The translations under genes were made by a program, and so were the position numbers. This document shows positions 1-51,031 of a stretch of DNA of 51,031 bases, one piece after another. How positions within the stretch are numbered: the first letter of the stretch is position 1; each line of letters starts with the position of its first letter. The notes under the pieces are model-generated. The model had not been told where the DNA came from. It worked only from the letters and a program-made list of their open reading frames with translations, and made no database searches. The DNA comes from Colwellia sp. (GTDB lineage Bacteria > Pseudomonadota > Gammaproteobacteria > Enterobacterales > Alteromonadaceae): contig JABSOX010000037.1 of the NCBI GenBank assembly GCA_013215655.1, forward strand, positions 1 to 51,031. The letters are read 5' to 3'.

Positions 1-81
1 CGGACAAATTACAGTTGGCTTTTTGTTCGTGCCTCACTTATTTTAGCCAACTGCAATTTGCCGCTTAAAACGGCGTTGGTA
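1..81 (+). repeat. attC site, left part outside window
   Basis: This is the 3' part of an integron attC site. The inner arms TTGGCT (14-19) and AGCCAA (45-50) can pair, as can the outer arms around GGACAAAT and ATTTGCC. It ends in GGCGTTGGT, where the cassette junction would be G/TT at 75-76. The R' core GTTGGTA fits GTTRRRY only loosely, and the attC at 2663 does not complement it, so this cassette unit has probably been rearranged. The R'' end lies beyond the window start. Confidence 0.85.
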
Positions 82-108
82 TATTGGCTTAACCTCAGGT
101 ATTTGATT

Positions 109-489
109 ATGATTTTTATAGGTAAAGCAGCTACGTTGAGTGGTGCTTCAGTAAAGGCTATTAGGCATTATGATAACCTAGGCCTATTACCTAATTTAGG
201 GAGAACAGGGTCATATAGAATATTTACCGAACGTGATATCAATATCATCAAGCTGATTAAGCAGGCTCAAGAAGTGGGCTTTAAATTGGCCGAACTTAAA
301 ACCGTATTATTATCAAAAGAAAGTTCTCCTGCATGGGGAGAAATAGTCAATATGATGCGTCTCAAAGACGCAAAAATCACTAAAGAAATTTCACTTCTCA
401 ATGAAAAACAAACTATTTTAAGACAATATTCACAAAGTATTAGAGATTGCCTTATCAATGATCCCAGCTGCTCAAAACCTCTTGTATAA
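109..489 (+). CDS. MerR-family transcriptional regulator (cassette gene)
   Basis: A 126-residue MerR regulator. The N-terminal winged helix-turn-helix is clear (IGKAATLSGASVKAIRHYD, then YRIFTERDI), followed by a dimerisation helix. Near the C-terminus two cysteines (about C114 and C121, CLINDPSC) sit where CueR/ZntR-type sensors bind metal, so a metal or thiol signal is possible. The frame stays open upstream to 58, but that part is the attC site itself, so the ATG at 109 is chosen. A MerR-type promoter lies directly downstream of the stop, before the hydroxylase gene, which makes that gene the likely target. The ligand is unknown. Confidence 0.85.
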   Translation: MIFIGKAATLSGASVKAIRHYDNLGLLPNLGRTGSYRIFTERDINIIKLIKQAQEVGFKLAELKTVLLSKESSPAWGEIVNMMRLKDAKITKEISLLNEKQTILRQYSQSIRDCLINDPSCSKPLV

Positions 490-497
490 GTTTGTTG

Positions 498-529
498 TTG
501 ACTCTCCTCTATGGGGGAGGGTTTACACT
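498..529 (+). promoter_or_regulatory. MerR-type promoter/operator with over-long spacer
   Basis: TTGACT (498-503) and TACACT (524-529) are separated by 20 bp. An inverted repeat ACTCTCC (501-507) / GGAGGGT (516-522) fills the spacer with one mismatch. An over-long (19-20 bp) spacer with a dyad between the -35 and -10 boxes is the hallmark of promoters that MerR proteins activate by DNA distortion. It sits between the MerR gene and the hydroxylase gene. Confidence 0.7.
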
Positions 530-582
530 ATAGTTGTTCTTTGTTTGCTTATTAACTTGGAACTAATAATAGTGAGGTAAAC

Positions 583-1449
583 ATGAAAAATTTAATGAAA
601 CGTTTTTTTGTCATCGTTTTAGTTAGTCTAAGCGGAACGTTGCTTTTTATTGCAAATGAGCAGGGATTTGATTTAGAAGCAATTTTAGTCATCGTATCTG
701 CTATTACGTTAGTATTAGCATTTGTTTTAGAAAAAAAAATGCCTTTCCGTACAGCTTGGAATAACAATACTGGAGATCTAAAAACGGATCTCAGTAGTGC
801 GGTGACCCTTGTTATTTTAGTCGAACCGGTTATTAAAATACTGTTGCCATTGTTGATTATCACCGCCTATCAGAACGTGAACGCAGAATACTCTGAAAGT
901 TCATTGCTCTTTTTCGTTCAGGTTCTTTTTGTGACATTCCTTGTTGAATTTGGAAAATACTGGTCACATCGCTTACATCACCTACAGCCTTCCTTGTGGT
1001 GGTTGCATGCAATGCATCATAGTAGCGAACGGTTATATTTCATCAATAATCTCAGATTCCACCCTCTCAATTACCTTATTAATTCAATTATAGGAATTGC
1101 TCCTGCTATGTTATTAGGCTTTTCCCCCAACTCTATTCTTGGTTATTTAATTTTGACGCAGCCATTGGTTTTAATGCAACATGCAAATATTGATTTTAAA
1201 AGTGGCTGGGCAAATTACATTTTTAGTACCAATGAAGCACATCGCTGGCATCACTCAATAATTTCGTCAGAAGCGAATAGAAATTATGGCAATGCATTGT
1301 TGATTTGGGATCATGTGTTTGGTACGTTTAAAGCACCTGATGGATTTACACAAGAAAAGCGCGTGGGCTTATTTTCTTCAAGTTCATGTTACCCTGCAAA
1401 TTCTAGTTATTGGCAGCAGATCAAATCAATGTTTGTTCCACCATGTTGA
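583..1449 (+). CDS. Membrane fatty acid hydroxylase / sterol desaturase family protein
   Basis: A 288-residue integral-membrane protein of the fatty acid hydroxylase superfamily (PF04116-like). Several hydrophobic segments surround the diiron-binding histidine motifs HRLHH, HAMHHSSE and HRWHHS at about residues 129-235. The family hydroxylates or desaturates lipids using oxygen and a di-iron centre; the substrate cannot be told from sequence. It lies 93 bp behind the MerR gene, with a MerR-type promoter in the gap, and an AGTGAGG Shine-Dalgarno precedes the ATG. Regulator and enzyme therefore look like a self-contained two-gene unit in the cassette array. Confidence 0.85.
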   Translation: MKNLMKRFFVIVLVSLSGTLLFIANEQGFDLEAILVIVSAITLVLAFVLEKKMPFRTAWNNNTGDLKTDLSSAVTLVILVEPVIKILLPLLIITAYQNVNAEYSESSLLFFVQVLFVTFLVEFGKYWSHRLHHLQPSLWWLHAMHHSSERLYFINNLRFHPLNYLINSIIGIAPAMLLGFSPNSILGYLILTQPLVLMQHANIDFKSGWANYIFSTNEAHRWHHSIISSEANRNYGNALLIWDHVFGTFKAPDGFTQEKRVGLFSSSSCYPANSSYWQQIKSMFVPPC

Positions 1450-1570
1450 TTTCATCGTAATCATTTTTGTTTCATTAAAATTCATATCTTTGTATGTTGT
1501 ATATGTTTTTAATCAAATGAAATAAAGTTACAGTTACTTATCTATATCGGCATAGTGTTGATAAATAAGC

Positions 1571-1625
1571 CTAACGCCACGTTAAACGGCAAAAAAATGT
1601 TGGCTAAAATAGTGAACGAAGTATG
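1571..1625 (-). repeat. Half attC site in inverted orientation (remnant)
   Basis: CCTAACGCC, then GGCAAAAAAATGTTGGCTAA and ATAGTGAACGAAG, match the R'-proximal half of the minus-strand attC sites at 48843-50459. The second half (AGCCAACTG...TTTGTCC...CTTGTTA) is missing. All other attC sites in this left array point the other way. It is probably the scar of a lost or inverted cassette between the hydroxylase and outer-membrane protein genes. Confidence 0.6.
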
Positions 1626-1637
1626 AGTTACAAATAG

Positions 1638-1715
1638 ATTGGTGTATTAATAGCTCTTATTATGACCTCTTGTGGTTATAAAGGTGATGGCGAGTATATA
1701 AAATATGGAACATGA
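1638..1715 (+). pseudogene. Possible remnant of a small lipoprotein gene
   Basis: A short open stretch encodes a hydrophobic segment ending in a lipobox-like LIMTSC followed by GYKGDGEYIKYGT and a stop. A stop codon directly precedes it, and no start codon or ribosome site is visible. It looks like a lipoprotein signal peptide that lost its start, next to the inverted attC scar. It may be chance; confidence is low. Confidence 0.25.
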
Positions 1716-1743
1716 CCATTCGTAAATTAAGGATAATAACTAG

Positions 1744-2631
1744 ATGAAAAAAGAGGTTTTGGCAGCAATATTCGCTGCACTTTTTACTGCTAACGTACAA
1801 GCAAATACGGTTGGTTTATATCTGGGTGGCCAAATTTGGCAAAGTGAAGCAAGTGGTGTTTTTGGTGGAAAAAACACGCTAATTGACTTTAATTTAAAAA
1901 AAGAACAGCAAAACAACTACTTTGTTGCAGTTGAACACCCTTTCCCTTTGTTCCCTAATGTACGCATTTCAAGTACTACTCTTGATACCACCGGTAAAAC
2001 TAATTTAACGCAAGAATTTAGCTTCGGCGATGAAACCTTTCTTATTGATGTTGATTTTGATGATGATGTTAATGACGATGGAACCTTTATTATTGATGTT
2101 GATGTTGATGTTGATATTGATGCCAGTTTTAACGTCAGTTATGTCGATTACACCTTATATTATGAATTATTTGATAACGGCTTATTTTCATTTGATTTGG
2201 GTGTAACCGCTAGAGATTTTGATGGTGCTGTCACTGTTACAGGGACAACAACTACTGTTACTACAACGGGTGTAAAAGATCACCCCGGACATACTCCTGA
2301 TCATATTGGTACAGTGACAACAAGTACTTCTAATGCTACGGGTAAAATTAAAACCGACGAAATTTTGCCTATGTTGTATGTTGCCACTAACATTCGCTTG
2401 CCACTAACGGGTCTAAGTGTATTTGTCCAAGGTGATTTTTTATTAATAGGTGACCATTCACTTTATGACTATCAAGTTGGCTTAAGTTACGAGCTAGTTG
2501 TTAGCAGGATGGTGGATTTAAATCTGACCTTAGGGTATCGAGTCTTGAAAATGGAATTCGAAGATTTAGACAATTTATATACCGATCTTGAATTTAAAGG
2601 TGCTTTTGCGGGCGTGATTTTACATTTTTAA
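1744..2631 (+). CDS. Outer-membrane beta-barrel protein (TIGR04219-like)
   Basis: A 295-residue secreted protein. It has a signal peptide of about 20 residues (MKKEVLAAIFAALFTANVQA) followed by alternating beta-strand patterns and a typical aromatic C-terminus (GVILHF). An insert very rich in Asp/Val (about residues 99-130, repeats of DVDVD) and a Thr/Val-rich stretch (about 160-195) probably form surface loops. It resembles the TIGR04219-type outer-membrane proteins of marine gammaproteobacteria, whose function is unknown. AAGGA lies 12 bp before the ATG. It is the last gene before attC 2663-2764, and the region between it and the hydroxylase gene carries the inverted attC scar. Confidence 0.75.
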   Translation: MKKEVLAAIFAALFTANVQANTVGLYLGGQIWQSEASGVFGGKNTLIDFNLKKEQQNNYFVAVEHPFPLFPNVRISSTTLDTTGKTNLTQEFSFGDETFLIDVDFDDDVNDDGTFIIDVDVDVDIDASFNVSYVDYTLYYELFDNGLFSFDLGVTARDFDGAVTVTGTTTTVTTTGVKDHPGHTPDHIGTVTTSTSNATGKIKTDEILPMLYVATNIRLPLTGLSVFVQGDFLLIGDHSLYDYQVGLSYELVVSRMVDLNLTLGYRVLKMEFEDLDNLYTDLEFKGAFAGVILHF

Positions 2632-2662
2632 AGGCTAATGTTTTAACATGGGCACAATAAAG

Positions 2663-2764
2663 ACCTAATAAGAAAATAAACAAGGACACGTAACAGTTGG
2701 CTGCGTTCCACTTCGTTTCACATTTTAGCTAACCATTACTTAGCCTGTACTTTGGGCGTTATAC
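2663..2764 (+). repeat. attC site
   Basis: About 102 bp. The degenerate R'' ACCTAAT (2663-2669) is followed by AAG, inner arms CAGTTGGCT and AGCTAAC, and R' GTTATAC (2758-2764). R' is perfectly complementary to the R'' of the next site (GTATAAC, 3318-3324), which marks the lipoprotein cassette as one mobile unit. Confidence 0.88.
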
Positions 2765-2779
2765 GTTAAGGAAAGTGTT

Positions 2780-3316
2780 GTGAAAAAATTAGGCCTTTTA
2801 GGTTTTATTTGTCTTGTGTTGTTTGGTTGCGAATCCGACCCATTGCCAGAATTATGTAAAGTGGCTGATTGTCGGGAAAATAAATATGTAAAAATGCGAA
2901 TACCTAATGGGATTTTTGAAAAAACGATTGAGCTATTTTGGCCCGTAGCATATAAGAATAGAATTTCTTTGATACCGGGTGATATAGTATTTATCGAAGC
3001 AGAAGAAACAGATACTGGTTTAGGGAACTTTAAATTAGTCGAGGAAGTGGTTAATCCGGAGAAAACAATCGAGTTCTCTTTTACACAAATAGATAACAAA
3101 ATAGACATGGTTCTCGTTGTAAAAAATCCTTTTCTAAAAAGCATAAAGTATCATTTAAAAACTATGGATTTTACGGGAAATATAGATAAAGTGAGTAGTT
3201 GTCCAGTAAAAGCAAGCTCCTCAGTAAGTGAGCAATGGGATTATGTAGTTCTTGAACTAATTTTAACTGATATGCATTTTTTAGAACCCAATGAAGTGAT
3301 GTCCTGTATATATTAA
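2780..3316 (+). CDS. Hypothetical lipoprotein (cassette gene)
   Basis: A 178-residue protein with a lipoprotein signal peptide (MKKLGLLGFICLVLFGC; lipobox LFGC with C17), so it is probably anchored to a membrane on the periplasmic side. The mature part has several Cys residues (CKVADC near residues 26-31 and others near the C-terminus) and a beta-rich pattern. I do not recognise the family. It is the only gene between attC sites with matching cores, so it is a complete single-gene cassette. The start is 15 bp after the upstream R' core with AAGGAAAG as ribosome site; the stop overlaps the start of its own attC region. Confidence 0.75.
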   Translation: MKKLGLLGFICLVLFGCESDPLPELCKVADCRENKYVKMRIPNGIFEKTIELFWPVAYKNRISLIPGDIVFIEAEETDTGLGNFKLVEEVVNPEKTIEFSFTQIDNKIDMVLVVKNPFLKSIKYHLKTMDFTGNIDKVSSCPVKASSSVSEQWDYVVLELILTDMHFLEPNEVMSCIY

Positions 3317-3317
3317 C

Positions 3318-3415
3318 GTATAACAAGCTAATAAATAAGGACAAAAAACAGTTGGCTGTTTTCGTTCCACAACATTTTAGCCAACAATTTTTTGCCCTCT
3401 ATTAGGGCGTTATAC
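3318..3415 (+). repeat. attC site
   Basis: 98 bp. R'' GTATAAC (3318-3324) and R' GTTATAC (3409-3415) are perfectly complementary. Inner arms are CAGTTGGCTG and TTTTAGCCAAC; outer arms GGACAAAAAA and TTTTTTGCC. Confidence 0.93.
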
Positions 3416-3519
3416 GATAAGCGTAGGTTTGTAGTTTATCTTAATGAAAGTATTGTCGAGGGGAGCCTCATTGTTGTCCTTCGATATTAAATAGTTCTTT
3501 TCAGTTTTAACCATAATGG

Positions 3520-4392
3520 ATGATAATGAAATACCAGACATTACCTAAAGCTCTATACACTTATCCAGGAGTAAACAAAATATTATATGATAATCAGTCA
3601 TGTATTCTATTTAAAAAACTAACGAGTAGTTTATTAAACCAAGAGAAAATAGCAACATCGCACTGCTTTATGTATGTTTTAGGTGGGGAAGTAGAAGTAC
3701 AAACCAATCAAGGTAATTCAATAACAACTCAGTCTGGTGAAATGTTATTTATGCCTAGAGATACTTATTTTATTTCTGACTTCGTTACAGAAAATGATAG
3801 CGCTGAACTCTATTTAATATTTATTGGCCATGAAATTGTCGATCGTTTTTTGAGTTCAAAAGAGGGGGATATTCAAAAAGTGAGTTTGACAACACCTACT
3901 ATTTGTAAATTGCATGCCAGTGCAAGCATCAACTGTTATTTTAATGCCCTTAGTGATGTTTATTCTGGAGGAGAAAACAGTCTTGAAATTTTAAACCTTA
4001 AACTTTTAGAGTTTTTACATTTAGTCAATATAGATAACCGCAATGATATTGCTGAAACGCTTTATGTCTCTGAACAACAGAAAAAAAAGCGCAATATCTC
4101 TTCACTCATGCTTGAAAATTATAACAAGAATTTAACTATTGCTGACTTTGCTAACCTTAGCGGTAGAAGTTTATCTACATTTAACCGAGATTTTAAAAGA
4201 AAATATGGGAAACCCCCTAAGCAATGGTTAATAACGAAAAAAATGACAGAGGCCAATAACCTATTAGCTAAAGGGTTAAATGTTACAAGCTGTGCACTCG
4301 AAGTCGGTTATAGTAATGTTTCACATTTTATTAAAGCTTATAAAGCGATCTATGGAAAAACCCCAAAAGAAATAAAAAATAACTATCTTTGA
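3520..4392 (+). CDS. AraC-family transcriptional regulator (cassette gene)
   Basis: A 290-residue regulator. The N-terminal half (about 1-170) is a cupin-like sensor (GGEVEVQTNQGNSITTQSGE, MLFMPRDTYF) of the ExsA-like type. The C-terminal 100 residues form the two-helix-turn-helix AraC domain (LTIADFANLSGRSLSTFNRD, then EVGYSNVSHFIKAYKAIYGK). A second ATG six bases on (3526) is an equally possible start. It shares one cassette with the ABM monooxygenase gene 100 bp downstream, which is its likely target. The effector is unknown. About 105 bp of leader between the attC and the start may carry a cassette promoter. Confidence 0.88.
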   Translation: MIMKYQTLPKALYTYPGVNKILYDNQSCILFKKLTSSLLNQEKIATSHCFMYVLGGEVEVQTNQGNSITTQSGEMLFMPRDTYFISDFVTENDSAELYLIFIGHEIVDRFLSSKEGDIQKVSLTTPTICKLHASASINCYFNALSDVYSGGENSLEILNLKLLEFLHLVNIDNRNDIAETLYVSEQQKKKRNISSLMLENYNKNLTIADFANLSGRSLSTFNRDFKRKYGKPPKQWLITKKMTEANNLLAKGLNVTSCALEVGYSNVSHFIKAYKAIYGKTPKEIKNNYL

Positions 4393-4492
4393 CAGGAAAT
4401 GAATACTTTTGACTTTTTGAGAGTAGAAGCATTTTTTAAAGGCTATAACATATGTTTTTTAGTTGTGATATTTAATTCCAAAGGGAAATAAA

Positions 4493-4798
4493 ATGAGCGT
4501 TACTGTTATCTTAGAAGCAGATGTTAAACCGGAAAGTAAATCAAAATTACTTAAATTATTATCTCAGTATTTACCAGAGACTACCAAGTATAAAGGATTC
4601 ATTAGTATCGCTATTCATAGTGAACAAGATACTAATCAGGTGGTTTTCTATGAAAAGTGGCAGTCGATTGATAATTATCATGCTTATTTGAATTGGCGGA
4701 CTGAAACTGGAGTCATGAAAGAGTTAGCTGACACTTTCAACTCACCGCCATCAATTCGGTACTTTAATACTGAAAAGTTTAATGATAATTCTGTCTAA
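4493..4798 (+). CDS. Antibiotic biosynthesis monooxygenase (ABM) domain protein
   Basis: A 101-residue single-domain protein of the dimeric alpha/beta ABM fold (YgiN-like quinol or small-aromatic monooxygenases, heme-degrading relatives). The pattern is typical: an N-terminal VTVILEADVKPE strand and helix, a central VVFYEKWQSIDNYHAYL and a C-terminal IRYFNTEKF strand. Such enzymes oxidise quinols or aldehydes without a cofactor or act as sensors; the substrate here is unknown. AAAGGGAAAT precedes the ATG. It is cotranscribed with or controlled by the AraC regulator in the same cassette. Confidence 0.8.
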   Translation: MSVTVILEADVKPESKSKLLKLLSQYLPETTKYKGFISIAIHSEQDTNQVVFYEKWQSIDNYHAYLNWRTETGVMKELADTFNSPPSIRYFNTEKFNDNSV

Positions 4799-4819
4799 TG
4801 TAGTTTGACATAATTTATC

Positions 4820-4911
4820 GTATAACAAGTTGATTAAACGGAAAAATAACAGTTGGCCATCGCTTCGCGATTATAGCCAACCATTATTTTCCGCTTATCA
4901 AGGCGTTATGT
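4820..4911 (+). repeat. attC site
   Basis: 92 bp. R'' GTATAAC (4820-4826) complements the R' of the previous site (3409-3415), which closes the AraC/ABM cassette. Its own R' is GTTATGT (4905-4911). Inner arms are AGTTGGC and TAGCCAACC around a short loop with its own hairpin (CGCTTCGCG). Confidence 0.93.
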
Positions 4912-4950
4912 GTCAATATTACCGAGTCTATTATTCAGGGATATTAAATA

Positions 4951-5316
4951 GTGCAAACTCTTCATTTTCACCATGTTGGAATTCCAGTGCAAGAAAAAAT
5001 TGCAGGGATGAGTTATAACAAAGAGTTAAAATTATATGCTACTGGTTATTTCGAAAATCCCTATGGGATAGAGTGGATGTACTTCGATCGTGATAACCCA
5101 TTGCCAGACATTATAAAAAGTATGCCTCATGTTGCTTATAGAGTTGATGATCTACATGAGGCTATAAAAGGTAAAAATATTATCCTTGCACCAGAGTCCC
5201 CTGAAGATGGTGTAACCGTCGCTTTTATATTAGATGAGATGAATTTAATAGAACTTTTACAGTTTGATCGGCCTGAGAGTGAAATATGGCCTCACCCTAA
5301 CAAGTTTAATATTTAG
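4951..5316 (+). CDS. VOC-superfamily (glyoxalase/dioxygenase-like) protein
   Basis: A 121-residue vicinal-oxygen-chelate protein. It has the N-terminal metal-ligand strand LHFHHVGIPV, a central MPHVAYRVDDLHEAIKG and the C-terminal glutamate strand LIELLQF, so the H/H/E ligands of the fold seem present. Family members bind metal and act as isomerases, dioxygenases or resistance proteins; the role here is unknown. The start is GTG with CAGGGA nine bases upstream. It is a single-gene cassette between attC sites with matching GTTATGT/ACATAAC cores. Confidence 0.75.
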   Translation: MQTLHFHHVGIPVQEKIAGMSYNKELKLYATGYFENPYGIEWMYFDRDNPLPDIIKSMPHVAYRVDDLHEAIKGKNIILAPESPEDGVTVAFILDEMNLIELLQFDRPESEIWPHPNKFNI

Positions 5317-5336
5317 TTAAGTGGCAATACAAAAAC

Positions 5337-5437
5337 ACATAACAAGAATTTAAAGCAGGGCTGCTAACAGTTTGCGCGGTTCCGCTTCGCTTCACATTTT
5401 AGCAAACTATTATCAACCCCTTAAATGGGTGTTATGT
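5337..5437 (+). repeat. attC site
   Basis: 101 bp. R'' ACATAAC (5337-5343) complements R' GTTATGT of the previous site, and its own R' is GTTATGT (5431-5437). Inner arms are CAGTTTGC and AGCAAACT, a sequence variant of the GTTGGC type. Confidence 0.92.
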
Positions 5438-5457
5438 GATTAAAAAGGGTTGAGCTT

Positions 5458-5769
5458 TTGGCAAATATATTTAGCAATATACCATCAGAATTACCAAATG
5501 AAATATTCGAAGATATTATCATTACAGAAAAGCTAAGAGTCGAGCGTATAGTATCTAAGGGGCAAACATCTCCAGATACTGGCTGGTATGATCAAAGTGA
5601 AAATGAATGGGTTATTGTTTTATCTGGTTATGGTGTAATTGAATATATAAATGGTGTTAAGGTCACTCTCAAACAAGGAGATTATTTAAATATCAAAGCT
5701 CATGAAAAGCATCGAGTGATAGAAACATCATCTGATGAAACAACGGTTTGGTTAGCTATTTTTTACTAA
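5458..5769 (+). CDS. Cupin-domain protein
   Basis: A 103-residue single-cupin protein. The barrel motifs are visible: EWVIVLSGYGVIEYING (motif 1 region, with E replacing the first His) and HEKHRVIET (motif 2), with a glycine-rich turn LKQGDYLNI. Small cupins bind metal and act as isomerases, dioxygenases or binding proteins; no substrate can be named. The start is TTG at 5458 with AAAAAGGG upstream; no ATG is available in frame before the domain. It is a single-gene cassette between matching attC cores. Confidence 0.75.
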   Translation: MANIFSNIPSELPNEIFEDIIITEKLRVERIVSKGQTSPDTGWYDQSENEWVIVLSGYGVIEYINGVKVTLKQGDYLNIKAHEKHRVIETSSDETTVWLAIFY

Positions 5770-5780
5770 GCGTGGACATC

Positions 5781-5878
5781 ACATAACAAGCTGTTCAAGC
5801 GGGACAAATAACAGTTGGCTGTTTTCGTTCCTCAACATTTTAGCAAACCATTTTTTGCCTGTTAATAGGGCGTTAGGT
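5781..5878 (+). repeat. attC site
   Basis: 98 bp. R'' ACATAAC (5781-5787) matches the cassette on its left. R' GTTAGGT (5872-5878) differs and is matched by ACCTAAC at 6297, as expected when each cassette brings its own core pair. Confidence 0.93.
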
Positions 5879-5915
5879 TACTAAGCATGGCCTGTGTTAC
5901 TCAGTGAGGTATATT

Positions 5916-6302
5916 ATGGATAGTTATTTTTGGTTTTCGGTACTGATAGCGATTAATTCGTTGTTGGTTTTAACACTTGCTATGAATGTTTCTCGGCTCA
6001 GGATTAAGCATAAGATCTCCTTAGGAGACGGGGGGAATAAATGCTTAATGGCTGCAATTCGAACTCACTGTAATTCGTTAGAACAATTGCCTGTTTTTGC
6101 AATTGTCATAATAGCCCTTACTTTCTTAAGTGTATCAACAAACTTACTTTCTACATTGGTAATCGGTTTTACTTTAGCTAGACTTTTTCATGCTTATGGA
6201 ATGCTCTATCGTGTATTTCTAGCAAGAAGGATTGGGGCAGGTTTTACTTATATTTTCCAGTTTGTTGCTGCTGTATCTGTTGGTGTACATTTGGTAACCT
6301 AA
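5916..6302 (+). CDS. MAPEG-family membrane protein
   Basis: A 128-residue integral-membrane protein with four hydrophobic segments and the MAPEG signature RTHCNSLEQLPVF plus ARLFHAYGMLYR. MAPEG proteins are trimeric microsomal glutathione transferase/peroxidase relatives; bacterial members are thought to act in detoxification. The ATG at 5916 is preferred over the upstream in-frame GTG at 5904 because GTGAGGT sits at the right distance before it. The stop codon overlaps the R'' core of its own attC site, so cassette and gene ends coincide. Confidence 0.85.
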   Translation: MDSYFWFSVLIAINSLLVLTLAMNVSRLRIKHKISLGDGGNKCLMAAIRTHCNSLEQLPVFAIVIIALTFLSVSTNLLSTLVIGFTLARLFHAYGMLYRVFLARRIGAGFTYIFQFVAAVSVGVHLVT

Positions 6303-6396
6303 CAAGGCAATTAAGCAGGAAAATTTACAGCTGGCTGTTTTCACTGCGTTCAACATTTTAGCCAGCTATAAATTTCCTCTTATTGAGGCGTTAGTA
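6297..6396 (+). repeat. attC site, last of the left array
   Basis: 100 bp. R'' ACCTAAC (6297-6303) matches GTTAGGT of the previous site. R' is GTTAGTA (6390-6396). Inner arms are CAGCTGGCTG and TTAGCCAGCT. The next cassette begins normally behind it but is cut at about 6475. Confidence 0.93.
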
Positions 6397-6412
6397 GTAC
6401 AAGGAGAGTTCG

Positions 6413-6475
6413 GTGAAAATACTCACGAATATATGCACGGATGACTTATCTCTAACTAAACAATTTTATATCGAA
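6413..6475 (+). pseudogene. VOC-protein cassette gene, 5' fragment only
   Basis: AAGGAGAG is followed by a GTG start and MKILTNICTDDLSLTKQFYI, the usual N-terminus of small glyoxalase-like VOC proteins, at the normal distance behind an attC site. After about 21 codons the similarity stops and the frame runs into a stop at 6517, inside the opposite-strand TonB receptor gene. The cassette is therefore cut near 6473-6480 and its 3' part and attC are not here. Recognition of the family rests on about 20 residues. Confidence 0.6.
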
Positions 6476-6920
6476 CCGCTGAAGGGCCTTTTAAAATCTC
6501 TATGCGCTCTACATTAAATACTTGTGGTACGCTAAAACCAGAAAATGGGTCGCCTCGTACTCCGTCGTAAAATACACTGTCAGAGTCTCTGAACCCCCTG
6601 AAAGTCACACCAGAATAACTAAATTCACTGACAGCAATTGAGCGATATATATCAGTTATATCTCGCGCTGCTTGGTCAATAATTAATTGCTTAGTAATAA
6701 CTTGAGCAGACATAGGAATGTCTAGAATGTTAGCGTCAGTTTTTGTTCCTACACGGGTATTACTGTCTAAATAGAATTGCTGAGCTCGTCCTTGTACTTC
6801 AATAATTTCTATATCTTGGCTGTCATTAGCATCCTGCTCTTGTGCAATACTCGGTACAGCAGTCATTGCCAACAGCACAAGTGCTATTTTTCCAGATAGG
6901 ATTGTTAGTTTTAGTTTCAT
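6456..6920 (-). pseudogene. TonB-dependent siderophore receptor, N-terminal fragment
   Basis: A signal peptide (MKLKLTILSGKIALVLLAMT...SIAQ) is followed by the plug domain of a TonB-dependent siderophore receptor (IIEVQGRAQ TonB-box region; IPMSAQVITKQLIIDQAARD; FNVERIEILKGPSAV). Intact receptors run on for another 500-600 residues as a beta-barrel. Here the sequence leaves the family right after GPSAV, at about 6475, and stops four codons later. The break coincides with the cut in the VOC cassette gene on the other strand, so the two genes were broken by one event. It is almost certainly non-functional. Confidence 0.85.
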
Positions 6921-6969
6921 TTTTTACCCAGTGATGAATGACTCATATTATAATTGCCGCAACAGTAGT

Positions 6970-6988
6970 GATAATGATTATTGTTTAC
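6970..6988 (-). promoter_or_regulatory. Fur-box-like operator before the TonB receptor remnant
   Basis: GATAATGATTATTGTTTAC matches 14 of 19 positions of the classic Fur box GATAATGATAATCATTATC. It lies about 50 bp upstream of the receptor start, as expected for an iron-repressed siderophore receptor. It probably still drives the truncated gene. Confidence 0.55.
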
Positions 6989-7363
6989 AATGAATAAGTA
7001 GCAAAAAGAGGTGAAAATTGATCTAAAGCAATATAAAGAGAATTGGCTAAAGTTAATTTATCGGGTATAGCTAGTGGCAGTCACTTTGTATTCATAAAAT
7101 TTATAGCAACTAATTGGAGCAGATTTAGACCGTAAAAGTTACATATTTAGATAGTTCATAAACATATATTTATCCTAGGGAATAAGCTGTTCCTCTACCT
7201 TGTTTGTAGTTCTTATTCGAAAAAGTGATCAATAGTTTTCACACAGTTTGTGGTGAAGGCGACCAGAAATAAATTATTATTTGAGTCAGGGAACTTTAAT
7301 ACTTAAAGGTACTCTTACTATATGAGAGGCTTTATTTCCCTTAGTGTTTCATGTTTTTATAAT
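6989..7363. other. Intergenic stretch, no gene seen
   Basis: AT-rich sequence between the receptor remnant and the TSUP gene with no credible open reading frame. It ends in a strong plus-strand terminator-like hairpin (7364-7398) although no plus-strand gene precedes it. See the finding on a possible small RNA. Confidence 0.4.
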
Positions 7364-7398
7364 GCGTTTAACTGATTTCAGATAAACGCTTTTTTTTT
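7364..7398 (+). terminator. Rho-independent terminator without an obvious gene
   Basis: GCGTTTA (7364-7370) pairs with TAAACGC (7383-7389) across a 12-nt loop and is followed by nine T residues. The polarity is plus strand only. The TSUP gene is transcribed towards it from the other side on the minus strand and would not use the T-run. Confidence 0.6.
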
Positions 7399-7464
7399 GC
7401 CTGATGTTAAATCCTTTGCTTTATCTAGGTACGTCTACGTACATAGAAAACCCATTCTGAATAG

Positions 7465-8244
7465 TTAAATAAAACCCAACCAACCCATACTATGACTATA
7501 TTTAATTAACATACCAAAACACATTACTACCACTAACAATCTTAGGTATTTAGGGTTTATTGAAAATAAACAATGTGAACCTATCCAAGCGCCGATAACT
7601 TGTCCTAACATCATCACCAAACCAATAGCCCAAACAATTTTACCAGCAATTAAAAAGACAATCAGTGAGGCAATATTGGTGGCAAAGTTGAGTGTTTTGG
7701 CAATAGCCGTTGCATCGATAATGCCATGGCCACGTAAAGAAATTCCCGCTAGCGAAAAAAATGAGCCAGTGCCGGGACCAAAAAAACCATCATAACAACC
7801 GATAGTGGGTACCACGATATTTTGATAACGACGTTTAGATATCTTTGGTTCTTTTTGTTGGTTACTGGCTGTTGGAGAGATTAAAAAATATAGACCAATA
7901 AAGCAAATCACGATTGGGATCACATAAGTTAACATTTCTTGGTCAACAAATTGCACGGCGATAGTGCCGAATATCGCGCCAATAAATGCCAATAACATCA
8001 GTTTTTTTACTTCATGCCATTTTACTCTTTTATTTTTTAACATCATAACGCTGGCGGTTGCTGTGCCCATACTGCCTTGTAATTTATTAGTGCCTAATGC
8101 AGCTAAAGGTGGTACGCCACTTAGAATTAATGCGGGCAGTGCAATTAAGCCACCGCCACCGGCTAAGGTATCTAATAATCCTGCGACTATGGCAACAACA
8201 AATAAAATGGCTAGCAGTTCAGTAGTGACTTGTGCAAATTCCAT
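7465..8244 (-). CDS. TSUP-family permease (TauE/SafE, YfcA-like)
   Basis: A 259-residue inner-membrane protein with seven to eight hydrophobic segments. It carries the TSUP signatures GLLDTLAGGGGLIALPAL near the N-terminus and GCYDGFFGPGTGSFF in the middle, closest in pattern to E. coli YfcA. The family exports or takes up sulfite, organosulfonates or other small anions; the substrate of YfcA-type proteins is unclear. The ATG at 8244 is preferred to that at 8250 because AGAGAGA lies six bases before it. It stands alone between the TonB remnant and the S41 gene. Confidence 0.85.
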   Translation of the reverse strand: MEFAQVTTELLAILFVVAIVAGLLDTLAGGGGLIALPALILSGVPPLAALGTNKLQGSMGTATASVMMLKNKRVKWHEVKKLMLLAFIGAIFGTIAVQFVDQEMLTYVIPIVICFIGLYFLISPTASNQQKEPKISKRRYQNIVVPTIGCYDGFFGPGTGSFFSLAGISLRGHGIIDATAIAKTLNFATNIASLIVFLIAGKIVWAIGLVMMLGQVIGAWIGSHCLFSINPKYLRLLVVVMCFGMLIKYSHSMGWLGFI

Positions 8245-8276
8245 TAACATTCTCTCTAGTTAGAATTGTATTTAAA

Positions 8277-8309
8277 CGATTATTAGGCAAAATCATTGAC
8301 TAATAATCG
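8277..8309. repeat. Inverted repeat between S41 and TSUP genes
   Basis: CGATTATTAG (8277-8286) and CTAATAATCG (8300-8309) form a perfect 10-bp stem with a 13-nt loop. It lies downstream of the S41 gene and upstream of the TSUP gene, both on the minus strand, and could be a terminator or attenuator. No clear T-run follows. Confidence 0.5.
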
Positions 8310-8324
8310 TGGGGGAAAATTTTA

Positions 8325-9686
8325 TTAGTCTGCTAAATTATGCTCTACAAGTAACTTCTCAATTAATTGCATTGGGTGTAACGGATCGTAGGTAATTGTT
8401 TTGTCTAAAGTGACAAGTTCAAGGTTATGGCCACCTCTGGGTCTAGTTAGCCAAAAACGAGGAACTACCGAATGTAATTTCGAATTTGTTAATGTTAAGT
8501 GCTGTGTGCCACCTGTTTGACCACTTTTACCTCCTGTTTTATCTCCCACTAGTTTTCCAAATTGATGATCTTGAATGGTATTCATAAATAATATTGACGA
8601 TGAATAAGTATAAGCGCCTGCTAATACCGAAACCTCACCAGTAAACCTTAAAGGGTTATCAATTTCTACCTGTTGTACGGAGCTAATTTCACCAGTAACT
8701 ACATCACCGGCTGTTTCGCCTTCATCTTCTCTTCCTACAAGAATCTTAACTTTATAGTTTGAGCCTGTTTTCCATGGTTTATCAGCAATATAAGGTATAA
8801 TTCCCTTTTTCCAAATATTGTCATCACCGCCACCATTTTTTCTAATATCGATTATTAAGTGAGTTATGTTTTGTTTTTTTAATTTTGTGAATGCAGACTT
8901 AAAAAAGTCAAATACTCGTGCTTCATCTTCACGCCAAGTGAATGTATCAACCGTTAACAACCCCGTATCTTTATTTACTATGCTTAATTGAAATTTAGAT
9001 TCAAAACTATCGTCGCTAAAGGATATGTCATTACTGGCTTTTACGACAATATCATGTATCTCGTGAGCACCTTTTTTGATGTCTAATTTAAATTGTTTTT
9101 GTTCACCAAAATACATCCAGTAATAAATCGCAAACCTTGTTGCCAAAACTGCTTTTCTTTGATTATCGCTATCGCCATGGGTTCGTTTTAGCAAAGGCTC
9201 TAGTATTTCTTTAATTGGTGTACCATTGATCTTGGTAATAGCATTACCAGCAAGCTTTGATAGTTTGCCATTTAACTTCTCTTTGATGAGCAGTTGCTCA
9301 TTGTCAAAAATTACTGAAAATGGAAATAATGTACCGCCTTGTTGTAGATGTTCTTGAGTGATTTCTTCTTTTTTTGACGGGGTGAGAGATACATGCCCGT
9401 CTGATATAACACTATTGAATTGCATCATATCAAACCAGAACTTACGGACGGAAATAGGCTTGTTTAAACTGTTTTTATATCGATTTACTTTACTGTGAAA
9501 TGCGTCAATATCTTTCACTGTATAGGCTAAGTCAGGATGCGTTTTGTCTATAAATTCTAACCATTGTTCAATATCACTTTTCGCTGCTTCTGGCTGTAAC
9601 ATTGAATTAAAGTGCTCAAGTGTTGTTGCATACAAATTGCCTGATGTTAGTCCCATCAGTAACATAATGATTAAGTTTCTCAACAT
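8325..9686 (-). CDS. S41-family (tail-specific/C-terminal processing) peptidase
   Basis: A 453-residue exported protein with a signal peptide (MLRNLIIMLLMGLTSGNLYA). The C-terminal half has the S41 core: LIIDIRKNGGGDDNIW, then the nucleophile region AGAYTYSSSILFMN and GDKTGGKSGQTGG with the likely catalytic lysine. The N-terminal 200 residues form a helical plus PDZ-like region (KLAGNAITKINGTPIKEIL). Such proteins cleave peptides in the periplasm; the target is unknown. It is divergent from the LysR gene with 124 bp between them, so LysR may control it. Confidence 0.85.
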   Translation of the reverse strand: MLRNLIIMLLMGLTSGNLYATTLEHFNSMLQPEAAKSDIEQWLEFIDKTHPDLAYTVKDIDAFHSKVNRYKNSLNKPISVRKFWFDMMQFNSVISDGHVSLTPSKKEEITQEHLQQGGTLFPFSVIFDNEQLLIKEKLNGKLSKLAGNAITKINGTPIKEILEPLLKRTHGDSDNQRKAVLATRFAIYYWMYFGEQKQFKLDIKKGAHEIHDIVVKASNDISFSDDSFESKFQLSIVNKDTGLLTVDTFTWREDEARVFDFFKSAFTKLKKQNITHLIIDIRKNGGGDDNIWKKGIIPYIADKPWKTGSNYKVKILVGREDEGETAGDVVTGEISSVQQVEIDNPLRFTGEVSVLAGAYTYSSSILFMNTIQDHQFGKLVGDKTGGKSGQTGGTQHLTLTNSKLHSVVPRFWLTRPRGGHNLELVTLDKTITYDPLHPMQLIEKLLVEHNLAD

Positions 9687-9810
9687 ATTTTATCCTTGTA
9701 TTTATTTTTAGTAACTTTTTAGTAGCTTCTTAGTGAGTGAAAACATTGTAGCAAAACTTTGTTTGGTCTAAAATTAACAAATACTAACTCTATGATTAGG
9801 TTCTACCTTA

Positions 9811-10731
9811 ATGATAAATAGTGATGATCTACGTTTTTTTCGAGTAATAGCAACTCATTCTTCGTTAGCTGCAACGGCGCGATCTTTGAATGTAACACCG
9901 CCAACCATTACTCAGCGCCTACAAATAATAGAAAGAAAACTACAACTAAAATTAGTTGATAGACATGCGCGCAGTATCACTTTAACGGATGAGGGTATAT
10001 TACTTGCCGAGCGAGCAAAACTCATTTTAGAAGAAATTGATGATTTGCATGAATCTATATATAGCCAACGTAACGAAGTCGCTGGTTGTTTGAAAATATT
10101 GGCACCACTCGGTTTTGGCAGTAAATATATTGCGCCGTTAGTTACACAATTTCAGCAACAACATCAAAACCTAGCGGTAGAACTTGAGTTATCAGACAAC
10201 CCTGATTGGGCGGCAGACCATTCGTGGGACATTATGATCTATATTGGCGAATTGCGTGATTCGTCTTTGCGACTTTCTGTATTAGCCCCTAATAAACGTT
10301 TTTTATGCGCGTCACCTAGTTATCTTGAAAAATATGGCGAGGTTTTAGGTGAGATTAAAGAACCTGCTGATTTACGTCATCACCATTGCATAGCACTAAG
10401 AGAGAATGCTGAGGACGTTACCATGTGGAAATTTAATATTCCTATCATTGATAAACATCAATCAATTCGTATTACGCCTAAACTTGCCAGTAATGATGGC
10501 CGTGTTATTAAGCAGTGGGCATTGGAAGGACATGGAATTATTCTACGATCTGAGTGGGATGTTGCTGCTGAATTAAAAAGTGGCGATTTAGTGCAACTAT
10601 TAAATGACTATGAATTACCGTCGGCTAATATTGTTGCACTACTCGGCACAGAACAGCGTGCACGAGCAGGCAGAACAACTAAGTTTCTTGAATTACTTAA
10701 AAATAACATTGGCGCACAGCCTTGGTATTAG
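9811..10731 (+). CDS. LysR-family transcriptional regulator
   Basis: A 306-residue LysR regulator. The N-terminal winged helix-turn-helix (DDLRFFRVIATHSSLAATAR, SLNVTPPTITQRLQIIERKL) is followed by the two-lobed periplasmic-binding-like effector domain (about 90-295; GYELPSANIV region near the end, as in the DsdC/AaeR-like group). It is divergent from the S41 peptidase gene, and LysR genes often control the divergent neighbour. It converges on pfaD, from which it is separated by a 10-bp perfect hairpin. The effector is unknown. Confidence 0.9.
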   Translation: MINSDDLRFFRVIATHSSLAATARSLNVTPPTITQRLQIIERKLQLKLVDRHARSITLTDEGILLAERAKLILEEIDDLHESIYSQRNEVAGCLKILAPLGFGSKYIAPLVTQFQQQHQNLAVELELSDNPDWAADHSWDIMIYIGELRDSSLRLSVLAPNKRFLCASPSYLEKYGEVLGEIKEPADLRHHHCIALRENAEDVTMWKFNIPIIDKHQSIRITPKLASNDGRVIKQWALEGHGIILRSEWDVAAELKSGDLVQLLNDYELPSANIVALLGTEQRARAGRTTKFLELLKNNIGAQPWY

Positions 10732-10797
10732 TAATGATAGTTGGGTTTGAATACCAGACAACAAAGCCATTTTCGCGGTTCTCGGTGTTATCTTTAT

Positions 10798-10823
10798 GTA
10801 TCCAATAACCAGCTATTGGATAC
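10798..10823. terminator. Hairpin between convergent lysR and pfaD
   Basis: GTATCCAATA (10798-10807) and TATTGGATAC (10814-10823) form a perfect 10-bp stem with loop ACCAGC. It lies in the 106-bp gap between the convergent genes and probably serves as a two-way terminator, though the T-runs are weak. Confidence 0.5.
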
Positions 10824-10837
10824 GTAAAGATGTTTTG

Positions 10838-12430
10838 TTAACAAGGAATATAACGACTAAGATCAGTACTTAAACTAACGCCTTGACGCTTCAGCTGATT
10901 AATACGTTCAAGATAAGCCGCACCTTTCAATAAATGCATCGCCACATCAACAACCTGACGCTGGGTATAGTCTGCAAGGTAAGTATCTTTAACCCAACTG
11001 TTAAAAGCCCCCATGGAAGGGCCAGCCCAAATTTGATAATCCATCTCACGGCCTTGTTCTCCGTCATTTGACCAGCGCGAAGATAGACCAAGATACCAGC
11101 GAAAAATTAATGCCATTTTACGCTTTGGACTTTTCATCGCACGAGCCAACATATCAGGATCACGCTCTTGGAAAAAGCTCGCTGTACCTGCCCAGATATC
11201 ATCTAAGCTTTGACGGAATATTTGCTTTTCGACTTTTTCACGTTCTGCCACAGGAATATCTTCAATTGAATCGTAAGATACATAAAGATCATACAATTTG
11301 TTAGCTCGCATGGCGAACATGGAGCCACGTTTTAGTACTTGAAGCTTAACGCCCATTTCAAACATATCTGCAGCAGGCGCCATAGTCACATCAGCCATTT
11401 CTATGGTTGCGAGTAGTTTGCGCGTATGTTCAGATGCACCAGCTTCTACACAAGATTGATTCACCGAACCCAATACAAGATAAGCTGCTCCCATATTAAA
11501 GCCTGCGAGGGCTGACTCAGGAGTTCCTATGCCTCCTCCAGCACCTACTCTGAGAGCTTGGGCATAGTTGTATTTCCTTTGGATTTCATCTCTTAAGGTG
11601 ATGATTGAAGGCAGTAAGGTTAGAAATGGACGGTTATCAGTATGTCCGCCTGAATCAGCTTCAGCAGTAATATCATCCGCCATGGGAACCGTCTTAGATA
11701 ACTCAACTTGTTCCTCGGTAATTTTACCTTGGGCCAAAAGTTTGTTGATTAGTTTGATCGGTGCTGGCTCCATAAAGCGACGAGCTACTTCAGTCCGAGA
11801 AATTTTTGCGATTACTTTATGTCCGATATGGGTTGTACCATCGGCATTTCTGGTTAAACCTGCCAGACGGTACCAGACGATATGCTCGGTAAGTGCTAAA
11901 TAAGCTGACGCTTCAACGGTCTTAACACCGAGTTTTAAAAAGCGTTCAACTGCACCTCTCTCCAAAGCTTCTTCCGCGGGAGCATGGATAAGGTTTACGG
12001 CATAAGGACCATCAGGCAACTCAGCTTGAATGCGCTTTATGGCGTCTTCTACGGCATCGGGTACAAGACCGGCAGCGCCGAAAGAGCATAATAAACCTGC
12101 TTTACCTAAGGCGATGACCATTTCCACAGAAGCAATACCATTGGCCATGGCGCCACCATGATATGCGTATTTTACGCCGTGATGTTTCTTATATTCATCA
12201 TCACCTAAATCTTCTGGTGTTAGAGATTGTGCGAAGGCCAAAACCTTTTCAGATCCCGATGTCGAAAGCTTATTACAAACCCCTAGATTTTTTGTATTTG
12301 CCACGTAAACAGGTTGCTCTAGATCCATCAAGGCATTTTTGATAGCAGAGTCATCAGCTAGTAAGGTACTACCCTCTACCTGCCACGACCAATCGATAGC
12401 TTTATTGTTATTAAATTCAATGCTCGACAT
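10838..12430 (-). CDS. pfaD: PUFA synthase enoyl reductase PfaD
   Basis: A 530-residue FMN-dependent TIM-barrel protein of the nitronate monooxygenase/2-nitropropane dioxygenase type, the trans-acting enoyl reductase of bacterial EPA/DHA synthases. Family features include GGAMANGIASVEMVIALGKA near the N-terminus, LRVGAGGGIGTPESALAGFN and AAYLVLGSVNQSCVEAGASE (flavin phosphate site), and a PfaD-specific C-terminal helical part. It reduces the enoyl intermediates made by the PfaC dehydratases. It is the last gene of the pfa operon, 69 bp behind pfaC. Length and order match Shewanella and Moritella loci. Confidence 0.95.
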   Translation of the reverse strand: MSSIEFNNNKAIDWSWQVEGSTLLADDSAIKNALMDLEQPVYVANTKNLGVCNKLSTSGSEKVLAFAQSLTPEDLGDDEYKKHHGVKYAYHGGAMANGIASVEMVIALGKAGLLCSFGAAGLVPDAVEDAIKRIQAELPDGPYAVNLIHAPAEEALERGAVERFLKLGVKTVEASAYLALTEHIVWYRLAGLTRNADGTTHIGHKVIAKISRTEVARRFMEPAPIKLINKLLAQGKITEEQVELSKTVPMADDITAEADSGGHTDNRPFLTLLPSIITLRDEIQRKYNYAQALRVGAGGGIGTPESALAGFNMGAAYLVLGSVNQSCVEAGASEHTRKLLATIEMADVTMAPAADMFEMGVKLQVLKRGSMFAMRANKLYDLYVSYDSIEDIPVAEREKVEKQIFRQSLDDIWAGTASFFQERDPDMLARAMKSPKRKMALIFRWYLGLSSRWSNDGEQGREMDYQIWAGPSMGAFNSWVKDTYLADYTQRQVVDVAMHLLKGAAYLERINQLKRQGVSLSTDLSRYIPC

Positions 12431-12475
12431 ATTCTTTCCTTAATTATTCTTTTAATTTTTTACTTAGACTGCTGC

Positions 12476-12511
12476 TTAAGCTTCGACTTAGGCTTCGACC
12501 TACGCTTCGAC
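12476..12511 (-). repeat. Three 12-bp tandem repeats spanning the pfaC stop codon
   Basis: On the minus strand GTCGAAGC(G/C/T)TA(G/A) is repeated three times in register. Each unit reads Val-Glu-Ala-stop, so pfaC ends with the same three codons and a stop codon three times in the same frame. Two extra stop codons therefore back up the true one. Confidence 0.85.
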
Positions 12512-15500
12512 AATGCTCAGCACAATATCTTTAATGTGATAAATTCTTAAGCCATCTTTTGATAAGTTTGCATTACCAATAATTCTAATTTCATCTTTTT
12601 CTTTGATGATTTCAGTGATGTGTACATCTAACGACATCTGTTTATTAACGGGTGTGATTTGTCCACGATATTTCCAGACAACTTCCGTTGCAGGAGCGAT
12701 AAATCGTGGGTTGGTAAAATCCTTACCGAGATTATTTTTAACTGCGTAGGTTTGCAGTAGCTCAATAATCGCTTCTACTCCAAGTGAACCAGGCATGACC
12801 GGATCTTGATGGAAATGGTAACGGAAGAACCAGTCTGTTGGGTCGATGGTGCGTTCACCATAGATATAGGCAACAGCGGCTACATCACCACCTTCACCGC
12901 CTCCTTCAACAATGGAAACCGTATCAATAAAGTTCATTTGCCCACCCGCAAGTCGATAATGAGGTTTTCCTTCGGGTGCTTTAAATAAAGCCAAGTCCTT
13001 ATTGGTTAAATCAAATACTTCGATATCTTTTTCCGGTGTCTTATTATCAACAAACCAGGCATGGGTAATTTTACCATTATCAATACCTAATTGGTTGGTC
13101 AGCGACTCGCCACTGAAATATCCGAAGACGGCTTTACCTGTGTAGAAAACGTCACCCTCTACGGATAATTCAAAGGTGAAACTCTGGATGATGGCACCAC
13201 CAGCGATACTGGTGCTAACCAGTACTGATTTATTGACGATAGTTTTGCCACGTAAATCGATTTGTTTTACCAGTTTCCCCGTGCCATCAAGATTTCTGAA
13301 GAACAGATCTTTTTCAGGGTACTTTAACGTTGTTCCCATATAGCCGGAGATAAAGCCATTCGGTTGCAGTGCTATTTCCATAATGAGGGAATAAGGCATC
13401 CAAGACGGGTGACTATTTTTTGTGAAGTACCAAGCGTCTTCAGGAACATAATATTCAGCGATACAACTAGAAGGTTTTTTCAGATCCAGTCGTGTGCCTT
13501 GCACTTCAACTACCTGAGTTACAACTTGTAACTCCCCACAAGGTGTACGTGGTGGAATACGTCCTTCATAGACATCGAAGTCAGCACCAAAACAATTTGA
13601 GATGTTGCCGGTAGCAAATTCAAACATGTGCCAAGGTGTAAAAGGCGCAGTATTAGGCGTTCTATTAGCTCCTTCAACATCAGGTGCTGAAAAATGTTTA
13701 ATCGGTGTTACCCCCTTGATTGTCGGGGCGTTCAAATCAGACTCAACCCGCATTAAAGGGCGAGTTGGATGAGCAAAAGGAAATCTTCCTGTTTCATCCA
13801 AAGTTTCTGCGACAGTAGTAAGTGCAGCAACTGGTGCGACATCAACAGTCGTTGGTGCTGATTGAGCAATATTATCTAAAACATAATCAGGTAACTGCAC
13901 CGGATAAGGTGAGTTCTCTGTTTGTTCATCGATCATGATGCACAGATTTTTGAAATCAACAACCACTTTGCCATCGAGAATAATATCAATGTTCGCTTTC
14001 AAGAAGGGCTGAGGGTGCATGCCCATCTCAGTAACTTCCATGCGGTACGTTAAGGTATTTGACTGAGGTATTACCTGACCGCGACATCTCACGGTTTGTG
14101 ATTCTCCCTTCATCGGTTGGAAACGGGCATTATTTACATTGCCGTTCATACCAAGCCACAACATAAAGAACATCGCCATTTGTCCACAACCTTCAGACAT
14201 CAGTGATCCTGCCATTACTTCATCACCCTTAAAGTGACAAGGAAAGTACCAGTGATCAGGCTCGAGATCTTTTTGACCTTCAAGTAAACCTAGACCCCAA
14301 TGTCCACCTTGGGGATCAATTTTTGTAATACGCTCAATCATCAAGAATTTTTCAGATGAGAATTTAAGCGATGGATTTCTACCACCTTGGTTGTACTCAA
14401 TGCCAAAGCAACCCGCGATATCACCATCAACCAACTTCATCATATCTTGATAGGTATATTCAGTTTGTTTGTTTTCAATTAGCGGTTTGAAAGTGCTTTT
14501 CTTCGCTTCAGCCAGCTGGGTCTTATCGGCGTCATTATGAATAACACCTTTACCGTCGGCTAATTCTTCATCAGTAAAGAAACCTGCACAACCGTTACGC
14601 ATTTCCAGCACTACCTTGCCATTTACATAGCAATCATAGTGGAAGAAGAACAATAACTGGTCGCCATTTCTAGCATAAGAATCGATGGTGATTTCGTAGC
14701 GCAAAGTCTCACCACCAAAGGCCATATCTTCTTTGAAAGTTAATTCACAATCCAGTAGTCGATAAATTCGCTCACTCTTCGCTTGGAAATCAATACCAAT
14801 ATAGGAAATCAACATCAAGTCACATTGACCTGATTCTACTGCCACTGACCAAGGAATTTGTCCATCGATTAAGAAGGGTGCATCGGTGGGAACATCATAT
14901 TCCGTCGCCATAGTTGATTTTTTGTATTCATTGATCTTGGCATCAAGATCCGTAACTCGTGTTACTAATAAATAATCGGTAGTCGGCAGTCTTACACGAC
15001 GGGCGTAATTGTCGATAATGGCATATTCGTCACCAAATACTTTGGCTATATCACCTTCTGCAAACTCAACTAAATCAGCTTGGTTGTAAATAATGTTGGT
15101 CGGTTGATTGTATCGTTCAATTAAATTTAAAGCAGGGTAATCATGACCAACAGGCCCTTTGATTTTAAATCCTGAAGCCGTATCGGCAACAACGACTGCT
15201 TGCTTGCTAACCACGTTCAACTCTGGGGTTGATGATCCTGCATGCAGCTCAGCTTGCATGCTAATCATTTGCGATATCTGTTGTTGGGCAACTTGCCGGG
15301 ATTTTAAAAAGGCTTGATGAGTTGCTGTTTGTTGATAAATTTCTTTACTGACTGAATTTTTCACGGGTGTTCCTACTGCGGTACGAGTGAGGATAATGGG
15401 TTTGTGTTGCGCTTTAATCGGTGACAAATTTATTGCTGGTCCGGCAGCCGTTGTTATGAGTTTTTTAGGTGACAAGTTGCTCATATCAATAGGTCGAGAC

Positions 15501-18337
15501 ACAGCATTTAACGTCTTAGCAATAACTTGTTGCTTGATTTGAGCAAAGGATGAAACCGCTGTGCTCTCAGCTGCACTAGTAACAATTGATGACGATATTG
15601 ACGGGCCACCTAAGGTGATATTTTTAATTAACGCAGGACGTTTTTTAACATTAGCTAGTGCTGGTGCTGTTTGATGTTTTGACTGGGTTGAGGACATAAT
15701 CACATGACAAGCATTGTCATCTTTTCCTAAGCCACTGATAGCCATATGAGTATGGTGTTTATCATCTAGGCTACTTTTATCATCAAGTAAAAGCGCTGTT
15801 TTAATAAGACTCGCCATGCCCGAGGCATTAAACGTATGACCAATGTTGGATTTAACCGAACTGATTTTCTTGGCTGGATAGAGCTTAGCTAAAGCTGTTT
15901 TTTCTGCCATGTTTTCTGCAGGAAAGCCACTGGCATGAGCTTCAATCTGTGTTATATCAGCGGCTGTAATGTTAGCAAAACTTAACGCATTTTGAGCGGC
16001 TTTTTCTATACTCGCAGCATCACTTCCTTGCACAAACCCTAAAGCATTAATCTTTGCATAGACCCTGTCTGCAGTAACATCAGATTGTGGTTTAACAACG
16101 ATGGCGGCGGCACCTTCCCCCACTAGCCATTGACTTCTGTTTAAGACATCAGCGGCTAAGACATCCTTTGCTTGAGAGGCATCGGCTGGCTCTGCATTTA
16201 AAGAAACGGCGCCAAAATGCTGTCTGAGTGTTATATTCTCTATAGAGCCGGCCAGATCAACACTCGCAACAATCACCGCTTCCACATTGGAGGTTCTAAA
16301 TAAATTATCCGCTAATTCGACACAGCGATAAACAGAGTTTTCTTCGGCAGAAACCGTAATGGCGGGCCCTGAGAAATCCCAAAGGGAAGATATTCTTGAG
16401 GCCATAATGTTACCAATAAAACTGGTATATTGGTTTAGTTGAGCTGCTGAGGCGACACCGTCTTTGGCAATCGTTGTGAGTTGATTTTTCTGCTCCACGG
16501 TTAAGTGAATACCCTGCTGATGTAGGCTATCTTCTATCTGGGTAGTTAGGTTTACTCGACCACGATATTGATGTAATTCTAATTCAATACCCATGGCGAC
16601 TAAGACAGCTACATTGCTACCTTCTACAAGACCTGCATCTTTGGCCGCGTTATCCGCAACACTCATCATCATCAGTTGTTGTGGGATTAAACAATCTTGT
16701 TTATTTGGAGGCACTTTAAAACGTAAGAAATCAATATCAAATTCTTCAACATATCCACCCCGAGGAGCTTTCGATAACTGCAAAGCAGCCATTACACTGC
16801 TATCTGTTTCCATGCCTTTCCAACGCTCAGTGGGTAGTTCACGGAAAGTATTTTGATTGTTATCAAGTAGTGATTTAAATTCGCTTAAATTCTTCGCGCT
16901 ACCAAAGTGAGCGTCCATACCGATAATCGCTAATGGCTGTGATTGTTTGGCTTCTACAAACTTAGATTGCAAAACTTGTGTAGGTTCTTGCAATACCACA
17001 TGAGCGTTACTGCCACCAAAGCCAAAAACACTGACGCCTGCGGTTTTTGCTTGGCCTTTAGTATCAGGCCAAGGAACAGTTTCTGTAGGCATCTGTTCAG
17101 CAGCAAAGTATCCCGTGGGTGAGTTCATCGCTTGGTTAAGATTAATGGTTGCTGGAATTTCACCATGTTTTAATGACAAAATTGCTTTGGTCATACCCGG
17201 CATACCCGCCGCGGTAAGTAGATGTCCCAAGTTAGATTTTACAGAACCAAGCAAAGGTTTATTGCCATATTCTTTGAAAAAGGTTTCCATGGAGGTTAAT
17301 TCAACCTTGTCACCTTTTGGTGTACCAGTCGCGTGACACTCCACATAATGCACGTTAGCAGGATTTACATCGGCATCTTGATAGGCTCGTTGATAAGCTA
17401 ATACTTGACCTTTGGTATTAGGACTTAATACAAACTCACCTTTGCCGTCGTTGGTCAGGGCACCACCCTTGATAATCGCGTGAATAGTATCGCCATCACG
17501 TACCGCATCACTGTGCCGTTTCAATACCATCATGCCCGCACCTTCGCCTGCGAACAGGCCTCGTGAGGTTTTATCAAAAGGTGCGTGTATATTATTGCCT
17601 GGATAAGCCTGGAAGATAGAGAAACCCATATTCACAAACATCGGATCAGCACCGGAGACTGCTCCCGCTAACATCATATTTGCTTTTCCTGTGTGTAAAT
17701 AATCACAGGCTAGTTTTACTGAATAGCAAGATGAAGCGCAGGCTGCATCAAGGGAAAAATTCGCTCCGCCTAGTTTTGCTGCTTTTGCCAATAAAGCGGA
17801 AGGATAACCGGCAACCAGTGCGTTATCAGGATGTACTGATTTGTGCTCAGTAAAATGACTTAATTGAAAATCATTGTTTAAAACTTGTTTTAAACTGTTA
17901 TCTACTACTTTATTGTAGATGGGCATAAATAGATGGTTAGATGACTTGGTTGGAAAAGATAAGTTTCCTAAAATGACGCCACAATTTTTAAGGGCATCAC
18001 TTTGCCAATAACCAGCATCTTTTAGAGCATCTCTGGTTACGGTGAGTGACCATTGGTGAAGATCATCCATCTGTTCTAAATAACTGCTAGCGACTGCAAA
18101 ACCCGATGAATCAAATTGTGCATCACGGATATAACCACCCTGAATACAATAAAATTTGTCATCTTCACCTTTTTTACCATAGTATTTATCGGGATCAACA
18201 CCCATTTGCTCGGCTGTAGCTTTTGAGCGACAGTCTTCTTTATTAAGCATTTTTTGCCAAAATTCTTCCGGGGCACTTGAGCCTGGAAATAAATTTGCTA
18301 TACCTACTACGGCGATGTCTTCCATACTTTTTGTCAT
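12500..18337 (-). CDS. pfaC: PUFA synthase subunit PfaC (KS-CLF-DH-DH)
   Basis: A 1945-residue multidomain synthase subunit. Residues about 5-455 form a ketosynthase with active-site Cys in DAACASSCYSVKLA and the His motifs VECHATGTPKGD and VKSNLGHLLTAAG. A second KS-like domain (about 465-900) has SAEENSVYR in place of the Cys motif and is the chain-length factor. A Pro/Ala/Ser-rich linker follows. Then come FabA-like hotdog dehydratase/isomerase domains, with HFKGDEVMAGS near 1367 and HFHQDPVMPGS near 1841. The DH domains place the methylene-interrupted double bonds. It lies 21 bp behind pfaB, with a tandem-repeat stop at its 3' end. Confidence 0.95.
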   Translation of the reverse strand: MTKSMEDIAVVGIANLFPGSSAPEEFWQKMLNKEDCRSKATAEQMGVDPDKYYGKKGEDDKFYCIQGGYIRDAQFDSSGFAVASSYLEQMDDLHQWSLTVTRDALKDAGYWQSDALKNCGVILGNLSFPTKSSNHLFMPIYNKVVDNSLKQVLNNDFQLSHFTEHKSVHPDNALVAGYPSALLAKAAKLGGANFSLDAACASSCYSVKLACDYLHTGKANMMLAGAVSGADPMFVNMGFSIFQAYPGNNIHAPFDKTSRGLFAGEGAGMMVLKRHSDAVRDGDTIHAIIKGGALTNDGKGEFVLSPNTKGQVLAYQRAYQDADVNPANVHYVECHATGTPKGDKVELTSMETFFKEYGNKPLLGSVKSNLGHLLTAAGMPGMTKAILSLKHGEIPATINLNQAMNSPTGYFAAEQMPTETVPWPDTKGQAKTAGVSVFGFGGSNAHVVLQEPTQVLQSKFVEAKQSQPLAIIGMDAHFGSAKNLSEFKSLLDNNQNTFRELPTERWKGMETDSSVMAALQLSKAPRGGYVEEFDIDFLRFKVPPNKQDCLIPQQLMMMSVADNAAKDAGLVEGSNVAVLVAMGIELELHQYRGRVNLTTQIEDSLHQQGIHLTVEQKNQLTTIAKDGVASAAQLNQYTSFIGNIMASRISSLWDFSGPAITVSAEENSVYRCVELADNLFRTSNVEAVIVASVDLAGSIENITLRQHFGAVSLNAEPADASQAKDVLAADVLNRSQWLVGEGAAAIVVKPQSDVTADRVYAKINALGFVQGSDAASIEKAAQNALSFANITAADITQIEAHASGFPAENMAEKTALAKLYPAKKISSVKSNIGHTFNASGMASLIKTALLLDDKSSLDDKHHTHMAISGLGKDDNACHVIMSSTQSKHQTAPALANVKKRPALIKNITLGGPSISSSIVTSAAESTAVSSFAQIKQQVIAKTLNAVSRPIDMSNLSPKKLITTAAGPAINLSPIKAQHKPIILTRTAVGTPVKNSVSKEIYQQTATHQAFLKSRQVAQQQISQMISMQAELHAGSSTPELNVVSKQAVVVADTASGFKIKGPVGHDYPALNLIERYNQPTNIIYNQADLVEFAEGDIAKVFGDEYAIIDNYARRVRLPTTDYLLVTRVTDLDAKINEYKKSTMATEYDVPTDAPFLIDGQIPWSVAVESGQCDLMLISYIGIDFQAKSERIYRLLDCELTFKEDMAFGGETLRYEITIDSYARNGDQLLFFFHYDCYVNGKVVLEMRNGCAGFFTDEELADGKGVIHNDADKTQLAEAKKSTFKPLIENKQTEYTYQDMMKLVDGDIAGCFGIEYNQGGRNPSLKFSSEKFLMIERITKIDPQGGHWGLGLLEGQKDLEPDHWYFPCHFKGDEVMAGSLMSEGCGQMAMFFMLWLGMNGNVNNARFQPMKGESQTVRCRGQVIPQSNTLTYRMEVTEMGMHPQPFLKANIDIILDGKVVVDFKNLCIMIDEQTENSPYPVQLPDYVLDNIAQSAPTTVDVAPVAALTTVAETLDETGRFPFAHPTRPLMRVESDLNAPTIKGVTPIKHFSAPDVEGANRTPNTAPFTPWHMFEFATGNISNCFGADFDVYEGRIPPRTPCGELQVVTQVVEVQGTRLDLKKPSSCIAEYYVPEDAWYFTKNSHPSWMPYSLIMEIALQPNGFISGYMGTTLKYPEKDLFFRNLDGTGKLVKQIDLRGKTIVNKSVLVSTSIAGGAIIQSFTFELSVEGDVFYTGKAVFGYFSGESLTNQLGIDNGKITHAWFVDNKTPEKDIEVFDLTNKDLALFKAPEGKPHYRLAGGQMNFIDTVSIVEGGGEGGDVAAVAYIYGERTIDPTDWFFRYHFHQDPVMPGSLGVEAIIELLQTYAVKNNLGKDFTNPRFIAPATEVVWKYRGQITPVNKQMSLDVHITEIIKEKDEIRIIGNANLSKDGLRIYHIKDIVLSIVEA

Positions 18338-18358
18338 GGTTATTATTTATTCTCTTCT

Positions 18359-21013
18359 TTAATTCGCTTTATCAACGACTATTGAGCCGTTATATATTGT
18401 ATCTAAGTCTGCTTCTACACCGTGGCTGATTAGTTTTGCTAGCGCTCGGATATAAGTTAATTCGTCACTAGTACCTTTAGCGTTTACGGGTACAGATACA
18501 TGGGATTTTGGTTCATTTTGTTTAGGTTCATGGTGCTTTAAAATTTTATCTGTCCAACTGCATAATGATCTTCCGGGTCCCATTTCTATGAAAACTCTAG
18601 CGCCCTTGTCATGCAGGCTATTCACTAGTCTTGGGAAGTCCACTTGATCACAAAGACATTTGGCAATGCTGTTTGCTATGGCCTTGGTACGATGAGGAAT
18701 AGGTAAGTAACATGAGCTTGAGAACATTTTAGTTTTTATTCGCTCGGTTACGTCCATGGTAAATAGCGTGACCATGTCGGTGTAATCTGCGTGGGCAGGT
18801 GAGCTGTGGATAGCGTTTGGCATATCCATGGCCATACTTCGTACCCCGAGATTTTTTATAACTCTTTCACAGGCTTCTGGGTAGCCACCAATCAATAAGT
18901 TGTCGGGTGTATTGATGATAGTGCAGTAAACACGATCTTCATCCTTAGCCGCTGCAGTCACTTCATCGAGTGTTGCTCTTATGCTATAGGTTTCCCAAAT
19001 TTTTCCGTCATGGGCATTTTTCTTCTGTTGCTTTTCCTTCGGCTGATCGTCAAAGGGAGCATCTAATTTTAAATCCCATAGGGTTCTTAGCGTGGTGAGA
19101 TCACCTGAAAGTCTATTATTGAAGGTTTCTGAATTAGCAAGTCTGGCGCTCATTTGACCTGGATTTACCCAGCAACCTAGGGCGGCATACATGCTCACTT
19201 CACCCATGCTATAACCTGCTGAATAGTCTGCGTAGATCTTAAAGACGTTTTCAAAAATTTTGGTGAATACACAAGCGAAAGCAACTCCGCATTCACCTAT
19301 ATCGGCAAGATTATTTCTTAAATCGCTATCTAATTGCTTTAATTGTTTGAAGTCTAGTGCTGAAATACTTCTTGGATTAAGCTTTGTATCTTTTAAGGTG
19401 GCGCCAATGTCATCTGCTAGAGCCGCTATGGGTTGATAAATTTCAGGGAAAAGATGAAAGAGATCACGACCAAGTCCTACATAGGTTGCTCCTATGCCAG
19501 GATAGAAAAAGGCGACCTTGTTGTTTGTGCCATTTTTATTAGCATTTTTTAAATCACCTTTTAACTTATCTTTTAACTTATCTTTTAAAGTGACGGGTGT
19601 GGCGGTGAAAAAACTTCCCTTGGGGGTTTTCCATTCTTTTTGCTTATTAAGGTTTTGTTCATTCAGGGTCCGTTCCTTAAAGGTATTAACTACCCCCACC
19701 TTGGCGAGGGTTATTTCTTTCATTAAATCTTCAGCAGTTTCAGCGATTAAACTCAATCGATAAACAGACTCTTTAGTTGATTTAAACGTCTCATAACAAT
19801 CATGAGCGATATAATTCACCGTTATTGAAGAGTCTCCAGCAATGATTTCCTGAACAACTTCGGTTAGCGCATCAAGTTTGGAGAGTAATTCTGGTTGCTC
19901 ATTAAAAGTCAGTAAAATTAATGATAGATCGCTACAAGCCATATAGCCGTTACTGCGAACATCGCGTGCAATATTTTCTGACCGTTCTTCCTGTAAAACC
20001 ACATGGCAATAACTGTCATCAGACATACAACTGAAAGCTGCTGTATGAACATCACCCTTTGAGTTTGGGTACCAAGGGCGAGCCTCAGTAGGAAAATAAA
20101 ATACCGATGATAACCAGTTGTCTAACTTATCTTCAAAAGGACTTTTCCAATCATTTAAACCCGGAATATACTGTTGCTGAAGTGAGATAACGGTTTTTAG
20201 TAGTCCTGCAACTTGAGAGAAGCCATAACCTTCTCCTGTAACACTTCTAGTACAACTAATTGCCGTGTGAAGTTTCAGTGAGTCTTCTGAATTATTCGCG
20301 TAGCTACTAAAAATTGCCTCGAGCTCTGCTAAGCTATCCTGGTGATCAGCTAAAGCCGATACTTCTAATAAGGTAATTTTCTCGGCAGAAACGTCTGCTT
20401 TTTCTATAGCGTTGGAAATTATGTTGGAAATGTCAGTACTACTTAATTCCTTATTAGCAAACTCACAACCATCAACAGATTTAATCCAACTATATACATA
20501 ACAAGAGTGTTTGTTTGCATGTTGAGCAGACGATAATAATACGCCTGCAAGACCTTCAATTTCTTGGTACTCCCCAAAGCTTTGATCATAGGAGATAGTC
20601 GCTTGTGCAGTGTTATCATTAATTGATTCAGCTAGCAAATTCACACCTAAAAGAGCAACCATTTTAGTCTGGTCATCATCTATAATGGTTGAAGCTTTGA
20701 CAAGTGCATTGTAAAGATTAGTAACAACTGCTAAGGATGAAAAACTATCCCTAAAAGTGTTATCAAGTTGACACACTTGCTGGCTAATAATAATGACATT
20801 AAGCTCTTCAGCTGCAACTTGATTAGCCTTCGCCAACCGATTAAGAGACGCTGTACAAAGCTCGGTCAAATCCTGTGGCTTGGTTAAGTGATGTTGCTTT
20901 GTTGGTTTGCCTTGGTAGAAGGCGCGCTCAACACGATCAATGTTGAGCTCAGCACCAAACAAAGCATCAAGACCAATAACAGCTAATTTATTTAATGTTG
21001 TTGTTTTATCCAT
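18359..21013 (-). CDS. pfaB: PUFA synthase subunit PfaB (acyltransferase)
   Basis: An 884-residue PfaB. The N-terminal 340 residues resemble a degenerate ketosynthase (LAVIGLDALFGAELNIDRVE) without an active-site Cys motif. The acyltransferase domain lies at about 500-830, with FFYPGIGATYVGLGRDLF and the nucleophile elbow GYSMGEVSMYAALG near residue 600. PfaB loads acyl groups and is known to influence whether EPA or DHA is made. The gene sits between the PfaA DH cistron (8-bp gap) and pfaC (21-bp gap), in one operon. A KLKDKLKDKLKG run near 475-490 comes from a short in-frame repeat in the linker. Confidence 0.93.
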   Translation of the reverse strand: MDKTTTLNKLAVIGLDALFGAELNIDRVERAFYQGKPTKQHHLTKPQDLTELCTASLNRLAKANQVAAEELNVIIISQQVCQLDNTFRDSFSSLAVVTNLYNALVKASTIIDDDQTKMVALLGVNLLAESINDNTAQATISYDQSFGEYQEIEGLAGVLLSSAQHANKHSCYVYSWIKSVDGCEFANKELSSTDISNIISNAIEKADVSAEKITLLEVSALADHQDSLAELEAIFSSYANNSEDSLKLHTAISCTRSVTGEGYGFSQVAGLLKTVISLQQQYIPGLNDWKSPFEDKLDNWLSSVFYFPTEARPWYPNSKGDVHTAAFSCMSDDSYCHVVLQEERSENIARDVRSNGYMACSDLSLILLTFNEQPELLSKLDALTEVVQEIIAGDSSITVNYIAHDCYETFKSTKESVYRLSLIAETAEDLMKEITLAKVGVVNTFKERTLNEQNLNKQKEWKTPKGSFFTATPVTLKDKLKDKLKGDLKNANKNGTNNKVAFFYPGIGATYVGLGRDLFHLFPEIYQPIAALADDIGATLKDTKLNPRSISALDFKQLKQLDSDLRNNLADIGECGVAFACVFTKIFENVFKIYADYSAGYSMGEVSMYAALGCWVNPGQMSARLANSETFNNRLSGDLTTLRTLWDLKLDAPFDDQPKEKQQKKNAHDGKIWETYSIRATLDEVTAAAKDEDRVYCTIINTPDNLLIGGYPEACERVIKNLGVRSMAMDMPNAIHSSPAHADYTDMVTLFTMDVTERIKTKMFSSSCYLPIPHRTKAIANSIAKCLCDQVDFPRLVNSLHDKGARVFIEMGPGRSLCSWTDKILKHHEPKQNEPKSHVSVPVNAKGTSDELTYIRALAKLISHGVEADLDTIYNGSIVVDKAN

Positions 21014-21021
21014 CTTAACAA

Positions 21022-21933
21022 TTACAGTCCTGATATCTTTTCTTGTCGGTTTTCTGAGCTAGGTTTAAATAAATCATTTAAATTTTCACTCACCGTTACT
21101 TCCGCTGATTTAATTTCTGCAAGGAGTTTTTTGTCTTCACTTATCAGTGAAATATCAGCAACAAATTTGGTTGAACTATGTTCAACCACCTTAAGTTGTA
21201 GATAAAACAGTTCATTAGCTTTAACTTGCTGATAACTCGTCCAACTCTTAGTTAAAGAGGGCAGAGAGCCCATAGATAATTGCTTTCTTACCCAAACAAG
21301 CATCGCTTGATAAACCAAATCATTAGCAAAGACATTATGCAGTTCAAGAGGGAAGTCCCCCTGTTTATTCATTGCAATTTCTGGAACTTGGCATTTAAGC
21401 AACAAGCCCTTTTCATCACAATGAAGTATTTCTTGGATGCCCTGCAAGCTCTCACCATGAAACAAGGTTCCATTAGTATAAAGCTGATGTGCTTCTTCTT
21501 CCGCTGCTTTAGCATTGCTGTGATTCTGAGTGCTCTGGGTGGTTGCTAGCTCAACATCTGCTAATGATACTTTTTGAGATGTGGGTTTTAACAACAGCTC
21601 ACCGCCATAATGAAACACCGCTTTACCCCTAGCATTTAAACTCGATATTTTTGCATCAAGTTTTAAATAAGGGCTGCTTTCATTTACATTATCATTTAAG
21701 TGCTGCTCAATAACCTTCACATCTATCTGATAATCAGTGGCCTCTGTGCCATCAAAAACAACACCTTTAAAAAGCTTGTATTTTTCAAGGCTATGAAACT
21801 TATAACCACTAAAAATCGATTCAGCAGCGTCCGTCATCCATGCCATAGCACAGACGGTGGGAAGTACCGCATTATCACCAATCATATGATCGTTTAGAAA
21901 GTCGTTATCAACCGCTTGTATTGTTTTTATCAA
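21022..21933 (-). CDS. PfaA C-terminal dehydratase domain in the -1 frame
   Basis: A 303-residue reading frame with a polyketide-type hotdog dehydratase domain: NDFLNDHMIGDNAVLPTVCA at residues about 9-28 and LFHGESLQGIQEI near 157. In Shewanella and Moritella this domain ends PfaA. Here the frame opens only behind a TGA at 21969-21967 and its first start codon is TTG, in a TTGA overlap with the pfaA stop. No Shine-Dalgarno precedes the TTG. Reading through the A AAA AAG heptamer with a -1 slip joins it to PfaA without a stop (total about 2560 residues). It may thus be a frameshift extension, a coupled cistron, or the result of a lost A. Confidence 0.85.
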   Translation of the reverse strand: MIKTIQAVDNDFLNDHMIGDNAVLPTVCAMAWMTDAAESIFSGYKFHSLEKYKLFKGVVFDGTEATDYQIDVKVIEQHLNDNVNESSPYLKLDAKISSLNARGKAVFHYGGELLLKPTSQKVSLADVELATTQSTQNHSNAKAAEEEAHQLYTNGTLFHGESLQGIQEILHCDEKGLLLKCQVPEIAMNKQGDFPLELHNVFANDLVYQAMLVWVRKQLSMGSLPSLTKSWTSYQQVKANELFYLQLKVVEHSSTKFVADISLISEDKKLLAEIKSAEVTVSENLNDLFKPSSENRQEKISGL

Positions 21934-21971
21934 ACGGCTTGTTGTAACTTTTTTTCGGGGGAACCCTCACC
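21912..21971 (-). promoter_or_regulatory. Candidate programmed -1 frameshift site at the pfaA 3' end
   Basis: On the minus strand, GGTGAGGG (21971-21964) is followed after 9 nt by the heptamer A AAA AAG (21954-21948), placed in the correct zero frame (GAA AAA AAG). After 10 nt comes a stem CCGTTTG (21937-21931) / CAAGCGG (21918-21912) with one G-U pair and a 12-nt loop. The pfaA stop lies in the loop side of the stem. SD, heptamer and stem are the three parts of the E. coli dnaX frameshift signal. Confidence 0.6.
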
Positions 21972-24900
21972 CGTTGATTGCTCACTTGATAGGTCATTTC
22001 CTACCAATATTTGTGGGCAACGATTGCCATCAGCTGCAAGTTCGTTAAGCATCAGATCAGCACCGGCATCCAGAGGAATAATGTAAACACCACGTTCATT
22101 AAACATGCGTTTTAAATCCGCTGTGACCATACCACCATCCCAAGGCCCCCAGTTAAAACTCAATACTTGAGTTTTAGGGTGCAAGGCTTTATATCTGAAA
22201 GCTGTCTTGTTAAGAATCTCATTAGCGATGGCATAGTCAGATTGACCAGGGTTACCATAAAATCCTGCTGCTGATGAAAACAGCACTAAATGTTTAATGT
22301 TTTCTTCTTTTGCACAAGCAAGAAGTGAAACTAAGCCATCAACTTTGGTACGATAAACCGCATTAAATTCTTCAAGGGTTTTCTGCTCAATAAACTTATC
22401 AGCTAGAACACCTGCGCCGTGAATAATGCCAGTCACATCACCAAACTTTGTAATCACTGATTGCGTGGCGGATTTTACCGCTTTGCTATCAGTAACATCC
22501 GCAGAAATATATTCAACTTGTCCGCCAACAGCCGTGATGGCATCAAGAGTTTGAGTGATTTCGCGGTTTGCAAGAATCGGTTTAATTGCTTGGTTGATTT
22601 TTGCAGGTGTAGGTTTATCACCTGCATCTAACATAGATTGCATCGCTGCTTTCTTAAGATCAGCCTCTGCAATTATTCCATGTGCCCAACTAGGCTCAGA
22701 CTTTTCATAGACAGAACGACCAAGTAAAATAAACTTTGATTGATACTGCTTAGCCAAACGAATAACACAATGAGCTGTTACGCCCTTAGCACCACCACTA
22801 ACGAGAAATACTGAATTATTATCTATGTTATTGCCTGCGGTTAAAGTGTAACTATCAGTTACTTCACCAATGAGTGTTAGTCGCCCTTGTTTATCATGGG
22901 CAACTTCAACCAGATCAGTATCAACATCAAGAAATTCGTCAGCAACTAAGTTGGCTACTTTATCAATACCAAACTTAGCTGATACATCGACAGCACGGCA
23001 GAATACTTGTGGCCACTCATGAGCAAGCGTTTTAACCAGACCGTTTAAACCACTTTGTACTAAATCAGTATTAAGCTCATCTGATTCAACGCCTAGACTT
23101 CCTTGACGTGTCACCACCATAAAGCTCGAACGGCTAACACCAGACGTTTTACTCACATCACAATGCTTGGCTAAGAGGAAAGCTAACATCAAACCTTGCT
23201 TTGAATGTTCAGGATATTCCACACCATTAATGGTGGTTTTAGGCTGCATATAAATCACAGCTGATAAATCTCCAACTGCACTGATGATTGCTTGAATAGC
23301 TTCATCTTCAACGGTGTTCAACTCAACAACCTTCACTGATTTAGGAAAAGCCTTTTTAGAAGCAACCCAACTTGGTTTGATGACAGTAACTTTATATCCT
23401 TCTTCAACAAAGTTAGCAGCAAGCTTTTGTGTGCAGCCCGTGCCATCATCAACAAGCAGTAGTTTTTCACCTTTAACAGCCTGTTCAATTTTATTGACCG
23501 ATGCAAGTCGTTTTATAACAACAGTTGCACTGGGTGCTGGTTGTACTGGGCTTTTGACTATCGCTGATGCTTGTTCAGTTGATACTATCGTTGTGTTACT
23601 AAAGATATTAACGATTTCGCCCAAAGTACGCATTTCTGCTAAGGTTTCAGGTTCTACTTCTGGTAGACCTGCCATGGTATCTTGAACAGCACCGAGTATT
23701 TCAACACGCTTGATAGAATCAATGCCTAGATCGGCTTCCATATCCATATCAAGTTCTAACATTTCTGTTGGATAGCCAGTTTTTTCAGCAACAACCATCA
23801 TAAGATTTTTAGTGAATAACTCAGGAGTAACCATTACTTGTGAATTAACAAGTTCAGAGCTTACAGCTTCTATTTCAGGAGCTACGGCTAAATGACTAAC
23901 ATCACCTTGAGGTGTAGCTTTGGACTTCATATAAGTAACGATTTCGCCGAGTGTTCTTAGTTCTGCTAAATCTTCAGGATTAAGTTCTGGTAAGTCGGGA
24001 ATTAATTCTTGTACGCCACCCAAAATTTCCACACGTTTAATCGAGTCGATACCAAGATCAGCTTCCATGTCCATTTCAAGCTCAAGCATTTCTGGTGGGT
24101 AGCCGGTCTTCTCTGAGACAACTTCCATCATGGTATTTTGAATCATATCTAAATCAATAACAGCAGCTGAAGAAGTTTCCACAACGGATAGTTCAGGAGT
24201 TGAGATCTCTGCTATGGCTGCCGCTTTTGATTTCATATAATCAACGATTTCGCCGAGGGTTCTTAGCTCAGCCAAATCTTCTGGATTAAGTTCTGGAAGA
24301 TCAGGGATTAACTCCTGAACAGCCCCTAGAATTTCAACACGCTTAATGGAGTCGATACCAAGGTCCGCTTCCATGTCCATGTCAAGTTCAAGCATCTCTG
24401 GTGGGTAGCCAGTTTTATCTGCAACCACATCCATCATGATGGATTGAATCGTATCTAAATCTATGGTGCTCGTTGCAACAACCGCTAGCACAGGAGTAGA
24501 GGCAACAGGTGCTGCTGTTGTAATAGATGAAGAAGCAACACTAGAGGCTTTAGACTTCATATAATCAACGATTTCGCCCAACGTTCTTAGCTCAACTAAA
24601 TCTTCAGGGTTAAGTTCAGGTAAATCAGGAATGAGTTCTTGAACTGCCCCTAGAATTTCAACGCGTTTAATGGAGTCGATACCGAGATCCGCTTCCATGT
24701 CCATGTCAAGTTCGAGCATTTCAGGTGGGTAGCCAGTTTTATCTGCAACGACATCCATCATGATCGATTGAATCTTATCGGTATCGATAGTACTCGTTAC
24801 CACAACGGCGAGAACAGGAGTAGAGACAGTAGGTACTTGAGTTGAAGCGACACTAGACGCTTTAGACTTCATATAATCAACGATTTCGCCCAACGTTCTT

Positions 24901-27900
24901 AGCTCAACTAAATCTTCAGGGTTAAGTTCTGGTAAATCAGGAATGAGTTCCTGCACTGCACCTAGAATTTCAACTCGCTTAATAGAGTCAATTCCAAGAT
25001 CGGCTTCCATGTCCATGTCAAGTTCCAGCATCTCTGCTGGGTAGCCCGTCTTATCTGCAACCACGTCCATCATGATGGTTTGGATCTTATCTAAATCGAT
25101 AGTTGCTAAATCAATTCCCGAAGTTGTTGGAGTAACAAATTGCTCGGTTTTTTCGATAACCTTGGTTGTTACAGACGTTACAGCTGCCACTGAAGCTGGT
25201 GTTTGGACAGCGGGTATTACTGCAGCTTTCGCTGGAGCGGCAGTTACTAAGTTTGTGGGAGGAATAATTTCTTCAGGTGTAGCTTTAGAGGTAAAGACGG
25301 TTGTTGCTCTTGCCACTTGCGCTGGATCTACATCATTACCCAGCATATTAGACATATTGTTCGTTTGATTATTTAAATATTGTTCATGAACTTTTAAAGT
25401 CTCTGACTGGAACTGATGATACATGCCCAGCGTACGTTCAATACTTTGCGGTAGTTCAGCTGCGCTTGCTTGATTTTGTAATACCGCATCAACTGTCTTA
25501 GCGTAGTCCTTAGGACCTTCCATATATTGTTGATGGACATTTAATAACTGTTGTTGATGCTCAACAAATTGATTTACACTGCGTTCAATTGAGGTCATTG
25601 AATTAACACGGGTATCGGCTAGCTGAGCCGTCGCGGCTGCGGGATCCGTTACATAAACAATCTTCTCTACTATTTTTTCGACAACCTTTTCAACAATTAT
25701 GGGCTCTACAGGTGCAGCCGTAGTTGGTTTGGCTTGTTTTACAGTCCAACCATCAGTTAAGGCATCAGAAAATGCTTTTTTAGTCTTAGGGCTAACATAA
25801 GAGGCAGCCGAAAGTTTCATCATCATAGGTGAGGCTTTAGGTACTTCCGTTGGCCGTTTGATTGCTGAATGAATATCAATGTCAGTTAATTTAATACCGA
25901 GAACTACCATCTGAAGAGCTGCTTGACGCATTTGTAAATCAGCAGATTTTTTTGGATTAGCATTAACCGCTATGGCCGTAACATCATCCTTATCACCTAA
26001 AATATTTTCGACGAGTTTAGTCAATACATTCTTTGGTCCAAATTCAATAAAGAATCGACCGCCAGTTGCATAAATATTGTCGATTTCATCTTTGAAATAA
26101 ACAGACTCTAAAATATGACCTTTCAAACTTTTCTTAATATCAGCCGCTTTATTAGAGTGAGCCTTACCCGTAGCATTTGAAAATACAGGAATGGAAGGCG
26201 CATTAAACTTAGCTGCATCAATGGCTTCGGCGAACGGCTTTTGAGCATGACTAACAAGTGGTGTATGAAAAGCAGCAGAAACTGGAAGTTGTACAACTTT
26301 AAAGCCATTCGCTTTCAGTTGCTCAAAAGCTACCATGACTTGCGCCGTTGCACCTGCGACTACAACCTGATTACTTGAGTTGTAATTTGCGATGGAAATA
26401 TCTTTAATTGCTTCGATTTCATCGGCAATTTTATCGGCATCACCAATAACCGCGATCATAGTACCTGGATCTGCTTTGCTATTGGTTTGAGCTTTCATGG
26501 CTTGGCCACGGCTCATGGCTAACATTCTGTAGTCTGCATCGTTTAAAACTCCTGCAGCCCAGAGAGCTGTTAGCTCACCAAAACTGTGGCCTGCGGTGAA
26601 GTCAGCTTTAAACCCAGCGTCTTGAAACGCCTTATATAAACTCATGCTCAAGGTGCCAATGGCAGGTTGTGCGTATTGAGTTAAACGTAGTTGCTCGTCT
26701 TGAGATTTTTTTGCTTCTTTAGTAAACACTGGAATTGGGTAGGTAACAGCAGAAAGTTGACCAAGTCCTGCAGCCGAAAATTGATTATCCATCTCAGCAG
26801 TTGTTGCCATGATAGATGGAAAGTTAGCAACTAGATCGGAGCCCATATTTACATACTGTGATCCCTGACCTGAGAAAAGTGCGACAACTTTTCCTTTTTG
26901 ATCTAGGCCAGAGTCTCGATAATAAATTCCAGTAGGAATACTCCAAGCAGCATCACCAGTATGGGTTACAAATTGATTAAGGGCTGCATCGATCATCTTG
27001 ATCGCGTCATCAGCATTCTTGGCAATAAATCCACAACGTGCAAGAGCTGTTTCTGGGGTTGTTAAATTATTTTGTGTGATCAAAGCATTAAACGCATAAG
27101 GTTGATCATCAGGGGTAACCGATAATTTTTTGCGCCATTCACTAAGCTCACTCACCATGGACTTTTCGTCTTGAGCGGTAATTAAGATTGACTGGGATAC
27201 ATTATTAAGTCGATATTGACCCGTTTGCTTCGGTTGATATTCTTCTAATACGATATGGTAGTTAGTGCCACCAAATCCAAATGAACTTACCCCCGCTCGA
27301 CGGGGAATACCATCTTCCCGAGGCATCCAAGGACGAGTCGCGCTGTTTAAATACAGTGGACTATTTTCAATATTTAAAGAGCTACCGGGTTGATCAATAT
27401 TAATGGTTGGTGGTAACACTTTATGATGCAGCGCTAAGATGGTTTTGATCATACCCGCAGAACCTGCTGCTGATTTAGTATGACCTATTTGTGATTTTAC
27501 TGAGCCAAGGGCGATGTGTTGAAGCTGGTCATTATTTTCAGTAAAGTGTTTGGTTAAGCCGCCAAATTCCGCTGCGTCACCTGCTATAGTACCGGTACCG
27601 TGGGCTTCGATTAATCCACAAGTTTCTGGTGCAAAACCAGCATCCAGATAAGCGCGTTTTAATGCTTTTGCCTGACCATCTGGTCGAGGCGCGTAAATAG
27701 ATTTAAAGCGACCATCGGAAGAGGTGCCAATACCTTTAAGCACGGCATAAACACGATCACCATCACGCTCAGCATCTTCAAGACGTTTAAAGGCCATCAT
27801 GCCAATACCTTCGCCAACCATCATGCCTTTAGAATCTTGATCAAAAGGGCGAACATCATCATTGGTAGTAAAAGCGGGAGTCTTAGAGAAAGACATATAC

Positions 27901-28694
27901 ATGAAAGGTGAGTTATCACAACAAACACCACCTGAGATCATGACTTCAGAACGATGCTCTAGTAAATCTGATACGGCAAGTTTAATAGCGGCGAGAGAAC
28001 CAGCACAGGCTGCGTCGACCACACAATTGGTACCACCAAAATCAAAACGGTTAGCTATTCGACCAGAAATAACATTACCTAACATGCCAGGGAATGAATT
28101 TTCTTCCCAAGGGATATAAGCTTTTTTGAACTTCTCAATGATCATTGCGGTGTCTTCAGCGTCTAGACCAGAGGCTTTTAATACCTTTTCTAAAATGGGT
28201 CCCTGTAGACGAGATGTAAGAGGAGAGATTTGTTTTTGTCCTCCACCAACACCCAAAGTAATACCAATCTTGTCGCGATCATAGCCACTGCCATCACCAA
28301 TACCGGCATCGTTCAGTACATCTCGAGCAACAACAAGAGAAAGTAGTTGAGCGATATCGGTTAGCTCGAGAATATTAGGTGGAAGACCAAACTCCATAGG
28401 ATCAAAATCTAATTCAGGAATAAAACCACCACGCTTACAATAAGTTTTATCTGCCGCTTTTTTATCGTCAGAATAATAATCATCAATTGCCCAGCGATCG
28501 GCAGGAACATCGATAATTGAATCAACTGCTTCAAAAATATTGTCCCAATACTGATCCAGATTTTTGGCATTAGCAAAAACCGATGCCATACCTATGATAG
28601 CAATTGGAGTCTCTTGCAGGCGTGAATTGAAAGTCTGCTCAGCTTTTTTGGCCGAGATAGCCTTCTTTGATTCTGTAGCTTTTTTGTTGGTCAT
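21930..28694 (-). CDS. pfaA: PUFA synthase subunit PfaA (KS-AT-ACPx5-KR)
   Basis: A 2254-residue multidomain protein. The ketosynthase (about 30-480) has active-site Cys in VDAACAGSLAAIKLA and IEAHGTGTIAGD. The malonyl transferase (about 600-900) has GQGSQYVNMG and GHSFGELTALWAAG. A linker with EKVVEKIVEKIVYV follows, then five ACPs (about 1195-1695), each with DLGIDSIKRVEIL and the phosphopantetheine serine. A ketoreductase (about 1950-2200) has VSGGAKGVTAH and SDYAIANEI. The usual terminal DH domain is missing from this frame and lies in the -1 frame directly behind. The start is the ATG four bases after the pfaR stop, with a weak GGAATAAG ribosome site, which suggests translational coupling. 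Confidence 0.95.
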   Translation of the reverse strand: MTNKKATESKKAISAKKAEQTFNSRLQETPIAIIGMASVFANAKNLDQYWDNIFEAVDSIIDVPADRWAIDDYYSDDKKAADKTYCKRGGFIPELDFDPMEFGLPPNILELTDIAQLLSLVVARDVLNDAGIGDGSGYDRDKIGITLGVGGGQKQISPLTSRLQGPILEKVLKASGLDAEDTAMIIEKFKKAYIPWEENSFPGMLGNVISGRIANRFDFGGTNCVVDAACAGSLAAIKLAVSDLLEHRSEVMISGGVCCDNSPFMYMSFSKTPAFTTNDDVRPFDQDSKGMMVGEGIGMMAFKRLEDAERDGDRVYAVLKGIGTSSDGRFKSIYAPRPDGQAKALKRAYLDAGFAPETCGLIEAHGTGTIAGDAAEFGGLTKHFTENNDQLQHIALGSVKSQIGHTKSAAGSAGMIKTILALHHKVLPPTINIDQPGSSLNIENSPLYLNSATRPWMPREDGIPRRAGVSSFGFGGTNYHIVLEEYQPKQTGQYRLNNVSQSILITAQDEKSMVSELSEWRKKLSVTPDDQPYAFNALITQNNLTTPETALARCGFIAKNADDAIKMIDAALNQFVTHTGDAAWSIPTGIYYRDSGLDQKGKVVALFSGQGSQYVNMGSDLVANFPSIMATTAEMDNQFSAAGLGQLSAVTYPIPVFTKEAKKSQDEQLRLTQYAQPAIGTLSMSLYKAFQDAGFKADFTAGHSFGELTALWAAGVLNDADYRMLAMSRGQAMKAQTNSKADPGTMIAVIGDADKIADEIEAIKDISIANYNSSNQVVVAGATAQVMVAFEQLKANGFKVVQLPVSAAFHTPLVSHAQKPFAEAIDAAKFNAPSIPVFSNATGKAHSNKAADIKKSLKGHILESVYFKDEIDNIYATGGRFFIEFGPKNVLTKLVENILGDKDDVTAIAVNANPKKSADLQMRQAALQMVVLGIKLTDIDIHSAIKRPTEVPKASPMMMKLSAASYVSPKTKKAFSDALTDGWTVKQAKPTTAAPVEPIIVEKVVEKIVEKIVYVTDPAAATAQLADTRVNSMTSIERSVNQFVEHQQQLLNVHQQYMEGPKDYAKTVDAVLQNQASAAELPQSIERTLGMYHQFQSETLKVHEQYLNNQTNNMSNMLGNDVDPAQVARATTVFTSKATPEEIIPPTNLVTAAPAKAAVIPAVQTPASVAAVTSVTTKVIEKTEQFVTPTTSGIDLATIDLDKIQTIMMDVVADKTGYPAEMLELDMDMEADLGIDSIKRVEILGAVQELIPDLPELNPEDLVELRTLGEIVDYMKSKASSVASTQVPTVSTPVLAVVVTSTIDTDKIQSIMMDVVADKTGYPPEMLELDMDMEADLGIDSIKRVEILGAVQELIPDLPELNPEDLVELRTLGEIVDYMKSKASSVASSSITTAAPVASTPVLAVVATSTIDLDTIQSIMMDVVADKTGYPPEMLELDMDMEADLGIDSIKRVEILGAVQELIPDLPELNPEDLAELRTLGEIVDYMKSKAAAIAEISTPELSVVETSSAAVIDLDMIQNTMMEVVSEKTGYPPEMLELEMDMEADLGIDSIKRVEILGGVQELIPDLPELNPEDLAELRTLGEIVTYMKSKATPQGDVSHLAVAPEIEAVSSELVNSQVMVTPELFTKNLMMVVAEKTGYPTEMLELDMDMEADLGIDSIKRVEILGAVQDTMAGLPEVEPETLAEMRTLGEIVNIFSNTTIVSTEQASAIVKSPVQPAPSATVVIKRLASVNKIEQAVKGEKLLLVDDGTGCTQKLAANFVEEGYKVTVIKPSWVASKKAFPKSVKVVELNTVEDEAIQAIISAVGDLSAVIYMQPKTTINGVEYPEHSKQGLMLAFLLAKHCDVSKTSGVSRSSFMVVTRQGSLGVESDELNTDLVQSGLNGLVKTLAHEWPQVFCRAVDVSAKFGIDKVANLVADEFLDVDTDLVEVAHDKQGRLTLIGEVTDSYTLTAGNNIDNNSVFLVSGGAKGVTAHCVIRLAKQYQSKFILLGRSVYEKSEPSWAHGIIAEADLKKAAMQSMLDAGDKPTPAKINQAIKPILANREITQTLDAITAVGGQVEYISADVTDSKAVKSATQSVITKFGDVTGIIHGAGVLADKFIEQKTLEEFNAVYRTKVDGLVSLLACAKEENIKHLVLFSSAAGFYGNPGQSDYAIANEILNKTAFRYKALHPKTQVLSFNWGPWDGGMVTADLKRMFNERGVYIIPLDAGADLMLNELAADGNRCPQILVGNDLSSEQSTGEGSPEKKLQQAV
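23600..25110 (-). repeat. Five tandem ACP-coding repeats in pfaA
   Basis: Five acyl-carrier-protein units lie at spacings of about 310-350 bp, with the DSIKRVEIL codons near 24980, 24665, 24350, 24040 and 23710. Units 1-3 are nearly identical, including parts of their linkers (MKSKASSVAS), while unit 5 differs most (AVQDTMAGLPEVEPETLAEM). The pattern points to recent unequal crossing-over or gene conversion among the first units. Confidence 0.93.
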
Positions 28695-28698
28695 TTAC

Positions 28699-29508
28699 TT
28701 ATTCCGTTTTAAATTTAATACTGGTTTCTTTCTCGTCATCAAAATAGGCGTCATCAGAGTTAGTCTGATCAATTGCTTCATCCAATAGTCGAAATCGACT
28801 TAGAAATTCATTGTAGTTTCCCGCCAAAATTCGACGGATGTGGAAAGGAGCTTTAGTAAGTACATGTCGCATATAACGACTAGCCGCTTCTTTTTCATCA
28901 CCATTATAAATATCAACATAGACCCAACCTGAGTTAGGGTCGTTAGCGATTAATAGACGGCGTTTACTTTTGTCCCCTTGAATTTCCGGTAATTTGGTTA
29001 CTTTCACTTGCACCACTTCACTGTCGTCTAGGCCGCTGGTGCTGTGAAGTAATTCTCTTATTGCTTCTGGTGATACATCAGAAAGTAGCACCTTATGATC
29101 AGCGGTATCTTCGATGGCAACTTGAATGGATTGGTTGGCATCAGGTGTGATGCCTGAGTCCTGTATATCGGCAAGTCTTGATACACCATGTCTTTTCAAA
29201 CAACGTTGTAAACCTGCACGTGATGCATTGACGTTAATAAAATTTTTGCAAACCTCGAGAAGTTCATCTAAGGAAAGTAGTAGCCGTTTTCTTAGTTCAA
29301 CAACCACATATTCTTGGGTAGTACTTAGTGTGGTATTAAGTTGTTTGGGCATGTGGGATTTATCATCCACCGAATCACGTTTACGCCATTTTCGAATAGT
29401 TGACTCTGATACTTTTAATAGGCGTGCTAGTACGGCTATGGGAAGATCCGATTCTCGAATAAAGACCCTCATTTCGGTTGTAGTCGTAGCGTTAGCGTGT
29501 TGTTTCAT
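28699..29508 (-). CDS. pfaR: PUFA locus regulator PfaR, IS481-transposase-like
   Basis: A 269-residue protein directly before pfaA, where Shewanella has the activator gene pfaR. Residues 21-45 form a helix-turn-helix (LPIAVLARLLKVSESTIRKW) and 95-116 a second DNA-binding part (SRAGLQRCLKRHGVSRLADI). From about 165 on, the order KVTKLPEI, then RLLIANDPNSGWVYVDIY, then FHIRRILAGNYNEF follows the integrase core of IS481 transposases. Where those have catalytic Asp (HIDV, LTDNG), this protein has K169 and G230, so it cannot be an active transposase. It should bind DNA and activate the pfa operon. Its stop lies four bases before the pfaA start. Confidence 0.88.
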   Translation of the reverse strand: MKQHANATTTTEMRVFIRESDLPIAVLARLLKVSESTIRKWRKRDSVDDKSHMPKQLNTTLSTTQEYVVVELRKRLLLSLDELLEVCKNFINVNASRAGLQRCLKRHGVSRLADIQDSGITPDANQSIQVAIEDTADHKVLLSDVSPEAIRELLHSTSGLDDSEVVQVKVTKLPEIQGDKSKRRLLIANDPNSGWVYVDIYNGDEKEAASRYMRHVLTKAPFHIRRILAGNYNEFLSRFRLLDEAIDQTNSDDAYFDDEKETSIKFKTE

Positions 29509-29672
29509 TAAGTCTTTTACTTCTCAATTATTGCTTGTCTATAGGCTTTTGTTTAAAATATTCAAGAGCTAGAATCAGCCTCAGGGTGACGGAATATACA
29601 CAAAAATATCACCCTACACAATCACCCGATACTCATATTCATAAAAAAATGAAACTAAATAAATTAAACGGC

Positions 29673-29701
29673 TTGACAAAGTTGGGTTTACAAAATAATT
29701 A
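29673..29701 (+). promoter_or_regulatory. Candidate sigma-70 promoter for pfaE
   Basis: A perfect TTGACA (29673-29678), a 17-bp spacer and TAATTA (29696-29701) point towards pfaE, about 230 bp upstream of its start. The 421-bp gap between divergent pfaR and pfaE (29509-29929) is AT-rich and otherwise shows no gene. It should hold both promoters and any PfaR site. Confidence 0.4.
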
Positions 29702-29929
29702 ACATCATTGAAGTATTGTAATTGTATGAATAATAATGACTTTATTTGTTTTAGGTGTTGTGTCGTGTTGTAGGTAACCGTTTTGTTAAATATAACTAAG
29801 TAGCGAATAACTATTAAAAAATATGTAACAAAACTTATTAGTAAAGCCATACTGTTTAGCCGATAATTAAAATAAATTAATGAATAGCTGATAAAATAAG
29901 CTAAAAACCTAAGTTTTAAAGGGAATTGT

Positions 29930-30739
29930 GTGCATAATTTGGCCTACACTAAACCAAGTTTAAAAGCTGATGAATACCATATTTGGTATACCAAGCCACA
30001 ACTTGGCCGTAATTTAGATTTATACCAACGATATAAGCAGCTATTGACTGCACAGGAAATTGAAAAGCAGCAGCGCTATATCTTTGAAAAAGATCGCCAT
30101 GACGCGCTAGTTACGAGGGCCTTTATCCGTAATGTGTTATCTCAATATATACCTAAAGCTCCTGAAGACTGGCGATTTACAAAGGGTGAGTATGGAAAAC
30201 CTGAAATTATTGACCCTAGCTTACCCCTTAGGTTTAACATCAGTCATACAAAAGATCTTATTGTCTGCGCCATAACGCTAGTTAATGATATTGGCTGTGA
30301 TGTGGAATATATTGAGCGAAAAAGTGACATACTTGCTATAGCCAATCGATATTTCTCCAAGCTTGAAACTAGAGAATTATTTCGTTTGCCTGAAGCTGAG
30401 CAAAGAAGTCGATTTTTTGATTACTGGACTTTAAAAGAGTCATATATTAAAGCATGGGGACAGGGGTTAGCGATCCCATTAAGTGACTTTAGTTTTCATA
30501 TCGGTGAATCAAATTCAGCGAAAAAAAATACTAATATTAACTTAAGTTTTTCATCACAACGGGAAGATGATCCCAAGCGTTGGAAAAGCTGGATTTTTTA
30601 TCCAAATCAACAACATCGAATATCAGTTTCAATTCGCTCGGTGGCGACTCAGATAAAACATGATGACTATAAAGTGCGATTTTTTGAAACAACACCTCTG
30701 GTGAAATATCAAGAGCACTCTGAAATCATCTTAGAATAA
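29930..30739 (+). CDS. pfaE: 4'-phosphopantetheinyl transferase PfaE
   Basis: A 269-residue Sfp-type phosphopantetheinyl transferase that would activate the five PfaA ACPs from coenzyme A. Motifs in order: KGEYGKPEI (P1), RFNISHTKDLIVCAI (P2), IGCDVEYIER (P3 with Mg-binding Asp and Glu) and YWTLKESYIKAWGQGL with the W-KE--K signature. The start is GTG with AAAGGGAAT upstream. It is divergent from pfaR; Shewanella and Moritella often keep pfaE apart from the other pfa genes, so its place next to pfaR makes this locus complete. Confidence 0.93.
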   Translation: MHNLAYTKPSLKADEYHIWYTKPQLGRNLDLYQRYKQLLTAQEIEKQQRYIFEKDRHDALVTRAFIRNVLSQYIPKAPEDWRFTKGEYGKPEIIDPSLPLRFNISHTKDLIVCAITLVNDIGCDVEYIERKSDILAIANRYFSKLETRELFRLPEAEQRSRFFDYWTLKESYIKAWGQGLAIPLSDFSFHIGESNSAKKNTNINLSFSSQREDDPKRWKSWIFYPNQQHRISVSIRSVATQIKHDDYKVRFFETTPLVKYQEHSEIILE

Positions 30740-30779
30740 TCAAGTCTTATTTAGCACACTTTACTTTACTTTACAGAAT

Positions 30780-31181
30780 TTAGAGACCAAACATCGCTTG
30801 CATAAAATCATCGGGTAATGGGTGCAGTCGTTTTTGTTTATCCATACAAACCATTTCAATATCACCAACCACAGCGGCTTTTGTAGCATTGGGTCGCCAC
30901 ACTTCCTGACGCCATAACGTTTTATATTTACCGTCTAATTTCACCGTGGTTCTAATGTCTATAATATCTGCAAATTCAACACCAGCCTGAAATATCATGT
31001 TAGCCTTATAAACAGCAAAGCCTAAGCCATGTTCTTTCCAGAGATTTGCAAGTCTGTCACTATCTATGACATGTTCTCGAGCTCTTTCAAAGTACTTAAG
31101 AAAATTTGGATGATAGACAACTCCGGAGTGGTCGGTATCTTCGTAATATATCTGTACCGGATGGTGATAAATCTTTGTCAT
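30780..31181 (-). CDS. Acyl-CoA thioesterase, YbgC/4HBT family
   Basis: A 133-residue hotdog-fold thioesterase of the 4-hydroxybenzoyl-CoA/YbgC type. The catalytic segment YYEDTDHSGVVYHPNFLKYF holds the conserved Asp and the HP pair. It hydrolyses acyl-CoA or acyl-ACP thioesters. It is convergent with pfaE and divergent from the plsC-like gene, not beside tol-pal as the true ybgC usually is. A role in releasing or salvaging acyl chains near the PUFA genes is possible, but only the location suggests it. Confidence 0.88.
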   Translation of the reverse strand: MTKIYHHPVQIYYEDTDHSGVVYHPNFLKYFERAREHVIDSDRLANLWKEHGLGFAVYKANMIFQAGVEFADIIDIRTTVKLDGKYKTLWRQEVWRPNATKAAVVGDIEMVCMDKQKRLHPLPDDFMQAMFGL

Positions 31182-31443
31182 TAAAAAGTCTTTTGGCGTA
31201 AATTTGGATGAAGTCTAAACGCTTGGCTCAAAAACGTAAAGAATTGCGCTTAGTCGAATTGATAAAACCATAGCAGAAGCCTTGAATTAGATGATAATGC
31301 TGCCATATATACTGAAACGAGCACCTTGAAGTTACTTGAGTATATGCTATAACACATAATGTTATAGCCTACTAAGCTCATTGTTAATCAACGATCAGCG
31401 GCTTATGTTATTACAAAATCGATTGAATTTAACAGGTTAAATA

Positions 31444-32313
31444 ATGCCTAAAAAAATACTAGAAATACAAGACAAAACCATTTTTGATGGCTATATAATA
31501 AAAGTCATATTAAAAGGGATTTTTAAAACGTGGTTTAAATTAACTGGATGGAAACTTACAAAATCTGCTCCTGAAGGTGCAGGAATAGCTATCGCAGCAC
31601 CGCATACATCTAATTGGGATGTAGTCTATGCTTTTGGTGCCGCAATACTTCTCGATATAAAAATCTATTTCTCTATTAAAGAAAGTTGGTGTCGAATTCC
31701 GGTTATTGGCTCGCTCCTAATGTGGTGTGGTGCAATCCCCATAGACAGAAGCGCCGGTTCTCAGGGTCAGGTAAATAAAATAAAGCACTTTGTTAATCGC
31801 CATAAAAATACCCGGATCTTTTTTCTATTTACTCCAGAAGGCACTCGCGGCAAGGTAAATAAATGGAAGAGTGGTTTTTATCATGTGGCTAAGAATTGTG
31901 AACTACCCATTTTTCTAGCCAAGGTTGATTATCGAACCAAAGAGTCTGGGGTTTTTCATACCTATAAATTAACGGGTGACAAGATCGCAGATATTCGTTC
32001 CATTCAAGAAGCCTATGGAAATGTTCGGGCAAAATTCCCTGAAATTCAATTTCCAAAATATACCGGCCCTGTTCCTGAACTTGCTGATACTGAAGCTTTA
32101 ATATTAAAAGCTTTTTATTCAGCTAAGGGAGTGGCTACACAAATGGAAATAGCGGCCAAGACCAAGGCGCAGACATTATCAACCGCCATGCTTGATTTTC
32201 TTGTAGAGAAAGGATTTTTAGAACGTCTTGAGGGTATTAACAATATTCCAACTTATCAGCTTACATTTGCAGGCAAAGGTCGATTATTACATTTTTATCC
32301 TATTTTAGCTTAA
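31444..32313 (+). CDS. PlsC-like acyltransferase with C-terminal winged-helix-like domain
   Basis: A 289-residue protein. Residues about 45-200 have the lysophospholipid acyltransferase motifs: HTSNWD (the HX4D catalytic pair), GAIPIDRS and FTPEGTRGK. It should transfer acyl groups to a lysophospholipid or similar acceptor at the inner membrane. The last 70 residues (VATQMEIAAKTKAQTLSTAM, then FLVEKGFLERLEG and YQLTFAGKGRLL) are not part of PlsC and look like a MarR/ArsR-type winged helix. It lies close to the PUFA genes, so esterifying PUFA chains is a reasonable but unproven role. Confidence 0.8.
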   Translation: MPKKILEIQDKTIFDGYIIKVILKGIFKTWFKLTGWKLTKSAPEGAGIAIAAPHTSNWDVVYAFGAAILLDIKIYFSIKESWCRIPVIGSLLMWCGAIPIDRSAGSQGQVNKIKHFVNRHKNTRIFFLFTPEGTRGKVNKWKSGFYHVAKNCELPIFLAKVDYRTKESGVFHTYKLTGDKIADIRSIQEAYGNVRAKFPEIQFPKYTGPVPELADTEALILKAFYSAKGVATQMEIAAKTKAQTLSTAMLDFLVEKGFLERLEGINNIPTYQLTFAGKGRLLHFYPILA

Positions 32314-32320
32314 TGCAAAT

Positions 32321-32347
32321 TTAGGCAGTGATGTCATCATTGCCTAA
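32321..32347 (+). terminator. Terminator-like hairpin after the plsC-like gene
   Basis: TTAGGCAGTGATG and CATCATTGCCTAA form a 13-bp stem with one G-T pair and a tight loop. CCTTTTATAG follows a few bases later. It sits directly behind the acyltransferase gene. Confidence 0.6.
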
Positions 32348-32460
32348 TAGATCCTTTTATAGCCTTTAATAAATCGAAAACTCTCTTTTCTTTGCTACAA
32401 CTTATGTCCTGTTTGGCTTATTGAATGACTAAAAAGTAATCTCGGTGCACAATCTCAGTA

Positions 32461-33396
32461 TTAGTTAATTTCTAGTTGCACTGTCTTATCTAAGTGAGCA
32501 AAACCACCTACTTGCACTTGGATGATTGTTTCTTTTTTTAACGTGATTTTTGCAGAAAGTTTGGATTGGCACTTCATTGCTCGGCCTTGTTCAAAAGTAT
32601 AGTGATATGTACCATTACTTTGCACATTACCGACAATGTTGTGTTTTGCTAAATAACAAGCTAATGCGCCGCTAGCACTACCTGTTGCGGACTCTTCATT
32701 AATACCAAATAACGGCGCAAAGTTACGACAGCTTGCGGTGAATTTATTATCTTTGCTGGTTAACTTTGCATCTAACGGGTTTAACTCAAATAAATGTAAA
32801 CCAACAACCTTATATTTTTGGCTAAAGGCTGTGATTTCTTGGTTATTGGGGACAATATCATCGAGTAAGCCAAAAGGGATTGGCACAATAATATCAGCTA
32901 ATCCCGTTGAAATTATTTCACAAGGTAAATTTGTTGAAGTAAAAAACTGTTGATCAATATTAAGTAACTGTGCTAATTCTGCGCTAGGAACAATACCAAT
33001 GAATTTTGGTAATGATTGTTGCATAGTGACATAACCGCTTGGCTCAACGGAGACCTTAAGTTTTCCTGCTCTGGTTTGTTGGCTATAGGTCTTAGCTGTA
33101 ATTAGCTTTTGTTGAAACAGTAATGAAAATACAGCAAGTGTTGCATGCCCACAAAAATCAACTTCTTGTGTTGGTGTAAAAAAACGCACGTTGAAATCAC
33201 ATATTTTATCTTCTGTGACAAAGGCCGTTTCTGAATAGCCGACCTGCTTGGCGATGCCTTGCATTTGTTGGCTGGTTAACTCAGTGTTAGCTGTTTTAAT
33301 ATTCTGTAAAACTACACCTGCTGGATTACCACCAGTGTTTTTATAAGTGAATGAATTTAAACAATGTACGTAAGCATTCATGTGAAAACTACTCAA
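32461..33396 (-). CDS. PhzF-family isomerase/epimerase
   Basis: A 311-residue protein of the PhzF family (diaminopimelate-epimerase fold, two lobes). Typical segments are the N-terminal NSFTYKNTGGNPAGVVLQ, then GYSETAFVTE with the likely catalytic Glu, FTPTQEVDFCGHATLA and the C-terminal EESATGSASGALACYL. Family members isomerise small acids; in phenazine producers PhzF acts on dihydro-hydroxyanthranilate, but no phenazine genes are here and the substrate is unknown. It lies three bases downstream of a minus-strand gene for a membrane protein of unknown function, in one operon. Confidence 0.88.
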   Translation of the reverse strand: MSSFHMNAYVHCLNSFTYKNTGGNPAGVVLQNIKTANTELTSQQMQGIAKQVGYSETAFVTEDKICDFNVRFFTPTQEVDFCGHATLAVFSLLFQQKLITAKTYSQQTRAGKLKVSVEPSGYVTMQQSLPKFIGIVPSAELAQLLNIDQQFFTSTNLPCEIISTGLADIIVPIPFGLLDDIVPNNQEITAFSQKYKVVGLHLFELNPLDAKLTSKDNKFTASCRNFAPLFGINEESATGSASGALACYLAKHNIVGNVQSNGTYHYTFEQGRAMKCQSKLSAKITLKKETIIQVQVGGFAHLDKTVQLEIN

Positions 33397-33399
33397 AAG

Positions 33400-34071
33400 T
33401 TATCTGTATTCAATGACGGGGCATTGTTGAATAGGATCGATAACGCCATTTTTTTCAGTGATATAACATTCATCTAACATTGAGCAGTAACAAATTTCTA
33501 CACGTAACTGCCAACGAGCATCGTTTAATTTATTCCAAAATTCAGGTTTGTTATCCTTAAAGTTAGCCTTTAAAAATTGTTGAGAGTCTTGTCCTGCTAT
33601 AATGGTATTAAACAATTGACTGGTTAAAGTATAAGGTTTTGAACCTTTTGTGGAGTTTGTATTTATATCTCCACTTTTGATGTTTTGCGCAGACAAGCAA
33701 CAAGTATTATAGAAATCTTGTACATCGTAATATTTTTTCCCTTGAAATTTATAAACTACTGATCTTATTAGAGCGGGTCCCATGCCTGAATTAGTTAAGC
33801 TAAAGGTGATTGATTTGGTATTATCACTAGGATCATGGTTACCATGGCCAAATTGAACTAAGGGCATAGTCATCGCTTTGACTTGTTTTTCGGCTGCTTC
33901 TGCTTGTAAATACGTTGCATAAAAAGAGGCAAGCGCAATAAAAATGCCGCAAATCGCTAAAATAAGGTTTAGGCGTTGTGAGTTAATGCCATCAGCTAAC
34001 CTTTCTTCACTTATCTTTTCGTTATTCTCTTCATTGTTGTCTTCACTGTTGTTTTGGTTTTTAGCTGACAT
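33400..34071 (-). CDS. Single-pass membrane protein of unknown function
   Basis: A 223-residue protein. The N-terminal 30 residues are very rich in Asn and Glu. One membrane segment follows (LNLILAICGIFIALASFYAT, about 36-56), then a predicted soluble domain with three Cys clusters (NTCC; ICYCSMLDECY). The region after the membrane segment (VKAMTMPLVQFGHGNHD, ITFSLTNSGMGPALIRSVVY) has the beta-sandwich look of bacterial proteins with a short anchor and an Ig-like domain; the right-end cassette protein (50462-50932) has a similar plan. I do not recognise a named family. It is upstream of and operonic with phzF. Confidence 0.7.
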   Translation of the reverse strand: MSAKNQNNSEDNNEENNEKISEERLADGINSQRLNLILAICGIFIALASFYATYLQAEAAEKQVKAMTMPLVQFGHGNHDPSDNTKSITFSLTNSGMGPALIRSVVYKFQGKKYYDVQDFYNTCCLSAQNIKSGDINTNSTKGSKPYTLTSQLFNTIIAGQDSQQFLKANFKDNKPEFWNKLNDARWQLRVEICYCSMLDECYITEKNGVIDPIQQCPVIEYR

Positions 34072-34262
34072 TAAGCACCTAATAAAAATTAATGTAATGA
34101 ATTTAACTGTTGTGTAAACTCTAGTATTTCATGATGTTATCATATCAGTCATGGTAAATATTTCTTATAAAAACAGGAAGAAAAATAAAAAATAAAAATG
34201 ATTTGTAATAAATCTGATAATGCTATGACTAACTGAAGGATGTTTAAAAAGGAATAATAAGA

Positions 34263-35720
34263 ATGAGAAAAACTTGGAAGCGTTTTATTGCCTTAAGTAT
34301 GTTGTTGATGGTAGGCAACAGTTGGGCAGCGGAAACTTTGGAAAATAATTCAAAACTTCAGTTGATGGATTGTCATTTAGACGGAATTAAAGAGCAAGTA
34401 CAATGTGGCAAGTTAACTGTTCCTGAGAATTATCAACAAAGTAATGGTAGAGAAATTGTTATTAACTTTGCGGTAATACCTGCAATTGATGACAGTAAAA
34501 ATAAAGCGCCATTGATGTTTTTAGCAGGTGGTCCCGGACAAGCGGCGGTAGAGCTAGCGTCAATGTTACGTGAACGCTTTAAAGAAATAAGAAAAACCCG
34601 TGATTTAATTTTAGTGGATCAGCGTGGTACCGGTGAATCACATCCGTTGCAGTGTGAAGATACTAATGAGCAAAGTGTTTATGAAGTTCTTCCGGAAGAT
34701 TATTCAGAGCAAGATATTAAAGATTGTATTGCACAGTTAACGGGTGATTTAAGCCAGTACAATTCAGAAAATGCTATTCGTGATTTTGATGCGGTTAGAG
34801 CGGCATTAGGTCATCAACAAATTCATATTTATGGTGGTTCATACGGCACACGTGCAGGCCTTGTCTATATGCGCCTTTTTCCGCAGTCATTAAAAAGTGT
34901 GATACTTGATAGTGTTGGCCCTATTGAAGTACCTATTGGTTTATTTGGGCAAAGTACCGCACGTTCATTTAATTTAATGCTTGAGCATTGTCAGCAAGAT
35001 AAGCCATGCCAAAAAGCGTATCCAAATTTAGCCGATGAATTTAAGCAAGTGGTTGCTCGCTTAAAAAAAGCGTCGATAAAAATACCTATCGCTCATCCAC
35101 GTTTAGGGACAGGGACTTCGTTTGCATTAAGTCACGATAAATTTATTGGTACCTTAACTACACAACTTTACGGTACTACCACACGTTCATTGCTGCCTTT
35201 AGTGATTCATCAGACATTTCTAGGTAATTATCAACCGCTTATTGGTTTGATTGCTACTACAGAAGGCTCGCAAGCGATGTATGTAGGCTTAACCATGAAC
35301 ATTGTTTGTAATGAAGATATGCCAAAAGTATCAACACAAATGTTGATTGACGATGCAAATAATAACTTTGGCGGTAATACTAGCCATAAAGCATGGTCAG
35401 CGGCCTGTCCATTGTGGCCACAATATCGTGTTACGGATGATTTTTATCAAGCGGTTACTGCAAATATCCCGACCTTAATTTTATCGGGTGATTTAGATCC
35501 CGTAACACCACCAAGTAATGGTGATAAGTCGGCTGCAACCTTACCTAACAGCCATCATATTATTTCTAAAAATAATGCTCATATTGTTGCTTCAACGGAT
35601 TGTGCCATTGATATCGTCAATGAATTTTTAGAAACCCTTGATCCAAAAAATGTGGATTCATCCTGTTTAGACGAAATTCCCGATGAAACATTTATGACCA
35701 GCTTAAACGGCAGTATATAA
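34263..35720 (+). CDS. Exported alpha/beta-hydrolase, TAP/proline iminopeptidase-like
   Basis: A 485-residue protein with a signal peptide (MRKTWKRFIALSMLLMVGNS, then WAA). The alpha/beta-hydrolase fold shows an oxyanion region LMFLAGGPGQAAVE, LVDQRGTGES, the nucleophile elbow YGGSYGTRAG, the acid SGDLDPVTPP and the histidine NNAHIVAST. This is the tripeptidyl-aminopeptidase/proline-iminopeptidase pattern. It acts in the periplasm or outside, probably on short peptides. AAAAAGGAATAATAAG precedes the start. It is the first gene of an operon with the ABC transporter, small peptide and sigma factor behind it (7-bp gap to the ATPase). Confidence 0.88.
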   Translation: MRKTWKRFIALSMLLMVGNSWAAETLENNSKLQLMDCHLDGIKEQVQCGKLTVPENYQQSNGREIVINFAVIPAIDDSKNKAPLMFLAGGPGQAAVELASMLRERFKEIRKTRDLILVDQRGTGESHPLQCEDTNEQSVYEVLPEDYSEQDIKDCIAQLTGDLSQYNSENAIRDFDAVRAALGHQQIHIYGGSYGTRAGLVYMRLFPQSLKSVILDSVGPIEVPIGLFGQSTARSFNLMLEHCQQDKPCQKAYPNLADEFKQVVARLKKASIKIPIAHPRLGTGTSFALSHDKFIGTLTTQLYGTTTRSLLPLVIHQTFLGNYQPLIGLIATTEGSQAMYVGLTMNIVCNEDMPKVSTQMLIDDANNNFGGNTSHKAWSAACPLWPQYRVTDDFYQAVTANIPTLILSGDLDPVTPPSNGDKSAATLPNSHHIISKNNAHIVASTDCAIDIVNEFLETLDPKNVDSSCLDEIPDETFMTSLNGSI

Positions 35721-35727
35721 GGAGATA

Positions 35728-36477
35728 ATGATGATTGAAGTTAAAAACTTACATAAAACTTTTAAAGTAGGAAAAAACGTTGTTAAAGCCTTAGATGGTT
35801 TGTCATTTACCGCCAAAGACGGTGAAATAACGGGTATTTTAGGACCTAACGGCGCAGGTAAAACCACTTGTTTACGTACCTTATATGGTTTGTTAACTGC
35901 TGATCAAGGCAGTGTTGTTATTGATGGTATTCAGGTGGCTGAATCACCTTTAGAAGCGCGCTCTCGTTTAGGGATTTTTCCTGACAAATTTGGTTTATAT
36001 GAGCGTTTAAGTGCTTACGAGCAAATTGATTATTTTGCCAGTATTCATGGCATGCAGGGTGATGTTAAAAAACAAGCGATAGAACAAGTGCTTATTGATC
36101 TTGAAATGCAAGAGCTAGCGCATCGTAAAACTTTAGGTTTTTCACAAGGGCAACGGATGAAAGTTACTTTAGCGCAAGCTTTGGTACATCAACCCAAGAA
36201 CTTTGTATTAGATGAACCGACTCGTGGTTTAGACGTAATGAGTACTCGTATTCTACGAAATTATTTAGCTAAACATAGAGATAACGGTCATTGCATTTTG
36301 TTTTCTTCTCATGTGATGCAAGAAGTTGCGGCGTTATGTGATCGCGTGATTATTGTTGCTGATGGCAAATTAGCAGCAGAAGGCACACCACAAGAGTTAT
36401 GTGACTTAGCTGGCGAAAAACTATTAGAAGATGCCTTTGTTAAGCTCATTGGTTCAGATGAAGGAGTTGCTGCATGA
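35728..36477 (+). CDS. ABC transporter ATP-binding protein (NatA-like)
   Basis: A 249-residue ABC ATPase. It has Walker A GPNGAGKTT, the signature FSQGQRMKVTLAQAL, Walker B FVLDEPTRGLD and the H-loop SSHVMQE. The sequence follows NatA-type ATPases of sodium or small-molecule exporters. It pairs with the permease gene, which starts inside its last codons (ATGA overlap at 36474-36477), so the two are translationally coupled. Confidence 0.93.
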   Translation: MMIEVKNLHKTFKVGKNVVKALDGLSFTAKDGEITGILGPNGAGKTTCLRTLYGLLTADQGSVVIDGIQVAESPLEARSRLGIFPDKFGLYERLSAYEQIDYFASIHGMQGDVKKQAIEQVLIDLEMQELAHRKTLGFSQGQRMKVTLAQALVHQPKNFVLDEPTRGLDVMSTRILRNYLAKHRDNGHCILFSSHVMQEVAALCDRVIIVADGKLAAEGTPQELCDLAGEKLLEDAFVKLIGSDEGVAA

Positions 36478-37637
36478 ATCAATTTAAAGCCTTATTATTA
36501 AAAGAATATAAAGAAGCCTTTCGTGATAAACGTGCCTTAATGGTTGCGATGATGATGGCAGTGATGGCGCCAGTAATGATTTTTGCATTGTCAAAAACAA
36601 TGATCAAAGAGCTGGTAGAAACTCCACCTATTTATGTCAAAGTTTCGGGAGCTGAATTTGCACCAAAACTTATAAAACAGTTTAAAGATGAGAATATTTT
36701 ATTATTTGCCGATGTTCCAAGTGAAGATAAAAACCTTTGGCATGAACGTAATATTGAAATAACTATCCCAGAAACGTTTGCTAAAGACATGATTGCTGGT
36801 GAAACTATTGATATTGTTTTACGTACCGATTACAGCGATAAAGCAATGAATGCTCCGCTGCGTCGTATTAAAGATGAAATAAGAAATTACGCACGCAGCA
36901 TCGGTTATAAAAGACTATTGGTACGTGGTGTTGATATTCGTTTATTAAAACCGGTAAATTTAATTGAGCAAAATACGGCATTGCCAAGTAGTAATGCGAT
37001 GTTTATTTCGATGATGCTGGGTTTGTATTTGTTAATGGCTGCGTTTATGTCTGGCCTTTCGGTGGCTATTGATTCAAGTGCTGGTGAGCGTGAACGTAAT
37101 GTGCTTGAAATGTTATTATGTCAACCGGTGAGTACCCTAAAAATTGTGTTAGCCAAACTTGTCGGTGCAAGTACCATCGCAATTATTGGTGTGGTATTAA
37201 CTCTAGTATTAACATCATTTTCGGTAGGTTTTGTTGATCTTACTAAAATTGGTGCAACCTTTAGTTTAGATGCCTTTACTATTGCGGCTTTGATTATCTT
37301 ATTAATCCCTATTTGCTTTTTTGCATCCGCTTTACAACTGTTTGTTTCTTTTCAAGCGAAAAGTTTTAAAGAAGCACAATCAACGGTGAGTATGATCATT
37401 ATGTTACCAGCAATGATCCCGGTAGCTTTAATGTTTATTGATGATAAACCTAAGTGGTTAGACTGGTTACCTGTATCAGGCCAATCATTATTAATGGAAG
37501 ACTTATTTAAAGGTTTACCTGTTGATTGGTTTTTAGTGATGGCAACAAGCCTTGTTACCATTGCCATTACGATTGCCTTAGTGGTAATTTTATCTATTCG
37601 TTTAAAGTCAGAAAAAGTTGTGCTGGCACTAAGTTAG
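36474..37637 (+). CDS. ABC transporter permease (NatB/ABC-2 type)
   Basis: A 387-residue membrane protein of the ABC-2 type. One N-terminal segment (about 22-42) is followed by a 140-residue external domain and five to six C-terminal segments (about 175-380). The motif GERERNVLEMLLCQPVS between the membrane helices is the usual ABC-2 coupling motif. With the ATPase it should form an exporter of the NatAB kind; the cargo is unknown. Being in one operon with an exported peptidase and a sigma factor suggests a cell-envelope stress or resistance function. Confidence 0.92.
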   Translation: MNQFKALLLKEYKEAFRDKRALMVAMMMAVMAPVMIFALSKTMIKELVETPPIYVKVSGAEFAPKLIKQFKDENILLFADVPSEDKNLWHERNIEITIPETFAKDMIAGETIDIVLRTDYSDKAMNAPLRRIKDEIRNYARSIGYKRLLVRGVDIRLLKPVNLIEQNTALPSSNAMFISMMLGLYLLMAAFMSGLSVAIDSSAGERERNVLEMLLCQPVSTLKIVLAKLVGASTIAIIGVVLTLVLTSFSVGFVDLTKIGATFSLDAFTIAALIILLIPICFFASALQLFVSFQAKSFKEAQSTVSMIIMLPAMIPVALMFIDDKPKWLDWLPVSGQSLLMEDLFKGLPVDWFLVMATSLVTIAITIALVVILSIRLKSEKVVLALS

Positions 37638-37686
37638 GCATTAACTTAGACATTAACTTAGGCGCTAAATTAATCGTTAAGTTAGT
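37634..37686 (+). repeat. Short degenerate tandem repeat between natB-like gene and small ORF
   Basis: The element ATTAACTTAG(A/G)C occurs about two and a half times with decayed flanking copies, between the permease stop and the small peptide gene. It has no obvious coding role. Confidence 0.5.
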
Positions 37687-37717
37687 TATTATTATTAAAA
37701 AGAGAGAGGAAGTTAAG

Positions 37718-37882
37718 ATGAAAAAATTTAAAAATACTAATGCTCTGTTGTGGGGAGCAGCTATTATTGTTGCGGCATTATTAAATGCCCCCACTTTCTT
37801 AACGCTTATTGTATTACCTGCGGTAGCGGTTCTTACGCTTAAGAAAAGCTCCACGTCAAATCGACGTTGTAACGGGTGTTAA
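37718..37882 (+). CDS. Small membrane peptide, unknown function
   Basis: A 54-residue peptide. It begins MKKFKNTNALLWG, has one long hydrophobic stretch (about 10-42) and a basic Cys-containing tail (SSTSNRRCNGC). AGAGAGAGGA lies ten bases before the ATG. A longer frame is open upstream to 37526, inside the permease gene, but the ribosome site favours this start. The stop is ten bases before the sigma factor start. It may be a small accessory or regulatory membrane peptide of the operon; the family is unknown. Confidence 0.6.
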   Translation: MKKFKNTNALLWGAAIIVAALLNAPTFLTLIVLPAVAVLTLKKSSTSNRRCNGC

Positions 37883-37892
37883 GGATTAACGA

Positions 37893-38408
37893 TTGAGTTT
37901 TGAAGCGGTATTTATTCAATGGATCAAGGATTATGAAAAATTAATCCGCCATTTGATCATTGGTTTTGAAGCAAAACCTGCGCTGCAAGATGAGTTATAT
38001 CAAGATATTACCTTGAATATATGGCGCGCCTTGCCAAAGTTTAGGCAAGACGCCAGCGTGAAAACCTTTGTTGCTCGTATTGCTCACAATATTTTAGCGA
38101 CTCATGTTGCTAAGTCAGTGCGGACGATTAAAACAGATCGCGATATTGACTCGATTGTTGATACTGATAATGAAAAAGCATCTGCTGAAGCTACTCCTTA
38201 TCAGGCATTGACCCAGCAACAAAGGCAGCAACGTTTAGCACAAGCTATTCGAAAATTAACCCTTGAACAACAGCAAGTGATAACACTGGCCTTAGAAGGT
38301 ATGAGTTATCAAGAAATTGCTGAAATATTATCTATCACCACTAATTTAGTGGGTGTGCGTTTACAACGAGCTAAAGCTGCGCTCACCAAATTATTGGAGG
38401 CACTATGA
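37893..38408 (+). CDS. ECF-type RNA polymerase sigma factor
   Basis: A 171-residue sigma-70 family ECF factor. Region 2 includes YQDITLNIWRALPKFRQDAS and FVARIAHNI, and region 4 includes LEQQQVITLALEGMSYQEIA followed by VGVRLQRAKAAL. The start is TTG at 37893 with AAGGATT seven bases upstream. It is coupled to the next gene through an ATGA overlap, the usual arrangement of sigma and anti-sigma pairs. It may control its own operon from before 34263. Confidence 0.9.
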   Translation: MSFEAVFIQWIKDYEKLIRHLIIGFEAKPALQDELYQDITLNIWRALPKFRQDASVKTFVARIAHNILATHVAKSVRTIKTDRDIDSIVDTDNEKASAEATPYQALTQQQRQQRLAQAIRKLTLEQQQVITLALEGMSYQEIAEILSITTNLVGVRLQRAKAALTKLLEAL

Positions 38409-39091
38409 ACGAAGAAAATACTCCATTTAATGAAAAATCAAAGACAAGTATGCAATCTGAGCAGCAAAAAGAAGCACTGCTTGATGTGACCACTATACCC
38501 ATAGTAAAGAACGGTGGAGATGAAAAAGAAACATCCGTGCTTGACGAACAATGGGCGGCAATGAGGCAAGATTGGCAAGCGCAACCAGTACCAAAAACTG
38601 ATATTAATGTTTTGTTAAAACAAACCAAACGTCGCACGTTATGGGCAAAGACATTTTTAGGGCTTAATGTCTTATTTACTATTGCCGTGTTTATTGCTTT
38701 TTTGATCGGCTTGTATGACGGTGAGTATGGTACGCCAATGAATACTTATTTAGGTATTGCTAGTTTTGGGACAGCAATATTTGTTTATTACGAAATAAAA
38801 ATTCGTTTACAAACATGGCGTCAATGTTGTGATAGTCCAGATAAAGCCGTAGATAATGCCATTTTAGCTTGTCAGTCTTCAATTAAGTATATGATATTAA
38901 ATAAGTTGTCATGTATTCCTTTTGCAATAACAGGTAATTGGTTTCTTGTGGTTATGGCGGAGGAAAATGATAAGTCGCCATTGAAAGGTCTACTATTTAT
39001 TAATATTCTTCTTATTGTTGTTTATGTTGTTGCTGACAAGCTTCATAAAAAACGCAAAAAAGAATATCAACGATTAATGTCATTAAAATAA
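38405..39091 (+). CDS. Membrane protein, putative anti-sigma factor
   Basis: A 228-residue protein. Residues 1-75 are soluble, and EQWAAMRQDWQAQPVPKTDI resembles the short sigma-binding region of some anti-sigma factors. Four hydrophobic segments follow (about 80-105, 112-130, 158-180, 190-210) and a basic tail. The ATG overlaps the sigma factor stop by four bases. Its position and plan suggest that it holds the sigma factor at the membrane; there is no clear zinc-binding HXXXCXXC motif, so this rests on context. Confidence 0.6.
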   Translation: MNEENTPFNEKSKTSMQSEQQKEALLDVTTIPIVKNGGDEKETSVLDEQWAAMRQDWQAQPVPKTDINVLLKQTKRRTLWAKTFLGLNVLFTIAVFIAFLIGLYDGEYGTPMNTYLGIASFGTAIFVYYEIKIRLQTWRQCCDSPDKAVDNAILACQSSIKYMILNKLSCIPFAITGNWFLVVMAEENDKSPLKGLLFINILLIVVYVVADKLHKKRKKEYQRLMSLK

Positions 39092-39343
39092 GAATATAAA
39101 ACAGCATCCCAAGTGTTAATGTGAATATAATTTTATTTTTCTGTGTATTTGTTGTTTTTTATTTGTTGTTTTTCTTGTTTATCTCCGTTATATTCTCTTC
39201 TCGTATTATTTGATCAAATCGTTAAAAGGTTTTATCCGATAATACAAGGCATATTAGATTACTAAATGAGCTAAAACTTGTACCTTTTAACGTGTACAAC
39301 TAAGCTGATTTCAGGCAATATACGGCGCATAAATTTTGATTGA

Positions 39344-39418
39344 AATTTATATACCTAATGAACTTGCTTTAATTATTGCAATTATTGCAATTTTTCAGTT
39401 TTATTAGGTATATAAATT
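39344..39418. repeat. Perfect 16-bp inverted repeat upstream of glyA
   Basis: AATTTATATACCTAAT (39344-39359) and ATTAGGTATATAAATT (39403-39418) are perfectly complementary and separated by 43 bp, itself AT-rich with a repeated ATTATTGCA. It lies 49-123 bp before glyA in a 375-bp gap with no gene. It could be a small palindromic element or a regulatory hairpin in the glyA leader. Confidence 0.8.
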
Positions 39419-39466
39419 AGACAAGCTAGTCTGTAACAGCCCTAGGCTGACACTTGAGGATAAAAC

Positions 39467-40723
39467 ATGTTTGCACGTGATATGAATATTGCTGATTTTG
39501 ATCCAGAACTTTATCAAGCAATGAGCAATGAAAAAGTTCGTCAAGAAGAACACATCGAACTTATTGCTTCTGAAAACTACTGTAGCCCTCGTGTTCTAGA
39601 AGCACAAGGTTCTCAACTTACCAATAAGTATGCTGAAGGTTATCCGGGTAAACGTTATTACGGTGGTTGTGAATATGTTGATGTTGCTGAGCAATTAGCC
39701 ATTGACCGTGCAAAAGAATTATTTGGTGCAACTTACGCGAACGTACAGCCACATGCAGGTTCTCAAGCAAATGCTGCTGTTTTTCAAGCATTGGTTACGC
39801 CGGGCGGAAAAGTATTAGGTATGAGCTTGGCCCATGGTGGTCACTTAACTCATGGCTCACATGTAAACTTTTCAGGTAAGTCTTACGAAGCATTTCAATA
39901 TGGTCTTCACCCAGAAACAGGTGATATTGATTACGACGAAATGGAACGTTTAGCTTTAGAGCACAAACCAGAAATGATCATTGGTGGTTTCTCTGCGTTT
40001 TCAGGTATTGTTGACTGGGCTCGTATGCGTAAAATTGCTGATAAAGTCGGCGCTTACTTTTTTGTTGATATGGCTCATGTTGCTGGCTTAATTGCTGCAG
40101 GTTTATATCCAAACCCAGTACCACATGCCCATGTAGTAACAACGACTACTCATAAAACGTTAGCTGGCCCTCGTGGTGGTTTAATTGTTTCTGCGTGTGA
40201 TGATGAAGCTATTTACAAAAAATTAAACAGTGCTGTTTTTCCTGGTGGTCAAGGTGGCCCATTAATGCATATTATCGCTGCAAAAGCGGTAGCATTTAAA
40301 GAAGCACTAGAGCCAGAGTTTAAAGTATATCAACAAAAAGTATTAGACAACGCTAAAGCTATGGTTGCTGTATTACAAGACCGTGGTTATAAAGTTGTTT
40401 CTAATGGAACTGAAAATCACTTATTACTTCTTGATTTAATTGATAAAGATATTACCGGTAAAGAGGCAGATGCTGCTTTAGGTAATGCACATATCACCGT
40501 TAATAAAAATGCTGTGCCAAACGATCCACGTTCTCCGTTTGTAACTTCTGGCTTACGTCTGGGTACTCCAGCGATCACTCGTCGTGGTTTTGGTGTTGAA
40601 GAAACTAAAGCATTAACAGGCTGGATTTGCGATATTTTAGACGATATCAATAACGAAGCTATAATTACGACTATACAAGCAAAAGTTAAAGAGCTTTGTT
40701 CACGTTTCCCTGTTTACGGGTAA
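39467..40723 (+). CDS. glyA: Serine hydroxymethyltransferase
   Basis: A 418-residue PLP enzyme converting serine and tetrahydrofolate to glycine and methylene-tetrahydrofolate in the cytoplasm. It has the PLP lysine motif [14 protein letters not shown], the N-terminal [15 protein letters not shown], and YPGKRYYGG. The length matches E. coli GlyA (417). TGAGGAT lies at the right distance before the ATG. A perfect inverted repeat occupies the leader, and a hairpin follows the stop. glyA before nrdR-rib is a common order in gammaproteobacteria. Confidence 0.97.
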
Positions 40724-40801
40724 TTTTGTAGGTCGATATTTATATCGACAAAGCATATTAGCAATAAATAAGTTGATGTAACAATTGCTTATTTAGATTA
40801 A

Positions 40802-40830
40802 AATGGCCGCATTAGCGGCCATTATTGTTT
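40802..40830 (+). terminator. Terminator between glyA and nrdR
   Basis: AATGGCCGC (40802-40810) and GCGGCCATT (40815-40823) form a 9-bp GC-rich stem with loop ATTA, followed by ATTGTTT. It should end the glyA transcript. Upstream, at 40728-40748, lies a TGTAGGTCGA/TCGATAT-ATATCGA palindromic repeat like the one between ribD and ribE. Confidence 0.65.
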
Positions 40831-40862
40831 GTGGCTGATCGTAAAAGTTAAGAGATTATTAA

Positions 40863-41318
40863 ATGTATTGCCCTTTTTGTCGCGCTGTAGATACCAAAGT
40901 TATTGATTCAAGACTTGTTTCTGATGGTCATCAAGTACGTCGTCGTCGTGAGTGCTTGGCTTGCCATGAACGTTATACAACTTTTGAAAGTGCTGAATTA
41001 GTGATGCCAAAGCTTATAAAACGTGATGGTTCTCGTGAACCCTTTAATGAGGATAAAATGCGGAATGGTTTGATGCGTGCCTTAGAAAAACGTCCTGTAA
41101 GTGTTGAACAAGTTGAGTTATCTATTAATAAAGTGAAATCACAATTGCGTGCCACAGGTGAGCGTGAAATCGCTAGCGAAATGTTAGGCAACTTCATTAT
41201 GGAGCAGCTAAAAGAACTGGATAAAGTCGCTTATGTTCGTTTCGCTTCAGTATATCGCTCTTTTGAAGATATCCGCGAATTTGGTGAAGAAATAGCGCGT
41301 TTGGATGATGATAAATAA
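40863..41318 (+). CDS. nrdR: Transcriptional repressor NrdR
   Basis: A 151-residue NrdR. The N-terminal zinc ribbon has CPFC and CLACH, and the ATP-cone domain (about 46-136) begins [20 protein letters not shown]. It senses ATP/dATP and represses ribonucleotide reductase genes. It is first in the nrdR-ribD-ribE-ribBA series, and its stop lies 32 bp before ribD. The length is that of the family. Confidence 0.96.
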
Positions 41319-41350
41319 TCACATCGATAAAACCTCAAATCGAGTCTAAA

Positions 41351-42487
41351 ATGAGTCAATTCACACTTGCCGACCACCATTACATGCAACGTGCAATCAC
41401 GTTAGCAAAACGTGCTCATTACACCACTTCTCCTAATCCACGTGTTGGCTGCGTACTCGTTAAAAATAATAGGGTTGTCGGTGAAGGTTATCATCAAAAA
41501 GCAGGGCAGGGGCATGCGGAAGTCAATGCCTTGGCACAAGCGGGTAACGATGCAAAGGGGGCTACGGCTTATGTAACCCTTGAACCTTGTAGTCATTACG
41601 GACGTACACCACCGTGTGCTGAAGGGCTCATCAATGCAGGTATTGTTAACGTTATTGCTGCTATGGTTGATCCTAATCCACAAGTTTCTGGTAAAGGCTT
41701 AGCAATGCTTGGTAAAGCGGGCATTGCCACATCATATGGTTTGTTGGAGCAAGAAGCGCAAAATTTAAATATTGGTTTTGTTACATTGATGAGCACAGGC
41801 TTACCTTATGTTCGTTGTAAACTTGCAGCAAGCCTTGATGGTAAAACTGCTATGGCCAGTGGTGAAAGTAAATGGATAACATCACCAGAAGCGCGGCAAG
41901 ATGTACAACGTTTACGAGCACAAAGTTGCGCTATTATTAGTGGTGCTGACAGTATTATTACTGACAATGCACAAATGACGGTACGTTGGTCTGAGCTGGG
42001 TGAACTCAAAAATACTTATGATGAAGATGTCATCAGACAACCTGTCAGAGTGATTATTGATTCCAGAAATAGAGTGACACCAGATCTTAAGTTATTTAAA
42101 TCATCATCCCGTATACTTTTAATTTGCCATACCATTGAAAACATCCAACAATGGCCTCATTTTGTAGAACAAGTTAGTTTACCTTTAGTGAAAAATGCTC
42201 AGGGTGAAGAAAAAATTGACCTTGTTGCCTTATTAACGTTTTTAGCTAAGCGGGGCGTAAATGATGTTTTGGTAGAGTCTGGACAGAATTTAGCAGGCGC
42301 TTTTATTGAGCAAAACTTAGTAGACGAATTGATATTATATCAAGCACCTAAATTGATGGGCGCGCAGAGCAAAAGCTTAATTAATTTTCCAAGTATTGAT
42401 AAATTGTCGCAAGCCAAAACAATTAAATTTACCGATGTTCGCATGGTTGGTGCTGATTTACGTATTACCGCTAAGATTTTAGATTGA
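41351..42487 (+). CDS. ribD: Riboflavin biosynthesis deaminase/reductase RibD
   Basis: A 378-residue two-domain enzyme. The N-terminal deaminase (about 1-145) has the zinc motif HAEVNAL with EPCSHYGRTPPC. The C-terminal reductase (about 147-375) has KLAASLDGKTAM and VLVESGQNLAGAFI. It performs the second and third steps of riboflavin synthesis in the cytoplasm. The 182-bp gap to ribE contains a palindromic repeat. Confidence 0.96.
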   Translation: MSQFTLADHHYMQRAITLAKRAHYTTSPNPRVGCVLVKNNRVVGEGYHQKAGQGHAEVNALAQAGNDAKGATAYVTLEPCSHYGRTPPCAEGLINAGIVNVIAAMVDPNPQVSGKGLAMLGKAGIATSYGLLEQEAQNLNIGFVTLMSTGLPYVRCKLAASLDGKTAMASGESKWITSPEARQDVQRLRAQSCAIISGADSIITDNAQMTVRWSELGELKNTYDEDVIRQPVRVIIDSRNRVTPDLKLFKSSSRILLICHTIENIQQWPHFVEQVSLPLVKNAQGEEKIDLVALLTFLAKRGVNDVLVESGQNLAGAFIEQNLVDELILYQAPKLMGAQSKSLINFPSIDKLSQAKTIKFTDVRMVGADLRITAKILD

Positions 42488-42527
42488 ATTTTGTCGAGGA
42501 ACAGGTTATTTATTCCCGATATAACCT

Positions 42528-42580
42528 AAGTACCTACATCCATGTAGACAACCTCGACCTACAAGGGCTTTGTAGGTCGA
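42528..42580. repeat. Intergenic palindromic repeat (REP-like)
   Basis: CTACATCCATGTAG is a near-perfect palindrome, followed by TCGACCTACAA (42554-42564) and TTGTAGGTCGA (42570-42580), an 11-bp stem with loop GGGCT. Related pieces occur at 40728-40748 (TGTAGGTCGA) and 45462-45491 (CTTACGTCCATGTAAG then CAATGTCGA). The copies share motifs but not full sequence and all lie between genes. Confidence 0.65.
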
Positions 42581-42669
42581 CACGAGTGAAACGAGGTTCG
42601 ACAGCGTTTAAGAAATAACTGATATTTGTCGAGGTACATCTCGAACTACAGATAAATTAAAGAGAAATT

Positions 42670-43338
42670 ATGTTTACAGGTATTATCGAAGCAGTTGGAA
42701 ACCTTAGCGCTATTAACATTAATAGCCAAGGAGCACGTATTGTTGTATCGACGGGTTTACTTGATATGAGTGATGTTAAATTAGGTGATTCATTTGCTAC
42801 TAATGGTATTTGTTTAACCGTGGTTGCCTTTGATAGCAGCTCTTTTAGCGCCGATGTTTCCAATGAAACGTTAACGCGAACGGGCTTTGTTAATTATCAA
42901 ACAGGACAGGCGGTTAATTTAGAAAAAGCAATGTTACCCACCACACGTTTTGGTGGTCATATGGTTTCTGGTCATGTTGATGCTGTAAGTGAAATTTTGG
43001 CGATAAATCATGACGGCAACAGTATTCATTATTGGTTATCAATGCCAAAAGACTTAGCACCTTATATTGCCGAGAAAGGCTCAATTACTATTGATGGCAC
43101 CAGTTTAACGATTAATGCTTTAAAACAAGATCAGTTTCGCTTGACGATAGTGCCACACACTACAGCGCAAACAATTATTCAACAATACCAAGTGGGCACG
43201 AAGGTTAACTTAGAGGTTGATTTAATCGCCCGTTACCTTGAACGATTGCTGTTTTGCAACAAACAAAATACAACTGACGAACAGCAAACATCAGGTGTCA
43301 CCCACGAATTATTGGCTCGTAGTGGTTTTATCAAATAA
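42670..43338 (+). CDS. ribE: Riboflavin synthase alpha chain
   Basis: A 222-residue riboflavin synthase with two lumazine-binding repeats. The start MFTGIIEAVG is the family signature, repeat one has GICLTVV and the second repeat begins near residue 97 with FGGHMVSGHVD, then GTSLTIN. It dismutates two lumazines to riboflavin. AAGAGA precedes the ATG. The C-terminal tail (about 200-222, with NKQNTTDEQQTSG) is a little longer than usual. No riboswitch is visible before it. Confidence 0.96.
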   Translation: MFTGIIEAVGNLSAININSQGARIVVSTGLLDMSDVKLGDSFATNGICLTVVAFDSSSFSADVSNETLTRTGFVNYQTGQAVNLEKAMLPTTRFGGHMVSGHVDAVSEILAINHDGNSIHYWLSMPKDLAPYIAEKGSITIDGTSLTINALKQDQFRLTIVPHTTAQTIIQQYQVGTKVNLEVDLIARYLERLLFCNKQNTTDEQQTSGVTHELLARSGFIK

Positions 43339-43375
43339 ATCACCTGCCTAAATTTTATTTAACAAAGAGATTGTC

Positions 43376-44485
43376 ATGAACTTAAATACTCCCCAAGAAA
43401 TTATCGATGATATTGCTCAAGGTAAAATGGTTATCCTTATGGATGATGAAGATCGTGAAAATGAAGGTGACTTCATTATGGCGGCAGAAAAAGTAACACC
43501 TGAAGCGATTAATTTCATGGCAACCCATGGTCGTGGTTTGATCTGTATGCCAATGACGGTAGAAAAATGTCAGCAGTTAAAGTTACCTTTAATGGTTGAA
43601 AAAAATGATGCACAGTTTAGTACCAATTTCACTGTTTCTATTGAAGCGGCTCAAGGGGTTACCACGGGGATTTCTGCTGGAGACCGTGCGATTACTGTTT
43701 TAGCTGCTGTGGCAAAAGATGCTAACCACTTAAGTATCGTTCAGCCGGGTCACATATTTCCTTTAATTGCCAAAGATGGTGGTGTCCTTAATCGTGCCGG
43801 TCATACTGAAGCTGGAACTGACTTAGCCCGCTTAGCAGGCTTAGAGCCTGCTGCGGTTATTGTTGAAATTTTAAATGAAGACGGGACGATGGCACGTCGA
43901 CCTGATTTAGAAATTATCGCACAAAAACATGGTTTAAAAATGGGCACTATCGCCGATTTAATTGAATATCGCAATGCTAATGAAACTACGATTGAACGTA
44001 TCTCACAATGTAAAATGCCAACTGCATTTGGCGAGTTTGATTTAACTGTATTTAAAGATACCATTGATGGTCAAGCGCACTTTGCGTTAACAAAAGGCGA
44101 AATTAAAGCTGAACAACCAACACTCGTGCGAGTGCATTTAGAAAATACCTTTAGAGATTTATTATTTAGTGAACGTGAAAGTGTAGCGACTTGGCCAATG
44201 GCTGACGCGTTAGAAAAAATCTCAAAAGAAGGTGGTGTATTGGTATTGCTGGGTAAACATGAATCACCATCATCTTTAATTGCACAAGTGGAAAAATACG
44301 CCAAACAAGATGCTGGCGAAGTTGTGAATGAAGTTAAACGTCATATCGGTTCACGTAATGTTGGTGTGGGTTCACAAATCTTATCTAATTTAGGGGTGAG
44401 TAAAATGCGCTTATTAAGTTCACAAACTAAGTATCATTCTCTATCAGGTTTTGGCTTGGAAGTGGTTGAATATATTAGTGAATAG
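43376..44485 (+). CDS. ribBA: 3,4-DHBP synthase with degenerate GTP-cyclohydrolase II half (RibBA type)
   Basis: A 369-residue fusion. Residues 1-200 form an intact RibB ([11 protein letters not shown] acidic loop, [16 protein letters not shown]), which makes dihydroxybutanone phosphate from ribulose 5-phosphate. Residues 205-369 have the RibA fold, but the zinc-binding cysteines of true GTP cyclohydrolase II are missing: the usual RVHSECLTGD is [10 protein letters not shown] here, and the region has no Cys. The RibA half is therefore probably inactive, as in known RibBX-type proteins, and a separate ribA is expected elsewhere. It lies 37 bp after ribE. Confidence 0.92.
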
Positions 44486-44507
44486 TTTTAACTGTTACAG
44501 TTAACAT

Positions 44508-44532
44508 AAAAGCTACCTAGGTAGCTTTTTTT
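44508..44532 (+). terminator. Terminator after ribBA
   Basis: AAAAGCTACC and GGTAGCTTTT form a stem through the central TA, followed by a T-run. It lies 22 bp behind the ribBA stop and should end the nrdR-rib transcript. Confidence 0.85.
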
Positions 44533-44569
44533 ATTAAAATGACTGACTACTTATCCAAAGTTCGGGTAC

Positions 44570-45334
44570 TTACAAAGTTAAGTCAATTTGATTGGTCATA
44601 AATATATTGGCTCTTAGTTTCTTTGAAATAAGCTCACTATGTCGACCCATTTCTTTCAATTCTTTTAATCCCCTATTGAATGCTACTGCTATTTTTCTTG
44701 ATTTGAATACGGGGTGATATTTGTAGGGTGAGGTAAAAACATGCATTCGCATATTTTTCAGTGCTTCACGTGACGATTGTCTATAGAGGTTAGTATGGTA
44801 GTCAAAAATATTTTTATCAGACAAGACAATATCAACTAAACCGAGTTGCAATAGCCTTACTTGATTTAGTTGCACGGATGTTTGCGAATGTTTGTAACTC
44901 TCAGGTAGCCACCTTGGATAGTGCTTTTTAGCGTCTTGAAAAGATAATAAGGTATATTCATTTAAATCAGATGGACTTCTTATTGTGATATCTTTTTCCT
45001 CTAAGGTAAAGAAAACATCATGATACTCAATTGTTGTATCACCATAAAAAATATCTTTTTCTTTTTTAGTTGCTGTTATATACCTATGGGCAGCATCAAC
45101 TTTTCCTTGATTGAATATAAATTTTACCCTACCCAACTGTGTATACACAGGAACTAATTCATGCCCTTCAAGAGCTAGTGCTTCTTTAATTATTAGTAGC
45201 TCCACACCGCTGTTATTCTCTTCGATAATATAAGGAGCGAGTGATTGACCAAAAACCATAACCACTTTTTCACTATAAGCATTTAAAGACGTTAGGATAA
45301 AAAAGAAGTGGACAATATATTTGAAATAAGGCAT
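44570..45334 (-). CDS. Periplasmic solute-binding protein, family 3-like
   Basis: A 254-residue exported protein with a signal peptide (MPYFKYIVHFFFILTSLNAY). It has the type-II periplasmic-binding fold of amino-acid-binding proteins: VMVFGQSLAPYIIEENNSGV at the start, then a segment with GVELLIIKEALALEGHEL and FNQGKVDAAHRY. No transporter genes are near, so it may be one of the orphan SBP_bac_3 proteins common in Alteromonadales that act as sensors or as part of an unlinked importer. The ligand is unknown. Confidence 0.8.
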   Translation of the reverse strand: MPYFKYIVHFFFILTSLNAYSEKVVMVFGQSLAPYIIEENNSGVELLIIKEALALEGHELVPVYTQLGRVKFIFNQGKVDAAHRYITATKKEKDIFYGDTTIEYHDVFFTLEEKDITIRSPSDLNEYTLLSFQDAKKHYPRWLPESYKHSQTSVQLNQVRLLQLGLVDIVLSDKNIFDYHTNLYRQSSREALKNMRMHVFTSPYKYHPVFKSRKIAVAFNRGLKELKEMGRHSELISKKLRANIFMTNQIDLTL

Positions 45335-45390
45335 TTCATACGGATTAATTGTGCATAGATTAGTTGAGTATAGACAATATATGCAGATAC

Positions 45391-45417
45391 AAAAAACGCT
45401 ACATTAAGTAGCGTTTT
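45391..45417 (-). terminator. Terminator after efpL
   Basis: AAAACGCTAC (45393-45402) and GTAGCGTTTT (45408-45417) form a 10-bp stem. On the minus strand it ends in a T-run, downstream of efpL. It is nearly symmetric and could work both ways. Confidence 0.75.
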
Positions 45418-45461
45418 ATGTACAGGATGTACGGTCAACTTTTTAGTTCCAGACAAAAGTT

Positions 45462-45491
45462 AAATACTTACGTCCATGTAAGCAATGTCGA
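45462..45491. repeat. REP-like copy between efpL and its terminator
   Basis: CTTACGTCCATGTAAG is a palindrome followed by CAATGTCGA, similar in layout to 42528-42559 (CTACATCCATGTAG followed by ACAACCTCGA). Confidence 0.45.
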
Positions 45492-45564
45492 AATTGCAGG
45501 AGCATAATTTCGTGTATAAGGTGAACCTCTAGATAGTAATCTCTTTTAGCGATTTATATATTTA

Positions 45565-46140
45565 TTACTTTGAGTCGGCACGACCCATAAATTTACGATC
45601 TTCGGTATTGATTTTAATTTTATCACCAGTAGAAATATGCTCAGGTACTTGTACGGTTAAGCCGGTAGAAAGTATTGCCGGTTTGGTACGGGCTGTTGCA
45701 GAGCCACCTTTAATTGATGGGTCAGTTTCAGTAATCACTAATTCAACACTAGGCGGCAAATCAATGCCAACCGCCGCACCATCAACGATAATTATCGACA
45801 TGTCTTGAGTATTTTCATCAATAAAGAGTACTTCATCGGCGATGCTTTCTTTATTGAGGTTATATGGCGTGTAATCTTCGTTATCCATAAAAACATATTC
45901 ATCACCATCGAGGTAAGAATACATCACTTTACGTCGAGTTAAATCTGCCATGGTAAGCATGTCACTATCTTTAAAGGTATGATCAACCTTTGCGCCAGAA
46001 ACTACATTGTACATACGCATACGGTATAAACTACCACCCGCACGACCTTGAGGTACTGAGCGTTCAATGCCTCTAATAATGTAAACTCCGTTGTTAAATT
46101 CAATTGCTGCATTCTTCTTAACATCACTAGCTTTTGGCAC
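45565..46140 (-). CDS. efpL: Elongation factor P-like protein EfpL (YeiP)
   Basis: A 191-residue EF-P paralogue. The tip loop of domain I is [20 protein letters not shown] with Arg where EF-P has its modified Lys, the mark of the YeiP/EfpL group. TLTRR-like [20 protein letters not shown] and [10 protein letters not shown] identify the family. It binds stalled ribosomes and relieves arrest at difficult sequences without needing a modified lysine. It is a single gene with its own downstream terminator. Confidence 0.93.
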
Positions 46141-46231
46141 GATAAAATTTCCTAATAAAAATAATGAGAGAAAAATAACATGTACTGAATTTTATGCAAG
46201 TTTTTACTCTCTTTGGCGATGATAAATTGAG

Positions 46232-47761
46232 CTATAAGTTTGGAGCCTTACGGTGTTTGGTTGCTTGTTCATAACCATAAGCGGCTTCGATCAATACCCC
46301 TTCTTGTAGTTTTCCCGAAAAAAGTGATAAACCAACGGGTAAACCATGTACATAACCCATAGGTACAGTTATGTGTGGGTAACCTGATATAGCAGCGACT
46401 GATGATGAGGCACCTAAGTAATGGTCGCCATTAACCCAGTCTGTTTTCCATGCTGGCGCTGTAGTTGGCGCAATAATCAAATCAAGTTGGTACTTTTTAA
46501 GTACTGTATCAATTCCGTCTTTTTGCGTAGCTAGTTTGGCTTTTGCTAAGGCATCGACATAAACTTTTTCATTTAAATCACCTTTAGCTTGTGCCATTGC
46601 AAATATCTCTTGTTCAAAATATGGCATTTCTACTTTAGCGTGTTGTTCATTATATATAATAAGTTCAGCAAGTGACTTAGGTAAACCTTGGGCGGTATCT
46701 GCCAAATATTGATTAAGACCATGTTTAAATTCATATAACAGTACTTCAAATTCTGCATCACCCCATTGGTCGCTATTATCAAAATTGGTATTATCAATAA
46801 TGATCGCACCTTGTGCTCTTAAATCTTTGATTGCTTGTTCAAAAACCTGGTCAGTTTTTTTATGATAAGCCATAAAATTTCGTGCAATACCGATGCGTTT
46901 ACCTTGTAAACCATTGCGTTTTAAATGAGATAAATAATCAATGGTGGAAGGAGTTGTGCCGTTATCATTTTTATCTGCGGCGACCATAGCACTCAGTAGT
47001 ATCACAGCGTCAGTAACATTACGCGCCATGGGCCCAGCAGTATCTTGGCTATGAGCAATAGGAATAATACCATCACGACTTACCGTACCTAACGTTGGTT
47101 TAATGCCAACAATGCCATTGATAGCGGCAGGGCAAGTTACTGAGCCATCTGTTTCTGTACCAACAGCAATAGTGGCTAAATTGGCCGCTACAGCAACACC
47201 TGAGCCTGAACTTGAACCACATGGGCTTGTGGTTAAGTCATAGGGATTATTAGTTTGTCCCCATAGGCCACTCCAGCCACTTGATGCTGAAGTTGAACGA
47301 AAATTTGCCCATTCACTTAAATTACTTTTGCCTAAAATTATGGCTCCTGCCTTTTTAAGCTGTTGCACAAAAAAAGCATCATCATTCGGGAAATTATTTT
47401 TTAAAGCATGTGAACCTGCAGTATTTGCCATGCCATCGGTCGTATCAATATTATCTTTTAGTAACACTGGAATACCATGTAAAACACCGGTTAGCCCTGA
47501 TTTTATAAAATTTTCATCTAAAGCTTTAGCTTGTGTTAAAGCATTTTTATTTATTTGCACAACAGCATTGAGTTGCTTATCAAATTTTTCTATACGTTTT
47601 AAGTAAAATTTTACCAACTGCTCACTGGTTAACTTTCCTTGTTGCATTTTCTGATGAATTTCTTGAATAGAAAGCTCGTCAATAGCGTGGCTAAAAGTAT
47701 GAGCAGAAAGGGGCAAGCTACATAAACCAATGAAAATAAGGATATGACAAAAATAGCGCAT
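46232..47761 (-). CDS. Exported amidase (amidase signature family)
   Basis: A 509-residue protein with a signal peptide (MRYFCHILIFIGLCSLPLSA). The amidase signature has the Ser-cisSer-Lys triad: Lys in PVLLKDNIDT, the cis-Ser in CGSSSGSGVAVAANL and the nucleophile Ser in GTETDGSVTCPAA. Such enzymes hydrolyse amide bonds of small molecules or peptides; being exported, it should act in the periplasm. The substrate is unknown. It is a single gene, and the palindrome just upstream may be its operator. Confidence 0.92.
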   Translation of the reverse strand: MRYFCHILIFIGLCSLPLSAHTFSHAIDELSIQEIHQKMQQGKLTSEQLVKFYLKRIEKFDKQLNAVVQINKNALTQAKALDENFIKSGLTGVLHGIPVLLKDNIDTTDGMANTAGSHALKNNFPNDDAFFVQQLKKAGAIILGKSNLSEWANFRSTSASSGWSGLWGQTNNPYDLTTSPCGSSSGSGVAVAANLATIAVGTETDGSVTCPAAINGIVGIKPTLGTVSRDGIIPIAHSQDTAGPMARNVTDAVILLSAMVAADKNDNGTTPSTIDYLSHLKRNGLQGKRIGIARNFMAYHKKTDQVFEQAIKDLRAQGAIIIDNTNFDNSDQWGDAEFEVLLYEFKHGLNQYLADTAQGLPKSLAELIIYNEQHAKVEMPYFEQEIFAMAQAKGDLNEKVYVDALAKAKLATQKDGIDTVLKKYQLDLIIAPTTAPAWKTDWVNGDHYLGASSSVAAISGYPHITVPMGYVHGLPVGLSLFSGKLQEGVLIEAAYGYEQATKHRKAPNL

Positions 47762-47772
47762 AATGATCCTAA

Positions 47773-47793
47773 AATGATATTTTAATTATCATT
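47773..47793. promoter_or_regulatory. Palindrome upstream of the amidase gene
   Basis: AATGATA (47773-47779) and TATCATT (47787-47793) flank a 7-bp AT core. It lies 12 bp before the amidase start and has a Fur-like composition, but the match to the Fur consensus is weak. A role as operator is a guess. Confidence 0.25.
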
Positions 47794-48127
47794 ATTTATA
47801 TCGTTATTATGGGCTTAGTACTATCTTTTATATAAATGAGCTATTCATAGAAGGGCGGTATTTGTTGCTTAAAGCTTACGCTTTAAGGGTAAACTGGTCG
47901 ATACGAGGGATAATACTTATTATGGCTTGAAGAGCCATTGCTCCCATTTATTTGTTTGGACAAAGTTCTTTTAAGATTCATAAATTATTAAGGAACCCTT
48001 TAGGTTATTGAATTTTAATCTGAGCCATTTATTAACAGGAATAAATGGCAACCGTTAACGACAAGAGCCACCACTTTGCGGACATTATAAGATTCATGGG
48101 AATTTGGTTTCGGATTAGATTTCGTAT
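47794..48127. other. Intergenic stretch between amidase and right cassette array
   Basis: No credible gene on either strand. It holds a short perfect hairpin (CTTAAAGC / GCTTTAAG around 47872-47891). It is the boundary between chromosome and the distal end of the right cassette array. No integrase gene or attI-like site was seen. Confidence 0.4.
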
Positions 48128-48226
48128 CTGTAACGCTCAAATAATGGGCTAAAAATAGTTTGCTAAAATTGTGTAGCGTAGCGAAACCGAGCAAACTGTT
48201 AGTCCTGATTAATTTGCTTGTTATAT
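48128..48226 (-). repeat. attC site, last of the right array
   Basis: 99 bp on the minus strand. R'' reads GTTATAT on the plus strand (48220-48226) and is complemented by R' of the next site (ATATAAC, 48843-48849). Inner arms are AGTTTGCTAAAAT and GAGCAAACTG. The R' at its chromosome side is CTGTAAC (48128-48134), the expected kind of deviation for the final site of an array. Confidence 0.9.
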
Positions 48227-48238
48227 TTTACCTAAATA

Positions 48239-48802
48239 CTACTCTGAGGGATTAAGCCTCATATGTTTTAAATTTGATTTTGAAACTACCCCATTTTTTA
48301 CGAGCATTTTACTTTTTATTTTGAAAGATAATTTAAAAAATACAATTGGTAATAAAATCATAGAACTAAAAAACACAAGTGTCCACCAGTCACCGTTACG
48401 TTGGCACTTAATGCAATTGTCTAGATCTGAAATGTTTACACCTAATACATAAGTAGCTAAAAAACCAAAAGGAAAAGAACAGAAGAAACCAATAACTAGG
48501 TAGATATAAGGAAGACTACGGAGAGATTTTTCAGCTAACCTAAAATTATTATATTCTTCTTTATTAGCAAAACTTAAGGGGGCAAGATATTCTTTTTTCT
48601 TATCAATAAGCCCTTTGATTAAATACTTAATCCCAAAATAAAATACGCATAACATCATAATCCAATATTCGGTGAAATTATCGTAAGGATTGAATACAAA
48701 GAAATACCCGTCCCATGAAAAATATGTTTCCTTTATATCTATCCCAAACATTCCATAAATAAGTAGAGTACTTCCTAAGGCAACATATTTTTGGTTACTC
48801 AT
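48239..48802 (-). CDS. Membrane protein of unknown function (cassette gene)
   Basis: A 187-residue integral-membrane protein with about four hydrophobic segments (about 7-22, 44-62, 94-117, 138-160). A short external part has CIKCQRNGDWW, a possible metal or disulfide site. I do not recognise the family. It is the single gene of a cassette with matching R'/R'' cores; AGAGGGATTTATG is the ribosome site and start. Confidence 0.7.
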   Translation of the reverse strand: MSNQKYVALGSTLLIYGMFGIDIKETYFSWDGYFFVFNPYDNFTEYWIMMLCVFYFGIKYLIKGLIDKKKEYLAPLSFANKEEYNNFRLAEKSLRSLPYIYLVIGFFCSFPFGFLATYVLGVNISDLDNCIKCQRNGDWWTLVFFSSMILLPIVFFKLSFKIKSKMLVKNGVVSKSNLKHMRLNPSE

Positions 48803-48842
48803 AAATCCCTCTATATTCTGGCATCCAAACCTATACAGTATA

Positions 48843-48942
48843 ATATAACGCCTAAATAAGAGGCAAATAGTAGTTGGTTAAAATAAGCGACGTAGGAGCA
48901 AAAGCCAACTGTTATTTGTCCTGCTTGATTTTCTTGTATGCC
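48843..48942 (-). repeat. attC site
   Basis: About 100 bp, minus strand. R' reads ATATAAC on the plus strand (48843-48849). R'' is decayed (GTATGCC, 48936-48942) against the expected GTTAGCC of its cassette. Inner arms are GTTGGTTAAAAT and AGCCAACTG. Confidence 0.88.
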
Positions 48943-49416
48943 TTAAAACTTCACAGTTATAGCCTGCCCAATAACCACTCCTTTCCATTGCTCATTTAAT
49001 TGGTTAAGTAATAAAACTAAATCGCGGTACTGGATTTCAGAAACAACTGGTACAGGGATATTTCTATTTTCACAAGTTTGTTGAAGTAGATAATTGAATG
49101 AATCAAACGCCATATCACCAGACCACAATAATGATTGAAAAGATTCAACCATAGATTCAGTTTGCCAAACATCAATCTTATCTGCGATATCACGAGACAG
49201 CTCATTGTGTTCAAGTTTAAAACTGATATTAGCACCTGCTTTCAATTGGCCATAAAAAGCACCTTTGATATCTAATGTCTTCTCCACAACAAAATGGATC
49301 ATATCGTGTGGAGCAATTCCTTGCTCTGGCATCTTAGTTTCAGTTGATGTTTGATCATCTCTGATACATTTCAGATAGCCATGCCTATCAGAACCTTTCT
49401 TAAAAGTTATTTCCAT
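48943..49416 (-). CDS. Hypothetical protein (cassette gene)
   Basis: A 157-residue soluble protein without signal peptide or membrane segment. It begins MEITFKKGSDRHGYLKCIRD, and its centre has IAPHDMIHFVVEKTLDIKGA with a regular helical pattern. The stop codon lies against its attC site and the start is 22 bp from the next R' core (AAGGAGTAAGCCG ribosome site), so it is a single-gene cassette. I do not recognise a named family. Confidence 0.7.
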   Translation of the reverse strand: MEITFKKGSDRHGYLKCIRDDQTSTETKMPEQGIAPHDMIHFVVEKTLDIKGAFYGQLKAGANISFKLEHNELSRDIADKIDVWQTESMVESFQSLLWSGDMAFDSFNYLLQQTCENRNIPVPVVSEIQYRDLVLLLNQLNEQWKGVVIGQAITVKF

Positions 49417-49437
49417 ATTATCGGCTTACTCCTTTAA

Positions 49438-49538
49438 GGCTAACGCCTAAATAACAGGCTAAGTAATGGTTGGCTAAAATTAGCTACGAAGGAGCAAAAG
49501 CCAACTGTTTTTTGTCCTTATTAAAACGCTTGTTAGGT
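49438..49538 (-). repeat. attC site
   Basis: 101 bp, minus strand. R' reads GGCTAAC (49438-49444), R'' GTTAGGT (49532-49538), the latter matching ACCTAAC at 49847. Inner arms are GGTTGGCTAAAAT and AGCCAACTG. Confidence 0.93.
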
Positions 49539-49552
49539 GAATAATCACCCAA

Positions 49553-49828
49553 CTATTGAGCTAGAAAATATACACCAAACACTAAACCGAAATACATAAT
49601 CAAAGAAAAAATACTACCAACAATATTTAAAACAGTTGAAACACCAAAAAATTGAAAGCTTAAAGCTGCATATAACGCTTTAGGTCGTGATTGAAATGAA
49701 TGAAAAAATTTGAATTCGGTTAACTCTGCCGCTAATGTTTGATTACTTTTAATCTCATTATCAATTACTTTGTCATAAACCAATGCAACTAAATAAAACA
49801 ATATTAAAAAGACTAAGATAGGATGCAT
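49553..49828 (-). CDS. Small membrane protein (cassette gene)
   Basis: A 91-residue protein starting MHPILVFLILFYLVALVYDK, with a first membrane segment at about 3-18 and a second stretch at about 55-88. The open frame extends upstream to 49870, but that part overlaps the attC site; the ATG at 49828 has AGGAATATT at the right distance. The family is unknown. It is a single-gene cassette with matching GTTAGGT/ACCTAAC cores. Confidence 0.65.
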   Translation of the reverse strand: MHPILVFLILFYLVALVYDKVIDNEIKSNQTLAAELTEFKFFHSFQSRPKALYAALSFQFFGVSTVLNIVGSIFSLIMYFGLVFGVYFLAQ

Positions 49829-49846
49829 AACTAATATTCCTGATTC

Positions 49847-49946
49847 ACCTAACGCCCCATTAAGAGGCAAATAATAGTTGGCTAAAATAAGCGACGAAGG
49901 AGCAAATAGCCAACTGTTATTTGTCCTTTTAAATGACTTGTTATGT
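49847..49946 (-). repeat. attC site
   Basis: 100 bp, minus strand. R' ACCTAAC (49847-49853) matches GTTAGGT at 49532. R'' reads GTTATGT (49940-49946), matching ACATAAC at 50363. Confidence 0.93.
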
Positions 49947-49950
49947 TTTG

Positions 49951-50346
49951 TTACACCGTTCCCTTTGGGTGTCTAGGGAGATCGTCTTCTATATTGAGCC
50001 ATGATACCGCATCGTTTGTGTAAATATGGAATTCTGGTTCTACCGTTTCTGGGTCATCTAGTGTTCCCGAGTTAATATCGACAGTCTCAGTATTATTGTT
50101 CTCTCTATAGCATATTTGAGTACCGCATTTACTACAGAATTCGCGATGACCTGACGGTGAAGAACTGTATGTCGATGGCTTCCCTTTAGTGTAGGTAAAT
50201 GCACCTTCAGGGAAAGAAGCGAAGGATACAACTGGTGCGCCTGTAGATTTCCTGCAAATAGAGCAGTGGCAATACCCAGTTTCCATTGGTTTTTGTATAG
50301 ATTCATACCGTATTTCGCCACACAAGCAGCCTCCGGAAAAAATCAT
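49951..50346 (-). CDS. GFA-family protein (formaldehyde-activating enzyme/CENP-V fold)
   Basis: A 131-residue protein of the glutathione-dependent formaldehyde-activating family. The zinc ligands are complete: CLCGEIRYE, CHCSICRKSTG and CSKCGTQI. Despite the family name, few members are shown to act on formaldehyde. It begins MIFSGGCLCG with CTAGGAGACGC as ribosome site. It is a single-gene cassette, and GFA proteins are frequent cargo of marine integrons. Confidence 0.88.
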   Translation of the reverse strand: MIFSGGCLCGEIRYESIQKPMETGYCHCSICRKSTGAPVVSFASFPEGAFTYTKGKPSTYSSSPSGHREFCSKCGTQICYRENNNTETVDINSGTLDDPETVEPEFHIYTNDAVSWLNIEDDLPRHPKGTV

Positions 50347-50362
50347 CTTGCGTCTCCTAGGA

Positions 50363-50459
50363 ACATAACGCCCTGTTAATGGGCAAAAATTAGTTGGCTA
50401 AAATGTTGAGGAACGAAAACAGCCAACTGGTTTTTGTCCTATTAAACAGCTTGTTATGT
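50363..50459 (-). repeat. attC site
   Basis: 97 bp, minus strand. R' ACATAAC (50363-50369) matches GTTATGT at 49940; R'' is GTTATGT (50453-50459). Inner arms are AGTTGGCTAAAATG and CAGCCAACTGG. Confidence 0.93.
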
Positions 50460-50461
50460 TT

Positions 50462-50932
50462 TTATGTTAACTCTATTTGCCAAGCATAATTGTCTTTGTT
50501 TATAACTAATTTTACTAGCCATTTCTTTGTACGTTTTGGTCTGTAAAATGGAAGAGGAATCTCGTAATTAATAGCCAACGTGTATGAACAAGAATTTGCG
50601 GCACTCCCAAAAAGTGTACCGAAGTGAGGCAATACAGGTATTTCAGTTTTTTCCCCTGAACCTAGCCTCAATACAGCCTTACCACAATTGTGTGCATTAT
50701 TACCTGTTAGCTTCCCACCTTCAGTTTGAAAGTCGAGATTTAAAACATCGTACACTATTTTTTCTGCTGGGAGCTTACCAATATTTTTAATTACAAATCT
50801 AGACTCAAGGTTTTGATTTATTTTGTCCTTCGTTTCTTCGATACTGATATTCGGAGGAAAAGCGTAATAAGCAACTAGGCCCCCCATAATGCTCACAATA
50901 CTGATAGAACTAATAATTGAAATGGCATCCAT
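50462..50932 (-). CDS. Single-pass membrane-anchored protein (cassette gene)
   Basis: A 156-residue protein. One N-terminal membrane segment (ISIISSISIVSIMGGLVAYY) precedes a beta-rich domain (ESRFVIKNIGKLPAEKIVYD, then LRLGSGEKTEIPVLPHFG) that looks like an Ig-type fold. The ATG at 50932 is preferred to the TTG at 50947 because GAGG lies nine bases before it. It shares its overall plan with the chromosomal protein at 33400-34071. Function unknown. Confidence 0.65.
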   Translation of the reverse strand: MDAISIISSISIVSIMGGLVAYYAFPPNISIEETKDKINQNLESRFVIKNIGKLPAEKIVYDVLNLDFQTEGGKLTGNNAHNCGKAVLRLGSGEKTEIPVLPHFGTLFGSAANSCSYTLAINYEIPLPFYRPKRTKKWLVKLVINKDNYAWQIELT

Positions 50933-50968
50933 ATCCAAAAACCTCAAATCAACTTAAATGTGCGGAAA

Positions 50969-51031
50969 ACATGACGCTTTGCTAAGCGGCAATAAATAGT
51001 TGGCTAAAATTAGCGAGGAACGAGCAAAAGC
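50969..51031 (-). repeat. attC site, cut by the window end
   Basis: R' reads ACATGAC (50969-50975), one change from the ACATAAC expected from its neighbour. It is followed by GCGGCAATAAATAGTTGGCT and GAGGAACGAGCAAAAGC. The rest, and therefore more of the array, lies beyond the window. Confidence 0.88.

Follow-up and report, generated by a model that had tools for sequence, protein, structure and literature searches.

A probable dnaX-type programmed −1 ribosomal frameshift between the KR and dehydratase domains of pfaA in Colwellia and its relatives

Introduction

To our knowledge, few programmed −1 frameshifts have been proven in non-mobile bacterial genes. In Escherichia coli dnaX, the −1 frame stops almost at once and slippage shortens the protein, as it would in most of the pfaA relatives considered here. 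The dnaX (tau/gamma) signal is composed of an internal SD sequence, the heptamer A AAA AAG and a downstream hairpin of 10 bp, all of which have counterparts in pfaA, and its frameshift efficiency is given as 50–80% (PMC7282821). Transposases of IS3/IS1 also use −1 frameshifting at a slippery heptamer with a stimulatory hairpin, and there the slip yields the long form (PMC4066793), as predicted for the locus described below. E. coli copA is a cellular gene, like pfaA, from which efficient −1 frameshifting gives a shorter product (PMC5009743). Frameshift screens list mostly untested candidates (PMC4066793). The starting set for the heptamer screen of that paper was 36 genomes, including 27 of E. 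coli, and proteins of 44–1426 aa are reported, so that pfaA is unlikely to have been in it. Searches for broken frames are said in the same source to overlook cases where slipping shortens the protein, and a frameshift in pfaA may have been overlooked for this reason.

PfaA of Shewanella oneidensis MR-1 has the arrangement KS-MAT-ACPs-KR-PKS-like DH, as here, and is described as one form, with no frameshift mentioned in the available text (PMC4882568). Another survey gives PfaA as KS-MAT-ACP-KR, with no DH (PMC3098273). Searches of open-access papers returned no report of a frameshift in pfaA, and term searches of the accessible text of a 2016 recoding review and of the GeneTack paper did not return pfaA. 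The DNA analysed here is a stretch of 51,031 nt from a Colwellia sp. contig (JABSOX010000037.1, assembly GCA_013215655.1), hereafter the window. A preliminary description, made from its letters, had proposed that a −1 slip adds the dehydratase (DH) domain to PfaA.

Results

Gene Content of the pfa Cluster

The pfa cluster occupies the minus strand of the window with pfaA, a separate-looking dehydratase frame, pfaB, pfaC and pfaD, and a pfaE-like transferase gene is divergent (Table 1). Pfam matches to KS, AT, tandem ACPs, KR and PKS-like DH, together with the adjoining pfaB, pfaC and pfaD, identified the large protein as the PfaA of a Pfa/PUFA synthase. The listed ORF of the DH frame begins at TTG 21933 (minus strand). 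Inspection by eye showed no SD-like sequence just before this TTG, in agreement with the preliminary description.

Table 1. Features of the pfa cluster and of the candidate frameshift site, in window coordinates.
Feature	Position	Strand	Remarks
pfaA, zero frame, 2254 aa	21930..28694	−	KS, acyltransferase, five ACP stretches, KR (Pfam); C-terminus ...GSPEKKLQQAV, then stop
Open −1 frame with PKS-like dehydratase (DH)	21022..21966	−	Pfam PS-DH PF14765 above cut-off
pfaB	18359..21013	−	Pfam: KS-like match; acyltransferase match of 29.0 bits, below Pfam's 32.7
pfaC	12500..18337	−	Pfam: two KS and two FabA-like dehydratase stretches
pfaD	10838..12430	−	Pfam PfaD_N
pfaE-like phosphopantetheinyl transferase, divergent	29930..30739	+	Pfam ACPS
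TGA closing the −1 frame upstream	21967..21969	−	Sets the 5' limit of the slip window
TGA terminating the zero frame (short PfaA)	21930..21932	−
Predicted slippery heptamer A AAA AAG, zero frame	21954-21948	−	Sole heptamer in the right phase within the 37-nt overlap
SD-like GGTGAGGG	21971-21964	−	3' end 9 nt before the heptamer
Predicted stimulatory hairpin, 9 bp, 12-nt loop	21939-21931 with 21918-21910	−	AGCCGTTTG / CAAGCGGTT; begins 8 nt after the heptamer

Two other features were observed in the window. A 269-aa frame at 28699-29508 (minus strand), which stops 4 nt before pfaA and gave weak helix-turn-helix matches below Pfam cut-offs, is perhaps a regulator cotranscribed with pfaA; a 268-aa frame lies at the equivalent position upstream of pfaA in NORP44, the relative described below. 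A whole-window Rfam scan at gathering cut-offs matched only V_AS9 (RF02820, Vibrio RNA AS9), at 43473-43576 on the minus strand with 52.2 bits against a cut-off of 50.

Candidate Slip Site

A slip could work only in the short overlap between the two TGA codons, as had been claimed, and this overlap measured 37 nt. The heptamer that had been pointed out in it is in the zero frame and is the sole in-phase one. In 78 related pfaA stretches, zero-frame A AAA AAG occurred off-site 27 times in 66,601 codons, which gives a chance of about 0.5% of finding it in a 12-codon overlap. The SD-like sequence GGTGAGGG was also found at the upstream distance first reported. The stem was likewise present downstream; however, the 7 bp originally described as starting 10 nt on are part of a 9-bp stem starting closer to the heptamer, with a predicted fold of −9.9 kcal/mol and a z-score of −3.7 against shuffles. 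A −1 slip at the heptamer would enter the DH domain without meeting a stop, as proposed, and would give a product of 2557 aa with the junction ...KK/VTTSRLIKT... (the slash marks the slip), compared with 2254 aa when no slip takes place.

Most relatives have A6 as the run of the heptamer; the window and NORP44 have A7. An Rfam scan of 21800-22100 produced no family match up to E 10, DnaX RF00382 included. RF00382 had no match in the window's own genome either, hence there is no dnaX yardstick in that genome.

The Same Split in NORP44

DNA-level searches returned no useful relative. Six exact 8-residue patterns scanned over genome contigs led to one close relative, the MAG NORP44 (L031, NVWF01000021.1), where pfaA (3552-10004) and the DH frame (10001-10885) show the same two-frame split as in the window. 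Its signal lies at the same place and comprises SD-like GATGAGGG with GAGGG kept, A AAA AAG, and a hairpin whose stem of 9 bp closes a loop of 12 nt (fold z −2.6). Between the two hairpins, a C-G pair changed to U-G and a G-U pair to G-C, both with pairing kept. The overlap of TTG and TGA (TTTGA) is present in both genomes.

The two clusters are far diverged, with identities at fourfold-degenerate sites of 0.545 for pfaA (877 sites), 0.511 for DH (94 sites), 0.525 for pfaB and 0.534 for pfaC. Over this distance the DH frame showed a dN of 0.081 and a dS of 0.820 (dN/dS about 0.10), which indicates that DH is translated and useful. The split and the signal are therefore shared by genomes whose fourfold sites are only 51–55% identical, with synonymous change close to saturation, and together with the low dN/dS of DH this argues that the split is neither an assembly error nor decay.

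Conservation of the Signal among Relatives

In a search of the family, a DH match was found in 28 of 395 genomes; among the other 27, it lay in one frame of more than 2,200 codons in 23 and in shorter frames in four. The order search matched 83 of 394 genomes, mostly inside one frame of more than 2,200 codons, and 11 of the 83 were not included among the fetched loci. The first sample was composed of the KR-DH linkers of 93 loci, and in most relatives pfaA is continuous in one frame. A zero-frame A AAA AAG was identified in 79 of these linkers (78 plus L069, whose frame breaks farther upstream), set in a stretch of variable amino acids and length. The site is thus a conserved zero-frame heptamer of the X XXY YYZ type.

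After a slip, the −1 frame would stop four codons on in 46 loci, two codons on in 26 and 5 to 11 codons on in six. A −1 stop within four codons was present in 72 of 78 loci compared with 37% of control positions in the same frames. In 25 rows of group B, the −1 stop was kept as TAA or TGA while the flanking residues changed (LN, PN, SN, PK, PE, PD). The outcome in the alternative frame is therefore conserved as well, as a −1 stop in the relatives and as a selected −1 extension in the window and NORP44.

Codon usage at the site was also examined. Off-site in the same frames, KK was written AAA AAG in 54 of 182 cases and had a preceding A in 27, compared with 78 of 78 at the site, where the rows had been selected for the heptamer. 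Among the 14 loci without the heptamer, KK occurred in the examined stretch of L027-L029 (after GAC or GAT), L113 (ACT AAG AAA, 3' of the aligned place) and L076 (inside DH), and none had KK with other codons at the aligned place as far as they could be aligned. When 190 codon columns were ranked by conservation over 73 rows, K AAG came first and K AAA second. For group A, the first two of 312 columns were S AGT and V GTT, the codons which carry the −1 TAG and the stem, with the two K columns at 13 and 14; for group B, A GCG of the 5' arm ranked first and the K columns third and fourth of 323.

Pairing with the anti-SD, calculated for 80 rows, was strongest, with a mean of −4.7 kcal/mol, for the 8-nt site whose end lies 7 nt upstream of the heptamer, while values over most of the 40 nt upstream were −0.5 to −1.5 kcal/mol. 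The best site averaged −4.9 kcal/mol versus −2.0 kcal/mol at 1571 control positions, and 59 of the 80 rows had an SD-like stimulator at −4 kcal/mol or lower versus 16% of controls. It was weak (above −3 kcal/mol) in 15 rows, in two of them at 0. SD-like stimulators of frameshifting are placed 6–17 nt upstream in PMC4066793, and the pfaA element falls within that range. A contiguous stem of at least 9 bp starting 4–10 nt downstream was found in 67 of the 80 rows compared with 5.3% of controls; it was missing in the other 13, in f21 rows through a G-G mismatch.

The preliminary description had asked for conservation of the A7 run together with the SD and had regarded relatives with A8 in one continuous frame as evidence against a frameshift. 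The zero-frame heptamer and the SD are indeed conserved, but the A7 run is not, being mostly A6. The continuous frame was observed, but it mostly has A6 in place of A8 and keeps the signal with a nearby −1 stop.

Covariation in the Hairpin

Two alignments were prepared, A1 with 24 of 25 rows (one duplicate removed) and A2 with 49 of 54 distinct group-A rows including the window and NORP44; L078, L083, L084, L108 and L109 were left out of A2 as too unlike to align. RNAalifold, unprompted, found a homologous helix in both, starting 6 nt after the heptamer. The named helix of A1 had 90.4% of its cells paired, seven of its ten pairs had changed on both sides, and its covariation was 0.420 compared with 0.190 ± 0.025 in shuffled alignments and at most 0.219 in slid controls. 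In A2, 90.6% of cells were paired, double-change cells numbered 16 versus 5.5 ± 2.0 shuffled, and covariation was 0.163 versus 0.126 ± 0.008 shuffled and at most 0.080 slid. Further pair types in A2 (14 versus 11.8 shuffled) were not striking, with 34 of 500 shuffles as high. The contrast was weaker in A2 because the helix varies little there. Overall, covariation supports a hairpin a few nucleotides downstream of the heptamer.

Second Sample

A second sample was used to test the rule on rows that had not produced it. It covered one genus, already present in the first sample, with 129 genomes, 117 of them with a match, and 79 further linkers, the remaining matches either belonging to the first sample or lying outside the fetched set. 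The heptamer was present in 75 of the 79, and all 75 had the −1 stop at codon 2 (56 TAA and 19 TGA). The misses were L225-L227, one subclade without KK, and L176, which is broken in the run. An SD at −4 kcal/mol or lower was found in 52 of the 75 rows versus 15% of controls.

Alignment A4 contained the 57 distinct rows among the 75, with the helix preset from A1. The preset helix was 86.1% paired and had 101 double-change cells versus 30.2 ± 8.0 shuffled. Its covariation was 0.499 compared with 0.225 ± 0.017 shuffled and at most 0.221 slid; none of 500 shuffles reached it, and P values overstate the support in these samples as their rows are related. One of the ten helix pairs was mostly unpaired (32 of 57 rows), and the helix as drawn does not fit L178 and L228-L230.

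Loci without the Signal and Rejected Splits

The 14 first-sample loci without A AAA AAG were five of a divergent PfaA type (L027-L030 and L110), eight f11 loci, and L113. The f11 losses (L071, L074-L076 and L079-L082) make up eight rows of a nine-row subclade; these eight keep DH and have neither KK nor the heptamer in the linker. DH is also kept in L225-L227, where the linker has no KK or heptamer, and both sets are apparent natural losses of the signal. At the aligned place, L113 carries A AAA AAC, with a −1 TAA at codon 4, so its signal may survive in another form with a variant slip site. Missing in 14 of 93 and 4 of 79 loci, A AAA AAG is not essential to every Pfa system.

Outside the order, A AAA AAG was absent from the linkers of nine loci of other gammaproteobacterial families and from those of two of five plasmid hits (Persicobacter and Streptomyces). 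Among loci outside the order, L122 has GGGTTTG in phase, and L116, a pfaA of another gammaproteobacterial family, has T TTT TTA in the zero frame of the KR-DH linker, perhaps an unrelated slip site.

Four further candidates for a split pfaA were rejected. In G625 (L069), heptamer and hairpin are intact and the break lies upstream of them, within the conserved tail of KR; it is either a mutation or a sequencing error. The frame of G424 starts within DH, where the contig ends, and G424 showed no KR; the short frame of G650 (424 aa) was taken as cut by a contig end. G1182 (L176) is a single-contig genome whose pfaA is broken within the run of the slip site; its close kin have intact copies, and the break is again either a mutation or a sequencing error.

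Origin of the Swapped Frame

In a DH tree of 100 rows with midpoint root, the window and NORP44 formed one clade (100/96) among heptamer-bearing rows, and the forks that place this pair had moderate support (93/79 and 87/87). The heptamer label required six changes on the tree versus 19.1 when shuffled. Taken with the absence of the heptamer from the loci read outside the order, the tree makes it look as if the signal was ancestral in the clade, was lost in some subclades and was frame-swapped once.

In the alignment, the pair has a net loss of 1 nt that lies 3' of the heptamer and 5' of the hairpin core; GTTAGT of the kin corresponds there to CAAGC or AAAGT in the pair. This loss removed the −1 TAG and led the zero frame to a stop. 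On the evidence of these sequences, the window carries a derived, frame-swapped version in which the predicted slip yields the long form, whereas in relatives with a continuous frame it yields the short one. The swapped arrangement is known from two genomes only, one of them a MAG.

Discussion

The observations are very probably best explained by a dnaX-type programmed −1 ribosomal frameshift in pfaA between KR and DH that results in two PfaA forms. At the level of sequence, the signal is documented by its phase, spacing, conservation and covariation, and by selection on the DH frame. The reading first proposed for the window has thus gained from the comparison, with split and signal recurring in NORP44 and the four-part signal in most linkers. 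A fraction of ribosomes would slip back by one base at A AAA AAG under the influence of the SD-like sequence and of the hairpin 6–8 nt downstream. In most relatives, the unshifted frame would encode the full PfaA with DH, and shifted ribosomes would stop within a few codons to leave PfaA without DH. In the window and NORP44, unshifted ribosomes would make PfaA without DH and shifted ribosomes PfaA with DH.

Overlap of a TTG and a stop codon is a common coupled arrangement. Ribosomes ending the short PfaA at the TGA could reinitiate at the overlapping TTG to give free DH, and the presence of TTTGA in both the window and NORP44 also suits such translational coupling. The lack of an SD near the TTG by eye speaks against it, as does the weakness of TTG as a start, and CGTTTG doubles as the 5' arm of the hairpin. 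Coupling also leaves unexplained the heptamer, the SD at frameshift distance and the hairpin, all of which are conserved in relatives without a second cistron. It is a very unlikely explanation of the locus, and reinitiation is a possible minor source of free DH. A signal that only made ribosomes pause after KR, so that folding is helped and few of them slip, would suit a site at a domain border, and hairpins do pause ribosomes (PMC7282821). However, pausing needs neither an invariant in-phase A AAA AAG nor a −1 stop conserved amid changing residues, and the DH of the window is fused only via the slip yet is under strong selection, which makes this role extremely unlikely.

Slippage of RNA polymerase on the A run could produce mixed mRNAs in place of ribosome slipping, as on the nine A of Thermus thermophilus dnaX (PMC1088944). 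The run is A7 in the window, shorter still in most relatives, and so falls below a homopolymer of about nine A/T; nine is also the length at which counter-selection is reported to be evident in a large proportion of genomes (PMC1088944). The invariant AAG and the phase point to tRNA re-pairing, and under polymerase slippage the SD and hairpin at ribosomal distances would be without role, so that we give this source of the two forms hardly any credence. An assembly error, or a recent 1-nt loss that broke pfaA and left DH decaying, is almost certainly not the cause. The window genome is a draft of 161 contigs, and one relative, L176, shows a frame break within the run; against this stand the same split in NORP44 and the selection on DH. 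The preliminary description had allowed for an A lost from an A8 run, but the net 1 nt by which the locus differs from its kin lies beyond the A run, 3' of the heptamer, and the relatives' shorter runs likewise count against it.

If the programmed frameshift is accepted, the frame swap could presumably have been tolerated only where useful amounts of the two products existed beforehand. This points to slippage of about one half, within reach of the efficiency given for dnaX in PMC7282821 (50–80%). We infer that slippage would occur at a substantial, dnaX-like rate of tens of percent and that both PfaA forms would be needed in similar amounts. The swap would invert the sign of any directional control, for example by cold, which makes such control less likely. 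PKS-like DH is reported to make trans-2-enoyl chains, which then undergo full reduction, and the cis double bonds retained in the product are attributed to FabA-like DHs (PMC9667614); on this chemistry, PfaA present in both forms, with DH and lacking it, could share cycles between two routes. The dose of DH would presumably set the share of cycles passing through trans-2 dehydration and full reduction versus the FabA-like DHs of PfaC. That frameshifting sets the ratio of PfaA chains with DH to those lacking it, and that this ratio helps to place the double bonds of EPA/DHA, is an evenly balanced proposal. On this view, the swap is a natural experiment that a lineage could bear only with slippage close to one half, where the ratio stays almost the same whichever frame is the default.

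The signal is conserved in most of the linkers read from one order, in an enzyme that makes EPA/DHA, and its presence implies two PfaA proteins. If this is true, yields and product profiles of recombinant Pfa systems would depend on a kept signal, above all in codon-optimised versions. The signal also gives a simple test of the role of the PKS-like DH of PfaA, and the subclades that lost it would be useful for comparing lipid profiles. In addition, pfaA offers an evolutionary case in which the zero and −1 frames of a single gene family have exchanged their roles.

Compared with the described systems, pfaA differs in several respects. Unlike dnaX, it is a different gene of unrelated sequence, with no RF00382 match, and it encodes a fatty-acid megasynthase that would either have or lack one catalytic domain. 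Unlike the transposases of IS3/IS1, it is a lipid-synthesis gene in which the slip product would be short in most relatives. Finally, unlike copA with its 70-aa product, the predicted frameshift in pfaA would drop or add one C-terminal domain of a protein of more than 2,500 aa.
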